A stretch of DNA of 49,711 nucleotides from a virus: positions 1-49,711 of IMG/VR virus record IMGVR_UViG_3300025383_000035. The stretch is one strand, 5' to 3'. Below, in pieces: positions 1-49,711 of this stretch (position 1 is its first letter; each line of letters begins with the position of its first letter). The notes below the pieces were generated by a model. The model made no database searches, was not told the origin of the DNA, and saw nothing but the letters and a program-made list of their open reading frames with translations. A program made the translations under genes and the position numbers.

Positions 1-252
1 TTTTTCTTGTGTACGACCAAATGCGCTAATACCTAATACCGCACCCATAGCAATATGAAACAGACCAGCACCTTGAAGTGTCAGTGGATTCCATTGTGTA
101 ATAGGTACATGATTAATGCCTTGCCATAATGCCCATAGTACTGGGAATACTATCATGTCGGCCATACAGATTAACATGTACATCCAACCCATTGCTGGAC
201 GCCATAGTTTTTGCATCCATTCTGCTCCACCGCCGTCTTTTTCTTCTGCCAT
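1..252 (-). CDS. Holin of the 3-TM family (partial, runs off the window)
   Basis: 84 codons are open from ATG at 252 to the window edge, so the C-terminus is missing. The start is fixed by an AAGGAG ribosome site about 7 nt upstream. The protein opens with a short charged stretch (MAEEKDGGGAEW) and then WRPAMGWMYMLICMADMIVF, the pattern of phage 3-TM holins (the family also known from gene-transfer-agent release). Two hydrophobic segments are visible, at about residues 20-40 and 62-78. A holin would permeabilise the inner membrane and release the endolysin. It is the last gene of the lysis block (endolysin, i-spanin, o-spanin, holin) and has its own TAAATA box overlapping the o-spanin stop codon, so it may be transcribed separately. 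The family assignment comes from sequence pattern alone. Confidence 0.75.
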   Translation of the reverse strand, partial: MAEEKDGGGAEWMQKLWRPAMGWMYMLICMADMIVFPVLWALWQGINHVPITQWNPLTLQGAGLFHIAMGAVLGISAFGRTQEK

Positions 253-280
253 AGTTCGCTCCTTTTGGCTGTTATATACG

Positions 281-286
281 TATTTA
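281..286 (-). promoter_or_regulatory. Late-promoter-like TAAATA box for the holin
   Basis: On the minus strand the sequence reads ATAAATACGTATATAAC, about 28 nt upstream of the holin ATG and overlapping the o-spanin stop codon. It matches the TAAATA element found before other late genes in this window and resembles the T4 late consensus TATAAATA. No -35 element is visible, as expected for T4-type late promoters. Confidence 0.5.
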
Positions 287-559
287 TTTCACGCTGTTAA
301 ATATCTTTTGTTGAGTATTGTACCAATCAATCCAATTATCTACACGATCTTTGCAAATGTAATATTGACTGTAATTGACTGTAATAACATTCAACGCATC
401 GCTTAGTTTTGTTGTAGAAGCATCTACTTGATTTAGATCTGGACAAGCTGTTTTAAGATCTGGCGGAGTATCCGGCCATGACATAGTCATTTTAGGTCCA
501 GTAACACTAGAACAACCGCTCAGAAATACAATTAATGAGGCGACTAATAATTTTTTCAC
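284..559 (-). CDS. Outer-membrane spanin subunit (Rz1-like lipoprotein)
   Basis: 91 aa. It starts with a lipoprotein signal (MKKLLVASLIVFLSGC) with a clear lipobox, LSGC, so the mature protein would begin at Cys16 and be anchored in the outer membrane. The mature part is short and contains two further Cys residues (in TACPDL and YYICKD) and an aromatic C-terminal segment (WIDWYNTQQKIF). The ATG overlaps the end of the i-spanin gene by 4 nt (ATGA). Its position beside a membrane-anchored coiled-coil protein and a GH19 endolysin supports an o-spanin that fuses inner and outer membranes at lysis. The Cys residues could give disulfide-linked dimers, as in other o-spanins (inference). Confidence 0.75.
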   Translation of the reverse strand: MKKLLVASLIVFLSGCSSVTGPKMTMSWPDTPPDLKTACPDLNQVDASTTKLSDALNVITVNYSQYYICKDRVDNWIDWYNTQQKIFNSVK

Positions 560-1014
560 TTAGTCGCTCCTAATGGATTCTTAGCCGCACCATTTAAAAT
601 AGTAATAGCCTCTGGATCAATTTTACAGTCTGCATCGATTTTCTTTTCAACTTCTTTAATTTTTTCTTGATAAACTACTTGTGTATCATGAATAACTTTA
701 GTTTTAGTGACGATTTTTGTTTGTATGTTTGTATTAGCATCTGAACTAGCTTGCTGTGCCACAGCAATTTTAGCTTCTTGTTCTTTAATCTGTGCTTGTA
801 GTATATCGGTTACTCCAGCGCCCCCAAACATAAAAACACTGCCTAAAATTGATACAAATGCCACAGGTTTAATAAACAACGCATATGGTTTAAAATTAGG
901 AAAATTGCCGATAATATGAGCTAAAAAATAAACAACTGCCGAACCTCCGGCAATAGTAGGCCACAACCATGTGGGTAGATTTCCTAATACTTGTTCTAGT
1001 AACCAACTAAACAT
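556..1014 (-). CDS. Inner-membrane spanin subunit (Rz-like, two TM segments)
   Basis: 152 aa. Two hydrophobic segments (about residues 17-37 and 45-66) are followed by a long heptad-rich region (about 70-127, IKEQEAKIAVAQQ onward) and a short tail with one Cys (DADCKIDPEAITILNGAAKN). A membrane anchor plus a periplasmic coiled coil is the architecture of an i-spanin. The tail beginning with CKIDPEA resembles the C-termini of Rz-like proteins. Unlike lambda Rz it has two TM segments, so a holin or antiholin role for the N-terminal half is an alternative. It lies 2 nt after the endolysin stop and overlaps the lipoprotein gene, so the three are probably co-translated. Confidence 0.65.
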   Translation of the reverse strand: MFSWLLEQVLGNLPTWLWPTIAGGSAVVYFLAHIIGNFPNFKPYALFIKPVAFVSILGSVFMFGGAGVTDILQAQIKEQEAKIAVAQQASSDANTNIQTKIVTKTKVIHDTQVVYQEKIKEVEKKIDADCKIDPEAITILNGAAKNPLGATK

Positions 1015-1016
1015 AA

Positions 1017-1646
1017 TTAACTCGATAAGATTTGGTGTGCGTTAGCAGTATGTTGTTGACGTTCAGCTAGACCTAATGTACCACCGTTGATCTTTTTAGT
1101 TAGACCTAATACATCACCTTGATCTGCTAGAGCATTAAGATTATTAGCTTCCCAGAACCAACAAGCACTTTGTACACAACCTTCAAATGTTGTTAGAAAT
1201 TCTGGAACATCATCTAAGGGAGTATCAATACTTTCAGCAAATTTAGCGTAGTTGCTTTTTCCAGTCAACTGAATGAGTCCACGTCCGCAGTATTTGAAAC
1301 CATCGCCCGAAGCTTCGTCACCATTGCCCATACGTCCACCATACGCACGATTAGCAATCTTTTCTGGTTGATGAGCATAGTCGTTAACATTGCTGGCATT
1401 GAAATAATGCGGCCATACTTTGCACAATGTTTCTGGACGATAGTTTAAATTTTCAATGATAGCTTTGTAGCCAGCTGACTCTACCATAGTTTGCCCCATA
1501 AAACAAGCCACACGCTCAAGTGTGTTGATATCATAGTCTGGCAATATTTTGCACAATGCCTCATGCCAATGTTCGCTGTATGGATTATTTTGTAGTATTG
1601 CTGTGCATTTTTCTAAACTAAAATCAAATGTAAATGAATCTGCCAT
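1017..1646 (-). CDS. Endolysin, glycoside hydrolase family 19
   Basis: 209 aa, a single GH19 chitinase/lysozyme-like domain that would cut the glycan strands of peptidoglycan. Visible signatures are FMGQTMVESAGY, with the likely catalytic Glu56; the NLNYRPETL segment; and NRAYGGRMGNGDEASGDG followed by YCGRGLIQLTGKSNYAKF, typical of phage GH19 lysins. There is no signal peptide, so export depends on a holin. Its ATG overlaps the stop of the upstream gene as TAATG, and the spanin genes follow directly. Length fits a one-domain phage GH19 lysin without a cell-wall-binding domain. Confidence 0.92.
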   Translation of the reverse strand: MADSFTFDFSLEKCTAILQNNPYSEHWHEALCKILPDYDINTLERVACFMGQTMVESAGYKAIIENLNYRPETLCKVWPHYFNASNVNDYAHQPEKIANRAYGGRMGNGDEASGDGFKYCGRGLIQLTGKSNYAKFAESIDTPLDDVPEFLTTFEGCVQSACWFWEANNLNALADQGDVLGLTKKINGGTLGLAERQQHTANAHQILSS

Positions 1647-2380
1647 TATTCTATCCTTTTAAGTGCTACAGCCCATGAGCCGTTTTCAAATATAAATGTA
1701 TCACCAATTTTATTAATATTGTAATTTCCTATGACCTTAGTTAAGAACATAACTTCGGCCATGTTTTTTGTTTCTAAAACAATAGGACCTTTTGTATTTT
1801 CGTAAATTGATGATTTGCTACCACTGTCTATTATATTAAATTTTACAGGGCCACTGAAACTGCGTTTGAAAGAAATTGTATCTTCCAACACATTAATATT
1901 TTCTGAATAGCTATTACTGAAAAAATTACTAAAATTATCTAATCCATCTTGTTGAGTAGCAACTCTGTAACTTTCTTTATCTCTTGGAATTACTGTTTCT
2001 AAATTTTCTAAAGTAGCTGGTCGACTTTTAAAATTTTTAAAATATCTAAAACGCATATCTTCCACGCCAGTTAACTTCTCTACTCCTTCGACTAGTTCAA
2101 GAATTTGTTCACATACTCTGCGCCCACGTTCTAATTCAACATAAACTCTGTAAGTTCCGTCGTCTGTTTCACCAGGACTAACATCTGCATCTAATACAAA
2201 ATCGTAGCCCATTTCAAAAAAGTTTTCTAAATCTTTTGCTGGATCTTCGTAATCAACTGTAAAACTTAAGACAACTATATCTTCGTCTCGACCAATTTTA
2301 CTTTTAAAATTATCAACTTCGAATACTTTTTTAACTAAGTTTTCTAAGTCGCCAGCGAATAAACTTTCGTTTAGGCTCAT
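1646..2380 (-). CDS. Unknown late protein, 244 aa
   Basis: No family recognised. The protein is acidic, rich in Asp, Glu, Phe and Asn, with no signal peptide or TM segment. The first half looks like a mixed alpha/beta domain (VVLSFTVDYEDPAKDLENFF, then YRVYVELERGRRVCEQILEL). The second half (from about residue 150) is beta-rich. It lies between a late-promoter-headed gene and the endolysin and is coupled to both by overlaps (ATGA upstream, TAATG downstream). It is therefore probably expressed late and may be a virion or assembly protein (inference). Confidence 0.8.
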   Translation of the reverse strand: MSLNESLFAGDLENLVKKVFEVDNFKSKIGRDEDIVVLSFTVDYEDPAKDLENFFEMGYDFVLDADVSPGETDDGTYRVYVELERGRRVCEQILELVEGVEKLTGVEDMRFRYFKNFKSRPATLENLETVIPRDKESYRVATQQDGLDNFSNFFSNSYSENINVLEDTISFKRSFSGPVKFNIIDSGSKSSIYENTKGPIVLETKNMAEVMFLTKVIGNYNINKIGDTFIFENGSWAVALKRIE

Positions 2381-2940
2381 GCTGGTGCTCCTCCAGATGC
2401 CGCAGGTGCTGCTGGCGTTGGAGCCGCAGGTGCTGCTGGCGCCGCTGGAGCAGGTGACCCTCCTGCAGGTGCTGTACCTTGTGTTGGTGCTTCAGCAGGT
2501 TCTTTATTTTCGTTCTTTAATTTATCCATGTAGCCTTTATACATATCAAAAGCTACTTTCTTTGGCATGGTAATTTCTACAATCCATATAGGTTTGCGAT
2601 CAAGTTTACCTTTCTTTGTACCTGGACGAATATCTTCTGCTGTACGAATTTTACGCGGTTCTAGTAAATGGCTTTTTTGATATGTAACTTTACATCCTAA
2701 TTCAGTTAAACGCTGTGCAGCAACTGGGTTAGGCATCTTAGTAGCTTCCCACATGAACCCAGCGGTAATCCAGTGGCGGTCTACTCGAGGGCCATAGGCT
2801 AATTCGCCATTTTCCCAGTTTTCGTAGACATACATGTCCATTTGATCTAAGACACGTTCGAAGTCTTTTAATACAGCTAGACTGCTGTTATTTTCATAAA
2901 GGTCTTCAAGGTTTTTTATAACGTCTAAAATATCGTGCAT
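2377..2940 (-). CDS. Unknown late protein with Ala/Pro-rich C-terminal tail, 187 aa
   Basis: Residues 1-145 form a charged, probably folded domain (VLDQMDMYVYENWENGELAY; ITAGFMWEATKMPNPVAAQR; PIWIVEITMPKKVAFDMYKG). The last ~40 residues are almost only Ala, Pro, Gly, Ser and Thr (repeated PAAPAAP), a flexible low-complexity tail. No family was recognised. It is the first gene of the leftward lysis operon, with a TAAATA box 25 nt upstream of its ATG, so late expression is likely. The Ala/Pro stretch is GC-rich compared with the rest of the window and internally repetitive, so its length may vary between relatives. Confidence 0.8.
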   Translation of the reverse strand: MHDILDVIKNLEDLYENNSSLAVLKDFERVLDQMDMYVYENWENGELAYGPRVDRHWITAGFMWEATKMPNPVAAQRLTELGCKVTYQKSHLLEPRKIRTAEDIRPGTKKGKLDRKPIWIVEITMPKKVAFDMYKGYMDKLKNENKEPAEAPTQGTAPAGGSPAPAAPAAPAAPTPAAPAASGGAPA

Positions 2941-2965
2941 ATTAGGTTCCAGAGTTTTCTATACT

Positions 2966-2971
2966 TATTTA
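2966..2971 (-). promoter_or_regulatory. Late-promoter-like TAAATA box for the lysis operon
   Basis: The minus strand reads GCTAAATAAGTATAG, about 25 nt upstream of the ATG at 2940. This is the only promoter-like sequence for the five-gene block 2940-284. The rest of 2941-3100 is the divergent leader of phoH. Confidence 0.45.
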
Positions 2972-3070
2972 GCTGGTTTGAAATCATAACATAACAGTTT
3001 ATATTTCCTTATATTCGTTAAATAATAGTGTAGGACCTCTGTAGTTATCAAAGGCGGTCACTACAAGTCT

Positions 3071-3088
3071 TACTTTAACCTTAAAGTA
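3071..3088 (+). promoter_or_regulatory. Perfect inverted repeat next to the phoH ribosome-binding site
   Basis: TACTTTAA-CC-TTAAAGTA is a perfect 8-bp inverted repeat that ends immediately before the AGGAG ribosome site of phoH. It could be a DNA operator or a short mRNA stem that affects ribosome access. The 2-nt loop makes a simple RNA hairpin strained, so a dimeric DNA-binding protein site is at least as likely. No convincing -35/-10 pair was found for phoH in 2941-3070. Confidence 0.45.
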
Positions 3089-3100
3089 GGAGCAACTTTA

Positions 3101-3820
3101 ATGAGTAAACAACGAGTGAAAAAGCGTTTTACATCAGAAGTTAATATCATTGATTTCCAGCCGTATCTTCCGGCAAAAAAGCAACGTGTGACAATTCAAG
3201 CACGTAACGCTAATCAGAAACTATACCTCCAAAAATTGTACGCAGAAACTACTAGCATAGTGCTTGCTATTGGTCCTGCCGGCACGGGTAAAACCATGTT
3301 GGCTGTGCAATACGGAATTAAACTGTTTCAGGAAGGCAAAGTTGACAGAATCGTGGTAACCAGACCCGCCGTGTCCGTAGATGAAGATTTAGGATTTTTA
3401 CCAGGTGACTTAAATGAAAAGATGGCACCGTGGACCCGTCCTATATTTGACGTCTTGGGCGAATATTATCAAAAGAAAGAAATAGCAAACATGCTAGAGG
3501 AAGGTGTTATTGAAATAAGCCCACTTGCGTACATGCGTGGACGCACATTTAAAAACGCATACATAGTTGCAGATGAAATGCAAAATGCCACACAAAATCA
3601 AATGAAAATGCTACTGACCCGTTTAGGAGAGGGTTCTAAGATGGTAGTGACAGGCGATTTGGCCCAAGCAGACCGATTGAGCGATAATGGTCTAATTGAT
3701 TTCTGTAACTTGCTCGAACAAAAAGAATATTTGGAACATATCGACATTATTCGATTTGACGCCAAGGACATCGAACGCCATAATGCCGTGAAGGAGGTGT
3801 TAGCGGTTTATGGAGAATAA
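3101..3820 (+). CDS. phoH: PhoH-like P-loop ATPase
   Basis: 239 aa, a single PhoH domain. Walker A is GPAGTGKT (58-65), Walker B is AYIVADEMQN, and the PhoH motif TGDLAQAD follows. An AGGAG site lies 8 nt upstream of the ATG. PhoH proteins are ATPases often linked to RNA metabolism or phosphate stress and are common in marine and freshwater phages; the phage function is not settled. It is one of only three rightward genes in the window. It stands alone between a divergent late operon and a bidirectional terminator shared with the clamp-loader gene, so it is an independent transcription unit. Confidence 0.93.
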   Translation: MSKQRVKKRFTSEVNIIDFQPYLPAKKQRVTIQARNANQKLYLQKLYAETTSIVLAIGPAGTGKTMLAVQYGIKLFQEGKVDRIVVTRPAVSVDEDLGFLPGDLNEKMAPWTRPIFDVLGEYYQKKEIANMLEEGVIEISPLAYMRGRTFKNAYIVADEMQNATQNQMKMLLTRLGEGSKMVVTGDLAQADRLSDNGLIDFCNLLEQKEYLEHIDIIRFDAKDIERHNAVKEVLAVYGE

Positions 3821-3828
3821 GTGATGTA

Positions 3829-3855
3829 AAAAAAGGGCCCCAGTGGCCCTTTTTT
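3829..3855. terminator. Bidirectional rho-independent terminator
   Basis: An 11-bp stem (A-tract then GGGCC, paired with GGCCC then T-tract) with loop CCAGT lies between the convergent ends of phoH (stop at 3820) and the clamp-loader gene (stop at 3859). T-runs follow the stem on both strands, so it can terminate both transcripts. Confidence 0.9.
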
Positions 3856-3858
3856 GTT

Positions 3859-4776
3859 TTACAAGTGTGATAACCGTATTAGTGTTGCTGCAAGATTGAT
3901 TTCAGGATCGATGATACTTCTATGGTCGACTAACCCTTGTTTAATTAATAAAATAGCTTTATCCTGTTTAGCTGGATCATCAAATACATTAGCAATATTT
4001 GTATACAACCAAGTATAAATCTGTTCCATTTCTTCCGGCCTTGCACGGCCACATAAGAATTTACGTGCTTCTTGTATCTTACCAGCTTTAAATAGCTCAA
4101 CCATTTGATATTTGTAATCTAATGTACCGGCATCTTCTTGATGTGGGCTATGCAACTTTCCTTCGCTGGTATTTTGTTGTAACAGATTTAAACATTTACG
4201 CAGGTCTGGATAAGTTGTGCTTACATACAAGTCTAATGTTTCTACATCAAACTCTACATTTTCGTCTAGTAAAATTGTAGCCGCACGAGCTGTAAACTCT
4301 GTTTGATCCAGTTTAGTAAAATGAAATTGTTGACAACGACTATGTAATGCCGGTACAACCATATTAGGGTTATTACAAGTTAAGATAAATCTAGCGTAGT
4401 TTGAGTATTCTTCAATAATACCTTTTAAACTGTCTTGTGCTTGCGGACTTAAACGATCTGCTTCGTCAAGTAGTACAACTTTAAATGGTCCCCACGCAAT
4501 GCTACTAATAAACGGGACAATTTTATTACGGATAAAATCAATACCAGTTTCGCGTGATGCATTGACGTCTAACACATCAGCATCTTCGATTCCAATTTCA
4601 TGGACTAAAATCTTAGCCATAGTAGTTTTACCAATACCTGGTGTACCACTTAACAACAAGTGCGGAATACTTTTATCTTTGATCCAGCTTTCAACTTGAC
4701 GCTTTTGAGCGTTATCTCTCCAAACATAACCGTCCATGCTTTTTGGACGATATTTGTCAACCCATAATTCAATCAT
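3859..4776 (-). CDS. Sliding-clamp loader large subunit (T4 gp44-like AAA+ ATPase)
   Basis: 305 aa from the ATG at 4776, chosen because an AGGA ribosome site precedes it and the protein then begins MIELWVDKYRPKSMDGYVW, the usual start of the RFC/gp44 family. A longer reading to 4818 adds an unconserved leader. Walker A is GTPGIGKT (44-51), Walker B VVLLDEAD, and SRC in ALHSRCQQF supplies the arginine finger. With a small subunit not in this window it would load the sliding clamp for the phage replisome. The start overlaps the stop of a 47-aa gene (ATGA), and the pair is driven by a sigma70-type promoter at 4935-4963. Confidence 0.92.
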   Translation of the reverse strand: MIELWVDKYRPKSMDGYVWRDNAQKRQVESWIKDKSIPHLLLSGTPGIGKTTMAKILVHEIGIEDADVLDVNASRETGIDFIRNKIVPFISSIAWGPFKVVLLDEADRLSPQAQDSLKGIIEEYSNYARFILTCNNPNMVVPALHSRCQQFHFTKLDQTEFTARAATILLDENVEFDVETLDLYVSTTYPDLRKCLNLLQQNTSEGKLHSPHQEDAGTLDYKYQMVELFKAGKIQEARKFLCGRARPEEMEQIYTWLYTNIANVFDDPAKQDKAILLIKQGLVDHRSIIDPEINLAATLIRLSHL

Positions 4777-4916
4777 GTTAATCCTAATATTGTGTGTAAA
4801 TTCCAACCGACAAGACATGACCAGATCATTGCTTGTCCGATTCTATAATCATCATACGATGTTTTGGCAAAAAATGCCGATGCTAATAATGCTATTAAAG
4901 ATAAAGCAAAGTCCAT
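4773..4916 (-). CDS. Small membrane protein coupled to the clamp loader, 47 aa
   Basis: MDFALSLIALLASAFFAKTS starts the protein. An N-terminal hydrophobic helix is followed by a short polar stretch and a second weakly hydrophobic segment ending in ILGLT. AAAGGAG lies 6 nt upstream of the ATG at 4916. The stop overlaps the clamp-loader ATG (ATGA), so translation is probably coupled. It is the first gene after the promoter at 4935-4963. No family recognised. Good ribosome site, promoter and overlap support a real gene despite its size. Confidence 0.7.
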   Translation of the reverse strand: MDFALSLIALLASAFFAKTSYDDYRIGQAMIWSCLVGWNLHTILGLT

Positions 4917-4934
4917 GCGAGTCTCCTTTAGCTT

Positions 4935-4963
4935 ATTGTACAGGTGAAAACAGGGCTAGTCAA
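4935..4963 (-). promoter_or_regulatory. Sigma70-type promoter for the clamp-loader operon
   Basis: TTGACT (4958-4963), 17-nt spacer, TACAAT (4935-4940) on the minus strand, about 20 nt upstream of the first ATG. The -35 box lies inside the loop and stem of the terminator hairpin of the upstream operon, so the two signals are fused. Confidence 0.75.
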
Positions 4964-4973
4964 TAGCCCTGTT
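4949..4973 (-). terminator. Terminator hairpin at the end of the late operon that includes groES
   Basis: AACAGGGCTA and TAGCCCTGTT form a perfect 10-bp stem with a 5-nt loop, starting 16 nt after the co-chaperonin stop codon. On the minus strand the stem runs into TTTTCACC, a short T-run. It would end the long leftward late transcript while also carrying the -35 box of the next promoter. Confidence 0.75.
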
Positions 4974-4988
4974 ACTCGAATAGTTGGA

Positions 4989-5390
4989 TTATTGTTCGAA
5001 ACTTGGTCTAGCAAATGAAGCAGGATCAAAACTTGCGTGTTCTACTTTACTATGCATACCAAATGTATTGTCTCCAGGATCTTCGTCAGTAACCATTAAA
5101 ATAGCTTTTGTGTCTGCTCGACGAATAACGATTTCATCACCGTTTTCATCTACGACAGTAACGCCACGGGTCCAACGACCGTGTTCTAATAGAATCCATT
5201 CACCGACTTTGACATCTTCTTGTTCTGGACCAATAGCCCAGACCCGGCCCCAACGATGGCGAATACCTTCACTTTTACCATTATCGCTTGGTAGCACAAT
5301 ACCGCTAGCGGTTTTGCGTTCTTCAAAATTCATATCCGTGACAAGGATGTTGTCACGGATTGGAATAATTTTACCTGTTACTACGTTCAT
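4989..5390 (-). CDS. GroES-like co-chaperonin (functional analogue of T4 gp31)
   Basis: 133 aa. The N-terminal half matches GroES: IPIRDNILVTDM (first strand), a mobile-loop region ERKTASGIVLPSDNGKSEGI, then RWGRVWAIGPEQEDVKVGEW, the GxVxAVGxG...VKxGD pattern. The remaining ~45 residues carry an acidic C-terminal extension absent from bacterial GroES. Phage co-chaperonins of this type pair with host GroEL to fold the major capsid protein. The start overlaps the upstream gene (ATGA), and a strong terminator follows. Confidence 0.88.
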   Translation of the reverse strand: MNVVTGKIIPIRDNILVTDMNFEERKTASGIVLPSDNGKSEGIRHRWGRVWAIGPEQEDVKVGEWILLEHGRWTRGVTVVDENGDEIVIRRADTKAILMVTDEDPGDNTFGMHSKVEHASFDPASFARPSFEQ

Positions 5391-5728
5391 TCCAACCCCT
5401 CTGGATCCATATCTTTAATAGCCTTGGCTTTTTGTGTTGGAGTTAGAGGTTTAATAGGTACTTCTATCTCTGGTTGTGGTTGCGGCTTTGCAACTTCTGG
5501 CTGTGGTTTGCGAACACTAACTTGTTCTGGAATTAGCGAGCTAGCAGGTTGAAGTTGTTCACGCTTGGCAACAATTTTGCCACCCGGACCAATCTTATCT
5601 CCGCGAGCGTTTACACTCATATTTCCTACAGCTATTGTCATTTCGTTTTGGCTAACTAGCTTAGTCATATCCACTTCACGGCCTTTGGCTGTGCGATATA
5701 CGGTTCTTAATTGTTCTTTTTGTGCCAT
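5387..5728 (-). CDS. Unknown phage protein with Pro-rich linker, 113 aa
   Basis: Residues 1-57 look folded and phage-like (VDMTKLVSQNEMTIAVGNMS; VNARGDKIGPGGKIVAKRE). Residues 65-95 are a Pro/Gln/Glu linker (KPQPEVAKPQPQPEIEVP). The C-terminus is a short helix (TPTQKAKAIKDMDPEGLE). No function recognised. AGGAG lies 7 nt upstream of the ATG. It overlaps the co-chaperonin start and so may act in the same assembly step (inference from position only). Confidence 0.8.
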   Translation of the reverse strand: MAQKEQLRTVYRTAKGREVDMTKLVSQNEMTIAVGNMSVNARGDKIGPGGKIVAKREQLQPASSLIPEQVSVRKPQPEVAKPQPQPEIEVPIKPLTPTQKAKAIKDMDPEGLE

Positions 5729-5754
5729 GTTAATCTCCTAGATTATATTAGTAC

Positions 5755-6264
5755 TTATCTCAGGAATTCCTGCCAGTCTAAATTATATTTGACCGAGTCT
5801 ATTTGATGTACGCCCAGTAAGTATAGAACAAAACTGGCTACACTGCTTCCACGTCCTACTCCCCAAACTATACCATTGGCATTACAAGTATCTACAAAAT
5901 GCTTAGTCCATTGTAGTAATGGAATCATTTCGCGAGCTTCAAATGCGTCAAGTTCTGCGTTAACTCGATTACGTTGCTCATCGGTAGTACACCGATCTAA
6001 ACACCATTTTTCAACATCAAAATCTCTGTATTCTGGGGGCATGAACCATTCGCTTTGCAGTGCTTGATCGAAATCTTCTATTGAGATTTGATCCAACTGT
6101 TCATTAAATCGTTGGAATGTAAATCCAGCTGTTTGTTCTAACTGTTCAATATCGTCACTGTAGTCTACAGTCATGTCTTTGAGACTGGTTAGTTTACCCT
6201 GATAAAGGGCTCGAAATATATCGACTGAATTAAAAATAGGATTACCGAATTGATCTAGGCGCAT
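5755..6264 (-). CDS. DnaE-like palm fragment (truncated DNA polymerase III alpha homologue)
   Basis: 169 aa. Residues 90-169 match the start of the palm region of bacterial DNA polymerase III alpha: an Arg/Leu/Glu-rich helix (RNRVNAELDAFEAREMIPLL), VDTCNANGIVWGVGRGSS (GRGSS at 137-141), then LYLLGVHQIDSVKYNLDWQEF. The ORF stops just after this point, before the catalytic aspartates of DnaE, and there is no PHP domain, fingers or tau-binding region. It therefore cannot be an active polymerase by itself. It could be a nucleotide-, DNA- or protein-binding module, or one half of a split gene. No in-frame continuation lies downstream. Reading frame and spacing to neighbours are clean, which argues against recent decay. 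Confidence 0.75.
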   Translation of the reverse strand: MRLDQFGNPIFNSVDIFRALYQGKLTSLKDMTVDYSDDIEQLEQTAGFTFQRFNEQLDQISIEDFDQALQSEWFMPPEYRDFDVEKWCLDRCTTDEQRNRVNAELDAFEAREMIPLLQWTKHFVDTCNANGIVWGVGRGSSVASFVLYLLGVHQIDSVKYNLDWQEFLR

Positions 6265-6274
6265 AGCCTACATT

Positions 6275-6505
6275 TTAATTGATATTAATCAACTTGTCAA
6301 GGCTTTTGTCGCCATTATTCATAAGTTTTTCCAAAGCAGCTTGTCGTCTTTTACTCAATTCTGCTTTGTAGTCTTCCAGCATCATACCCATTTGTTGGCG
6401 TAAACTTGTATTATGAGTCATGAAATATTTTTTAGTAAGGTCGCCAATCTTACTTTCTATTTCACTATCCTTAAGGATTGATAAATCGCCAGCCAGCGGA
6501 TGCAT
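6275..6505 (-). CDS. Small helical phage protein, 76 aa
   Basis: The protein is mostly charged helix: LSILKDSEIESKIGDLTKKY, then MMLEDYKAELSKRRQAALEK. It begins MHPLAGDLS. No function recognised. The ATG overlaps the stop of the upstream tail protein as TAATG, so it is probably translated late with the tail genes. The coiled-coil look suggests an oligomeric accessory or assembly factor (inference). Confidence 0.75.
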   Translation of the reverse strand: MHPLAGDLSILKDSEIESKIGDLTKKYFMTHNTSLRQQMGMMLEDYKAELSKRRQAALEKLMNNGDKSLDKLININ

Positions 6506-7401
6506 TAGAATTCGCCTAGTCGTCTTATGTATACGTGACTTCCAGAGTCTACGGTGAATGCTTCTAGCAATTGAATTTTTTCTACGCCTGCTATGTAAGT
6601 AATTGGAGCAGAAGGAGCGCCAGTAACTGGGATAGTAATTGCAGATCCGCCTTGGGTTGTACTTACAGTAATAGCATTGCCAACTACACTAGTAATATAA
6701 TAAACTGTTCCTACAGTAATACCATTACCGCTAGTTCCTGCAAATTTAATAGTTTGTCCTACAGCTAGTGAAGAATATGTGCCAACAGAAATAAGATTTC
6801 CAGTTTGATTAGTAGCTAATACAGAGCCAGCTGTTCCTAATGATAATGTTCCGACACCACCTGTACTGGTTAATAAACCTATACTATCTGAAGATGCTAC
6901 AACAGATCCTGATTTTTCTGTAGTAAATGTTACAGTTTTAACGCTGGTAAGATCGTTACTCTTGATCATTAATCGTTGAACGCTATAATAACTAGAATTG
7001 GTAGGAGTTCCGTTTTGTGGCCAGTTAATAAATTCGATAGCAGTATTGGTATATTTGATACTAAATTGTTGCATTACACCGTTAGTAAAGTCCGAAGTCA
7101 TCGATAGGTAATTTGGACTTGTATTATCTAATTGTAATTGCGGATAATATATACCACTGAACTGGTTAAACAAGCCGTTAGTAATTTGGCTACCATTTAA
7201 ATTGTTTACAACAGGAGTACCGCCAGAGCTGGTTAAATCTGCGGCCAGCACAGTTCTAGTCTGTAGTCGAGACACTTCCAAATTGGCTGTTTCTAAAGCT
7301 GTATAAATTGTTTGAAAATTATCTCTAAATCCTTGGGTGCTGTTATCTTGCCCTGGAGTTGGGTAATTAGTTAAAATGGTTGAGTAAGCTATATTGCTCA
7401 T
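6505..7401 (-). CDS. Tail-fibre/baseplate-associated protein, 298 aa
   Basis: The N-terminus (YPTPGQDNSTQGFRDNFQTI, residues 13-32) is a divergent form of the docking-like motif shared with three other fibre proteins here (NDGTGD...NF). The middle is Ser/Thr/Gly-rich beta structure. A repeat-like unit (TAGSVLATNQTGNLISVGTY, then LAVGQTIKFAGTSGNGITVG) matches repeats in the 5,481-aa protein. The C-terminus ends in ESGSHVY-like strands (DSGSHVYIRRLGEF). ATGA overlap with the gene upstream and TAATG overlap with the one downstream. Probably a short fibre or adaptor protein. Confidence 0.75.
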   Translation of the reverse strand: MSNIAYSTILTNYPTPGQDNSTQGFRDNFQTIYTALETANLEVSRLQTRTVLAADLTSSGGTPVVNNLNGSQITNGLFNQFSGIYYPQLQLDNTSPNYLSMTSDFTNGVMQQFSIKYTNTAIEFINWPQNGTPTNSSYYSVQRLMIKSNDLTSVKTVTFTTEKSGSVVASSDSIGLLTSTGGVGTLSLGTAGSVLATNQTGNLISVGTYSSLAVGQTIKFAGTSGNGITVGTVYYITSVVGNAITVSTTQGGSAITIPVTGAPSAPITYIAGVEKIQLLEAFTVDSGSHVYIRRLGEF

Positions 7402-9737
7402 ACGGTTATCCTATCGTTTTTGAATACAAGGTATTTATCGTTGTGTAAAATGTCACCTTGTGAATTTAATACAGCATTTACAATATATCGATCTACTGTA
7501 TAATCTAGCAATTTAAAGTCAAAACCGCTAAATTTAATGTTTAATAATATTGTATCTGCTGTTCCTATTTTACAGAAACACAATGGTATACACGGAATAT
7601 ACCCAATTTGTTCTTTTTGGCTAGTGGTAAAACTACGCATCCACAATGGCAAATAGTTACGTTCTGTATCTGCTGTACCAGTTGTTGAATCTATAGTTTC
7701 TGAAATTCGTTCACGCCAGTTGCTAATGCTGTTAGGATAGTATGTATTAACGTTTGGAGTACTTACTTTGTATCCTGTGCTGTCTATTGTAAATGGCATG
7801 GACGGCGTAGTTCCAATATCTACTGTAACTGTCTTAGGATTATTATTTTTTACGGTTATACTCGATGGCAAATGTTTTCCGTTGGGTTCCATAGGATCTA
7901 TCATTTGTATATAGATAACTTCGTATACTGGATTTTCTGTAACAGGATCAACCGCAACAGCTTTCTTCAATGATCCAAATTGGAATCTTTTACGTTTGTG
8001 ATTTAAACCAATAGCACTTACATACGCGGCCGCTTGTTCTGTTTGTATACCAGCATAAACTAACATAGTCAAACCTGTTTGTAATCCAAAATTTGAATCG
8101 TTTGGTCGATAAATGCTGCTAGGTGTAAAGATACTAGTATTGTTTATAAAGTCTTGCCATAGAATTCGTTGACTAGGAACCAACATAGGTTTAGTTACAA
8201 TATTACTATAGTGTACTTTATTAACTTCATCTATGTGTAGTGTAAATATTCTTTCGGTAGCTCCATAGCCATATTGATCGGATGCGGTGATACCAAATGT
8301 AAACACACGTTCAAATGTAGTTGTACTATGATCAAAAGTAGTTGAAGTTGAAATATTATTTTGTTTATTATATCCAAGGTCAAATGTAGTAAGTCCTAAT
8401 TCGCCTGTTGCAGCGTCATAATACTGGTTAGGTATTCCAATGATTTCACCATCTAAGTTTAAACTTAATCCATTTGGTAAACTACCACTTGTGATTGTAT
8501 AGGAAACTACAGCATCTGGTACACTAGTTGAAGCATTTACAGACAATGTACATACATAGTCTGCTGGAATAGATCCAAGATTACTATTTGTATTCCAAGT
8601 AATTTCACTATTAACTAGTCCTAGAATAACAATAGTAAATGTTTTTTCAGCGGTAACTGATTCGTTGCCGTCTAATCTTGTAGCTTGTATAGTAAATGAA
8701 TAAGTTTTAGTGACACTTGGTTGATAAGGAACCGTTCCATACACATCACCGGTGTTAGGATCAAACAACATTCCAGGAGGAAGTTTTGTAGAATCTACTA
8801 TAGAAAACTCTACATTAGATGCATCGTACAATGCAATAGGTAATGTGATATAATTGTTAGCTCTAAAGGCACCTAAATAACTATTTGTAATCCACACAGG
8901 AGTACGAACATAGCTTGAACTAGCTAAGAAATCTCCTGCCATTCCATCTAGTATTGTACTGTCTGCATGGAATTCATCAGATCCTGCTACAAATATTCTA
9001 AAAATTCTTTGAGTAAGATTTACGCCGTCACTGAGTGTAACACGGAATTGATAGTTGGCACTTAGGCTAACAGGTTGATTAGATTCAACATTAAAGTCAT
9101 AAAACACATCATCGTATTGATAACTGTCAAAACCATCAGTTGGAAGTTGTCCAAAATCAAACGCCACGCGATCGAACTGACTAGCATCGAATGTACCAGA
9201 ACCGTCTGCTTTGGTGATTACTAATTGCGGTTGTATAAATCCTTCGATTACTCCAGTAGTACTTAGTGATAGTCCTGGCGGCAATGATCCGTCACCGTCT
9301 GCTATAAAGTAAGTTAATGGTTTACCTGTACTTGTATTAAAATCGTATGCTTCTATCTGATAAGACACATAGGTGCTATCTAATACATAGTATTGTCCGC
9401 CAAACCCAATAGGTAATTCTCCTTCTGGAGTAATAAATTCTGGTAGGTCTGTAGTGTAGACAAACATAGTAAATGTTCTGTCTGATATGCTGCTACCTTG
9501 TGTAGCACGAATACAAAATGTAAATTTAGTATTGTTAGTTGTTAAAAAAGGAGTTCCTAAAATCTTCCAAGAATTATTTTCATATCGTACAGCCAAGCCA
9601 TCTGGTAATGTACCGCTTATGACACTATAAACAACGTTGGTTTGTTGATTTACAGGCAACGGTATAGTAACAGTTTTTGCTTGAACAAAACTGCCTAACG
9701 TATAACCTGATTGCTGTGTCCATGGATTAAATGACAT
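7398..9737 (-). CDS. Tail protein with tandem Ig-like (He_PIG/cadherin-like) domains, 779 aa
   Basis: At least four repeats of a putative-Ig unit are visible, each with a GxLPxGLxxxxxxxxxxGxP or PPGL-x(5)-G-x-IxG core: SGTLPDGLAVRYENNSWKIL near residue 45, GSLPPGLSLSTTGVIEGF near 150, KLPPGMLFDPNTGDVYGTVP near 320 and GSLPNGLSLNLDGEIIGIP near 420. The last ~250 residues are a different, unrepeated domain ending in FKNDRITV. Such Ig arrays are common in phage tail and head decoration proteins and often bind carbohydrate. It sits between other fibre genes (overlap ATGA downstream, 4-nt gap upstream). Confidence 0.82.
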   Translation of the reverse strand: MSFNPWTQQSGYTLGSFVQAKTVTIPLPVNQQTNVVYSVISGTLPDGLAVRYENNSWKILGTPFLTTNNTKFTFCIRATQGSSISDRTFTMFVYTTDLPEFITPEGELPIGFGGQYYVLDSTYVSYQIEAYDFNTSTGKPLTYFIADGDGSLPPGLSLSTTGVIEGFIQPQLVITKADGSGTFDASQFDRVAFDFGQLPTDGFDSYQYDDVFYDFNVESNQPVSLSANYQFRVTLSDGVNLTQRIFRIFVAGSDEFHADSTILDGMAGDFLASSSYVRTPVWITNSYLGAFRANNYITLPIALYDASNVEFSIVDSTKLPPGMLFDPNTGDVYGTVPYQPSVTKTYSFTIQATRLDGNESVTAEKTFTIVILGLVNSEITWNTNSNLGSIPADYVCTLSVNASTSVPDAVVSYTITSGSLPNGLSLNLDGEIIGIPNQYYDAATGELGLTTFDLGYNKQNNISTSTTFDHSTTTFERVFTFGITASDQYGYGATERIFTLHIDEVNKVHYSNIVTKPMLVPSQRILWQDFINNTSIFTPSSIYRPNDSNFGLQTGLTMLVYAGIQTEQAAAYVSAIGLNHKRKRFQFGSLKKAVAVDPVTENPVYEVIYIQMIDPMEPNGKHLPSSITVKNNNPKTVTVDIGTTPSMPFTIDSTGYKVSTPNVNTYYPNSISNWRERISETIDSTTGTADTERNYLPLWMRSFTTSQKEQIGYIPCIPLCFCKIGTADTILLNIKFSGFDFKLLDYTVDRYIVNAVLNSQGDILHNDKYLVFKNDRITV

Positions 9738-9741
9738 AATA

Positions 9742-10296
9742 TTAAACTATACGACCGAAGTCAATTTGATTTGTTGGTTGGGAGCCAGCAATACTTCCCA
9801 TATCGATAACAAATCCTTCCTGATCGCGTATGCTAACACCGGTAGGATGCATGATGGACCCCATATCAACTGGTAATGCGTTACTAGCAATCATCGTTTG
9901 AATTAAGCCGCCAAACAATGCTATATCGTAACCAAATATTGTACTTTGTACATCTCCACCGTAAATACTATGACCGTTTTGATTTAAATTATGATTTAAT
10001 AGTGGAGCAGGATCAGTCGCAAGATGTGTAACAGATTCTAGATCGATACTAGTTGTGTTGTCTACAATAGTTATTGTTGAGTTGTTGCTGGTTAAGGTTT
10101 TGAATTCTAAACTACTTCCGCTTTTCCCTGCGTACAAGGAAACGCCGTTCTCGGATGCATCAGTTGCACTATCGATTGGCGCACTAATAGATAAGGCAAG
10201 AAAGTTCTGATTTACTTTATCAAATGCTGTTTTTAAATCGTCACCTGTGCCATCGTTAGGGTAAGTTCCTGTATTAATATGTATTGGTGCTGTCAT
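9742..10296 (-). CDS. Tail-associated protein with NDGTGD docking-like N-terminus, 184 aa
   Basis: Residues 5-36 (HINTGTYPNDGTGDDLKTAF, then DKVNQNFLAL) match the N-termini of the 5,481-aa and 173-aa proteins. The rest is a beta-rich body (SLYAGKSGSSLEFKTLTSNN) with a C-terminal ending GSQPTNQIDFGRIV. It is short, so it may be an adaptor or a minimal fibre. First gene of a late operon: a TAAATA box lies about 19 nt upstream of the ATG. The 74-nt gap upstream (10297-10370) contains only this box and a few weak self-complementary bases. Confidence 0.8.
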   Translation of the reverse strand: MTAPIHINTGTYPNDGTGDDLKTAFDKVNQNFLALSISAPIDSATDASENGVSLYAGKSGSSLEFKTLTSNNSTITIVDNTTSIDLESVTHLATDPAPLLNHNLNQNGHSIYGGDVQSTIFGYDIALFGGLIQTMIASNALPVDMGSIMHPTGVSIRDQEGFVIDMGSIAGSQPTNQIDFGRIV

Positions 10297-10314
10297 GATC
10301 TGCTCTCTTTAGTA

Positions 10315-10320
10315 TATTTA
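10315..10320 (-). promoter_or_regulatory. Late-promoter-like TAAATA box
   Basis: The minus strand reads GGTAAATATACTAAAG, 19 nt upstream of the ATG at 10296. It heads the operon 10296 to 4989, which ends at the terminator at 4949-4973. Confidence 0.55.
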
Positions 10321-10370
10321 CCCGTTTTAAACATTGAATCTGTTGCGTAACGCTGTGTAGTTTTGTCTCA

Positions 10371-13300
10371 TTATACCAATCTTTCAATTGAAATCATGTT
10401 GTTGTTGTAAGCGCCACCAATCATCACAGTAATGCGATAGGCCTTGGTGTAGCCATAATTTAGTATATAAGTTGCAGTATCACCTTCGCTGCCAAAACTC
10501 CATCCAAAACATGAATTGCTTGGGGTTGTTGTCATTGAAAAACTAGCAGAATTTCCACCAGTATTAGAACCACCATACATACCATAAGTACCACTTATAT
10601 AACAAGTTGCTGTTCCAGATACTGTGGCCAAACTTAATCCACGATTACCACTAGTTGTTACTGTGGCTTTGATATTGTCCATTGTGACAAATGTACCAGC
10701 ATTGACAAATCCGCTAGCATAAGACATACCCGGACCAGTTGGGCCTTGGATACCTTGTAATTCTTTAGCACTGATAACAGGTGCCGTTGTGCCTTCTCCC
10801 CAAGTAATAGTTGCACTCGATCTTGGCATCTTCCAGTAATATGTATATGTGCCCGCCGCGGGATTATCAATAAAAACTTGAGTTACACTTTGATTTTCGT
10901 TGGCTGAACTAGATTCAAAAAATTGTTGATTACCTAATGCTGATGCACCTCGATACCATTGCACAGTTCCCCAGAATGCCGCAGAAGTATTGTTTGCATC
11001 TCCTGAGCCTACTAATTCAACCGGACCGCCTGTTGTTGTAATTGTTAAACTTAAAATTGTGCCACCTGCAGAAACAGATGGCGGGCTTGCTGTGTTACCT
11101 AACACTTGAACATAATTCAACGCACTTAATGCGCCTATAGTTGGTTTGTTAGACAAATCATTATAACTACCACTTGTTGCCACAGTGGCTAGGTTTGGCG
11201 TGTTAGTTAGGTCAGTATAACTACCTGAAAACAAAGATGGTTTATTCAGTATCTGGCTAACACCACTACTGGCATTCCAATCACTGTTTACTTGTGCCGC
11301 TGGGATCGTAGGTTTGTTAGTTAGGTCAGTATAACTACCACTGAATGGAGCCGCTACACTGATAGTACCGTCCATTGTGACACTGATATTAGCACCAATC
11401 TTAACACCACCTAGGGCACTTGATGTGGCTGCTGGTAGTGTGTATGTAGTGCCACCGTATGTAGTACCATCACTGTTTTTAATAGCGCCGCCCACTGGTA
11501 ATGTTAAACTACCATCATGAGAAAATGTCCAGAAAGTACCGTCGACGCCGTCATGTTGAAAATTTCCGTAGATTTCAACACGATCACTTTTAACATTGAC
11601 AGCACCTGCGCCAAGTCCCTTGCCGTCTTCACCGTATAGATAAATTCGTATTGGATCTGAAGGTGTAGTATTATTGCCTCTAATGTTTAATCCGGTGGCC
11701 CATCCTGCCCCAATATGATCTGCCTGTTCAAATATCTGTGCGCCCGATGAAAATGTCAAGCCGCTTGGCAATGTTAGTGTACCATCTACATTTAAGGCTA
11801 AAGTAGAAGTACCATTTACTAATGTCGATGTTGATCCTAGCCATGCTGTATTTTGTACAGTACTGTTTGGAAATGTTAATGTTCCATCTGAACCAAATTG
11901 CCATACTGTTGTTAATCCATTATTGCCAGCGTTTCCCCTGCCCTTTAATGCTATACTGAAATTAGCACTATAATTGTCATCGTCTACTGCTGACAATCTA
12001 GCACCCGGTAATCCATTACCTTGATCCACATAGGTATAGTAGTCAATAGCACTACCAGTTCCACCGTTACCTGCTGTGTTTATAAGATTTAACTGCGTTT
12101 TGCTTTGTCCTACTGGGCCTGTATTGTTTAGATTCAAAGGAGCAGGAGTTACAAGACCTATAGAGTTGCTGCCACCATAGATTGCTCCAGGAGCTGTAAG
12201 AGAACCATCTGTGCCAAACTGCCAGAAATGTCCTTCAGTACCATAAGTACCAATACAAACTTTACCGTCAACAGCAATCTGTACAAACTGATTGTCATCG
12301 CCCAGGAACAAATCGGTGTCTGTGAGATCGCCTGAAGTTAAGTGTAGGTGATTGCCGTCTGGATTAGGAGCTGTGGGATATATTCTTAACAGTTGATTAT
12401 TATGGCTGACGCCACCTGGTTTGATCTCAACAGCCTGGCCATTACCGCCTGCACCTGGGGCTAACGGTGTATCATTGATAGTGCTACCAAATGGTAATGT
12501 TAATATACCATCTGTGCCAAATGTCCACGCATGATCGTTGGAACTGATTTTGATAGCATTGTCTGAATAAATTGTGGGAGGACTTACAGGAGGCGCACTA
12601 CACTCGACATTTGCGGTCCAACCAGCAGGGCCAGGATATTCTACATTATCTAATACGATAGTAAGAGTGTATCCAGCTATGCCGTGAGCGGTTTCAGTAA
12701 AGGTATAGGTATCACCAGTTTTATAACCTGGATTGTTTTGTATTGGGAATATCTGTGCCACTGAAGTAGATACTACACCATTAGCATCTTCAGTAAAAGT
12801 TACACTCAAAGTCCAAGCATCGCCGCCATATGGGCCGATGTCCGGTGCGCCGCCGTATATTGGTAATAGTACCGCAGAAAATGTTATTGGGAATATAGAA
12901 GATGGTAATGTTAGCCCACCGGTATTATTAAAGTGCCATTCATATTCTGCTGTGTTATAAAGTGTGTCAACAAAGAATCCATCAGCATTTACATAGGCAA
13001 AGGTATTCATATTGTGTGTAGCGATGCCAGTATAACTATCAGTGGCTGCTTTGATTACACTGGCCAATGGTACTGATACGCTACCGTCTGAATTAAGAGT
13101 TAAGGTAGCACTACCGTTGACCAAACTAGAACTACCGCCACCTGTAGCCGCGGCCCAAGCCGCACCACCATTGCTTTGACGTGTTAATACTTGTCCTGTT
13201 GAACCTATGCTACCATCTACACCTTTCAAGTAACCTTGTAGGTGTAGGCTTTCACCAGTCAAGTAGCCGTCCCAACCAAAAGTCCAAGTTTTAATAGGAA

Positions 13301-14543
13301 CATTAACACTATCACCTGTAGAAATTTTTACAGGGTACCAACTGTTTATATCAAACTCTCCACTAGCACCTAAACCTGGAACATTATAATTAAGAGATCC
13401 TGGGACCGATGTACTGCCGTCGGATCCAAAAGTCCAATTATTATAGGTATAAGAAGCTGTAGGATTACTGTTCCCCAGGTTGTGTGCTGTGTCAGACGCC
13501 CAAGTAGTCGATGGATTATATAATCCGCCTGTGCCTACATAAATTGGATAAGGAAACACTGGATTTTTTAAACCCCACCCGTCATTGTCGAATGTTATAT
13601 ACGAATCTAATCCTGGGTTATAATTGGCAGGAACCCATTTTGGTGGAGTCGCTCCTTCTAATCTTGTATAGATAACATTGGCGGGACTCCAATCGGCTCC
13701 AGAAATAATTATAGTAAGAGGTGCGCCCTGTATAGATAAATTGTCGGCAACTATGTTTCCAGGTAATTCTAAATTACCATCTGCGCCAAATGTCCAAAAA
13801 TTATTATTACTGTTTATTCTTATTGGGCTAGGACTTTGTATCAACGCTCCGAGACCATCTGATCCATTTGGAAGGTTTAAATATCCATCTGTACCTAAAT
13901 TTACAGTATAACCATTGTTGATTAAACTTGTTACACTACTTGTAAATGGTGTAAAATATGGATTTCCGGGATAGCTTGGAGGATAACCAGTTCCATATGG
14001 GAAAGTTTGATTAGCATAGTATAACTTTTTATTGCTTGGATCAAAAACTATCTGCCCGATGGTATAGCCAATGTTCGTCCAGTCAATCGCACTACTGCTT
14101 GTAGGATTAGCCCAAGTTAAATTACCTACGCCATCGTTAGACAAGTATCCACTAGAGTTAGTTGGTAGTTGTGGAACACTAGGTTTATTTTTAATATAGT
14201 CCAACTGTGCGTTATCAGTTTGATTCCAATCACTTTGTATTGGAGTTATGATTGCAGGTTTGTTTTTAATATAATCTACATGTGTAGCATCAGTTTCATT
14301 CCAATCGCTTTGGTTAAGCAATGGTATACTGATAACACCGTTAGCATCTACAGCTATACCCGTACCAATTTGAACACCGCCCAGACGACTGTTAGTAGCT
14401 GGAGGTAGGATATAGTTAGTACCAGCGCCAAATAGACTAGCTTGGCTTTCCCATTTTTCTCCGTCCCATACATAGGCTATGTTATTACTGGCTGTGTACT
14501 GTTGTCCTATATAAGGATTTGATGGAAAGCTAATAACAGTCAT
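10371..14543 (-). CDS. Long tail fibre with WTFGxDGxLTLP repeats, 1,390 aa
   Basis: The N-terminus (FPSNPYIGQQYTASNNIAYV, then WDGEKWESQ) is a compact phage-tail unit. Near residue 85 the unit SDWNETDATHVDYIKNKP begins and repeats as SDWNQTDNAQLDYIKNKP. From about 220 to 1010 there are about nine copies of W-x-FG-x-DG-x-L-(T)-LP (for example HDGSLTLPVGG), separated by variable inserts. From about 1050, YTDLTNKPTIP-type units follow. The last ~100 residues (SFGSEGDTATYILNY, ending MISIERLV) form a distinct C-terminal tip, likely the receptor-binding end. Adjacent fibre genes and the missing promoter (TAATG overlap with the upstream gene) put it in the late tail operon. Confidence 0.88.
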   Translation of the reverse strand: MTVISFPSNPYIGQQYTASNNIAYVWDGEKWESQASLFGAGTNYILPPATNSRLGGVQIGTGIAVDANGVISIPLLNQSDWNETDATHVDYIKNKPAIITPIQSDWNQTDNAQLDYIKNKPSVPQLPTNSSGYLSNDGVGNLTWANPTSSSAIDWTNIGYTIGQIVFDPSNKKLYYANQTFPYGTGYPPSYPGNPYFTPFTSSVTSLINNGYTVNLGTDGYLNLPNGSDGLGALIQSPSPIRINSNNNFWTFGADGNLELPGNIVADNLSIQGAPLTIIISGADWSPANVIYTRLEGATPPKWVPANYNPGLDSYITFDNDGWGLKNPVFPYPIYVGTGGLYNPSTTWASDTAHNLGNSNPTASYTYNNWTFGSDGSTSVPGSLNYNVPGLGASGEFDINSWYPVKISTGDSVNVPIKTWTFGWDGYLTGESLHLQGYLKGVDGSIGSTGQVLTRQSNGGAAWAAATGGGSSSLVNGSATLTLNSDGSVSVPLASVIKAATDSYTGIATHNMNTFAYVNADGFFVDTLYNTAEYEWHFNNTGGLTLPSSIFPITFSAVLLPIYGGAPDIGPYGGDAWTLSVTFTEDANGVVSTSVAQIFPIQNNPGYKTGDTYTFTETAHGIAGYTLTIVLDNVEYPGPAGWTANVECSAPPVSPPTIYSDNAIKISSNDHAWTFGTDGILTLPFGSTINDTPLAPGAGGNGQAVEIKPGGVSHNNQLLRIYPTAPNPDGNHLHLTSGDLTDTDLFLGDDNQFVQIAVDGKVCIGTYGTEGHFWQFGTDGSLTAPGAIYGGSNSIGLVTPAPLNLNNTGPVGQSKTQLNLINTAGNGGTGSAIDYYTYVDQGNGLPGARLSAVDDDNYSANFSIALKGRGNAGNNGLTTVWQFGSDGTLTFPNSTVQNTAWLGSTSTLVNGTSTLALNVDGTLTLPSGLTFSSGAQIFEQADHIGAGWATGLNIRGNNTTPSDPIRIYLYGEDGKGLGAGAVNVKSDRVEIYGNFQHDGVDGTFWTFSHDGSLTLPVGGAIKNSDGTTYGGTTYTLPAATSSALGGVKIGANISVTMDGTISVAAPFSGSYTDLTNKPTIPAAQVNSDWNASSGVSQILNKPSLFSGSYTDLTNTPNLATVATSGSYNDLSNKPTIGALSALNYVQVLGNTASPPSVSAGGTILSLTITTTGGPVELVGSGDANNTSAAFWGTVQWYRGASALGNQQFFESSSANENQSVTQVFIDNPAAGTYTYYWKMPRSSATITWGEGTTAPVISAKELQGIQGPTGPGMSYASGFVNAGTFVTMDNIKATVTTSGNRGLSLATVSGTATCYISGTYGMYGGSNTGGNSASFSMTTTPSNSCFGWSFGSEGDTATYILNYGYTKAYRITVMIGGAYNNNMISIERLV

Positions 14544-15064
14544 TATGGGTTACTCCAAGAGTTATTGTTATCAAATGCAACTCTACGCCATATCGGATCA
14601 TTATTTCCAGTAAACGGAGCAGTACAATAGTAGTAATAATTGTAATCTGCGGTCCACTCGCCTTGTATATCTCCTGCCGATCCTTGTGGTGTTTTAGGTA
14701 CAGTGAGTTTATAATTTAATAATGGAGGACTAGATTCCACCCATGCATTGTTATAATAGATGTACAGTCTTCCGCCTAAATCATCAAACCATAAATCATT
14801 CAATGCTGGGTTTCCTGGAGGAGCAGCTGAAGTAGTGATGTTAGCATTACCAAATGTAGCTGTAGATAATTGATATCCAGTTCCATCAGATTTTACAATT
14901 AAAAATTTACCTGCATCTGATATAATAGGAGCGGGAACTACACTATTACCCAAACTGGCATATAGTTCTCCAAAGTTATTATTACATTTTGTAAATGCTA
15001 AACGTAATGGATCACCACTTTGATCATTTGCACTTGCACCTAAATTTATTAATTGCACAGCCAT
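14543..15064 (-). CDS. Short tail-fibre/adaptor protein, 173 aa
   Basis: Residues 4-40 (QLINLGASANDQSGDPLRLA, then FTKCNNNFGELYASLG) carry the docking-like N-terminal motif shared with neighbouring fibres. Residues 83-110 (GNPALNDLWFDDLGGRLYIY) are a compact unit common in phage tails. The C-terminus (GSAGDIQGEWTADYNYYYYC, then WRRVAFDNNNSW) resembles small receptor-binding tips with a Cys/aromatic core. TAATG overlaps occur at both ends, so it is translationally tied to both neighbouring fibre genes. Confidence 0.8.
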   Translation of the reverse strand: MAVQLINLGASANDQSGDPLRLAFTKCNNNFGELYASLGNSVVPAPIISDAGKFLIVKSDGTGYQLSTATFGNANITTSAAPPGNPALNDLWFDDLGGRLYIYYNNAWVESSPPLLNYKLTVPKTPQGSAGDIQGEWTADYNYYYYCTAPFTGNNDPIWRRVAFDNNNSWSNP

Positions 15065-15906
15065 TATTCTCTCCCGGCTAATTGTTGTTCTAAACTAACA
15101 ACTTTACTTTCTAATTCTTTAATAGATTCTATTAGTAAACCAACAATATTGCCATAGTCAACACTTAACATTCCGTCAGCATGTTCTAATACTACTTCTG
15201 GTATAACAGCTTGTACTTCTTGTGCAATAACGCCTAACCCTTTGCGTCCGTCTGCAATTCTATCAAAAGTAACACCGCGCAATGATTTGGTTTTTTCTAA
15301 TGCACTGGTAATTGTTTCAACATTGGATTTTAATCTGCTGTCAGAGTAAGCTGTAATGTTACCTTGACAAGTTAAATTAGTTCCGTCGAATGTTAAATTA
15401 GTACTACCAGTGACCGCAGCACCAGTTACTGCATAATAGGCAACATAACTTGCCATACTACTTCCAACCGTGCCGCTTCCAACAGCTTGTGTTGTGGCCG
15501 CTGTTACGCGACCATAAACGTCAACAGACACACTATTGTATGTGCCAGCTGTAACACCAGTAGTTGGTAAGGAAACAGTAACAGCAGAACTACCGTCATA
15601 AGTTGTTTGACTAGTAGTACCATCGGATGTTAAGACACTTTTTAAACCGCTTCCAAAAGTAACTGCATTACCAACTACCGCTGTAATAGTAATATCAGCT
15701 GTACCGTCAAATTTAGTACCGTTAATTTTTGCACTAGGACTTAACTTAGTTGCTGTAGCAGCATTACCTGTTATGTCTCCAGTTAGCTTTTGATCTAATT
15801 TCCAATAACCGCTTAATGTTGCAGCTGGACTAGACAAAGTACCAGGTACAGCAGTTATTATTGATTGATTTGCTAACGAGTCACTTGGGATTTGTTGAAA
15901 TGACAT
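15064..15906 (-). CDS. Tail fibre with C-terminal S74 intramolecular chaperone, 280 aa
   Basis: Residues 1-180 are a beta-rich shaft (GDITGNAATATKLSPSAKIN; GVTAGTYNSVSVDVYGRVTA), the pattern of phage tail fibres. Residues 183-280 are a peptidase-S74/chaperone of endosialidase domain: ITAYSDSRLKSNVETI with the Ser188-Asp189 pair, GLGVIAQEVQAVIPEVV, then DYGNIVGLLIESIKEL and a terminal coiled coil. S74 domains trimerise the fibre and then cut themselves off at the Ser. It is the first gene of a late operon with its own TAAATA box. Confidence 0.92.
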   Translation of the reverse strand: MSFQQIPSDSLANQSIITAVPGTLSSPAATLSGYWKLDQKLTGDITGNAATATKLSPSAKINGTKFDGTADITITAVVGNAVTFGSGLKSVLTSDGTTSQTTYDGSSAVTVSLPTTGVTAGTYNSVSVDVYGRVTAATTQAVGSGTVGSSMASYVAYYAVTGAAVTGSTNLTFDGTNLTCQGNITAYSDSRLKSNVETITSALEKTKSLRGVTFDRIADGRKGLGVIAQEVQAVIPEVVLEHADGMLSVDYGNIVGLLIESIKELESKVVSLEQQLAGRE

Positions 15907-15924
15907 TTTAATGTTCCTTGAATA

Positions 15925-15930
15925 TATTTA
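15925..15930 (-). promoter_or_regulatory. Late-promoter-like TAAATA box
   Basis: The minus strand reads GAGTAAATATATTCAAGG, 19 nt upstream of the ATG at 15906. The trailing AAGG is part of the ribosome site. It heads the operon of the 280-, 173- and 1,390-aa fibre proteins. Confidence 0.55.
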
Positions 15931-15943
15931 CTCTTGCATTGTT

Positions 15944-18900
15944 TTAAAGTCCCAGATGTTTTTTGATATCTGAAATTTCTTTACGTAACTCTTTGATAGC
16001 TTCAACTACTAGTGGTGCAATACGCTCATATCTGATAGTTAGATACTTGTCATCGATTGGTGCAGGAGCAACAATTTCTGGCAATACTTTTTGTACTGAC
16101 TGAGCACTTAGACCAACTTCTTTTTTAACTTCGTAACCTAATGCCTGTGCTGTTTCATTAGCTTCATAGTAGAAACCCTCTAAGCTACACAATTTGTCTA
16201 AGGCGTTTTCGATTCCACCTATACGTGTTTTTAGTCTGTCGTCAGAGTAGTAAGCTGTGATGTTATTACTTGCACGAATCTCACCAGTGGTAAAACTACT
16301 TGGATCAACGTTTACACCTAGTGCATTTACACGATATGCATTACTTGTATTCAATGCATTAGCTGTATCAGCTGTACTAGCTGTACCAGCTTTACCATCA
16401 ATACTTGTAATACCAGTTAATGCAATAGATCCATTACCACGATTGTTAGCAATTTGTGTGCTACCAATGTAGAACGTATCTCCTGACATGGCTACAGTAC
16501 CTGTGGTTGCTGGGAATGTAATTGTAGTAGTTCCTGCACTAGCTGTTGGCTGTAGTGTAATTGTTCCACTAGTTGAACCAGGCATTGCAATACTAGTAAT
16601 ACCAGTTAATCCTAAATTAGCACTTGTACGATTCAATGCAATACCAGTAGTACCTACATAAACTGTACTGTTTCCTAATGTTGTACTTGGTATAGTACCT
16701 GTTTTTAATGTACCAGCATCTAAACTACCACCTGATGAAAATGTAGATAGTGTGGTATTAACCCACGACTGACTTGCTACAGTCTGACGAACAGGAGTAT
16801 TAGCATTGTCTGTATAATATAAGTAACCGCTGTTGTACTCAATCGTGCCTGAAATAGGACTTGAAATTAATGTACCGTCTGTAAACTTCAACGGAGCTTT
16901 ACTTGCTGTACCTGCACCAAGTGTTATATTAACAGCACCAGCAGTTGATACGTCGCCAGTAAACTGTCCGCCAGTATATGGCATCTTGTTACCTTGTAAG
17001 GTAGCAATAGCTCCTTGTACATCGGTATTAGAAACTCCATTAATTGAACTAAACACTACGTTGTTGGCATTAACAACATAACTATAGTTTGCATCAATTT
17101 CAGCAAACAACACATCGCCAGACTGCAACCCAACACCTAATGTGAATGAAGTTGAGCTCACTTCTGAATAATCATTGTTTCCATCATCTTGACGAACACC
17201 GTTTAGATATACACGTAAATTTCCTTGTCCAGTAGCATAACTTGGAACATCAGTGAATGATGTTTGTCCAGCTGTAACACCGTTTATACCAACTTTCCAA
17301 GTTTTTCTAGTTGTTGTAATCCTAGTTCCAACATTAGTTTGAGAGATACTTGTTGGACTTGCCCAAAAGTAACTATCGCTACCGTTACTGGCCAAAAAGT
17401 AACCAGTAGCCGGTGTTGTTGGTAAACCGTTTAACAAGGCTTTAATACCTGCTTGAGCACCACTTGCACCAGTACCTCCTCTATCTGCACTTAATGTACC
17501 GCTGGTAATTAATCCTGCACTTAGAGTTGTGTTGGTTAATGCCTTGTTAGTAGCATCTAACAACAATGTAGTACCGTCTACAGCATATACGCTACCAGTC
17601 ACATTGCTAACAACACGAGCATTAGTTCCGCTTAATGTTATAGTATTTGATGTACCAGTCAATGTTATATTACCAGTACTGGTTATACTACCAGTAGAAC
17701 TATCTATATAGAAATGTTGTGTAGTACCGTCGGTAATCTTAAAGAACTTGGCGTTAGCTGTTGTGCTACCGATTAATGTAACACTATCGCTGAAAGTTGT
17801 AGCATTATTAAATGTCCACAATCCAGTGATTGAACCACTAGTTCCGCTATTAGTTGCATTAATAGTTTTAACAAATAATGTGCTGTTGTTTGTTGCTAGA
17901 TTTAAACTACTGTTTGTGCTAGTTGACCATGCACCTGTAATGGTGCCAGTTGCTGGAGTTCCAGCACCGTTGGCTGCTATTGCTGCTAATGTTAATGTAC
18001 CACTGGTACCAATTGTAGTATTACCTTGTGCGCTATCTATAGCAAATGTAGTTGCTCCAGCAGGACCTGCAGTTACTTTAAAGTATTCAGTAGCTGCTGT
18101 AGTTGAACCTGCTAGTGTAACATTGCTGTTGAATGTAGCACCACCAGTTACAGTTAATGCTGTAGAGTTAGTACTTGTAATGCTAGTATCGCCAGTGACA
18201 CTTAATGTTCCACCTAGTGAAGTTGAACCGCTATTAACGCTTAGTGTACCAGTTCCTGTAACTGACAAGTTGCTACCAACATATAACTTTTTAGCAATAC
18301 CAACACCACCTGCAACAGTCATTGCACCAGATCCAGTGTCAGCGGCATCAGTAGTACTGCTTACAGCTAAAGTACCTGTAATAGTTTCATTGTTATTAAC
18401 TGTTTCGGAATTTACAGTAATTGTAGTTCCTTGAACAACCAAGTTACCTGCGATTGTAGTATTACCTGTAGTAGAATCTACGCTAAACTTGTTAGTGTTA
18501 ACAAAGAAACTACCAGTGACACTAGTATTGCCAGTATTACTGTCAACACTAAATTGTGTTACAGGTGTTCCTGAACCGTTAGTGATAGTGAATAATTTAC
18601 CAGCTCCACCATTTAAAGTAATACTATTGTAAGTATTCAATGTGCCATACAATGTAGTAGCAGATCCACCACTAGAATTACCAACAGTAAATGATGAATT
18701 AGAGCTTAATTGAGTACTACCGCTAATAGTCCAACCGCCGTTATATGATGCTGAAATAGTTTGTCCACCAATACCTTCAAATGTTGAAGCTTGATGTATA
18801 GGTGCAAAAGTTTGACCTAAGAATGTTGTAACAACCGCGTTGGATGCGTTTAGACCTACAACCATAAATCCTGGAACACCGCTTGGACTTAATGTTGCTG

Positions 18901-21900
18901 TAAAAATTGTTCCGTTTGCAACAGTTTGACTTGGAAAAACAGTCCAGCTATTTCCGCTACCGCCAATGATAACAGTTCCAGCTGTAACACCAGTACCAGT
19001 CAATGCCATACCAATGGCAATAATACCTGTAATAGCACTGCTAATTACAAGGTTACCACCACTAGTGCCCGAACTAATACCTCCTGTAAATGAAGCTGTG
19101 TTTACACTGGCTGCACTTGGGAATCCAAAAGTCAACTGGGCTGTTGGATTACTTGGAGTAGCTGTAATAATTGGAGTACCTTGAACTTGCAATATACCTA
19201 CGTCAACACTTCCGTCACTACCTGATTTAATAAAGCTGTTAGGTTGATGTTGATTTAATCCGCCAGTTCCAGTTGCAACAGCATTGGCTTGACTTACTTG
19301 AACAACATCATAACTATTTCCACCACCAGTATTAGTAACTCCACCAGGACTGGTTGTATTAGCGTTTGCTGTTACAGTCATCACACCAACTGATCCAGCA
19401 AACGATGAATTGCTAATAGCATTACCGTCAGCAACTAAATTAGCAGGAGTTATAGCCGATGGACTAGCTGCGGCACCAGTGTTATTGTATAAAATAGTAC
19501 CAGCTGGTATATATGTTATCTTGCCAAGCTGAATGCCAGTAGCATTGCTAGTTGCTGTTTTAAGATCTATCCAACCATTGTTAGCTGTAAATACCGCACT
19601 ATTAAAGCTGGCTAAACCGCTTGCTGCTTGAACAACTGATTGTAATCCACTTGGTGCATTTGCACTTGTAACAGCATTTTGCATCAACAATTTGCTTTGT
19701 TGAATAGCTGCTGTTGCTCCAACCATGCTATCAACAATACTTCCACTGTTGATACTAGTTGTAATAGTTCCGCTAGCACTATTGTAAGTCAATCCAGTTG
19801 TATTACCAATGATTGTACCTTGTGTAGTGATTGCACCTGTTGATGATGTGGCAATACTTACACTAGTAGTTGTTGGCGCAGGAGTTGCTAATACAGTCCA
19901 AATACCATTGTAACTCTGTGTTGACACACTATTATTAGTGGTACCGCTTATTACAATAGTTTGTCCAGCTTGGAACGGTTGTGTCGCTTGCGATGCAAAT
20001 GTAAATGTTGCCACACCGTTGTTTGTACTTACACCTGTAGTAGCAATTGGTCCGCTTGAAGGAACAGACAGTATAGCTGCCTTCCAAGTTGAACTTGGAG
20101 CATCGTATACCAGTTGACTACCTGTTACAATTGATGTAAACACCACAACACCAATTGGTGTAAAATTAGGAACTTGACTTAGTGTAATGTTGGCAATTAA
20201 TTCGCCACCAGATGTGGTTGTAAGAGTAACCGCGGTAATTTGTTGTGTTCCGTCAAATGCATAAGTTGTTACTTGGCCAATAGTCCGAGTACCACCACCG
20301 TAGATATACATGCCTATTGTTGGGGGATTATTGACAGTAGCAGTAATCTTTGGTGTAAATGCCAAACTTACTCCACCAGTCCAGTCACCAATTCTAGCTG
20401 TACCAGTGCTGTATGGCAATGTACTATCTTGTAATTTGAATATGCTATTTTGATTTGTATCTTGTGTGTCAACATAGCCTTTGTTTGTGGCATTAGTCGG
20501 GCTGACGTTTACAGGCATGTTCATGTTGATAATACCATTACCACCCAAGTTCATTTGGCCAGTCATGGCCAAAGCACCGTTCAAGGCCATATAGCCTGGG
20601 CCGATTAAATTATAATTAGGTACTGGATCTCCACCGTAGGCTAGACCTAAACGATAATCAATAAATGAACGAATAGCACTTTGCACTGGAACAATATCAC
20701 TAGCGTTCTCAGTCATCTTGCTATCACTAGAAAAGTCAGTTACTAGAACACCACGTTGAAATTGTAAACCACTTACGTTAGTAAATGCAACGTTCTGACT
20801 GATACTAACTGTACCTGTACCTTGGTCAACTGTAAAGAACTTACCAACACGGAAAATACCGTTTTCGTCAGTTGTTACATAGAAACAGCGACCTACGCCT
20901 TCTTCAAGAATTTGTTTAGTATTGTCTGCGGCAATAGCTGGGTTACCGTAAATTTGGTTTGGATAGTTACTTGTATTGTATCCGCCAGTACCAATAAATG
21001 CAAAGTCATGTCCAGTAGCACGAGTTAAACTAATACGTTGTGTAATTTGTGCGCCTGTGTTAGCACTATATCCTGCAAACAATGTTGTTGAAAGCGATGT
21101 ACTAAGTCCTTTACTAATACCAATAGCACTACCACTTGCATAGGCCTGCAATATTCCTACAGTAGTAGTTAGTGAACTATCCCATGCACCTGGATCGTAT
21201 GGATATGTTAGAATAATTAAGTTAGTTGAATTAGATCCTGAACTTGCACAAGCCCATATACCGTTGTATAAGTTGTTGTTATTACCGCTAACATTATAGT
21301 ATTTGCCATTAGTAACAGTAATATTACCAGATAGGTTTAATGTAACATTGAATTGACCATTTGACAACGCTTTAGTACCATAACTGCTTACAGTTGTAGT
21401 TGGTTGGTCAATAAAGTTTGGACAATAGAATTGCATACTACCTGAGCTGGTAGTAGTTGTACTAGGTACAACTACCGGGCTTAGTGTAGAACTTTGACTA
21501 ATTGTAATTGTGTAAGGACTAGTTGTACTTAAAATACTTGCTACATAGTAAGTTGTACCTGCTACAATATTACCAAACGCTGTACCTGTAAATATAATTT
21601 GTTGACCTACAGTTATACCATTAACAGAACTAACAGTTACAGCATTATTTAAAATTGCTGTTTGTGTCATAGTTCCAAATACGCCAGGACCATTAGCGTA
21701 CAATGCTGTTAGTTGAACAGTACTTGTCCCGCCAGTAGTTGTTACACTTGGATTAGCAAATTGACTTATTTGTGCTGTCAATACCGCGTTACCTGGTACA
21801 CTGAATCCTAATGAATTGTTTGTAAAGACTATTGAGTTTCCTAAGATAGGACTTGTAGTTGATCCGTAGATAAACACACTGATTTGTGTTGCGCCAATTA

Positions 21901-24900
21901 CTTGATTAATAGTATAAGTTTGTGTAGAACTTAAACCACCAACAGTACCAATGATTCCTGTGATGGTACTAACAGCCTGACTAACGCTTACTAGGTAAGT
22001 ACCAGCATTGTTTGGTGTATAAAAAGAATATGATCCTGTAGCGTTTGTTGTAAAGTTAGCTGCATTACCATTTATGTTTACTAAAGTAACAGTTGTTCCT
22101 GATGTATAATTTGACTTTACATAAGTTCCAACTGGTACACCTGTACCAACAACTAATAATCCTGCAGCTATACCTGTTGCACTTGTTACAACAAATGTGT
22201 TAGTGCCACTAGTTCCACCGCTTGCTACAGTTGTGGTAGCTTGTAAGTTTCCGCTTACTCCACTAATTTGATTAACAATAGTAGTACCAGTAGCAATACT
22301 TGTGCCGCTAGACAAAGTCATATTGTTATAAACAGTACCAGTTGTACCAGTTATAGTAGCTACACCAAATCCACTGTAAGACCCTGTACCTGCAGCAATA
22401 CTGCCGTTTAATGTAATTGAATAAACGGTATTGGCAAATGAACCAGCAATACCGTTGAATATGATACTAGCACCTGATGATAGACCAGCTGTGCTGTTTA
22501 TAGTAATTAAATTAGTTCCAGAAATAGTTTGAGTTACACTACCTGTTAAACTGCTTAAGGCAATTGTTGGAGCACTAGTATATCCATAACCTTGACTAAC
22601 AATAGTTACAGTATTATTAATGCTTCCAGTGGTAGGATCAATACTAACAGTGGCAATAGCTTGGCTACTTGCACCACCACCACTAAATGTCAATACTGGT
22701 GCTGTTGTATAGCCACTGCCTTTATTAGTTACAATAACTTTAGTTACATACGCATATTCGATACAACTTACAGTTGCACCGTTTGGAATCCAACAAGCTG
22801 GACTTACTACAAAAGAATTAGTTAATGTATTAACACTTTGTACAATAGTTCCAGATGGTACATTACCACCGCCTGTAGTAAATGACATTGACGATAATGA
22901 AAGTGTACCGCTAGTAACATTTGATGATTGAGTTACACTTAGACTATAAGTTCCAAGTCCACCAGTACCACTAGTACCGTTAGTACCAAATGCTTGTATA
23001 TAAGTTCCAGCGGTTACGCCACCTAAACTTGAGAATATAAGCATACCAGCAACAATTCCGCTACCTACAGTAACAGTTAAAACGTTACCACTGATGCTAC
23101 CAGTTATGCTTACATAACCGCCTGAAGCAGTTCCAGAAATTAACGGAGTTAATGTTGGGTTTACACTAACTTTAATAATATTACTAGATACATAAGTGAC
23201 AAAATATGTACTTTGATATGTAGTTATACCGTTTGTAGTTACAGCAGTACTGGTAGAAATTCCGCCAAATGTAGTTGCACTACTTGTATTGAACGTAATC
23301 TGTTGTCCAACATACAATGGAGCCTGATTAGACCCATCACTATTTGTTGGAATAGTTAAAGTAATACTGTTGCTGCTTACACTTAATACATAGCCTGTAG
23401 TTTGAACTAGCGAAACAACCATACCTACTACTAGTTTTGACACATCGTTAGTTGTAATGTTTGTTGTGTTTACAACGTTAGTGACTTGTACTTTAGCATC
23501 ATAACTTAGGTTAGTGGCGGTAATACTAGCAGGGCTACCGCTACTCGCTACGGTCTGACTTTGACTTACAGTCCAAGTACTACCAGCACCTGTTCCAGAA
23601 ATATTTGAAACAATAGTTGTACCAGATAAAATTGTACCACCGCTTGTTGCTGTTAAAATCATTCCAGCAAACAATGTTTGTTCGTTACCTGTGTTTGCTA
23701 CACTACTAACAGTTAATGTTGTTCCTGAAATATAGCCAGTGATCTTTGTAGTTACACTATAACCAGCAACGTTGATAGTGCTATCAACAGGAGGTAATGT
23801 ACCAGCACTACTATATGGAATTTTAAATGTTACTAGTTCGGATTGTGTGCTACCTGGCTCTAAGCTGCTTCCCAAGTATTCTAAGCCATTTAAACCGATA
23901 CCAATACTGGCGTTGTTATAAATCGGAGTCAATGCTAGTTGTAAATAACCATTAATATTAAATCCAAATTGTATACTAGCGCCCGCCACAATACCAGACA
24001 CTGTTGCACTAATAGTCAAAATTGCTTGTAGTGTACTTCCGCCAGGTACAACACCAATACTTTGTACGGCTGTAACATATTGTCCAGTCCAGCCTGTTCC
24101 TGTAATCAATTGACCAGGTAAAATATTTCCAGTAACGTTGTTTACTGTTAGTGTTAGTGTGCCAGAGTCAAATGCAGAATAAGTAGACGATGCAGAGTAT
24201 AAAGGTGGTTGATAACTTAATACTTGATGTGTTCTACCGTTCCATGCTAGGCTATAATTACCAGTATTAATCTGATTGATTGTACTTTGATCTGTCAGCA
24301 CTCCAACAGCAATATTATTATCACCAGGATTAGCACCTTGTGTTACGGTACCAAATGATAATTTTCCAGTTGCGATAGTAATTGCGCCACTCAAAACTAC
24401 AGTGCCGCCGCTAACATAAGTTACAGTCAAACCTGCTGGATATATGTAACCAGTTGCTTGTCCATTGGTTATATCTAATGCTGAACTAATTGTATTGCCA
24501 ACTACTTGTCCAATGCTAATTGTGCCAGTAATACCAGTTAATGATAATGTATTACTTGCAAACGAACTTACACTTGCTGTGGCAATTGAATAAGTCGGAT
24601 CAGCTGAAACAATATTAGTAGTATCTGGAACAAATGTATAATAAGCAAAACCGTTTGCTGTTTGTAAAATAGCATTGGTCGGTGTGCTCATCGCTTCACC
24701 AGTTGCTTGGTTCAAGTTATAACTTAGTACACGATAGATACTTGATAAGTTAGCTGAGTATTGTAACGCCGTACTTGGACGTACTGGTTTAACGTTAGTA
24801 ATGTTAGTAAATTCAACGTATGTATTTGTACGTAAAGTAACCAACTGACCGTCACGTAATGCAAAAGCCAGACCAGTTGATGATGTGATTGTAAGTTGTA

Positions 24901-27900
24901 GTACGTTTTGTCCAATAGTAACGCTGGTATGACTAATACCGTTTACTTGATATGTAACAATACCGCCACCTTCAACTGAGTGATCGATATCAATATAAGA
25001 TTGGGCATATGGAATATATTCATAACCGATGATATAAATCTTAGTGTAGATAGTTGTACCAGGTGTGCCCATTTCAGAAGCATATTGACCCTGTTTGTAG
25101 ACACGTGCCGTTTGAATTAAATCGTGTACCAGGTTAACAGCATTAGGTAATTCAGTGCTGTCTGCACCGCTAGCACGTAGACCGTAGTCACCATAACCGT
25201 TTGAACCAGCTACAGAACGAATCTGTCCACCATTCAATGAATAATAACCTACATGGTTATAGTATGTGAATGTTGAAACTTGTTCAGTTAAACCGGCGTT
25301 GGTAGCAACAATACCATAACCCAAGTCACAAACTTGTGTAAAGTCGTTAGCCAACATTGACTTGTTACCGCCCATTTCAATATTGATTGGTACATTACCG
25401 GAAATCAAATAGTTTGGAATAGTTGTGTTTAGTATAGTTGATCTATTGCTAGTTATAGACGAGAAGTCTGCATTATACGAACTGGTACTAGAACTAATTG
25501 TTGGCTTAGTGATAGTTTGTGTACTAGCCCATGTATCTCTAGTTGCCTTACTAGCTGTCCAATAAGTGCTTAACCAGTTTACTAGTGTCTCGATATTTGT
25601 AACAGGGAAACTTGAGCCGTTTGGATATGATGCACCTATTTTTAATGTTGTATTTTGAATAACACCATTACCTGCACTTGGATATGTTGTTGTAGATCCA
25701 TTGATGGTTATAGTTCCAGTAGTAATACCTTGGATAACATTTTCCATTACAGATTCTAAATATTCAAATGCTGTATAGTAAACATTTAAAACAGTATTAC
25801 GACTGATGTCTGGGTTTTGAACAGTTTTCCCAGTTAAACTATTGTAGTAATATACTCCATCAGTCCACCAGAAGTATTGAGTAGCCAGTTGATTAATCTG
25901 ACTATTTCCGCCATACAATGTATCATAAATTACAGCATCGACAATATAACCGAGATCTTGTTGTGTTGTTAATGGACTGTAACCTGTTGTTGTTTGTAAA
26001 CTAAATTGAGGTAATGCTGATAGCCACGCTGCCACTTCTTGTTGTATAAATGTACGATTAGCTTTTAATAATGCAACAGCATTTTGTTGATCGGTAGTAG
26101 CACTACTTAATGGTGCTGGATAATTTATATTAGATGGTTTTGGTAATGCTGTAATACCATTATTAATAATACCATAGATCAATGCTAGGTTATTAGTTAC
26201 GGCTGTTTTATAATTGCTACCAATAGCACTAGGGCTAGTAATGGCTGCAATACGATTGTTAATGTAGTTAATACCAATGTTTAATAAAACTTGTGTAAGA
26301 CCATTAACAATATTTTCTGGTTGGATATAAACTAAACCAGTTCTAATAGTTTGAGAAGTTGTTCCTAACGCTGCATCGTAAGTAACAGCATCAAAAATAT
26401 TGTTGAAGTAACTGCTAATTTGACTGTAGCTAGTTGCTGTGGCAAAAGGTGTACTGGTGTCAAGAATCAATCTTGTTTGTGGTGCACCAATGGTGTAAGT
26501 TCCGCTAGCTTGTGCGGTTAAACCAGTCCAAGCAACACCGTTTACAAAGTTTGTATTACTTAGAGTAATTGTGTTTCCTGAGATACTGGAGATAAAGACT
26601 GCTGGGCTAGCATTTGTAGGAATACCAGTACCGCTGATGTACATACCTGCCGTGATGCCAATGGTACTAGTAACCGTCATTGTAAATGTACCAACAGCAC
26701 CATCGGAGTTTGCATTTGTATAAGTTACCGTACCGATAGTGGCATTACCGTTGTAATCATAAACTTCGTCGATTTGATAACGATAACCTTGTAAATAGAA
26801 CGAGCAAGGTACTTGTGGAGGACGAACATCTAAACCACTGTTTACTGTTCCTTGAACTGTAATCAGTGTATTTGCAGATCCGTTAGAACCAATCACAGTT
26901 TCTGGACTTGATACAGTTTGAATGCTGCTAATTTGATATGTTCCAGTACCACCAGTTGTTCCGCTTATTTGACTTTGGATATATGGATTATTAACAATAC
27001 CGCTACCGCTGATAGTCATGCCTAGGACAAAAACTCCTTTAATAGTTCCGCCTACGGTTAATGTATTGCCAGAAATAGTACATTGAGTAGCACTAGCATT
27101 TGGAGGATATGCGTCGATATTAACTACGGTACCATACAGACGTCCTGTCATACCGTCGATTAACTGACCACCGGCAAAGTTTTTCTTATTTGTACTACCT
27201 GTAAAACAACCTGATTCTTGTCCGTACGGTGATTTGGATTTAATCTGACCTTCTGGGTCAAGTACCATCATAAATCCGCCATGGCCCTGAGCACTGATGT
27301 TACTGATACGTGTAGCATCGTTACATAGGAATACATCAATTTGTTTGTTGTTCTTTGGTACACTATTAATATCTAGCGGGTTAGTCAAATAGTGACGTCC
27401 GTAGTTGCTTGTTGTGTATAAATGCCACACTCCATAAGCAAATGGACCGATATTACTGAATGGATAAACTACAGTACAGTTCATCACGTTACCGCTAACG
27501 CTGTCGATAACAGCCTTACCTGTGGCAATTTGTCCGTAGGATGTAGCGGTACCAACAGCTTGGTTATTAATAAATGTAACAGTACCCACGCCAGTAGCTG
27601 TGACAGTTGTACTATTTTGTGTTTGACTGTTGTTTACGATCCATGTATTAGATGTTGGACCTGCAGCAACAATTATAGTTCCTGCACTAATGCTTCCGCC
27701 TGATAAAGTTTGTCCTATAGCAAATGCACCAATGACAGTTCCTGATCCAACACTGAATGTGGTTCCAGAGATACTACCAGTTGTAGTGCTAGCACCGACT
27801 GTACAAGTGGCTACAGTAAATGTACCATTGTAATTGGTTGGACTCATTCCTTCTATAACAATATTGTCTCCAGTTTTATATGGAACTGAATTAGAAGAAA

Positions 27901-30900
27901 GAGCAGTACCAGTACTTGAAACAAAGTTTATGCTACAGTATTGATTTAAGTTTAAATTGAATACTGTACCTTGTGTTATCTTATATGTGTCTTGAGTTAA
28001 TACAAGACCAATCCAACTAGCAGGAACTTGTCCTGTGGCCAGTGTAGCTGTTATAGTACCTGTAGATGCACTTAATGTAATTGCCGAATTGTATCCTACA
28101 CCAAAGTCTGTGCTGTAGTCAATCGGACCAATTTGCATGCCATCAAAAATACCATCTCGATAGAAGAATAAACTTACCCAAGGACTCTTACTAGGTCTGT
28201 CAATAGGTCTAATAATTGTACGACGGAAGTCATCGCCTTTGACTGTTACATTTTGTGCTAATCTGATTGGATAGTCTTCATAGTAAATACCTGCCTCTAC
28301 ACGAATAGTAACTTGTTGTATTCCTACACTTTCAGCGTAATCTAATGTTTCTCCTGGAACAAAGAAACCAGGTGTTAACATATTAACATTTAGTGTATCA
28401 TAAATTGTACTACCACCTGGGCTGTAACTTAAAATAACAGCAGTGGCTTTTGAAGTATTACCAATTAAAATCTTACCAGGTATGATATGGTTATCTGCTG
28501 CTTGGCCTTGGTCAACGCTACCAACACCGCCGTTGTATACTCTAATGCCGTAGTATCCTGATCCTTGTACAGCAGTAGGAGCCGCACTTAAACCTTTTTC
28601 AATAATTTGCAATATGGTTGTAAATGAACCATTTACTTGTGCCACAGCACCAGCAAAATCTGAATTTGCTGTAGTTGCTTTAGTACCGTCAATTGAGAAT
28701 GTAGCACCGTGATAAGCATTTTGTGTAACTAAACTTTGGAATCTTAATTCTTGAGTTTGATTTAATACTTGTGCAGCTAGGCTTTGGATGAATGAAATTG
28801 CTTGTGTAGTTGGAGCCAATTGATCACCGGTGATAGCTTTTAAAGCACTAGCATTTCTATAATAACTCTTACCTGCTTGTACAGTTTGATAATTGGCCGG
28901 AACACTGCTAGTACCAGTTAATATATCAATTACAACAGCATCTATCATTAAACCGATGTCTCGTAAACAAGTGGCTTCGTTATAAGTCAATCCACCGGTA
29001 TATGTAGTTTCTAGATAGTTGTAAACATAACTAGTAATTGATGAATTTGCGCCTGTGATAATATTCCAAGCACCTAACGGACCTTTGGTAGTATCGCTGT
29101 TAATCAACAATAAAGATTGACTACTACTTGTTCCTTGAGAATTGCCCAATGCACTAGTAGGATATGTAATTACATAGTTGTTGGCCAGTGTGCTAACTGT
29201 AGTAGATGTTGAATTAGTATAGTTTGCTAAAACATCTAAGATAAGACTGAATGACCCTCTGATTTGATTTTCAGCGTTGTAAGCCAATCCCCATGCTACT
29301 GGTTGTGGAGTAGTTTGAATAATTGTGTTGCCACTTTGAACAGCAACATATTGATTCTTTAAAATTTGAACAACTTCTTCGCGTAGCTCACTGATAGCTG
29401 TATAGCATGAACCAGATGGGCTAGTATTTCTTCCCGCCGCCAACTGTAATGTACCGTTAGCATAATATTGCAAAGCAGCCTGAACCGTAGCACTATTACC
29501 GCCGTATAACAAATCATAGCATACGGCTTCTAAGATAGCAGAGATATCTCTTGCACTGGCTGTTTGATCAAATACAATACCAGAGTTAGTGTTTACAATA
29601 AATGAATTAATGTTTGCTTGTAAAAAGCTAACGTTTGCAAAGATTGCTGCTTTTGCTTGATTAGCAAAATCAGAACCGCTGTTTGTATAGTAAGGAAGAC
29701 CACGAGGTTGTACACTATTATTAACACCGTATCTTAATAAGTTTTGTATTACATTGAATTTTGCACTAATGGTGTTTACTGTAGGACCATCGTTTACAGT
29801 ACCTAATAATGAATTACTAATCAGTCCGTTAATAGCTTTAATATAACCAACACTTGTTAATATGATTGTAGGAATTGGACCGTTGGTAGTTGGGTTATGA
29901 ATGACAAGATTAAATTTGTCATAGGTAATTACACCTGCAGATCCTGGAATAGTAGGAGCGGTACCGTATAAACCAGTTGTTGAATTTTCAGCAACAACTC
30001 CAGATCCGCTTAGTATGCTGGCAATTAACGCAATATTACCACTAATGCTGCTACTAGCCACGCTACCACCAGCATAAGTTTCGTTTGTATATTGGAATAC
30101 TGTTGTTTGATACAACACATTAGGTGTTGAATTTGTAATGATATTTTGTGCCAATACACCAATATAGTCAATAGCATCAATACATGCACTTTGTTGAGCG
30201 TTGCTAGCCAAGTGTGGAGATTGTACACCTCCATACCAATATCTATTGGCAGCGTATGTGCTTTGGCTGTTACCGCCATACATTAAGTCATAGACTAAAC
30301 TCCAAACAATAGCTTGAATATCTCGTCTGCTTAGTGACTTATCATATCCAACATTAGAATATTTGCTGGTTAAGAATCCACTGATCTCAGCTTGGATAAA
30401 TGGAATATTATTAACTAGTAAGTTGGCTGCACTAAAACTTCCTGATAGGCTTGAACTTGTTGCTGGGAAACTAGGTGTAGGTGTTTGACCAGTTAGAATA
30501 ATTTTAACAATAGTTTCTGCTAGGCTTTGTAAACTTGTTGTAATACTTGCAACTCCAACACTGGCAATTAAATTGTTAATCAAGTTATTTCTAACAATAG
30601 AACCACCGGTTCCTGCTACCTGTGTAGTACAAGCAAACGTTATGTAAGTAGTGTCGCAAGATAATACAGTCCAGTAGCCTAGTAGACTTGAGCTACTATT
30701 ATATCCGCTAGTAGATACACCTGTAATTAAAATTTGTTCGTTAACCTGGAATGGAACAGTTAATTGTTCATCGAATGTGATAGTTGCGGTAGTTCCATTA
30801 CCGATAGCATTGGTAATTGTAATGCTAGATGTATCCAATAAGCTAACAATTTCGTTAGCACTAAAATCTGGAACAGCATTTGGATTTACACTATTGTTAG

Positions 30901-32389
30901 CATAAGGGAACAATAGACCGGCTTGTATACTTTGGTAATTTGAACCAATAGCAAAGTCGTAACTTAAAGCAAATAAAATTCTGTGTAGATAATTTTGTAG
31001 TGCTGTGCCAGAGTTTGAATCGTAACTATATTCTAAAATCTGTTTTTGAATTTGAGCTACAGCATCTCTTACTTGAGATAATTCATTTGTAATTATATCA
31101 GCATTGTAACTATTGAATAGTATGCTTGCTTGGGTCATAGAATTGAATGTTGTATTCAATGCCAAGTCGTATGCAACACCATTGATGATATTGCTAATAA
31201 TTGATTCCCAACGTGTTTGATCAAATGTACTCTTGTTTACATACTTTTTATTAATGTAACTGATAGTTTCTTGTTGGATGAAAGAACGGTTATATTCCAA
31301 CAGACTAGCAGCATCTAGTACACCTTGGACAGCACTACTACCGGCAATCAAACCCACTAAGTGGCTTTGTGTTGCAGGAGCATTATAAACATACCCGTTG
31401 AATTGGTTAGCACCAATGGTATAAGATAATGTTTGACGATATGGACCAGGCTCTTGATTAGATAAAGATATTAAATTTTCAGCTTGTAGTGCAGCTTTGC
31501 CTACAGTAGCATAAGCATATTGCCATGCACGGCCTTCACGTCCTGCTGGAGTATGAGTTTGTAAGTCATCGCCTTTGGTTGTAACATATAAGTTTACACC
31601 GCTGTAGTAAGTGCTATTATCAACATAGTATTTTGTTGCAGCTTGTAAATCTTCCGGATCGTTTACTATTCCTTCTCCTGCTAGTGGAGATGGATGATCG
31701 CTTAGATTCAAAGCACCAGTCATTGTGTCACCGCCGCGGTATACTACATCTTTACGTTGCATTGCTTCAGTGCTTAGGTAGTTACCAGTTAATGTTGGAT
31801 CGTAGCCTGTTACACCTACTTGTGGGGTTAATGGCTGTGTACGTACATTTAATGCACTGGTAATTTGTCCTTTGCTAACTTTTAAATAGTTAGCATCAGC
31901 ATATCCTTTAGTTACTGCTAGACTTGCAAGAGTTGTAGTAATGTTGTTAGTTTTATTGTAATTATTGTTGTTAAACGCCTGTACCAGTGCTTCACTAGGA
32001 TCTGCTAAATTTACAACAGAATATGCACCTTGAGCATTTAAATTTCCACCCAATGTTGGATTCTGATCTGTACTAAGACTAGATGTTGGTGGATGAATTA
32101 TAAGTTTGGTATTATCACTAGTTGCGTCAATACTGAATTGTATAGCAGGTGCACCAACAACAATATCTCTTGCTGTAAGACCTCCGCCCGTAGTAGCTGC
32201 CATGATAATTTGATTGGCTTTGTAGCTAGCTGGAGCATCAGCTAAGTTAGTAAAACGAATAGTTCCACCGCCACCAAAAATAGCGTATAATTCGCTAAAG
32301 TTATCGTTTACTTTTTGGAACGACGTACGAATACTGTCGCCTGTACCGTCATTACCTTGTACGCCAATGTCAATTTTCTTTTGTGCCAT
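15944..32389 (-). CDS. Giant tail-fibre/adhesin protein, 5,481 aa, with C-terminal S74 chaperone
   Basis: One uninterrupted frame of 16.4 kb, a third of the window. Order of parts: residues 1-40, docking-like motif (KIDIGVQGNDGTGDSIRTSF, then QKVNDNFSELYAIFG); about 330-1200, four helical units of the RDI...YDLLYGGNSQ type, with a fifth near 2100; about 1350-1430, a beta-helix-like segment (VTIRVEAGIYYEDYPIRLAQ, NVTVKGDDF); about 1450-3800, long Ser/Thr/Gly/Ile-rich arrays of roughly 60-residue units (G-x-T-L-T-V...G-x-x-I-x-G-M-x-I-x-G-x-G); about 3830-3915, a unique conserved block (CFYVTTDENGIFRVGKFFTV); then fibre shaft; about 5360-5481, an S74 domain (ITAYYSDDRLKTRIGGIENA) with Ser-Asp near 5381. 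Likely a trimeric distal fibre or adhesin; receptor unknown. It starts 5 nt after the Fe-S carrier gene and shares its late promoter. Confidence 0.9.
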   Translation of the reverse strand: MAQKKIDIGVQGNDGTGDSIRTSFQKVNDNFSELYAIFGGGGTIRFTNLADAPASYKANQIIMAATTGGGLTARDIVVGAPAIQFSIDATSDNTKLIIHPPTSSLSTDQNPTLGGNLNAQGAYSVVNLADPSEALVQAFNNNNYNKTNNITTTLASLAVTKGYADANYLKVSKGQITSALNVRTQPLTPQVGVTGYDPTLTGNYLSTEAMQRKDVVYRGGDTMTGALNLSDHPSPLAGEGIVNDPEDLQAATKYYVDNSTYYSGVNLYVTTKGDDLQTHTPAGREGRAWQYAYATVGKAALQAENLISLSNQEPGPYRQTLSYTIGANQFNGYVYNAPATQSHLVGLIAGSSAVQGVLDAASLLEYNRSFIQQETISYINKKYVNKSTFDQTRWESIISNIINGVAYDLALNTTFNSMTQASILFNSYNADIITNELSQVRDAVAQIQKQILEYSYDSNSGTALQNYLHRILFALSYDFAIGSNYQSIQAGLLFPYANNSVNPNAVPDFSANEIVSLLDTSSITITNAIGNGTTATITFDEQLTVPFQVNEQILITGVSTSGYNSSSSLLGYWTVLSCDTTYITFACTTQVAGTGGSIVRNNLINNLIASVGVASITTSLQSLAETIVKIILTGQTPTPSFPATSSSLSGSFSAANLLVNNIPFIQAEISGFLTSKYSNVGYDKSLSRRDIQAIVWSLVYDLMYGGNSQSTYAANRYWYGGVQSPHLASNAQQSACIDAIDYIGVLAQNIITNSTPNVLYQTTVFQYTNETYAGGSVASSSISGNIALIASILSGSGVVAENSTTGLYGTAPTIPGSAGVITYDKFNLVIHNPTTNGPIPTIILTSVGYIKAINGLISNSLLGTVNDGPTVNTISAKFNVIQNLLRYGVNNSVQPRGLPYYTNSGSDFANQAKAAIFANVSFLQANINSFIVNTNSGIVFDQTASARDISAILEAVCYDLLYGGNSATVQAALQYYANGTLQLAAGRNTSPSGSCYTAISELREEVVQILKNQYVAVQSGNTIIQTTPQPVAWGLAYNAENQIRGSFSLILDVLANYTNSTSTTVSTLANNYVITYPTSALGNSQGTSSSQSLLLINSDTTKGPLGAWNIITGANSSITSYVYNYLETTYTGGLTYNEATCLRDIGLMIDAVVIDILTGTSSVPANYQTVQAGKSYYRNASALKAITGDQLAPTTQAISFIQSLAAQVLNQTQELRFQSLVTQNAYHGATFSIDGTKATTANSDFAGAVAQVNGSFTTILQIIEKGLSAAPTAVQGSGYYGIRVYNGGVGSVDQGQAADNHIIPGKILIGNTSKATAVILSYSPGGSTIYDTLNVNMLTPGFFVPGETLDYAESVGIQQVTIRVEAGIYYEDYPIRLAQNVTVKGDDFRRTIIRPIDRPSKSPWVSLFFYRDGIFDGMQIGPIDYSTDFGVGYNSAITLSASTGTITATLATGQVPASWIGLVLTQDTYKITQGTVFNLNLNQYCSINFVSSTGTALSSNSVPYKTGDNIVIEGMSPTNYNGTFTVATCTVGASTTTGSISGTTFSVGSGTVIGAFAIGQTLSGGSISAGTIIVAAGPTSNTWIVNNSQTQNSTTVTATGVGTVTFINNQAVGTATSYGQIATGKAVIDSVSGNVMNCTVVYPFSNIGPFAYGVWHLYTTSNYGRHYLTNPLDINSVPKNNKQIDVFLCNDATRISNISAQGHGGFMMVLDPEGQIKSKSPYGQESGCFTGSTNKKNFAGGQLIDGMTGRLYGTVVNIDAYPPNASATQCTISGNTLTVGGTIKGVFVLGMTISGSGIVNNPYIQSQISGTTGGTGTYQISSIQTVSSPETVIGSNGSANTLITVQGTVNSGLDVRPPQVPCSFYLQGYRYQIDEVYDYNGNATIGTVTYTNANSDGAVGTFTMTVTSTIGITAGMYISGTGIPTNASPAVFISSISGNTITLSNTNFVNGVAWTGLTAQASGTYTIGAPQTRLILDTSTPFATATSYSQISSYFNNIFDAVTYDAALGTTSQTIRTGLVYIQPENIVNGLTQVLLNIGINYINNRIAAITSPSAIGSNYKTAVTNNLALIYGIINNGITALPKPSNINYPAPLSSATTDQQNAVALLKANRTFIQQEVAAWLSALPQFSLQTTTGYSPLTTQQDLGYIVDAVIYDTLYGGNSQINQLATQYFWWTDGVYYYNSLTGKTVQNPDISRNTVLNVYYTAFEYLESVMENVIQGITTGTITINGSTTTYPSAGNGVIQNTTLKIGASYPNGSSFPVTNIETLVNWLSTYWTASKATRDTWASTQTITKPTISSSTSSYNADFSSITSNRSTILNTTIPNYLISGNVPINIEMGGNKSMLANDFTQVCDLGYGIVATNAGLTEQVSTFTYYNHVGYYSLNGGQIRSVAGSNGYGDYGLRASGADSTELPNAVNLVHDLIQTARVYKQGQYASEMGTPGTTIYTKIYIIGYEYIPYAQSYIDIDHSVEGGGIVTYQVNGISHTSVTIGQNVLQLTITSSTGLAFALRDGQLVTLRTNTYVEFTNITNVKPVRPSTALQYSANLSSIYRVLSYNLNQATGEAMSTPTNAILQTANGFAYYTFVPDTTNIVSADPTYSIATASVSSFASNTLSLTGITGTISIGQVVGNTISSALDITNGQATGYIYPAGLTVTYVSGGTVVLSGAITIATGKLSFGTVTQGANPGDNNIAVGVLTDQSTINQINTGNYSLAWNGRTHQVLSYQPPLYSASSTYSAFDSGTLTLTVNNVTGNILPGQLITGTGWTGQYVTAVQSIGVVPGGSTLQAILTISATVSGIVAGASIQFGFNINGYLQLALTPIYNNASIGIGLNGLEYLGSSLEPGSTQSELVTFKIPYSSAGTLPPVDSTINVAGYSVTTKITGYISGTTLTVSSVANTGNEQTLFAGMILTATSGGTILSGTTIVSNISGTGAGSTWTVSQSQTVASSGSPASITATNLSYDAKVQVTNVVNTTNITTNDVSKLVVGMVVSLVQTTGYVLSVSSNSITLTIPTNSDGSNQAPLYVGQQITFNTSSATTFGGISTSTAVTTNGITTYQSTYFVTYVSSNIIKVSVNPTLTPLISGTASGGYVSITGSISGNVLTVTVGSGIVAGMLIFSSLGGVTAGTYIQAFGTNGTSGTGGLGTYSLSVTQSSNVTSGTLSLSSMSFTTGGGNVPSGTIVQSVNTLTNSFVVSPACWIPNGATVSCIEYAYVTKVIVTNKGSGYTTAPVLTFSGGGASSQAIATVSIDPTTGSINNTVTIVSQGYGYTSAPTIALSSLTGSVTQTISGTNLITINSTAGLSSGASIIFNGIAGSFANTVYSITLNGSIAAGTGSYSGFGVATITGTTGTVYNNMTLSSGTSIATGTTIVNQISGVSGNLQATTTVASGGTSGTNTFVVTSATGIAAGLLVVGTGVPVGTYVKSNYTSGTTVTLVNINGNAANFTTNATGSYSFYTPNNAGTYLVSVSQAVSTITGIIGTVGGLSSTQTYTINQVIGATQISVFIYGSTTSPILGNSIVFTNNSLGFSVPGNAVLTAQISQFANPSVTTTGGTSTVQLTALYANGPGVFGTMTQTAILNNAVTVSSVNGITVGQQIIFTGTAFGNIVAGTTYYVASILSTTSPYTITISQSSTLSPVVVPSTTTTSSGSMQFYCPNFIDQPTTTVSSYGTKALSNGQFNVTLNLSGNITVTNGKYYNVSGNNNNLYNGIWACASSGSNSTNLIILTYPYDPGAWDSSLTTTVGILQAYASGSAIGISKGLSTSLSTTLFAGYSANTGAQITQRISLTRATGHDFAFIGTGGYNTSNYPNQIYGNPAIAADNTKQILEEGVGRCFYVTTDENGIFRVGKFFTVDQGTGTVSISQNVAFTNVSGLQFQRGVLVTDFSSDSKMTENASDIVPVQSAIRSFIDYRLGLAYGGDPVPNYNLIGPGYMALNGALAMTGQMNLGGNGIINMNMPVNVSPTNATNKGYVDTQDTNQNSIFKLQDSTLPYSTGTARIGDWTGGVSLAFTPKITATVNNPPTIGMYIYGGGTRTIGQVTTYAFDGTQQITAVTLTTTSGGELIANITLSQVPNFTPIGVVVFTSIVTGSQLVYDAPSSTWKAAILSVPSSGPIATTGVSTNNGVATFTFASQATQPFQAGQTIVISGTTNNSVSTQSYNGIWTVLATPAPTTTSVSIATSSTGAITTQGTIIGNTTGLTYNSASGTITTSINSGSIVDSMVGATAAIQQSKLLMQNAVTSANAPSGLQSVVQAASGLASFNSAVFTANNGWIDLKTATSNATGIQLGKITYIPAGTILYNNTGAAASPSAITPANLVADGNAISNSSFAGSVGVMTVTANANTTSPGGVTNTGGGNSYDVVQVSQANAVATGTGGLNQHQPNSFIKSGSDGSVDVGILQVQGTPIITATPSNPTAQLTFGFPSAASVNTASFTGGISSGTSGGNLVISSAITGIIAIGMALTGTGVTAGTVIIGGSGNSWTVFPSQTVANGTIFTATLSPSGVPGFMVVGLNASNAVVTTFLGQTFAPIHQASTFEGIGGQTISASYNGGWTISGSTQLSSNSSFTVGNSSGGSATTLYGTLNTYNSITLNGGAGKLFTITNGSGTPVTQFSVDSNTGNTSVTGSFFVNTNKFSVDSTTGNTTIAGNLVVQGTTITVNSETVNNNETITGTLAVSSTTDAADTGSGAMTVAGGVGIAKKLYVGSNLSVTGTGTLSVNSGSTSLGGTLSVTGDTSITSTNSTALTVTGGATFNSNVTLAGSTTAATEYFKVTAGPAGATTFAIDSAQGNTTIGTSGTLTLAAIAANGAGTPATGTITGAWSTSTNSSLNLATNNSTLFVKTINATNSGTSGSITGLWTFNNATTFSDSVTLIGSTTANAKFFKITDGTTQHFYIDSSTGSITSTGNITLTGTSNTITLSGTNARVVSNVTGSVYAVDGTTLLLDATNKALTNTTLSAGLITSGTLSADRGGTGASGAQAGIKALLNGLPTTPATGYFLASNGSDSYFWASPTSISQTNVGTRITTTRKTWKVGINGVTAGQTSFTDVPSYATGQGNLRVYLNGVRQDDGNNDYSEVSSTSFTLGVGLQSGDVLFAEIDANYSYVVNANNVVFSSINGVSNTDVQGAIATLQGNKMPYTGGQFTGDVSTAGAVNITLGAGTASKAPLKFTDGTLISSPISGTIEYNSGYLYYTDNANTPVRQTVASQSWVNTTLSTFSSGGSLDAGTLKTGTIPSTTLGNSTVYVGTTGIALNRTSANLGLTGITSIAMPGSTSGTITLQPTASAGTTTITFPATTGTVAMSGDTFYIGSTQIANNRGNGSIALTGITSIDGKAGTASTADTANALNTSNAYRVNALGVNVDPSSFTTGEIRASNNITAYYSDDRLKTRIGGIENALDKLCSLEGFYYEANETAQALGYEVKKEVGLSAQSVQKVLPEIVAPAPIDDKYLTIRYERIAPLVVEAIKELRKEISDIKKHLGL
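25900..31340 (-). repeat. Five diverged helical repeats inside the giant fibre protein
   Basis: Protein-level repeat within the 5,481-aa gene. Each copy has (N)xxFIQxEI...Y, then an RDI- or DLGYI-type segment, then AVxYDLLYGGNS followed by YY. Approximate residues: 355-410 (EYNRSFIQQETISYINKKYV), 660-710 (RRDIQAIVWSLVYDLMYGGN), 920-970 (ARDISAILEAVCYDLLYGGN), 1125-1165 (LRDIGLMIDAVVIDILTG) and 2100-2165 (QDLGYIVDAVIYDTLYGGN). Copies are too diverged to be DNA repeats, so they are an old domain duplication and not a recent tandem array. Confidence 0.7.
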
Positions 32390-32394
32390 TTGTA

Positions 32395-32718
32395 TTAAAC
32401 TCCAAAGCTACTACCGCAGCCGCATGTTGTTGTTGCATTAGGATTCTTTATGCTAAAACTACTACCCATTAAATCTTCTTTATAATCTATTTCTGCACCT
32501 GTGAGGTATGTCATACTCATACTGTCCACGAGTACTTTAAATTCGTCTATAGGGATTTCAAAATCGTCTTCGTTCTTTATCTCGTCGAACGTGAACCCAT
32601 AACTAAAACCGCTACAGCCGCCGCCTTGTACAAATGTACGTAGTGATAGCTGAGGATTTCCTTCTTCATATAACAAATCTTTGATCTTGGTTTTTGCTGA
32701 TTCTGTAATTGTAATCAC
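32395..32718 (-). CDS. A-type iron-sulfur cluster carrier (IscA/ErpA family)
   Basis: 107 aa, full length for the family. All three cluster-ligand cysteines are present: Cys35 in [12 protein letters not shown] and Cys99/Cys101 in [27 protein letters not shown] is the usual family start. A-type carriers hand [2Fe-2S] or [4Fe-4S] clusters to target enzymes. A target in this phage (for example a radical-SAM queuosine-pathway enzyme or a ribonucleotide reductase activase) is not in the window. It is the first gene of the operon with the giant fibre protein, 5 nt apart, behind a TAAATA box. Confidence 0.93.
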
Positions 32719-32737
32719 ACTTTTCCCCTGTATATGA

Positions 32738-32743
32738 TATTTA
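32738..32743 (-). promoter_or_regulatory. Late-promoter-like TAAATA box for the Fe-S carrier and giant fibre
   Basis: The minus strand reads TGATAAATATCATATAC, 20 nt upstream of the ATG at 32718. It is the only candidate promoter for the 16-kb fibre gene. Confidence 0.55.
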
Positions 32744-32776
32744 TCAAAAGCATTTTATAACCTTAATGTAAACACG

Positions 32777-32782
32777 TAAATA
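32777..32782 (+). promoter_or_regulatory. TAAATA box very close to a rightward start codon
   Basis: CGTAAATACACTTATG: the box ends 5 nt before the ATG at 32788. Either the mRNA is almost leaderless or translation starts at the in-frame GTG at 32809, which has AGGA upstream. Confidence 0.4.
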
Positions 32783-32787
32783 CACTT

Positions 32788-33075
32788 ATGTACTTAGGAA
32801 CAGAATTCGTGCAAACACAATATGTGCGTACCAGCAAACGTGGTAAGCACCATACCTACAGCCGTAATAAGACTGTGGTGCTGTTTCGATGCGATGCTTG
32901 TCAAGGGGTGTTCAAACGGGATAAGGGGAAGATGGATCCCAATCGCCTAAACAACAATTACTATCATGTGTGTGGTAATTGTGACGCTAAAAAGTTTGCC
33001 CAAGAAAAGGGCGTTGAAAGCCGTAGAGTTTGGGATATGCCAGTGAGTAGTCTTAAGACACTCGACCAATTCTAG
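32788..33075 (+). CDS. Small zinc-ribbon protein, 95 aa
   Basis: Two CxxC pairs are visible: CDAC (in LFRCDACQGVFKRDKGK) and CGNC (in YYHVCGNCDAKKF), about 27 residues apart, the layout of a zinc ribbon. The N-terminus is basic (RTSKRGKHHTYSRNK), consistent with nucleic-acid binding. The exact function is unknown. The start is uncertain. The ATG at 32788 has no ribosome site and lies 5 nt from a TAAATA box. A GTG at 32809 has AGGA upstream and would remove 7 residues. The gene converges on, and overlaps by 23 nt, the superoxide dismutase gene. Confidence 0.8.
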   Translation: MYLGTEFVQTQYVRTSKRGKHHTYSRNKTVVLFRCDACQGVFKRDKGKMDPNRLNNNYYHVCGNCDAKKFAQEKGVESRRVWDMPVSSLKTLDQF

Positions 33076-33613
33076 AACCAATGAGGTTCCAATTGATAAT
33101 ACGCCATTGATTGCGTAAGTAGCCTTTTTTATCGGCAAGGTAATCGAATTGAAATGCGTGTTCCCACCAGTCCACCAGCAATATGATATCCATACGAATC
33201 TCATGATTTTTGATAGTTTTGATTGAACCATCACGGGCTAAGTAAACCCAACCTGAACCTTGTATTTTCATTGCTTCTTTTTCAAAAGCATCTTTAAAAC
33301 GATCAAATGTTTGAAAGTGTTTGTTGATAAAGTTTTCAGCAATGTGTTCAGGATTGTTAGAACTCATGGGTTTCTGATACTGTCTGAACAATATATCGTG
33401 CAAAAACGCACCTGCTTCATTAAAGTCGGCATCGCCCTCGCCATTGTTAAATCTTGTAACATAGGCTTTATATAACTTACCATAATGGTAATCTATAGTA
33501 TCTTCGCTAATGCTGGGTTCCAAATCGTCCCTTGCATAGGGCAACGGAAATTGTTCTAAAGTTTTAGGCGTCTTACCCTCGTTTAGCGTGATATGCTTAA
33601 TAAAGTTGTACAT
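33053..33613 (-). CDS. Fe/Mn superoxide dismutase
   Basis: 186 aa. It aligns by eye along the whole Fe/Mn-SOD fold: LPYARDDLEPSISEDTIDYH at the N-terminus, then GAFLHDILF, GSGWVYLARDG, and DWWEHAFQFDYLADKKGYLR near the end. All four metal ligands are present: His43, His72, Asp148, His152. His137 (in KNHE) sits where the outer-sphere Gln/His of the family lies, as in SODs that use His there. In the first helix the usual KHH is KLY (Leu47, Tyr48), so a second-shell His is missing. It would convert superoxide to peroxide in the infected cell. There is no signal peptide. The start lacks a ribosome site and lies 5 nt from a TAAATA box. Confidence 0.9.
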   Translation of the reverse strand: MYNFIKHITLNEGKTPKTLEQFPLPYARDDLEPSISEDTIDYHYGKLYKAYVTRFNNGEGDADFNEAGAFLHDILFRQYQKPMSSNNPEHIAENFINKHFQTFDRFKDAFEKEAMKIQGSGWVYLARDGSIKTIKNHEIRMDIILLVDWWEHAFQFDYLADKKGYLRNQWRIINWNLIGSRIGRVS

Positions 33614-33618
33614 AATGA

Positions 33619-33624
33619 TATTTA
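33619..33624 (-). promoter_or_regulatory. TAAATA box next to the superoxide dismutase start
   Basis: The minus strand reads GAATAAATATCATTATG: the box ends 5 nt before the ATG at 33613, leaving no room for a ribosome site. It lies back to back with the rightward box at 33629-33634. Confidence 0.4.
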
Positions 33625-33628
33625 TTCA

Positions 33629-33634
33629 TAAATA
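33629..33634 (+). promoter_or_regulatory. Late-promoter-like TAAATA box for the basic protein
   Basis: CATAAATACTCTACAGGAG, with the ATG at 33653. This is the same spacing as the leftward late genes, with an AGGAG ribosome site between box and start. Confidence 0.5.
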
Positions 33635-33652
33635 CTCTACAGGAGAAATACT

Positions 33653-33889
33653 ATGAAAGAACTACTAAAAAAATGGTTTGCGTTAAAACCTAAAACTGTA
33701 GAAGCCCAAGCGCCTTACAAGGTAGAAACACCAGTAACACCAGTTGCTGACGATGTTACTCGTGCAATGTTGGAATCTATTCCAGCACCAGTGCCAGCTA
33801 AAGGACCTAAGGTTAAAAAAGCGCCAGCGGCTAAGAAAGCACCAGCTGTTAAAAAGCCACGTGCTCCTAAGAAGCCTAAAGCAGAGTAA
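33653..33889 (+). CDS. Small basic Lys/Ala/Pro-rich protein, 78 aa
   Basis: Residues 1-45 are mixed (MKELLKKWFALKPKTVEAQA). Residues 46-78 are a histone-H1-like tail (PAKGPKVKKAPAAKKAPAVK, then KPRAPKKPKAE) of repeated KKAP units. Such tails bind DNA or RNA non-specifically. Possible roles are DNA condensation, packaging or internal head protein (inference). An AGGAG site and a TAAATA box precede it, so late expression is likely. It converges on and overlaps the last 14 nt of the UV-endonuclease gene. Confidence 0.8.
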   Translation: MKELLKKWFALKPKTVEAQAPYKVETPVTPVADDVTRAMLESIPAPVPAKGPKVKKAPAAKKAPAVKKPRAPKKPKAE

Positions 33890-34901
33890 GTATTTTAGCT
33901 TGCTCGTAAAGAGCAAAGCTGGCAAGATTCTTGCCTTTACTCTCCGCCATGATATCGTGTGAGTTTAGAAAGCTCAGTGCCCATTCATTCGTAGCTGTAT
34001 TCCAGTAAAAGTCTGAATGTGCTCTGAGCTTTTGCTTTTTGTAACCCTCGGCCAATAACAGTTCGTAATCGGGCGGAACATCCGTGGAATGATTGATTAG
34101 ATAATCTTCTCGAGATATGCTATAGTGCATAGTAGGGCGAAGACCCCGCCAAGAGTCCACAACTCGCTTGACGCGGTCGTCTCCAGGTTGTATGTGCTCT
34201 CCCTCACGTATCCAATGATGATGTATATCAAGGACGATAGGAATAGTATCTGTAAGAGTGAGACAGTCATTTAACCCCCATGAGTTTTCTTCGTTTTCGA
34301 TTGTAATACAATTACGTGCCTCCGGACTTAATCTGTTGTAGGCATTTCTAATGCCTTGGGGACCTTGTTTGCCCGAGATGTGGACATTGATCTTGAAGTC
34401 TTGGAACTTTTGTCCGTAGCCCATGTATCTGGCCATGTCTGTGTGATACTCGAATTCTGCGATCGAACGTTCGACAATGCCTGGGTTATCACTTGCCAGA
34501 ACTGTAAACTGCCCAGGATGCATGCTAAGCCGAATATTGCTGTTGCGAGCAATATCGCCCACTCTCTTAAAATGGGTTTCTGCGTATGATATAATATCAG
34601 GTTGACGCCAATAATCAGCAAAGTCAGCGTGAGTATAAGCAGGGAGAATGTCACTGCTAATCCGAACCATCCTAAGAGGAGCATCAAGTTGGCTGACACG
34701 TTCAACCAATTTCCTTGTTGCTTCGATATTGCCTACCATTAGGTCCCATAGTTTCTGCTCCGCTACATCTCTCGATTGTCTGTTTAACCAAGAGATAGTA
34801 GTTGTGCCTGTGTTGTATTGTTTAGCATCGTCTTTTAGACCAATACCGTTAACCTGATGAGGATGGTCAATCCATTTACATGCGAAGCCTATTCGTTTCA
34901 T
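33876..34901 (-). CDS. uvsE: UV-damage endonuclease (UvsE/UvdE)
   Basis: 341 aa from the ATG at 34901; the family starts like this (MKRIGFACKWIDHPHQVNGI). TIM-barrel metalloenzyme that nicks DNA 5' of UV photoproducts. Metal-ligand segments are present in family order: LSMHPGQFTVLAS, INVHISGK, ITIENEENSWG, VLDIHHHWI, MHYSISRED and RAHSDFYWN. The ATG overlaps the stop of a small membrane-protein ORF (TAATG). Typical length. It gives the phage excision repair independent of the host UvrABC system. Confidence 0.93.
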   Translation of the reverse strand: MKRIGFACKWIDHPHQVNGIGLKDDAKQYNTGTTTISWLNRQSRDVAEQKLWDLMVGNIEATRKLVERVSQLDAPLRMVRISSDILPAYTHADFADYWRQPDIISYAETHFKRVGDIARNSNIRLSMHPGQFTVLASDNPGIVERSIAEFEYHTDMARYMGYGQKFQDFKINVHISGKQGPQGIRNAYNRLSPEARNCITIENEENSWGLNDCLTLTDTIPIVLDIHHHWIREGEHIQPGDDRVKRVVDSWRGLRPTMHYSISREDYLINHSTDVPPDYELLLAEGYKKQKLRAHSDFYWNTATNEWALSFLNSHDIMAESKGKNLASFALYEQAKILTLL

Positions 34902-35101
34902 TACCAATGCCTTATGACGCCTGCGATTATAAAAAAATTTGTGATAATGTATATTAACACAATTACAGTACGAATGCAAGCAATTCGGTCTGATTCTTCA
35001 TCCGTTTTGCCCGTTTTCTCTCCTAATGCTTTGGCCCAAAGGCGCCAAAAATAATTAGCCTTCGTACGTAGCCGAATTAGCACCGTGTTCAAATACTTCA
35101 A
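34901..35101 (-). CDS. Small membrane protein between queD and uvsE, up to 66 aa
   Basis: A charged helix (NYFWRLWAKALGEKTGKTDE) is followed by ESDRIACIRTVIVLIYIITN and a TM segment ending FFIIAGVIRHW. The reading frame ends in TAATG, coupling it to uvsE. The start is unclear: the frame opens with TTG at 35101, overlapping the end of queD by 47 nt. An internal GTG is possible, and no ATG is present. The polar helix plus C-terminal TM layout looks like a genuine phage protein and not noise. Function unknown. Confidence 0.55.
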   Translation of the reverse strand: MKYLNTVLIRLRTKANYFWRLWAKALGEKTGKTDEESDRIACIRTVIVLIYIITNFFIIAGVIRHW

Positions 35102-35600
35102 CTGATTTAACTCTTACTGTTGGGTTAATCGGATAACGTTGATTGCCGTTTACTAACAAGTCTGCCATTTTTTCATAGCACATTTTGGCAAACATTTCAC
35201 AGCCAACTCCGGGTACAATGCGTAGATCGCAAAGTGATCCTCTTTGGTACGGCTCAAAATTGTCTCTATTAACTTGCATTTCATTTGGACCTGCTTCAGG
35301 CAAAGTCCAATTAGTATCGATTAAAGCCATCTGTTTGAAAAATTCCAACTGTGGATCGTCTTCGGCAATAACCAAAGTGTGATCAAACATATAGTCTGCC
35401 CAGGCTTTAAATGCTTTGAGACCGCCAAAGTCCATACACCAGTTTTTGTCATCCAGTGTATCACATTCAAAGATTAGTTTGATACCGATTGAGTATCCGT
35501 GAAGTGTTGAACAGTGGCTATGTGTGGCACGCCATTGTCTAAAACAGCATGATAAGCCTCGGTCATTGCCGTATGTTTTTGTTGAGTAAAATTTTGCCAT
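35055..35600 (-). CDS. queD: 6-carboxytetrahydropterin synthase-like protein (QueD/PTPS family)
   Basis: 181 aa from the ATG at 35600, chosen for its AGGAG site; a longer frame to 35627 lacks one. Family features are the zinc-site His27 (RATHSHC), the Cys30 followed by LHG at 33-35, DFGGLKAF, FDHTLVIAEDD with Asp73-His74, and VEVFEHGANSATYE at the C-terminus. In typical QueD the motif is CxxxHGH; here it is CSTLHGY, so the third zinc His is Tyr36. An ~30-residue insert (LPEAGPNEMQVNRDNFEPYQ) is also present. QueD makes the precursor of preQ0, which phages can use for queuosine or 7-deazaguanine DNA modification. The other pathway genes are not in the window. Confidence 0.82.
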   Translation of the reverse strand: MAKFYSTKTYGNDRGLSCCFRQWRATHSHCSTLHGYSIGIKLIFECDTLDDKNWCMDFGGLKAFKAWADYMFDHTLVIAEDDPQLEFFKQMALIDTNWTLPEAGPNEMQVNRDNFEPYQRGSLCDLRIVPGVGCEMFAKMCYEKMADLLVNGNQRYPINPTVRVKSVEVFEHGANSATYEG

Positions 35601-35640
35601 TGTTATGTCTCCTGTTAACAATGACACGCAGAGTATTTTG

Positions 35641-35665
35641 AGTGGGATGAGCGTCTGAGTCCACT
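35641..35665 (-). ncRNA. 5'-leader hairpin of the queD transcript (copy A)
   Basis: AGTGG and CCACT form a stem around a 15-nt loop (plus strand GATGAGCGTCTGAGT). It lies about 7 nt after the predicted transcription start and 40 nt before the queD ATG. It matches a second copy at 36279-36305: 11 loop bases are identical and the stem pairs change in a compensatory way (T-A to C-G). See the finding on twin leader hairpins. Confidence 0.5.
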
Positions 35666-35678
35666 ATTTTAATTATGT

Positions 35679-35707
35679 ATTATACTATATTTAGAATTTA
35701 TTTCCAA
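35679..35707 (-). promoter_or_regulatory. Sigma70-type promoter for queD
   Basis: TTGGAA (35702-35707), 17-nt spacer, TATAAT (35679-35684) on the minus strand. The -35 box lies in the last codons of the GIY-YIG gene. The -10 is perfect and the -35 is a 4/6 match. Confidence 0.6.
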
Positions 35708-36249
35708 CCCCAGTGATAGCCATTTTCACTATTATTGAGTAATTTTCTTAATGTTGATAGATGCATTTTTAATACTTTTCCTGCTTCTTTGACATTAGTA
35801 AATTGTCCATACGGAGTTGTAATCTTCTTTGCTCTTGGATTGTTTCCGCCTGCTTTTTGTTCTTTGTATAACTGGATGGTTTCTTGGCTATGTTTTCTAC
35901 CATAAAAATTGTTTAATTCTTCAGTCTGTCCGTACAGAGGATTTTTCGATCCTATCATACCTTGCCAGCCTTTTGGGTTTCCATCTTTACCGTTTTCATA
36001 TTTTAAATTTGCCCAGTCGGCAGATTCTACTATATTATTTTCTTTGGAAAAATTTAAAGCAAAAATCTCACATTCTTCTATATTAGAAAATTCCCATACT
36101 TGGAGTGTGGCAATATTTTTGCCATATGTTTTTAAATGTCGCTTCCAGTATTTGCCAGAGCCACTATAGATATACGGATCTTTTCTTTCAGTTTTTCCAA
36201 AATATTTTAATCCAGTTATAGTATGTTGTTTTATGTAAAGATAAATCAT
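35698..36249 (-). CDS. GIY-YIG homing endonuclease with NUMOD-type DNA-binding motifs
   Basis: 183 aa. The N-terminal GIY-YIG nuclease domain is present in a variant form (IYLYIKQHTITGLKYFGKT), followed by SGSGKYWKRHLKTYGKN. The middle carries two NUMOD3-like units (GSKNPLYGQTEELNNFYGRK). The C-terminus (YGQFTNVKEAGKVLKMHLST) is a helix-turn-helix of the intron-nuclease type. It is free-standing, not in an intron. Both flanks carry copies of the same promoter and leader hairpin, so it looks inserted beside queD. AGGAG precedes the ATG. It also has a TAAATA box. Confidence 0.88.
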   Translation of the reverse strand: MIYLYIKQHTITGLKYFGKTERKDPYIYSGSGKYWKRHLKTYGKNIATLQVWEFSNIEECEIFALNFSKENNIVESADWANLKYENGKDGNPKGWQGMIGSKNPLYGQTEELNNFYGRKHSQETIQLYKEQKAGGNNPRAKKITTPYGQFTNVKEAGKVLKMHLSTLRKLLNNSENGYHWGWK

Positions 36250-36265
36250 TGTTGCTCCTTACATA

Positions 36266-36271
36266 TATTTA
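36266..36271 (-). promoter_or_regulatory. Late-promoter-like TAAATA box before the homing endonuclease
   Basis: The minus strand reads GCTAAATATATGTAAGG, 17 nt upstream of the ATG at 36249. It lies downstream of the sigma70-type promoter and leader hairpin, so the gene may be read in both early and late phases. Confidence 0.45.
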
Positions 36272-36278
36272 GCACACG

Positions 36279-36305
36279 ATGCGGGATGAGCGTCTAAGGC
36301 CGCAT
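36279..36305 (-). ncRNA. 5'-leader hairpin of the homing-endonuclease transcript (copy B)
   Basis: ATGCGG and CCGCAT form a 6-bp stem around a 15-nt loop (plus strand GATGAGCGTCTAAGG), starting at about the predicted +1. It pairs with copy A at 35641-35665: same loop length, the same first 11 loop bases, and covarying stem. Confidence 0.5.
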
Positions 36306-36311
36306 AATATA

Positions 36312-36339
36312 ATTATACGCTTTTATAGCGTAAGGTCAA
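36312..36339 (-). promoter_or_regulatory. Sigma70-type promoter for the homing endonuclease
   Basis: TTGACC (36334-36339), 16-nt spacer, TATAAT (36312-36317) on the minus strand. The spacer holds the inverted repeat ACGCT/AGCGT (36317-36321 with 36327-36331), which lies just after the stop of the adhesin gene. Confidence 0.7.
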
Positions 36340-36341
36340 GT

Positions 36342-37796
36342 TTATTGATTAGCTATTTGTCCGAATCCCAACCATGTTCCAGGACTACCAGTTGTAACAC
36401 ATACCCAACCTACATAGTTGTGTGCTTGCGGTTTAGTATTCCAGCAGATATCTCCAACTGAATAATTTCCTGAAGTTGGATAGCTGTCTGCATTGGTAAA
36501 TTTTTTATTACCAATACTAACATCACCTGCTACACTAAAACTTAAATTTGGATCTGGATTTTGAATGTTTACACTTAAATTACCAAATACTTTAACTGGT
36601 TTAGATTGTAAACTGATATCACCAATATTAATCTGTTTATTATCCCCGTAGAACAATTCGGCAGAACCAGCATTAACTGTATATTCATTTTGTGTTGTTA
36701 TTGTTGATCCTTGTATACTAATACCTGAAACATTTATATTGGCAGCTGTCAGACTGTTAAAATTGGCTTGTCCGTCAACTGTTAGACTTTGTAAAGTTCC
36801 TAACTGTGTTAGATATGAACTAGTTACACTCGAACCTAGTTGTGTTAGACTAAGAACTGTTTGCCCTTCGATGGAGTAAGTTTTGTCTGCTGCTAAATCT
36901 ATTGTTTCGCTACTAGAAAACTTTGTGGGATTTGGTGTCAGTATAAATTGATGGATAGACGATGAGCTACTCCATAATAAACCTAATCCAAATAATCCTG
37001 TATCTTTAGTAGCAGAAAATTGCAATGGGTGTGTTCTATCAACTCTATTATCAGTTACTACACTGGTTGCTGTAAGAGTTCCATTTATATTCAAATCTCC
37101 GTTGATATCAACTTCACCACTATTTTTAATTAATATACGAGTTTGTTTATCTGTAACAAGAGCTAGATCGTGATTACTATTAGTTCCAAACTCAGCAAGA
37201 TCATAATCTGGACTACCCAACACAATGTTTACATTGTTATCTATAATGTTAATTGCAGCTATAGGCTCATTTGTTCCCAAACCTAAACGATTAAATGTAC
37301 TATTGAAATAGGCAAAATCTCCTATTTCTACATCACCCGATACATTTAATGAAACTAAAGTGCCCACACGGCTTAGACTACTAGTTTTAATAGATGGTCC
37401 CAGTGTTCCTGCACTTAACACTGGAACATTGTCAATATTATATTTTGCACCCGCTTTAAGGTCAAAATCCGCACTCGACCAAATACGTCCGCCTGTTCGA
37501 TAGATTAATTGATTTTGAACTGTATCACAAGTCCAGCTGAGGCCTTTACCATTTATATCGCTTTCAGCACTTCCGACCCATTGGCCTGAATCGGATGAAT
37601 TACTATTTTGTCTAATTAAATTTGCAACATTAATTGTATCAACTGTCAGGGTACCTCTAACTGTTAGGTCGTTATTGGATAAAATATCTCCCATAACACT
37701 GATATTACCGTTATGAGTTACTTCGCCGTGTGTCGTAGTCAGGGTCAGGTCGCTGATAGCAACAGTTGTGTCTTGGATATCAAATAGTTTTGCCAT
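36342..37796 (-). CDS. Tail-fibre/adhesin protein, 484 aa
   Basis: Beta-rich repeats of the fibre type are present (GNISVMGDILSNNDLTVRGT; GDLNINGTLTATSVVTDNRV; LGTLQSLTVDGQANFNSLTA). The C-terminal ~55 residues (GDICWNTKPQAHNYVGWVCV, then GSPGTWLGFGQIANQ) are a compact tip found at the ends of phage receptor-binding proteins. There is no S74 domain. It stands alone under a TAAATA box 22 nt upstream, away from the main fibre block. Which structure it belongs to (side fibre or whisker) cannot be told from the sequence. Confidence 0.85.
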   Translation of the reverse strand: MAKLFDIQDTTVAISDLTLTTTHGEVTHNGNISVMGDILSNNDLTVRGTLTVDTINVANLIRQNSNSSDSGQWVGSAESDINGKGLSWTCDTVQNQLIYRTGGRIWSSADFDLKAGAKYNIDNVPVLSAGTLGPSIKTSSLSRVGTLVSLNVSGDVEIGDFAYFNSTFNRLGLGTNEPIAAINIIDNNVNIVLGSPDYDLAEFGTNSNHDLALVTDKQTRILIKNSGEVDINGDLNINGTLTATSVVTDNRVDRTHPLQFSATKDTGLFGLGLLWSSSSSIHQFILTPNPTKFSSSETIDLAADKTYSIEGQTVLSLTQLGSSVTSSYLTQLGTLQSLTVDGQANFNSLTAANINVSGISIQGSTITTQNEYTVNAGSAELFYGDNKQINIGDISLQSKPVKVFGNLSVNIQNPDPNLSFSVAGDVSIGNKKFTNADSYPTSGNYSVGDICWNTKPQAHNYVGWVCVTTGSPGTWLGFGQIANQ

Positions 37797-37800
37797 GGAA

Positions 37801-37823
37801 AATACTCTCTTATAGAGTATTTA
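37801..37823 (-). promoter_or_regulatory. Late-promoter-like TAAATA box with adjoining inverted repeat
   Basis: The minus strand reads GATAAATACTCTATAAGAGA; the TAAATA box is 37818-37823. An 8-bp perfect inverted repeat, AATACTCT/AGAGTATT (37801-37808 with 37814-37821), overlaps the box and runs almost to the ATG at 37796. It could be an operator or an initially transcribed hairpin. Confidence 0.5.
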
Positions 37824-37841
37824 TCCATGTTTTGATAACTA

Positions 37842-39044
37842 TTACTGTACTTTTAGCAGTAGTGTATCTTCGTTGATACGTCCGTTCATCTTAGTGTCTG
37901 TAGCGTTGATGTCGTCTAAAAACTTACGCAAGGCAACTTTACCTGCTGTTTTAAACTCTTTGAGTTTTTCTTCGGGTTTACGGACAGTCTTTTGTATACT
38001 CTTGAACTCATCAAAGCCTGTGATAGTAGTACCCTTGACTCCCAAGTCTGAAAACTCAGATGCAACATAGCGACCTAGTTTACGTGTTTTGATATTAAAC
38101 ACCCACAGTTCTTTTGCACCCAAAATATCTGCAGGGTTAATACTAACTAGCTTCAACGGCTCGTTAGTTTTCAAGTACTTCATCTTGCCTACTACTTTTT
38201 CAGCAGGTACAGTCTTCTTAGCACGTGGCGCACGATTAACTTTAGCTTCTTGTGCCAGCATCTCGCAAGCAGTTTTAATTTCAGTTAAGAAGGCAATAAA
38301 GTTTTTGATTTGCTTTTTACTACGATGGCTGTAACCTTCTTTCAATTGTTCGTCGGCATTACCGCTAGCAAGCTCTTCTAGTTCAGCTAAATCACGAGCA
38401 TAAAACTCTTTGATGATGCGAGCATGAGCAGCCTTAGCTTGTTGGCTTTTCAACAAGTTAAGTACCTTAAATGCTTTTGGATCAAAGTTTTCCGGGTCAG
38501 TTTGAAATGACTCATACGCCTTTTCAATTTCCTCAGTCATCCCCAATGCTACTTCACGGAGACGTTCCTGGATACTCGGTGTGTAAACATCTTTCTTTGC
38601 GGCTTCTTTTTCTGCAGCCGCAACGTCCGGATCAACGTCATCTTTGCCGTCAGCAAGAACTTTTACAATCTCAGCACGGAGCCAAGCGGCAGTATCGCGT
38701 CCTTGGTTAAAATCGGCACGTTGAGTTTGCATACCCCGATTCAAACAAGCCGCGACCGCACCCATTGTGCCATTGATGCGGCTATCTTTAACTTTTTTGA
38801 ACGCTTGAATATCTGCTTTAGCGCATCCAACAGTTTCCATCCATTTAACTACAACAGGTTTGTAAGTTTTAATATCGGATTCTAAACGATACCAATCCAT
38901 CGCTTTCTTAAAAAAGCGATGAAAGGTATCAGCATCCCATGACTCACAACCTTCCCAAACTGGGCTAGTATCTCGAACAGCACGAGTACGATGTGCAATA
39001 ACTTGCTTTTTGGTTACACGGGTTTTAGTTGCTACTTTAGCCAA
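37842..39044 (-). CDS. Unknown phage protein, 400 aa
   Basis: Soluble, charged and mainly helical: basic N-terminus (MAKVATKTRVTKKQVIAHRT), long Lys/Glu/Ala helices (VAAAEKEAAKKDVYTPSIQE), then a C-terminal beta-rich part (LWVFNIKTRKLGRYVASEF; KGTTITGFDEFKSIQKTVRK). No motif was recognised. Under the perfect-consensus promoter at 39077-39105, so it is likely strongly expressed early. Basic ends and length would suit a nucleic-acid-binding or structural accessory role, but no function is claimed. Confidence 0.85.
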   Translation of the reverse strand: MAKVATKTRVTKKQVIAHRTRAVRDTSPVWEGCESWDADTFHRFFKKAMDWYRLESDIKTYKPVVVKWMETVGCAKADIQAFKKVKDSRINGTMGAVAACLNRGMQTQRADFNQGRDTAAWLRAEIVKVLADGKDDVDPDVAAAEKEAAKKDVYTPSIQERLREVALGMTEEIEKAYESFQTDPENFDPKAFKVLNLLKSQQAKAAHARIIKEFYARDLAELEELASGNADEQLKEGYSHRSKKQIKNFIAFLTEIKTACEMLAQEAKVNRAPRAKKTVPAEKVVGKMKYLKTNEPLKLVSINPADILGAKELWVFNIKTRKLGRYVASEFSDLGVKGTTITGFDEFKSIQKTVRKPEEKLKEFKTAGKVALRKFLDDINATDTKMNGRINEDTLLLKVQ

Positions 39045-39076
39045 TTTAATACTCCTGTTAGTTAAACAATACTTAT

Positions 39077-39105
39077 ATTATAGCGCCAAAATGGCGCTTT
39101 GTCAA
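39077..39105 (-). promoter_or_regulatory. Perfect-consensus sigma70 promoter with a palindromic spacer
   Basis: TTGACA (39100-39105), 17 nt, TATAAT (39077-39082) on the minus strand. The spacer is almost entirely an inverted repeat, AGCGCCA-TTT-TGGCGCT (39082-39098). AGGAG and the ATG of the 400-aa gene follow. Confidence 0.9.
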
Positions 39106-39107
39106 CC

Positions 39108-39938
39108 TCAGGTCCAAAGAGAATGTCTGATACGGATTAATCTGATCATCATAGCTTCATCTTCGTCTTCATAAGCCTTTTCGATCTTTTGAAGTAGCTT
39201 GTGAGCCTTGTCGCTAGCCTTTTTGAGTACAGGATCTTTTTCGGCACTAAAACTTAAACGGCCGCCATTTGCAATACGGCTTGCTTCGCAGGCGGCGGTC
39301 CAGCCACTTGCTTCATAAGGGTCTGGGCGATTGCGATATGTCTGAGTCCACCAAGTGTAAAGTTCAATAATTTCTTTTGCGGACTTGGCTTGATAAGTTG
39401 GCTCTGCCTTGTGCTTTTTACCTTCTTCCAAAAAATCTTCGTTAGTAAGAGTGCTAGCCCAATTTAGATAAGCAAGACCTGCTTCTGGGCAACGCCAAGT
39501 ACGCCAGCGTAACCATCCACTACGATACCAAGGAACATTGTACTTTACTCGTTCCTCTTCGTTCCACATACAATAATGCCACGCTTGTTCTATTTCAACG
39601 AAATCCACAAGCTCTTTAAAAAGACAAGGGAGAAACCGATTACCAACGTCACTCCAACTGCCAGGGCGGATATCACGAGGGTCGGCAGTAAGAGCGTGAC
39701 TCTTACTAACCCAACGATTGTTGATGTAATATCTGATGTCATTTAATTTATCTCCAGGATAACAAATAAAATTTTGAACGGCGTCTAATGCTTCTTCGGC
39801 TAGCCAGTAACGAAAGTTATGTTTCATTTGGGCAGTGGTACGCCACTCATCCCATTCTTCGCTTGTTGCCGCACTCAACTTGTTAGTGCCGCGAACCCAG
39901 TCAGCAAACTTTGAACATGACCAATAATTGCTTCTCAT
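39108..39938 (-). CDS. Unknown Trp-rich phage protein, 276 aa
   Basis: Unusually rich in Trp (about 20), with NFRYWLAEEALDAVQNFICY, YRSGWLRWRTWRCPEAGLAY and IIELYTWWTQTYRNRPDPYE. The C-terminal part is a charged helix (KLLQKIEKAYEDEDEAMMIR). No TM segment or signal. No family was identified. It overlaps the small membrane-protein gene upstream by 4 nt (ATGA) and is in the ligase operon, so early or middle expression is likely. Confidence 0.85.
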   Translation of the reverse strand: MRSNYWSCSKFADWVRGTNKLSAATSEEWDEWRTTAQMKHNFRYWLAEEALDAVQNFICYPGDKLNDIRYYINNRWVSKSHALTADPRDIRPGSWSDVGNRFLPCLFKELVDFVEIEQAWHYCMWNEEERVKYNVPWYRSGWLRWRTWRCPEAGLAYLNWASTLTNEDFLEEGKKHKAEPTYQAKSAKEIIELYTWWTQTYRNRPDPYEASGWTAACEASRIANGGRLSFSAEKDPVLKKASDKAHKLLQKIEKAYEDEDEAMMIRLIRIRHSLWT

Positions 39939-40201
39939 ATTATTTCCTTGTGTAATGATGTCTGTTCTTTGGTATCATCTTCTGAACATCTAACAGGTTT
40001 ACCATTATCGTCTAAAAATGTAGTACCCCATGTTTTTCCATTGTGTTCAAATTCCGCATATACCTGTCCATAAGCACAAAACCTATGAGCACGTATATCG
40101 TCATTGAATGAGTCTTGCATTGGCCACACAACCACAACTACCAGTATGGCCGCCAAGAACCAAAATATTTTTCTAAACTTTTCCCAGTTAAATTTTCTCA
40201 C
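39935..40201 (-). CDS. Small single-TM protein, 88 aa
   Basis: One N-terminal TM helix (about residues 12-28, IFWFLAAILVVVVVWPM) follows a basic start (MRKFNWEKFRK). A ~55-residue soluble domain with two Cys follows (HRFCAYGQVYAEFEHNGKTW; GKPVRCSEDD). The positive-inside rule puts the C-terminal domain in the periplasm, where the Cys pair could form a disulfide (inference). It overlaps the ligase gene by 14 nt and the next gene by 4 nt. Confidence 0.75.
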   Translation of the reverse strand: MRKFNWEKFRKIFWFLAAILVVVVVWPMQDSFNDDIRAHRFCAYGQVYAEFEHNGKTWGTTFLDDNGKPVRCSEDDTKEQTSLHKEII

Positions 40202-41507
40202 CTGTTGTAAATCCTCTAAATGATTTGAAACGTGGAAAACGCAAACTATATGTTCCGTCTTGATTTTGTGTTACAGCATCGGCACGAACTTCCACAACTT
40301 GGCCATCAACACGGCATGACCAAAACTCGTCACGCTGTTGGTCAGTAAAGCCACTACCAACATTAACACGAATAGCCTTGCCATCATCTACACCTTCGCA
40401 TACCAACGCACCCATCTTGCCTACGTTCTTACCTGTGCCTTCTTCTGTAGTAACTACTGTAAGGCTAACTTCGATAAATGGCTTCAACTTTAACCAAGCC
40501 ACACTACGTTTACATTCGTATGGAGCATCGATGTCTTTGATCATAATACCTTCGTAACCACCAGCAATGGCTTGTGCGTTGATTTCTTTGAAACGCTTTT
40601 GGCCTTCTTCGGTATCCAAATCAACCAACTCGTTTTCTAAAGCTGTCACATTAGGCAATAGGTCTTTATTTGTTGCTACCCAAAACTTAACCATCTCACT
40701 ACGAGTTTCTTGGTCTTTGTTGTAAATACCTTTTTCAAAGTCTTCCAAAGGTAACACATCAAACAAGTGTAGTACAGCATCACCTGCTTTGACATTGTCC
40801 TTGCGGTGTACTTGTTTCATTAAGTCTTGGAAACTGGAGCTCATAATCTCACCGTCTAGCACTACATCCATGCTCTTGCTAGAACCTTTCTGTTTGATTA
40901 CGTTACTAATCTGTTCTGCTATGTGAGGGAAGTTAGCAAGTTCCTTACCGTTACGACTAAACATATCGACGCGGCCATCTGCACGAACAATAGTGATAAC
41001 ACGAACCCCATCAAGTTTAACCTCAATAAGTTTTTTGCCCGAGACTTTATTTTCATGATTAGCACTATCGTGGGCAAGCTGGCAACCAAACACAGGAATA
41101 CTGTAATCAGCATATTTTTTCTCCACTACTTTATTAATAGTCTTTTCGCTTACACCACATCGTAAGTCTTTAATTAAAATTCTACGATACCAGCCATTCC
41201 ACTCTGCCTTAGTGGCACTTTTCATCATCGCCTGAATCATATCACGTGCTGTATTACCGGTGACATTGCGAGTGACAAAGCCAGTAAGAGCGAGAGTAAA
41301 ACTATCCCAAGGTAGGCCAGGGCCGTCTTCATCATTCTTCTCCGGTATTTGTTTGAGTCCAAAAGTTATCATTGGATCAAGAGCAAGGCGACACCCTTCA
41401 AAGAATTCATCACACCCTTCTTGGGCAATAGCTTCGATTATAGCTTCTTTGTTCAAACGGCTTGGATGACTTTCCAAACTCCAAATGTGACTGGCACAAA
41501 CGCTCAT
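40188..41507 (-). CDS. ATP-dependent DNA ligase (T4 gp30-like)
   Basis: 439 aa. Nucleotidyltransferase motif I is VKLDGVR with the likely adenylated Lys164. Motif III is VLDGEIM, motif IV EGIMIKD and motif V AWLKLKP. An N-terminal helical domain (1-155) and a C-terminal OB-fold (about 360-439, GKMGALVCEGVDDGKAIRVN) flank it. It seals nicks during replication and repair. It begins 7 nt after a GGAG site, downstream of a perfect-consensus promoter at 41540-41568. Confidence 0.93.
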   Translation of the reverse strand: MSVCASHIWSLESHPSRLNKEAIIEAIAQEGCDEFFEGCRLALDPMITFGLKQIPEKNDEDGPGLPWDSFTLALTGFVTRNVTGNTARDMIQAMMKSATKAEWNGWYRRILIKDLRCGVSEKTINKVVEKKYADYSIPVFGCQLAHDSANHENKVSGKKLIEVKLDGVRVITIVRADGRVDMFSRNGKELANFPHIAEQISNVIKQKGSSKSMDVVLDGEIMSSSFQDLMKQVHRKDNVKAGDAVLHLFDVLPLEDFEKGIYNKDQETRSEMVKFWVATNKDLLPNVTALENELVDLDTEEGQKRFKEINAQAIAGGYEGIMIKDIDAPYECKRSVAWLKLKPFIEVSLTVVTTEEGTGKNVGKMGALVCEGVDDGKAIRVNVGSGFTDQQRDEFWSCRVDGQVVEVRADAVTQNQDGTYSLRFPRFKSFRGFTTGEKI

Positions 41508-41524
41508 GTAGACTCCGATAAGTT

Positions 41525-41568
41525 ACTGTATAAGTGTTTATTATACAGTGTAATTATCAGTATGTCAA
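41525..41568 (-). promoter_or_regulatory. Perfect-consensus sigma70 promoter for the ligase operon, with inverted repeat
   Basis: TTGACA (41563-41568), 17 nt, TATAAT (41540-41545) on the minus strand. The -35 box is inside the last codons of the metallopeptidase gene. A 9-bp perfect inverted repeat, ACTGTATAA/TTATACAGT (41525-41533 with 41541-41549), covers the -10 box and the expected start site: a good operator candidate. Confidence 0.9.
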
Positions 41569-42282
41569 GTGGTTTGTGGTCTTAAATGGCTTGCCGTAGT
41601 AGGCATTTTCCAAATTACGCATAATCAAATTTCTCATTCTGCGTATAATTGGATGGTTGTGATTCCAATCAAAAACTTTTAAGTAATCGCACCAAGTGGA
41701 ATTTTTATGTCTACGACATTCGTTTGAATCTAGATAATGTCCAATCGCTGTTGGGTCGTAGCCAAAACGATCGAGTAATTCGCAAGCCGTATTAAAAGCA
41801 TGGGCACCCATTTCATCCCTGTCGCCATAGTACTCTTGCTTTTTACGATCTTTGGCGTATTCTGCCGTGCTTTGGTAACCTGGAATATTTTTGAAATTTC
41901 TAGCACGGAATTGTCTCATGTGTACTATTTCGTGTAGTACAACATCGGCAAATCTAATGGCCATACGTTTGAAACGATGCTGTGTTAGTTTTAACTTTTT
42001 ATCGTTGGGATTGTAGTTAAAATTAACTTCTATGGCTGGCTTGCCTTTGTGATCCAAATTACTATAGTATACACCGCCCATAAACACAAATCCTGAAGTG
42101 GTAGGTGCGTACAGGCATTTTTTAATTTTTAAGGGTAAATGGGATTTGATATGCTTTATAATGCGCTTTTGTATTTGGCTAGGAGACAGCTCTTTGCCCA
42201 CTATTTCGCTATTAAGCGAATAGAACATAGAGTACAGATTACTGCGGGTTAATTCTGACCAATTGAATGGTAGTTGGGCCAT
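41557..42282 (-). CDS. Zincin-type metallopeptidase, 241 aa
   Basis: The zinc motif HEIVH (in FADVVLHEIVHMRQFRARNF) gives two His ligands and the catalytic Glu. A downstream Glu/His third ligand is probable in DRDEMGAHAFNTACELLDRF. The rest is basic and mixed (KHIKSHLPLKIKKCLYAPTT). It resembles SprT/WLM-like proteases in layout, but no exact family was identified. Possible roles are cleavage of host or DNA-bound proteins, or late proteolysis. It has its own TATAAATA box, so it is probably expressed late, unlike its neighbours ligase and ClpP. Confidence 0.75.
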   Translation of the reverse strand: MAQLPFNWSELTRSNLYSMFYSLNSEIVGKELSPSQIQKRIIKHIKSHLPLKIKKCLYAPTTSGFVFMGGVYYSNLDHKGKPAIEVNFNYNPNDKKLKLTQHRFKRMAIRFADVVLHEIVHMRQFRARNFKNIPGYQSTAEYAKDRKKQEYYGDRDEMGAHAFNTACELLDRFGYDPTAIGHYLDSNECRRHKNSTWCDYLKVFDWNHNHPIIRRMRNLIMRNLENAYYGKPFKTTNHLTY

Positions 42283-42302
42283 AGTACACTCCTAGCTAAT
42301 AC

Positions 42303-42310
42303 TATTTATA
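42303..42310 (-). promoter_or_regulatory. Exact T4-type late box TATAAATA
   Basis: The minus strand reads ATACTATAAATAGTAT, a full match to the T4 late consensus, 21 nt upstream of the ATG at 42282. The box is the centre of a 16-bp palindrome (7-bp arms ATACTAT/ATAGTAT). Confidence 0.65.
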
Positions 42311-42355
42311 GTATACTAGGTCCAACCATTATATACGCACTTTATGGGCGTTTTG

Positions 42356-42946
42356 TTAAGTTCTGCGGGTAACTATTTCGTCAACCAAGCCAAAATCTAA
42401 TGCTTCTTGGGCACTCATAAAGTTATCCCGTTCCATAGCCGTATAAAACTCCTCAAAAGTTTTACCCTTACTATTATGATTTACATAAATTTGGGTTAAA
42501 CTCTGCTTCATTTTTAAGATCTCTTTTACTTGGATTTCCATGTCTGTAGCTTGTCCGCCTGCGCCACCTGATGGTTGATGTATCATGTGACGAGCGTTTG
42601 GAAGAATTTTGCGTTTGCCAGGAGCCCCAGCAGTAGCGAGCAAGGAACCCATACTGCAAGCCTGACCCATAACGATGGTTTGGACGTCTGGTTTAATAAA
42701 TTGCATTGTGTCATAGATAGCCATGCCGGCAGTAACCACACCCCCAGGACTATTGATGAAAAAATTAATGTCTTCATTTCCTTGACTTTCCAAAAATAGT
42801 AGCTGTGCTACAATCAAACTAGCACTATGCTCGTTAACATCTGTATCTAACATGACAATACGGTCTTTGAGCAAGCGACTATAAATGTCATAACTACGTT
42901 CACCTCGAGCTTCTTGCTCGATTACCATTGGCACTAAATTAGGCAT
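42356..42946 (-). CDS. clpP: ClpP-like serine protease
   Basis: 196 aa, full length for ClpP. Catalytic triad visible: Ser98 ([10 protein letters not shown]), His123 (MIHQPSGG) and Asp174 (ERDNFMS). Also [17 protein letters not shown], the usual oxyanion and strand region. It could form a tetradecamer with host ClpA/ClpX and redirect host proteolysis, or act in head maturation as some phage ClpP-like proteases do. Its place at the end of the mazG operon, not beside capsid genes, favours the first view (inference). It overlaps mazG by 8 nt. Confidence 0.93.
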
Positions 42947-43316
42947 CTTTTTCCTTTGTAATAAATGGTTTCAATTCGGGAGGCGTCCAACCAATTGGTT
43001 TTAGTACTTTGCCGTCTTCACGTTTACGAACTTTGCCTGTTTCTTTATCAATTTTAGCAAAGTTGGTTTTCATAACTTCTTTCCAAGCGCCTTCGATATC
43101 ACATCCCATGCTATGAGCGGCGCCGATAGTAACAACCAAAATATCTGTCAAAGCATCCACAATCTCTTCTGGATCGCAATCTTTAATGGCAACTTTTAGT
43201 TCGCCAAATTCTTCTTCAATCAAATTAACATATAAATTAAACTGATCTACATTCCAGTTGTCTGTTGTTTGATCACAAGCCTTCATAAACTTTTCTTGAT
43301 CTCTAAATGGATTCAT
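42939..43316 (-). CDS. mazG: MazG-like nucleotide pyrophosphohydrolase
   Basis: 125 aa, one all-alpha NTP-PPase domain. Metal-binding signatures are [15 protein letters not shown] (EExxE) and [20 protein letters not shown] (the later E/D pair). The tail ([20 protein letters not shown]) is typical of phage MazG proteins. It would hydrolyse NTPs or dNTPs, perhaps including (p)ppGpp-related substrates, and affect host nucleotide pools. It overlaps the 95-aa gene upstream by 4 nt (ATGA) and clpP downstream. Confidence 0.9.
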
Positions 43317-43600
43317 TCTGCTACCTCGTATGTTGCTTCAAAAATATCTGGCTTACAGGCATAGAACTCGCCTTGTACACCTTTAATTATCCAGTCGCCT
43401 TCTGTGGCAATATGTTTCACAGTCAAATGGACACCATCTTCTAGTGTGCCAATTTCTGCTTCTGCTAGAGCCGTAGGATGACGTTCCTTACGAACATTGC
43501 CCAATGCTGTACCGCAAAATGCCTTGAGCGCAATCATGCCTTGCTCATTGTAAATAAAACGAACTGCTTCAATTACTACTGGTTTCTTTCTAAATTTCAT
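43313..43600 (-). CDS. PGDYG-type small phage protein, 95 aa
   Basis: KFRKKPVVIEAVRFIYNEQG at the start and GDWIIKGVQGEFYACKPDIF near the end are the hallmark of a small beta-rich family found in many phages and prophages, with no known function. Full length. It is a middle gene of the lipoprotein-to-clpP operon; the start overlaps the previous gene by 11 nt. Confidence 0.82.
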   Translation of the reverse strand: MKFRKKPVVIEAVRFIYNEQGMIALKAFCGTALGNVRKERHPTALAEAEIGTLEDGVHLTVKHIATEGDWIIKGVQGEFYACKPDIFEATYEVAE

Positions 43601-43820
43601 TATACCAAGTCCAACTCAAATTCTCCGGGTCGTGTTGTTTAAGATAAAAACAAGACAGTTTAAACATAGTGCGAGCATGTTCGATATCTACTGGAACAAT
43701 GATACGTTCGCCATCACGTAACTGACGAAGTTCTTCAGCATCTTGTAGTGCTACCTTTTCCATGGCTTCGTAGTCGCGAGCCATTTCCATAAGTTCAATT
43801 TCGTTATACATTGTCATCAT
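43590..43820 (-). CDS. Unknown small protein, 76 aa
   Basis: Helical and acidic: MYNEIELMEMARDYEAMEKV, then ALQDAEELRQLRDGERIIVP, and a Trp-rich end (DPENLSWTWYNEI). The start is chosen at 43820 because GAAGG lies 5 nt upstream. ATGs at 43817 and 43811 are also possible; a longer frame to 43871 has no support. The gene overlaps the previous one. No family recognised. Confidence 0.7.
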   Translation of the reverse strand: MMTMYNEIELMEMARDYEAMEKVALQDAEELRQLRDGERIIVPVDIEHARTMFKLSCFYLKQHDPENLSWTWYNEI

Positions 43821-44271
43821 TGATGCCTTCGTAATCAGCAAGTTGTTTCTTGTATACTTCAAGTTGCTCAATCAAGTTAGTAACCCCGCCGTAGTTCATG
43901 CTAATAGCACTATAGCCCATTTTGAATTCTAGACGATTTTCGCTATTCATTCCTAGCGAGTAATAAGTTACGGGCGCCTTCTTTGGTTCTGGAGGCGGCT
44001 CTACCAATTTTGGTGGCGAAGCAGGAAACGGCACTACATTTTTTGGCATCTTATTTTTCTTAAACAAATCAAACATATGATTCTCTCTCATGTTAAGCCA
44101 GCGAGCCAGCGGATTACAAACTAATGGTAATGATATTAAAACTATCCATACAATTTGTGTATACCAAGTATACTGACCATACGGACTTAACGCAACCAGT
44201 ATGACTAAACTAATGTAAAAGACACCGCTCCAGAAGAGCCAATGTCCCCCGGAGCGAGCAAACAGTTTCAT
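43804..44271 (-). CDS. Two-TM membrane protein with cytoplasmic domain, 155 aa
   Basis: Two TM helices at about residues 10-30 (HWLFWSGVFYISLVILVAL) and 36-56 (YTQIVWIVLISLPLVCNPLA). A Pro-rich linker (PFPASPPKLVEPPPEPKKAP) leads to a soluble C-terminal domain of about 50 residues (YYSLGMNSENRLEFKMGYSA) ending in a charged helix. No family identified. It follows a lipoprotein gene with a 1-nt gap and belongs to the envelope-protein cluster. Confidence 0.78.
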   Translation of the reverse strand: MKLFARSGGHWLFWSGVFYISLVILVALSPYGQYTWYTQIVWIVLISLPLVCNPLARWLNMRENHMFDLFKKNKMPKNVVPFPASPPKLVEPPPEPKKAPVTYYSLGMNSENRLEFKMGYSAISMNYGGVTNLIEQLEVYKKQLADYEGINDDNV

Positions 44272-44272
44272 A

Positions 44273-44758
44273 TTACTGTAAAGCGATTGGGCTTACAATA
44301 ACACGGGGCTCAACATAAATTGGTTTAGCCTTACCATCCTTGTGATCCACACATAGAATCCAAGTACCTTCAGCTGATGCTGGTGAGTACAATCCGTTTG
44401 GATCTGCTTGTGGTAAGGTAACATAACCATGAGTACCATCACCGCCAACACGCATTGGATTGGTATACTGTGTAGCATAAGGCAAACCATAGCCAACTGA
44501 GTCACACAATTTGGTCAATTGGTTATTCATACCAACCAAATAAGTTGTAGTAGGTACGCTACGGTCACGCAATTCAAGGATATCTTTGAACATACGTTTT
44601 TCAGCAAAGTTAGTGATTGCTGGCATACCAACTGACTGTACAGCCTGTAGGCTCAGTTCTTCTTGCTTACGGCGCTCGATCTGAGTTGAGCTTTCTGTTT
44701 GTGGACCACATGCTGTAAGGGCGGCCACAAAGGGCAATACCAAAAGAAACTTGTTCAT
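44273..44758 (-). CDS. Lipoprotein, 161 aa
   Basis: Lipoprotein signal MNKFLLVLPFVAALTAC with lipobox ALTAC and acylated Cys17. The mature part begins with a charged helix (QIERRKQEELSLQAVQSV) followed by a beta-rich domain (KLCDSVGYGLPYATQYTNPM; GTHGYVTLPQADPNGLYSPA) with two more Cys. Not recognised as a known family. One of four lipoproteins in 2.1 kb. Confidence 0.82.
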   Translation of the reverse strand: MNKFLLVLPFVAALTACGPQTESSTQIERRKQEELSLQAVQSVGMPAITNFAEKRMFKDILELRDRSVPTTTYLVGMNNQLTKLCDSVGYGLPYATQYTNPMRVGGDGTHGYVTLPQADPNGLYSPASAEGTWILCVDHKDGKAKPIYVEPRVIVSPIALQ

Positions 44759-44759
44759 T

Positions 44760-45077
44760 TTATTTTCCTGCTTTCAAATCGTTATAAAAGTTACGAAGGT
44801 TAGGAGGCATTTTATCCTCAGGGTACACACTAAAGCGGTGTAACACTATAGCACGGACGGCATCTTTATGATCCTTGTCCGCATTGATATAATCCATTTG
44901 GAGATTTTCCAAATCACGAATCATACCATCATTGTACTGTTCACTTTGTTTGAACACTTCATTGTCAACAGCACGATATTTGGGAGCAAAATAGCTGTAG
45001 GCAAAATAGCTACCAAACATACATACTACAACGAACGCAATCCAACCTACTACGATTGCTGAGATTTCTTTAAACAT
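44760..45077 (-). CDS. Single-TM protein, 105 aa
   Basis: From the ATG at 45077, one nt after the previous stop; a longer frame to 45176 lacks support. N-terminal TM helix (EISAIVVGWIAFVVVCMFGS, YFAYSYF) followed by a charged, mainly helical domain (NDGMIRDLENLQMDYINADK; HKDAVRAIVLHRFSVYPEDK). The C-terminal domain is probably periplasmic. Unknown function; part of the envelope cluster. Confidence 0.75.
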   Translation of the reverse strand: MFKEISAIVVGWIAFVVVCMFGSYFAYSYFAPKYRAVDNEVFKQSEQYNDGMIRDLENLQMDYINADKDHKDAVRAIVLHRFSVYPEDKMPPNLRNFYNDLKAGK

Positions 45078-45078
45078 A

Positions 45079-45636
45079 TTAATTGTCCAATTCTTTAAAT
45101 GCTTGTTCTTGGCGGCCAGCCGCGAACTGACGTTGTTTTGCTTCTTCTTTAGCCTTACGCAAAATATTAGCGTCACCTGTGGGCAGAGCTACTAGCACAT
45201 AAGTGCGGAAACGAGTACCTTCTGATACACGCTTGATTTCCTTAACTTCTACACCTGTAAGGTCGACTTCTCGACAGCTGGTACGCAAAGCCATTTCTGA
45301 AAATTCAGTACTTGCACGTTCACTGTCTGTGCGATAGATCTTTGTACGCTGGCTTACAGTACCACCAGCGGCCATACAGATCTTGCCATAAGCATCTGCT
45401 TTGGCTTTGATATCTGCCATACTCCAATCTGCGCTTACAGCACTACCTGCTTCAAATACAGCAGAGTTACTCAATGGAGGATTACTCATCCATTTAGGTG
45501 CTTGGTCAATAGCTCGCTCAACATACCGTTCTTGACGTTGACGTTCGTTGTCTGCTCGCTTTTCGTAAGCGTCTTTAGTTGTACCACAAGCCGCCAGAAT
45601 AGCAACAATAGGAACTAGCAATAAAATCTTTTTCAT
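45079..45636 (-). CDS. LPP20-like lipoprotein, 185 aa
   Basis: From the ATG at 45636 (TAATG with the entericidin-like gene). Lipoprotein signal KKILLLVPIVAILAACGTT with lipobox ILAAC. After a charged helix (YEKRADNERQRQERYVERAI) the mature domain reads PKWMSNPPLSNSAVFEAGSA, then DIKAKADAYGKICMAAGGTV, the pattern of LPP20-type outer-membrane lipoproteins. The remainder is mixed alpha/beta. Such a protein would face the periplasm or surface of the infected cell. Confidence 0.75.
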   Translation of the reverse strand: MKKILLLVPIVAILAACGTTKDAYEKRADNERQRQERYVERAIDQAPKWMSNPPLSNSAVFEAGSAVSADWSMADIKAKADAYGKICMAAGGTVSQRTKIYRTDSERASTEFSEMALRTSCREVDLTGVEVKEIKRVSEGTRFRTYVLVALPTGDANILRKAKEEAKQRQFAAGRQEQAFKELDN

Positions 45637-45758
45637 TATTTTCCACCCATCTTTTCTTTTGTCCATTCTGCGGACGATTGAATATCCTTACCAACACCTG
45701 CTACAGTTGAGCAAGCGGCAAGGGCTGAAACCAAAATAAGTAATGCTAAGGTTCTCAT
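45636..45758 (-). CDS. Entericidin-like small lipoprotein, 40 aa
   Basis: MRTLALLILVSALAACSTVA followed by GVGKDIQSSAEWTKEKMGGK. The lipobox is ALAAC (Cys16). The mature part GVGKDIQSS matches the entericidin A/B pattern (a 25-30 residue amphipathic helix with GxGxDIQ). Chromosomal entericidins are an antidote/toxin lipoprotein pair. Here one copy lies between a 42-aa membrane protein (ATGA overlap) and the LPP20-like gene (TAATG overlap). Too short for standard gene callers, but overlaps and signal are clear. Confidence 0.78.
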   Translation of the reverse strand: MRTLALLILVSALAACSTVAGVGKDIQSSAEWTKEKMGGK

Positions 45759-45883
45759 TTTGCCAACTCCGTTGATTGAGTTTTAACTGTATCTACACCT
45801 TTGTCAAGCATACGAGCGATGCCGGAAAATCCAACTGTTGCTAGTACCAATCCAAAAATAGTGCCTGCGATAAATGCCTTCAT
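45755..45883 (-). CDS. Small membrane protein, 42 aa
   Basis: MKAFIAGTIFGLVLATVGFS is a single TM segment or signal anchor, followed by GIARMLDKGVDTVKTQSTEL, an amphipathic helix. No lipobox. The stop overlaps the entericidin-like ATG. AAAGG precedes the ATG, and the perfect-consensus promoter at 45919-45947 lies 35 nt upstream, so it is the first gene of the operon running to clpP. No family recognised. Confidence 0.65.
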   Translation of the reverse strand: MKAFIAGTIFGLVLATVGFSGIARMLDKGVDTVKTQSTELAK

Positions 45884-45918
45884 AATAAGCCTTTCTGTGT
45901 GTGTGTTTGTATGTGTTA

Positions 45919-45947
45919 ATTATATACTAGGTACATCAAAGTGTCAA
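45919..45947 (-). promoter_or_regulatory. Perfect-consensus sigma70 promoter for the lipoprotein-mazG-clpP operon
   Basis: TTGACA (45942-45947), 17 nt, TATAAT (45919-45924) on the minus strand, overlapping the end of the upstream lipoprotein gene. No long inverted repeat is seen here, only a short TAC/GTA symmetry in the spacer. Confidence 0.9.
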
Positions 45948-46363
45948 CGTTCAGCTTTGCCAATTGTGTCGTGATATTGGCATTGTATATTAGCTTCGCT
46001 TTTGAAATTGCCACCCAAATCCAACAGTAGATTCTTACGGGCACGTTCACGAGCATAATAGCATACACTAGCCATTTGTTCCAACCCTGTTTCAGTTTCT
46101 TCTAAATGGAAAATTTTGCCATCTACTTCAATATCAAATCGAACTGTACACTCGTTTTTATAACCAAACTCAAATTCTTCTTTTACCAAATTTTTAATTG
46201 GACTAACTTGATGCTCAGTAACCAATTTGCTACTAGTATCCACATTACAGCCGTCCGGCCCAAATTGTTTTGGAGCTTCGGGTTGTGTTTTAGCAACTGG
46301 AGTAGCTGGCGGTTGATCGCAAGCTGTTAGTAATAATGCGGAAAGCAGTAGTGCATACTTCAT
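45944..46363 (-). CDS. Lipoprotein, 139 aa
   Basis: Signal MKYALLLSALLLTACDQPPA with lipobox LLTAC (Cys15); the +2 residue is Asp, which in enterobacteria favours retention in the inner membrane. A Pro-rich linker (PPATPVAKTQPEAPKQF) leads to a beta-rich domain with paired Cys (PDGCNVDTSS; GYKNECTVRFDIEVDGKIF; ASVCYYARERARKN; IQCQYHD). Four Cys suggest periplasmic disulfides. Own promoter at 46395-46423. No family recognised. Confidence 0.8.
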   Translation of the reverse strand: MKYALLLSALLLTACDQPPATPVAKTQPEAPKQFGPDGCNVDTSSKLVTEHQVSPIKNLVKEEFEFGYKNECTVRFDIEVDGKIFHLEETETGLEQMASVCYYARERARKNLLLDLGGNFKSEANIQCQYHDTIGKAER

Positions 46364-46388
46364 TTGGTACTTTCTAATTTGTTACAAT

Positions 46389-46423
46389 ACAAGTATTATA
46401 ACAGAACTATTGATACTTGTCAT
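46389..46423 (-). promoter_or_regulatory. Sigma70-type promoter with flanking inverted repeat
   Basis: ATGACA (46418-46423), 17 nt, TATAAT (46395-46400) on the minus strand. An 8-bp inverted repeat, ACAAGTAT/ATACTTGT (46389-46396 with 46413-46420), spans the -10 to the -35. Confidence 0.7.
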
Positions 46424-46847
46424 CCAATTCCACGCTCGAAAGTCCAGCAATGGTTTGGAACTTTTCAAAAGCCTTTTTGGCGGCAGGATTCTTATCCAAC
46501 TCACTATTAGGGAGAACTGCTTCTAACCAAATTTCTGGACGACGAGCAGGATGTGCGCCAAACTTACGAGGCTGATGTAGTTTACCAGTTTCCCAAAGTT
46601 CAATACTTACACTACGGAATTGGTCCTCGTCATGGTACCCAGCCCACTCTGGATTACTTTGGCTAAAGAATCCACGGCTGTAGGCATTATCTGTACCACC
46701 GCCATATCCTAACCAAATGCTCGACCACTGTTCGTCATCATGCGGATCAAAATTTGTACGAGTAATCAAGATAAGGACATCGTCAATATTTACTTTGCCG
46801 TCTACAATATCTCTAACACAGCGACTATAACTAAGTCCGATTTTCAT
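46407..46847 (-). CDS. Unknown phage protein, 146 aa
   Basis: Soluble, mixed alpha/beta: MKIGLSYSRCVRDIVDGKVN, then VLILITRTNFDPHDDEQW, SIELWETGKLHQPRKFG and RRPEIWLEAVLPNSELDKNP. No signal or TM. No family recognised. It lies 1 nt from the next gene upstream. Confidence 0.8.
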   Translation of the reverse strand: MKIGLSYSRCVRDIVDGKVNIDDVLILITRTNFDPHDDEQWSSIWLGYGGGTDNAYSRGFFSQSNPEWAGYHDEDQFRSVSIELWETGKLHQPRKFGAHPARRPEIWLEAVLPNSELDKNPAAKKAFEKFQTIAGLSSVELDDKYQ

Positions 46848-46848
46848 T

Positions 46849-47082
46849 TTATCTTCCAGTCTGTGTTTTGCTTACTTGCGGGCCAGCACTGGTAAAATCC
46901 ATACCAGCACTACGACCTTCATACATACGACCATTCCAAGTCATCGTTATTTTGACTGACTTGTTCATTACCACAGTGAGATCACGACCTTCGTTGAAAG
47001 TCATGATTTCTCCTGTTACTTCTCTACCACTTGCAACTTGCTTGATGGTGCAAGTATCACTGTGCCGTGTTATCGTTGCCAT
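46849..47082 (-). CDS. Unknown small beta-rich protein, 77 aa
   Basis: Alternating strands: DTCTIKQVASGREVTGEIMT, RDLTVVMNKSVKITMTWNGR, then MDFTSAGPQVSKTQTGR. It resembles small OB- or SH3-like phage accessory proteins, but no family is assigned. Its start overlaps the 60-aa gene upstream by 26 nt. Confidence 0.7.
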   Translation of the reverse strand: MATITRHSDTCTIKQVASGREVTGEIMTFNEGRDLTVVMNKSVKITMTWNGRMYEGRSAGMDFTSAGPQVSKTQTGR

Positions 47083-47239
47083 TACTGGCCTCCAATTCTG
47101 CTACACGAGCTTGTAAGCCTCTTACAGCATCCTCAAGTTTTTCAATATGCTCAGCAACCTGTTTCATAAACTCAGCAGTATTTTCTCCAGTAGTGCGTAG
47201 CATTTCTGGTACTGTGGGTAATTTCAAATCTTCTGTCAT
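47057..47239 (-). CDS. Small coiled-coil protein, 60 aa
   Basis: After PTVPEMLRTTGENTAEFMKQ the protein is a heptad-rich helix (VAEHIEKLEDAVRGLQARVA, ELEAS), probably an oligomerising coiled coil. It sits directly after the metallophosphoesterase stop (no gap) and overlaps the next gene. Function unknown. Confidence 0.7.
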   Translation of the reverse strand: MTEDLKLPTVPEMLRTTGENTAEFMKQVAEHIEKLEDAVRGLQARVAELEASNGNDNTAQ

Positions 47240-48100
47240 TTAAATCTCCAATAAAATGTTAGGGTTCCAGCCACTGTCTTCGCTGTAACCATCTGATTCG
47301 TAACCACGTGGGTTACACACAATTCTAGTCTCACCGATTTTGTAATCAAACGGATGATGAGTATGTCCATGTGTCCATAGAACAATCTGTGGGTGATCTA
47401 AAATGAACTCACTCAGCTCACTATGATAGCCACCATTCATCAATGTGTCGTTGGCATACATAGGATGTGCGCTTTTAAAGCTAGGACTGTGATGCCCAAC
47501 AACCACACACTTACGGTCCTTGTTTTCAGCAAGCACCAGTTTGAAGTAGGCAAGTGTACGAGCATGACGATTAACAACATCACGTGCGCTCATCGTAGCA
47601 TAGCTACGCTTGTCATTGCGAATGATTCGGAAATCATTCATCATACCTTCAATGGCATGCATGGTGAGTGGATCGCCTTTGTTCATATCAGTCCAAAGTG
47701 TAGCACCCACAAACACAACATCGTCGATGATCTTAGTGTCCTGTTCCAACATATAAATGTTAGGATACTTAGCACATTCTTCACGCATGTATTCGATACC
47801 GTCAAAGAACTTGCCATTGTAAAATTCGTGATTGCCCATAATGTAAACAACATGAGGAAACTGAAAACTACAACGCTTCAAAAAGTCACGGAATCTTTGA
47901 GCACGTTCTTGTCTACGACCCAAGCCGGTACCATTGGCAATAGCCCGTTGATCACTAGTATTAACGAGCTCAGGATGGTCGTGGAGATCCTGTGCGATCA
48001 TAATGTCGCCGCCTAAGATCAACACATCATAGTTGTCGTCGTTCTGAATGTTGATGTCACTGAACTCCAAATGGAGATCGCTAACTAATTTGATTCTCAT
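47240..48100 (-). CDS. Calcineurin-like metallophosphoesterase, 286 aa
   Basis: All metal-site motifs are in order: SDLHLEF (Asp8, His10), ILGGDI (Asp32), IMGNHEFYNG, VVVGHHSP and WTHGHTHHPFDY. The fold covers the whole protein. Substrate unknown; phage relatives include nucleotide and RNA/DNA-end phosphatases. It overlaps the zinc-finger gene by 20 nt and is in a run of tightly packed leftward genes. Confidence 0.9.
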   Translation of the reverse strand: MRIKLVSDLHLEFSDINIQNDDNYDVLILGGDIMIAQDLHDHPELVNTSDQRAIANGTGLGRRQERAQRFRDFLKRCSFQFPHVVYIMGNHEFYNGKFFDGIEYMREECAKYPNIYMLEQDTKIIDDVVFVGATLWTDMNKGDPLTMHAIEGMMNDFRIIRNDKRSYATMSARDVVNRHARTLAYFKLVLAENKDRKCVVVGHHSPSFKSAHPMYANDTLMNGGYHSELSEFILDHPQIVLWTHGHTHHPFDYKIGETRIVCNPRGYESDGYSEDSGWNPNILLEI

Positions 48101-48668
48101 TTAATTCCTCTTCTGGTGTGTCATAGTCTTGACCACCGTGTTCTTTACATACTGTTTTAATCCAACCGCCAGGTGTTTGTGTTCCGGGATTACCACATTC
48201 TTCACAAGTAACACCTGACATTGATTCTGCCATAGAAACTAGTCCGCGAATATAATCATCGCCGCCTGAGTAATAAAAACGCAGTGTGCCAAACTTTTCC
48301 TTAACCTGATCCAATGTTACTTGTGTGATAGGTTCTGGGATAGTTTGCGGATCACGTTCGAGCATTTCTTGTCTACGCTTTTCTTTAAAGTCTAAACCTA
48401 TTAGATCCTTATATTCTTCATCAAACAATGTAGAGTCACCAGCCTTAAGCTGTTCGGCCATCCGGTTAAACTTAATAACAACTTCACGCTGACGTTCACG
48501 CCAATCAATGTGATGCTGGATATTACCCATAAGCTGATTGAGAATCTGGAACCAACCATCTCCACATTCAAAACCCCAGCACATACAAGTCTCCTGCATT
48601 GACTTGTCACGGTTAACCATCATCTTTGGATATACCTTACATAGGTATTCGTCTAGCTCTCGCTTCAT
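48081..48668 (-). CDS. Unknown protein with C-terminal zinc-finger-like motif, 195 aa
   Basis: The last third carries FGTLRFYYSGGDDYIRGLVS, then CEECGNPG and CKEHGGQDYD, a likely CxxC...CxxH zinc knuckle. This block is a conserved phage/bacterial pattern of unknown role. The N-terminal part has another Cys/Trp cluster (ETCMCWGFECGDGWFQILNQ) and a charged helical middle. It overlaps both neighbours. Confidence 0.8.
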   Translation of the reverse strand: MKRELDEYLCKVYPKMMVNRDKSMQETCMCWGFECGDGWFQILNQLMGNIQHHIDWRERQREVVIKFNRMAEQLKAGDSTLFDEEYKDLIGLDFKEKRRQEMLERDPQTIPEPITQVTLDQVKEKFGTLRFYYSGGDDYIRGLVSMAESMSGVTCEECGNPGTQTPGGWIKTVCKEHGGQDYDTPEEELNENQIS

Positions 48669-48892
48669 ATAATTTTTCCTAATCCGTTATAGATCAACTG
48701 ATCCAACTCTGTTTGATAGTCTCGACCTTGCCTACGTTTGAGCCAAATGGCAGTTAGTAGTTCTCGACCATCACCGGTGGCTCCAACAGCAAGCCCACGT
48801 AGTTCCATTTCTTCTAAAATGTCTTCATCATCAAAATCATCTAGATCGACATCAATTTCAACTTCTTTATAAACTGTAGTGTATCTGCTCAT
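48665..48892 (-). CDS. Small acidic protein, 75 aa
   Basis: The N-terminal half is very acidic (EVEIDVDLDDFDDEDILEEM). The C-terminal half is a helical pair (LTAIWLKRRQGRDYQTELDQ). Such acidic phage proteins can mimic nucleic acid, but this is only a possibility. Overlaps both neighbours by 4 nt (ATGA). Confidence 0.72.
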   Translation of the reverse strand: MSRYTTVYKEVEIDVDLDDFDDEDILEEMELRGLAVGATGDGRELLTAIWLKRRQGRDYQTELDQLIYNGLGKII

Positions 48893-49143
48893 TTTATTTC
48901 ATCCGATGTTTCTGGAAAGTGACTGATAATTAAATCTAGTGCTTCGATAGTACGCATATTGATTACTATGTCTTCTGGATGCAACCAATAGCCATCTGGA
49001 TTACTATCAGTCTTTGGATTCTTCTTCCATTGCTTTAACTCTTTCTTAAGGTACACACGATAGTCTTTTAGGTTAAGACTAGTAATACGATCTGCCGTTT
49101 CTCCATCAATCCATTGATAAGGTTTATGTTTTTCCTTGCTCAT
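48889..49143 (-). CDS. Unknown small protein, 84 aa
   Basis: Charged: KPYQWIDGETADRITSLNLK, then DYRVYLKKELKQWKKNPKTD and NMRTIEALDLIISHFPE. No signal or TM, no family recognised. The ATGA overlaps on both sides argue for a real gene. Confidence 0.72.
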   Translation of the reverse strand: MSKEKHKPYQWIDGETADRITSLNLKDYRVYLKKELKQWKKNPKTDSNPDGYWLHPEDIVINMRTIEALDLIISHFPETSDEIK

Positions 49144-49673
49144 TGTGCCACCTTTACAAAGTTAAGTCTAGTTTCGTCGTTGCCGTGTTTCCAATGTTTG
49201 CCCTGTGCTTTAACTTTGGCTTTTACAATCACACAAGGACCACGTTTAAGTTCTATTTGGCTCATCCAACTGGCCATTTTATTGTTTATTATAGCACAAA
49301 TATTCCATCCTGTAAAGTTTTTTGACTTTACAACTTCAAGTATTTCACAATCTAAATCCGCCAAACGATCTCCGTCTTTACCTAGGAAACCCTCTTCAAC
49401 CTTACGACTAGCCTTTTTAACTTCATTATGAACAGCATCTCTCGCCTGCACACTAGGCAAACAAGCCATCCAACCAAATTCGTTTTCTCGAACAGTTTCA
49501 CTACCTAGTAAACTGTTGATCTTAGTCAGGAATTCGTTTTCACCTTCGATAGCCACAAATACCAATCGTTTATAATACTTGCGAATTTCTTCGGCACGGG
49601 CTACATCTTCGGGTTCAATCTTAAGTGCTTTGGTATCAGGTATGACCATCCGGTCATCTAATGTAAGTATCAT
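49140..49673 (-). CDS. Unknown phage protein, 177 aa
   Basis: Start taken at ATG 49673 (MILTLDDRMVIPDTKALKIE); a longer frame reaches ATG 49703 near the window edge. Mixed alpha/beta: YYKRLVFVAIEGENEFLTKI, NEFGWMACLPSVQARDAVHN, then a basic C-terminal strand region (GPCVIVKAKVKAQGKHWKHG). Not recognised. The stretch beyond 49673 can also encode the end of an upstream leftward gene (a frame ending RLYVRQATK at 49681), so the window edge cuts an operon. Confidence 0.7.
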   Translation of the reverse strand: MILTLDDRMVIPDTKALKIEPEDVARAEEIRKYYKRLVFVAIEGENEFLTKINSLLGSETVRENEFGWMACLPSVQARDAVHNEVKKASRKVEEGFLGKDGDRLADLDCEILEVVKSKNFTGWNICAIINNKMASWMSQIELKRGPCVIVKAKVKAQGKHWKHGNDETRLNFVKVAQ

Positions 49674-49711
49674 TAGAATTTTATTTGGTTGCTTGGCGTA
49701 CATAAAGACGC

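Follow-up and report, generated by a model that had tools for sequence, protein, structure and literature searches.

The DNA analysed here (the window), a virus record of 49.7 kb, carries genes of the clamp loader, DNA ligase, head maturation protease and tail-fibre families, and it is probably a fragment of the genome of a T4-like myovirus. At the locus under study, an endonuclease-like gene and then a queD-family gene are both transcribed from the minus strand (Table 1). Just downstream of queD lie the genes for a UvdE-type UV endonuclease (33876-34979) and a superoxide dismutase (33053-33613), and a UvdE-like frame is also found 3' of queD in records L005 and L152. Elsewhere in the window, one open frame of 5481 aa (15944-32389, minus strand), unusually large for a phage, adjoins the tail-fibre genes, and a 779-aa protein (7398-9737) is distantly similar to S8-type peptidases of the jumbo phages Atu_ph07 and Phosso.

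Table 1. Coordinates of the genes, promoters and leader elements at the queD locus of the window.
Feature	Position	Strand	Basis or remark
queD-family gene	35055..35600	-	PTPS, PF01242, E 2.7e-15; 181 aa, start MAKFYSTKTYG
3' arm of alternative helix, TAACAATGGCA	35595..35605	-	Contains the queD start codon (35600-35598)
Shine-Dalgarno AGGAG	35609..35613	-	Sequence; loop of alternative helix
5' arm of alternative helix, TGTCATTGTTA	35616..35626	-	Pairs with 35605-35595
P2 3' strand GTGTC	35623..35627	-	Covariation and alternative-helix analysis; common to alternative helix
L3, A-containing linker ending in conserved unpaired TCTGC	35628..35640	-	Three A columns and the TC and GC columns are invariant
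P1 3' strand CCACT	35641..35645	-	Sequence and covariation
Invariant C directly 5' of P1 3' strand	35646	-	Every row of A1 and A2 (100%) has C
P2 5' strand GACGC, within the loop earlier described as conserved	35651..35655	-	Covaries with 35627-35623 in 74 plus 97 sequences
P1 5' strand AGTGG	35661..35665	-	Sequence and covariation
queD promoter, sigma70-type, from the endonuclease cassette	35679..35707	-	Scored; layout repeated in L152/L153
Homing-endonuclease-like gene	35698..36249	-	NUMOD3 motif PF07460, E 2.5e-4; relatives found
Stub of the original queD leader, today the endonuclease leader	36279..36305	-	P1 hairpin and loop without P2 3' strand
Original queD promoter, today driving the endonuclease gene	36312..36339	-	TTGACC, 16 nt, TATAAT; scored

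An earlier note on this DNA had described two promoter-proximal hairpins with a common loop, one before queD and one before the endonuclease gene, and both were recovered: on the plus strand they read AGTGG-GATGAGCGTCTGAGT-CCACT (35641-35665) and ATGCGG-GATGAGCGTCTAAGG-CCGCAT (36279-36305). The shared 11-mer GATGAGCGTCT, said to be missing from the other promoters, occurs exactly twice within the window, at these hairpins, and in the RNA transcribed from the minus strand the loop reads AGACGCTCATC. The hairpins do stand close behind TATAAT boxes, since only about 13 and 6 nt separate the starts of the hairpins from the ends of the -10 boxes (35679 and 36312). The queD promoter combines a -35 box TTGGAA (35707-35702), made from the final endonuclease codons, with a 17-nt spacer and the -10 box at 35684-35679; the -35 boxes match 10/12 for the queD hairpin and 11/12 for the endonuclease hairpin. 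The hairpins are thus real, but they are fragments of a larger RNA element. Downstream of its hairpin, the queD leader continues with a conserved second part, CTCTGC-GTGTCAT (35633-35621), that is missing from the endonuclease copy, and the covariance model scored 66.1 bits on the intact queD copy versus 28.5 bits on the endonuclease copy. The proposed twin element regulating two transcripts reduces to one complete copy, at queD, and a 5' stub at the endonuclease gene.

Relatives were collected from IMG/VR by two pattern scans, one with the loop and the inner stem pairs (a 17-base motif, 68 matches) and one with only the P1 3' strand and L3, which holds no P2 information (at least 120 matches). 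Nearly all matches of the first scan share a consensus of promoter, NNNGG-NCTNAGACGCTCATC-CCNNN, A-rich linker, CTCTGCGTGTCAT, Shine-Dalgarno and ATG, and each distinct copy with readable downstream sequence precedes a queD-family gene, directly or one gene away, so that the motif is no chance occurrence. QueD relatives found by protein search have diverged leaders in which the loop and a downstream strand change together (GGCAT/ATGCC, GGCAT/ATGTC, GGCG/CGCC, GGCA/TGCC and GGCAA/TTGCT). The two strands form a pseudoknot helix, P2, whose covarying pairs also include GACGC/GTGTC and GGTG/CACC. In an alignment of 74 distinct sequences made with MAFFT (A1), 88.6% of the P1 and P2 cells were paired (77.4 ± 0.8% in shuffles), and the covariation score was 0.340 against 0.145 ± 0.010 in shuffles that ignore kinship among the sequences (0/500 reached it; slid controls 0.035-0.091). 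For P2 alone, 93% of the cells were paired and two-sided changes were found at 5/7 pairs. To avoid circularity, 97 further sequences among the listed matches of the second scan were aligned to a P1-only model (A2), and covariation was 0.117 against 0.060 ± 0.005 (0/500) in shuffles that likewise ignore kinship. When loops were permuted against downstream strands, the observed pairing of 11.48 exceeded the permuted value of 10.06 ± 0.28 (maximum 10.95 in 2000). The compensatory changes between the two hairpins of the window, from which selection on an RNA stem had been proposed, say little by themselves; it is the relatives that supply the covariation, and with further copies across IMG/VR and stems that covary, the view of a regulatory 5' leader with a selected stem and fixed loop gains support.

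What the hairpin had been taken for, the whole element, is nevertheless too small, because the fixed loop supplies a single strand of the pseudoknot helix, and the strand with which it pairs and covaries comes about 25 nt further downstream. Read in the direction of transcription (minus strand), the queD copy makes up a 43-nt H-type pseudoknot leader with a P1 stem of 5 bp, in which P2 pairs the loop bases GACGC (35655-35651) with GTGTC (35627-35623). Conserved unpaired bases are CT in L1, UCAUC and TCTGC; in A1, columns 39, 41 and 43 hold an invariant A and are followed by YTCTGC, and the base before the invariant C is mostly T, sometimes A or C. One genome-contig scan for a host-genome origin gave four matches, none with the leader layout, which look like chance, and extra covariance-model matches in G005 and G031 were coding-region matches. 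Named phages gave no significant match to the element, although they have QueD homologues.

The association with queD is strict. Among the matches listed from the two DNA-only scans, all 159 distinct copies with readable sequence (159/159) have a queD-family gene downstream, which is the first gene within 150 nt in 154 and the next gene in 5; the two remaining distinct elements listed lie at contig ends. Several divergent PTPS/QueD clades carry the leader. There is one strong covariance-model copy per record, even in contigs of 270-518 kb, the exceptions being a second copy in L122 and the stub in the window. In element-bearing genomes no copy stands in front of folE, FolE is encoded in 20/47 and QueE in 13/18 of the element-bearing phages, queE follows queD in L122 and L249, QueC matches are weak, and TGT-family genes were not found among 18 large records. 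A promoter-like -10 lies just upstream in 86/178 of the copies listed and is absent nearby in the other 92/178, and several copies sit inside operons; the promoter-less and intra-operon copies are consistent with control at the RNA level. As to neighbouring genes, the second leader copy of L122 (1338-1395) precedes a radical-SAM gene upstream of queD, a partly decayed second copy in L196 (2-58) precedes a methyltransferase-like gene upstream of queD, and in L249 and L238 a methyltransferase-like gene and a cupin lie between the leader and queD. These radical-SAM, methyltransferase-like and cupin genes may be further parts of a modification pathway.

Together with the bases that follow it, the 3' strand of P2 is complementary to the region of the translation start. 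The resulting start-region helix, 11 bp including one G-U pair in the window and present in its minimum-free-energy fold, recurs with changing sequence (TGTCATTG/CAATGGCA, TGTCATCTT/AAGATGGCA, TGTCATC/GATGGCA, GTCATCTT/AAGATGAC, and CCTATG/CATAGG of the Shine-Dalgarno), and of 59 distinct leaders nearly all have a helix over the AUG or the Shine-Dalgarno. The pairing score of these 59 leaders was 17.16, against 14.26 ± 0.32 with 5' and 3' parts swapped between leaders (maximum 15.44 in 1000 permutations), and swapping raised the accessibility of the start. In folding of the 171 leaders among the matches listed, the probability of being unpaired for the less accessible of Shine-Dalgarno and AUG was 0.12; it rose to 0.34 when the five nucleotides of the P2 3' strand were blocked and was 0.10 when the neighbouring TCTGC was blocked as a control. 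Since the P2 3' strand is common to both folds, these should be mutually exclusive, and formation of the pseudoknot should free the start region. The P2 duplex is calculated at about -4 to -5 kcal/mol, and therefore the pseudoknot would be expected to prevail only with the help of a ligand or of co-transcriptional folding. The simplest reading of the folding is that the leader would be a translational ON switch, predicted to be ON once the pseudoknot forms. ON logic is unusual in a biosynthetic gene, which counts against this reading.

The second hairpin is explained by the history of the locus. The promoter type, P1 and 5' flank of the stub match those of queD leaders without insertion (L030 and L044), and right after CCGCA the stub diverges to other sequence, without the TCTGC-P2' part; uninserted queD leaders also follow the type of promoter now found before the endonuclease gene. 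Past the 3' end of the endonuclease gene, in turn, a fresh P1 (AGTGG), loop and L3 complete the old P2'. A 93%-identical endonuclease stands before a different queD clade in L152/L153, with the same promoter layout. Those records have GACAT in the stub loop, GGCAT in the rebuilt loop and ATGTC as local P2', and the window has GACGC in both loops and GTGTC as local P2'; the rebuilt half therefore matches the local partner at both places. As read from these junctions, the endonuclease cassette split the queD leader and kept its promoter and 5' half. The alternative offered earlier, duplication upon endonuclease insertion followed by drift, accounts for the presence of two copies, but its second part, drift without function, is contradicted by the covariation: two copies exist because the endonuclease inserted, and the queD copy is intact because of selection.

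To compare the element with known RNAs, Rfam was searched, and no family matched it at threshold; matches to freshwater-2 and Pistol were at chance level. PreQ1-I (RF00522) was the best of 4227 families for the elements of L049 and L050, with an alignment in register over P1, the loop and the A-rich L3. Its scores on the element (11-14 bits) fell short of the gathering threshold of 39, and the window copy and the other members tested gave no RF00522 match. Four of about 50 sub-threshold RF00522 matches in 28 records coincide exactly with the element, against a chance expectation that we put at about 0.03. PreQ1-I riboswitches are H-type pseudoknots with a P1 of 5-6 bp and an A-rich L3, and have a ligand-reading C (in UC or AC) directly 5' of the P1 3' strand (PMC11625349, PMC10622847). 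The phage element is like them in its predicted H-type pseudoknot with 5-bp P1 and covarying P1 and P2, in the C conserved before the P1 3' strand in all rows, in the invariant adenines of L3 and in its position before genes of the queuosine precursor pathway. It is unlike them in its longer, covarying P2 of 4-7 bp, in the additional invariant unpaired TCTGC and in its occurrence in phages; the longer P2 and the TCTGC suggest that the ligand may differ from preQ1. The predicted logic is also different. In a preQ1-I OFF switch the pseudoknot occludes the Shine-Dalgarno or favours a terminator, and every preQ1 riboswitch in the table of PMC11625349 is of the OFF type, whereas our computation points the opposite way, to a pseudoknot that would open the start region. 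Judged by its score, which stays below threshold, and its predicted logic, which differs, the element is preQ1-I-like and not a member of that family. PreQ1-II (RF01054) and preQ1-III (RF02680) gave no match to the element up to E=10; both adopt HLout folds, preQ1-II at about twice the size of preQ1-I and preQ1-III at about 100 nt (PMC11625349), and they are like the element in being pseudoknots that govern genes of the queuosine pathway or transport.

Taken with the gene association, these features make it probable that the queD leader is a compact H-type pseudoknot aptamer, acting as a translational riboswitch or riboswitch-like element for the 7-deazaguanine (preQ0) pathway and distantly similar to preQ1-I, and that the cassette left the second hairpin behind as a stub. 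With the loop GACGC paired to GTGTC in the pseudoknot, the ribosome-binding region would be accessible; in the alternative state, the GTGTC strand would belong to a hairpin that closes over the queD start codon (over the Shine-Dalgarno in other members). A metabolite of the pathway, e.g., preQ0 or preQ1, would most likely stabilise the pseudoknot and so turn translation on. The homing-endonuclease cassette entered the leader and captured the promoter and 5' half, while bringing a fresh promoter with P1 and loop by which the switch for queD was rebuilt. The sequences show the pseudoknot, the alternative helix, the strict tie to queD and the splitting by the endonuclease; ligand, ON direction and translational mechanism are inferred. 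A bolder version would make the leader a new class of riboswitch, specific to phages, that answers to a metabolite of the 7-deazaguanine pathway with inverted ON logic, and would make the endonuclease the carrier of a replacement aptamer half matching the local P2 partner; it is proposed tentatively, and we lean slightly against it as a whole.

The predicted ON logic would also suit the sensing of a substrate, so that the RNA switch of queD could respond to a pterin- or folate-type precursor (dihydroneopterin triphosphate, which is the QueD substrate, GTP or THF) in feed-forward activation, and not to a 7-deazaguanine. The conserved TCTGC and longer P2, absent from preQ1-I, fit such a sensor, as does queD being the constant target while folE of the same genomes has no copy; however, the only known family that the element resembles is preQ1-I, down to the position of the specificity C, and we regard a pterin or folate ligand as unlikely. 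Phages commonly use translational repressors. The pseudoknot could accordingly be the binding site of a protein, a phage repressor or QueD itself, that toggles the two folds, with the conserved unpaired bases as possible contacts. No co-inherited RNA-binding protein emerged from the analysis, general repressors have many target sites whereas the element is present as a single copy, and it accompanies several divergent QueD clades, which together make a protein site quite improbable. The two remaining readings were rejected on copy number per record and the queD association, and we give either of them almost no chance: plain duplication at the endonuclease insertion with drift and without RNA function fits the link of the second copy to that insertion, but not at least 159 distinct conserved copies, most of which lack an endonuclease and in which both helices show compensatory changes; and a T4-type PeSL cassette that shuffles modules fits a promoter followed by a stem-loop between genes of a T4-like phage, but not a single, gene-specific copy per genome, always at queD, with a pseudoknot and an AUG/Shine-Dalgarno helix, often (the same 92/178 of the copies listed) without a nearby promoter-like -10 and in several cases inside operons. 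PeSL promoter/stem-loop cassettes occur at high density in shuffled regions (Arbiol 2010 and Comeau 2014, as cited in PMC4503421), and no copies of the element were found before many unrelated genes.

No description of the queD leader element was found in the literature searched. Few phage riboswitches have been described so far: methylophage Melnitz and its relatives carry a glutamine riboswitch, and a putative psbA riboswitch is described for a cyanophage (PMC9004378). The queD leader would be like these in exerting riboswitch-type control of phage genes, and would differ in RNA, genes and ligand. If the preferred reading is true, it adds a widespread riboswitch for 7-deazaguanine synthesis, since a single DNA pattern already gives at least 120 matches in environmental phages; elsewhere, 7-deazaguanines shield phage DNA from restriction (PMC6884629). 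The compensatory P2 variants offer a natural series for testing.

The endonuclease cassette, for its part, is a selfish gene that rebuilds the regulatory RNA it interrupts. Other endonuclease-like genes lie between the leader and queD in L287 (~4870) and L297 (~4400, reverse strand), and one adjoins queD in L077 (~2360-2990). All three have GIY-YIG-like starts, the L287 protein gave no Pfam match, and the queD leader region looks like a recurrent homing site.
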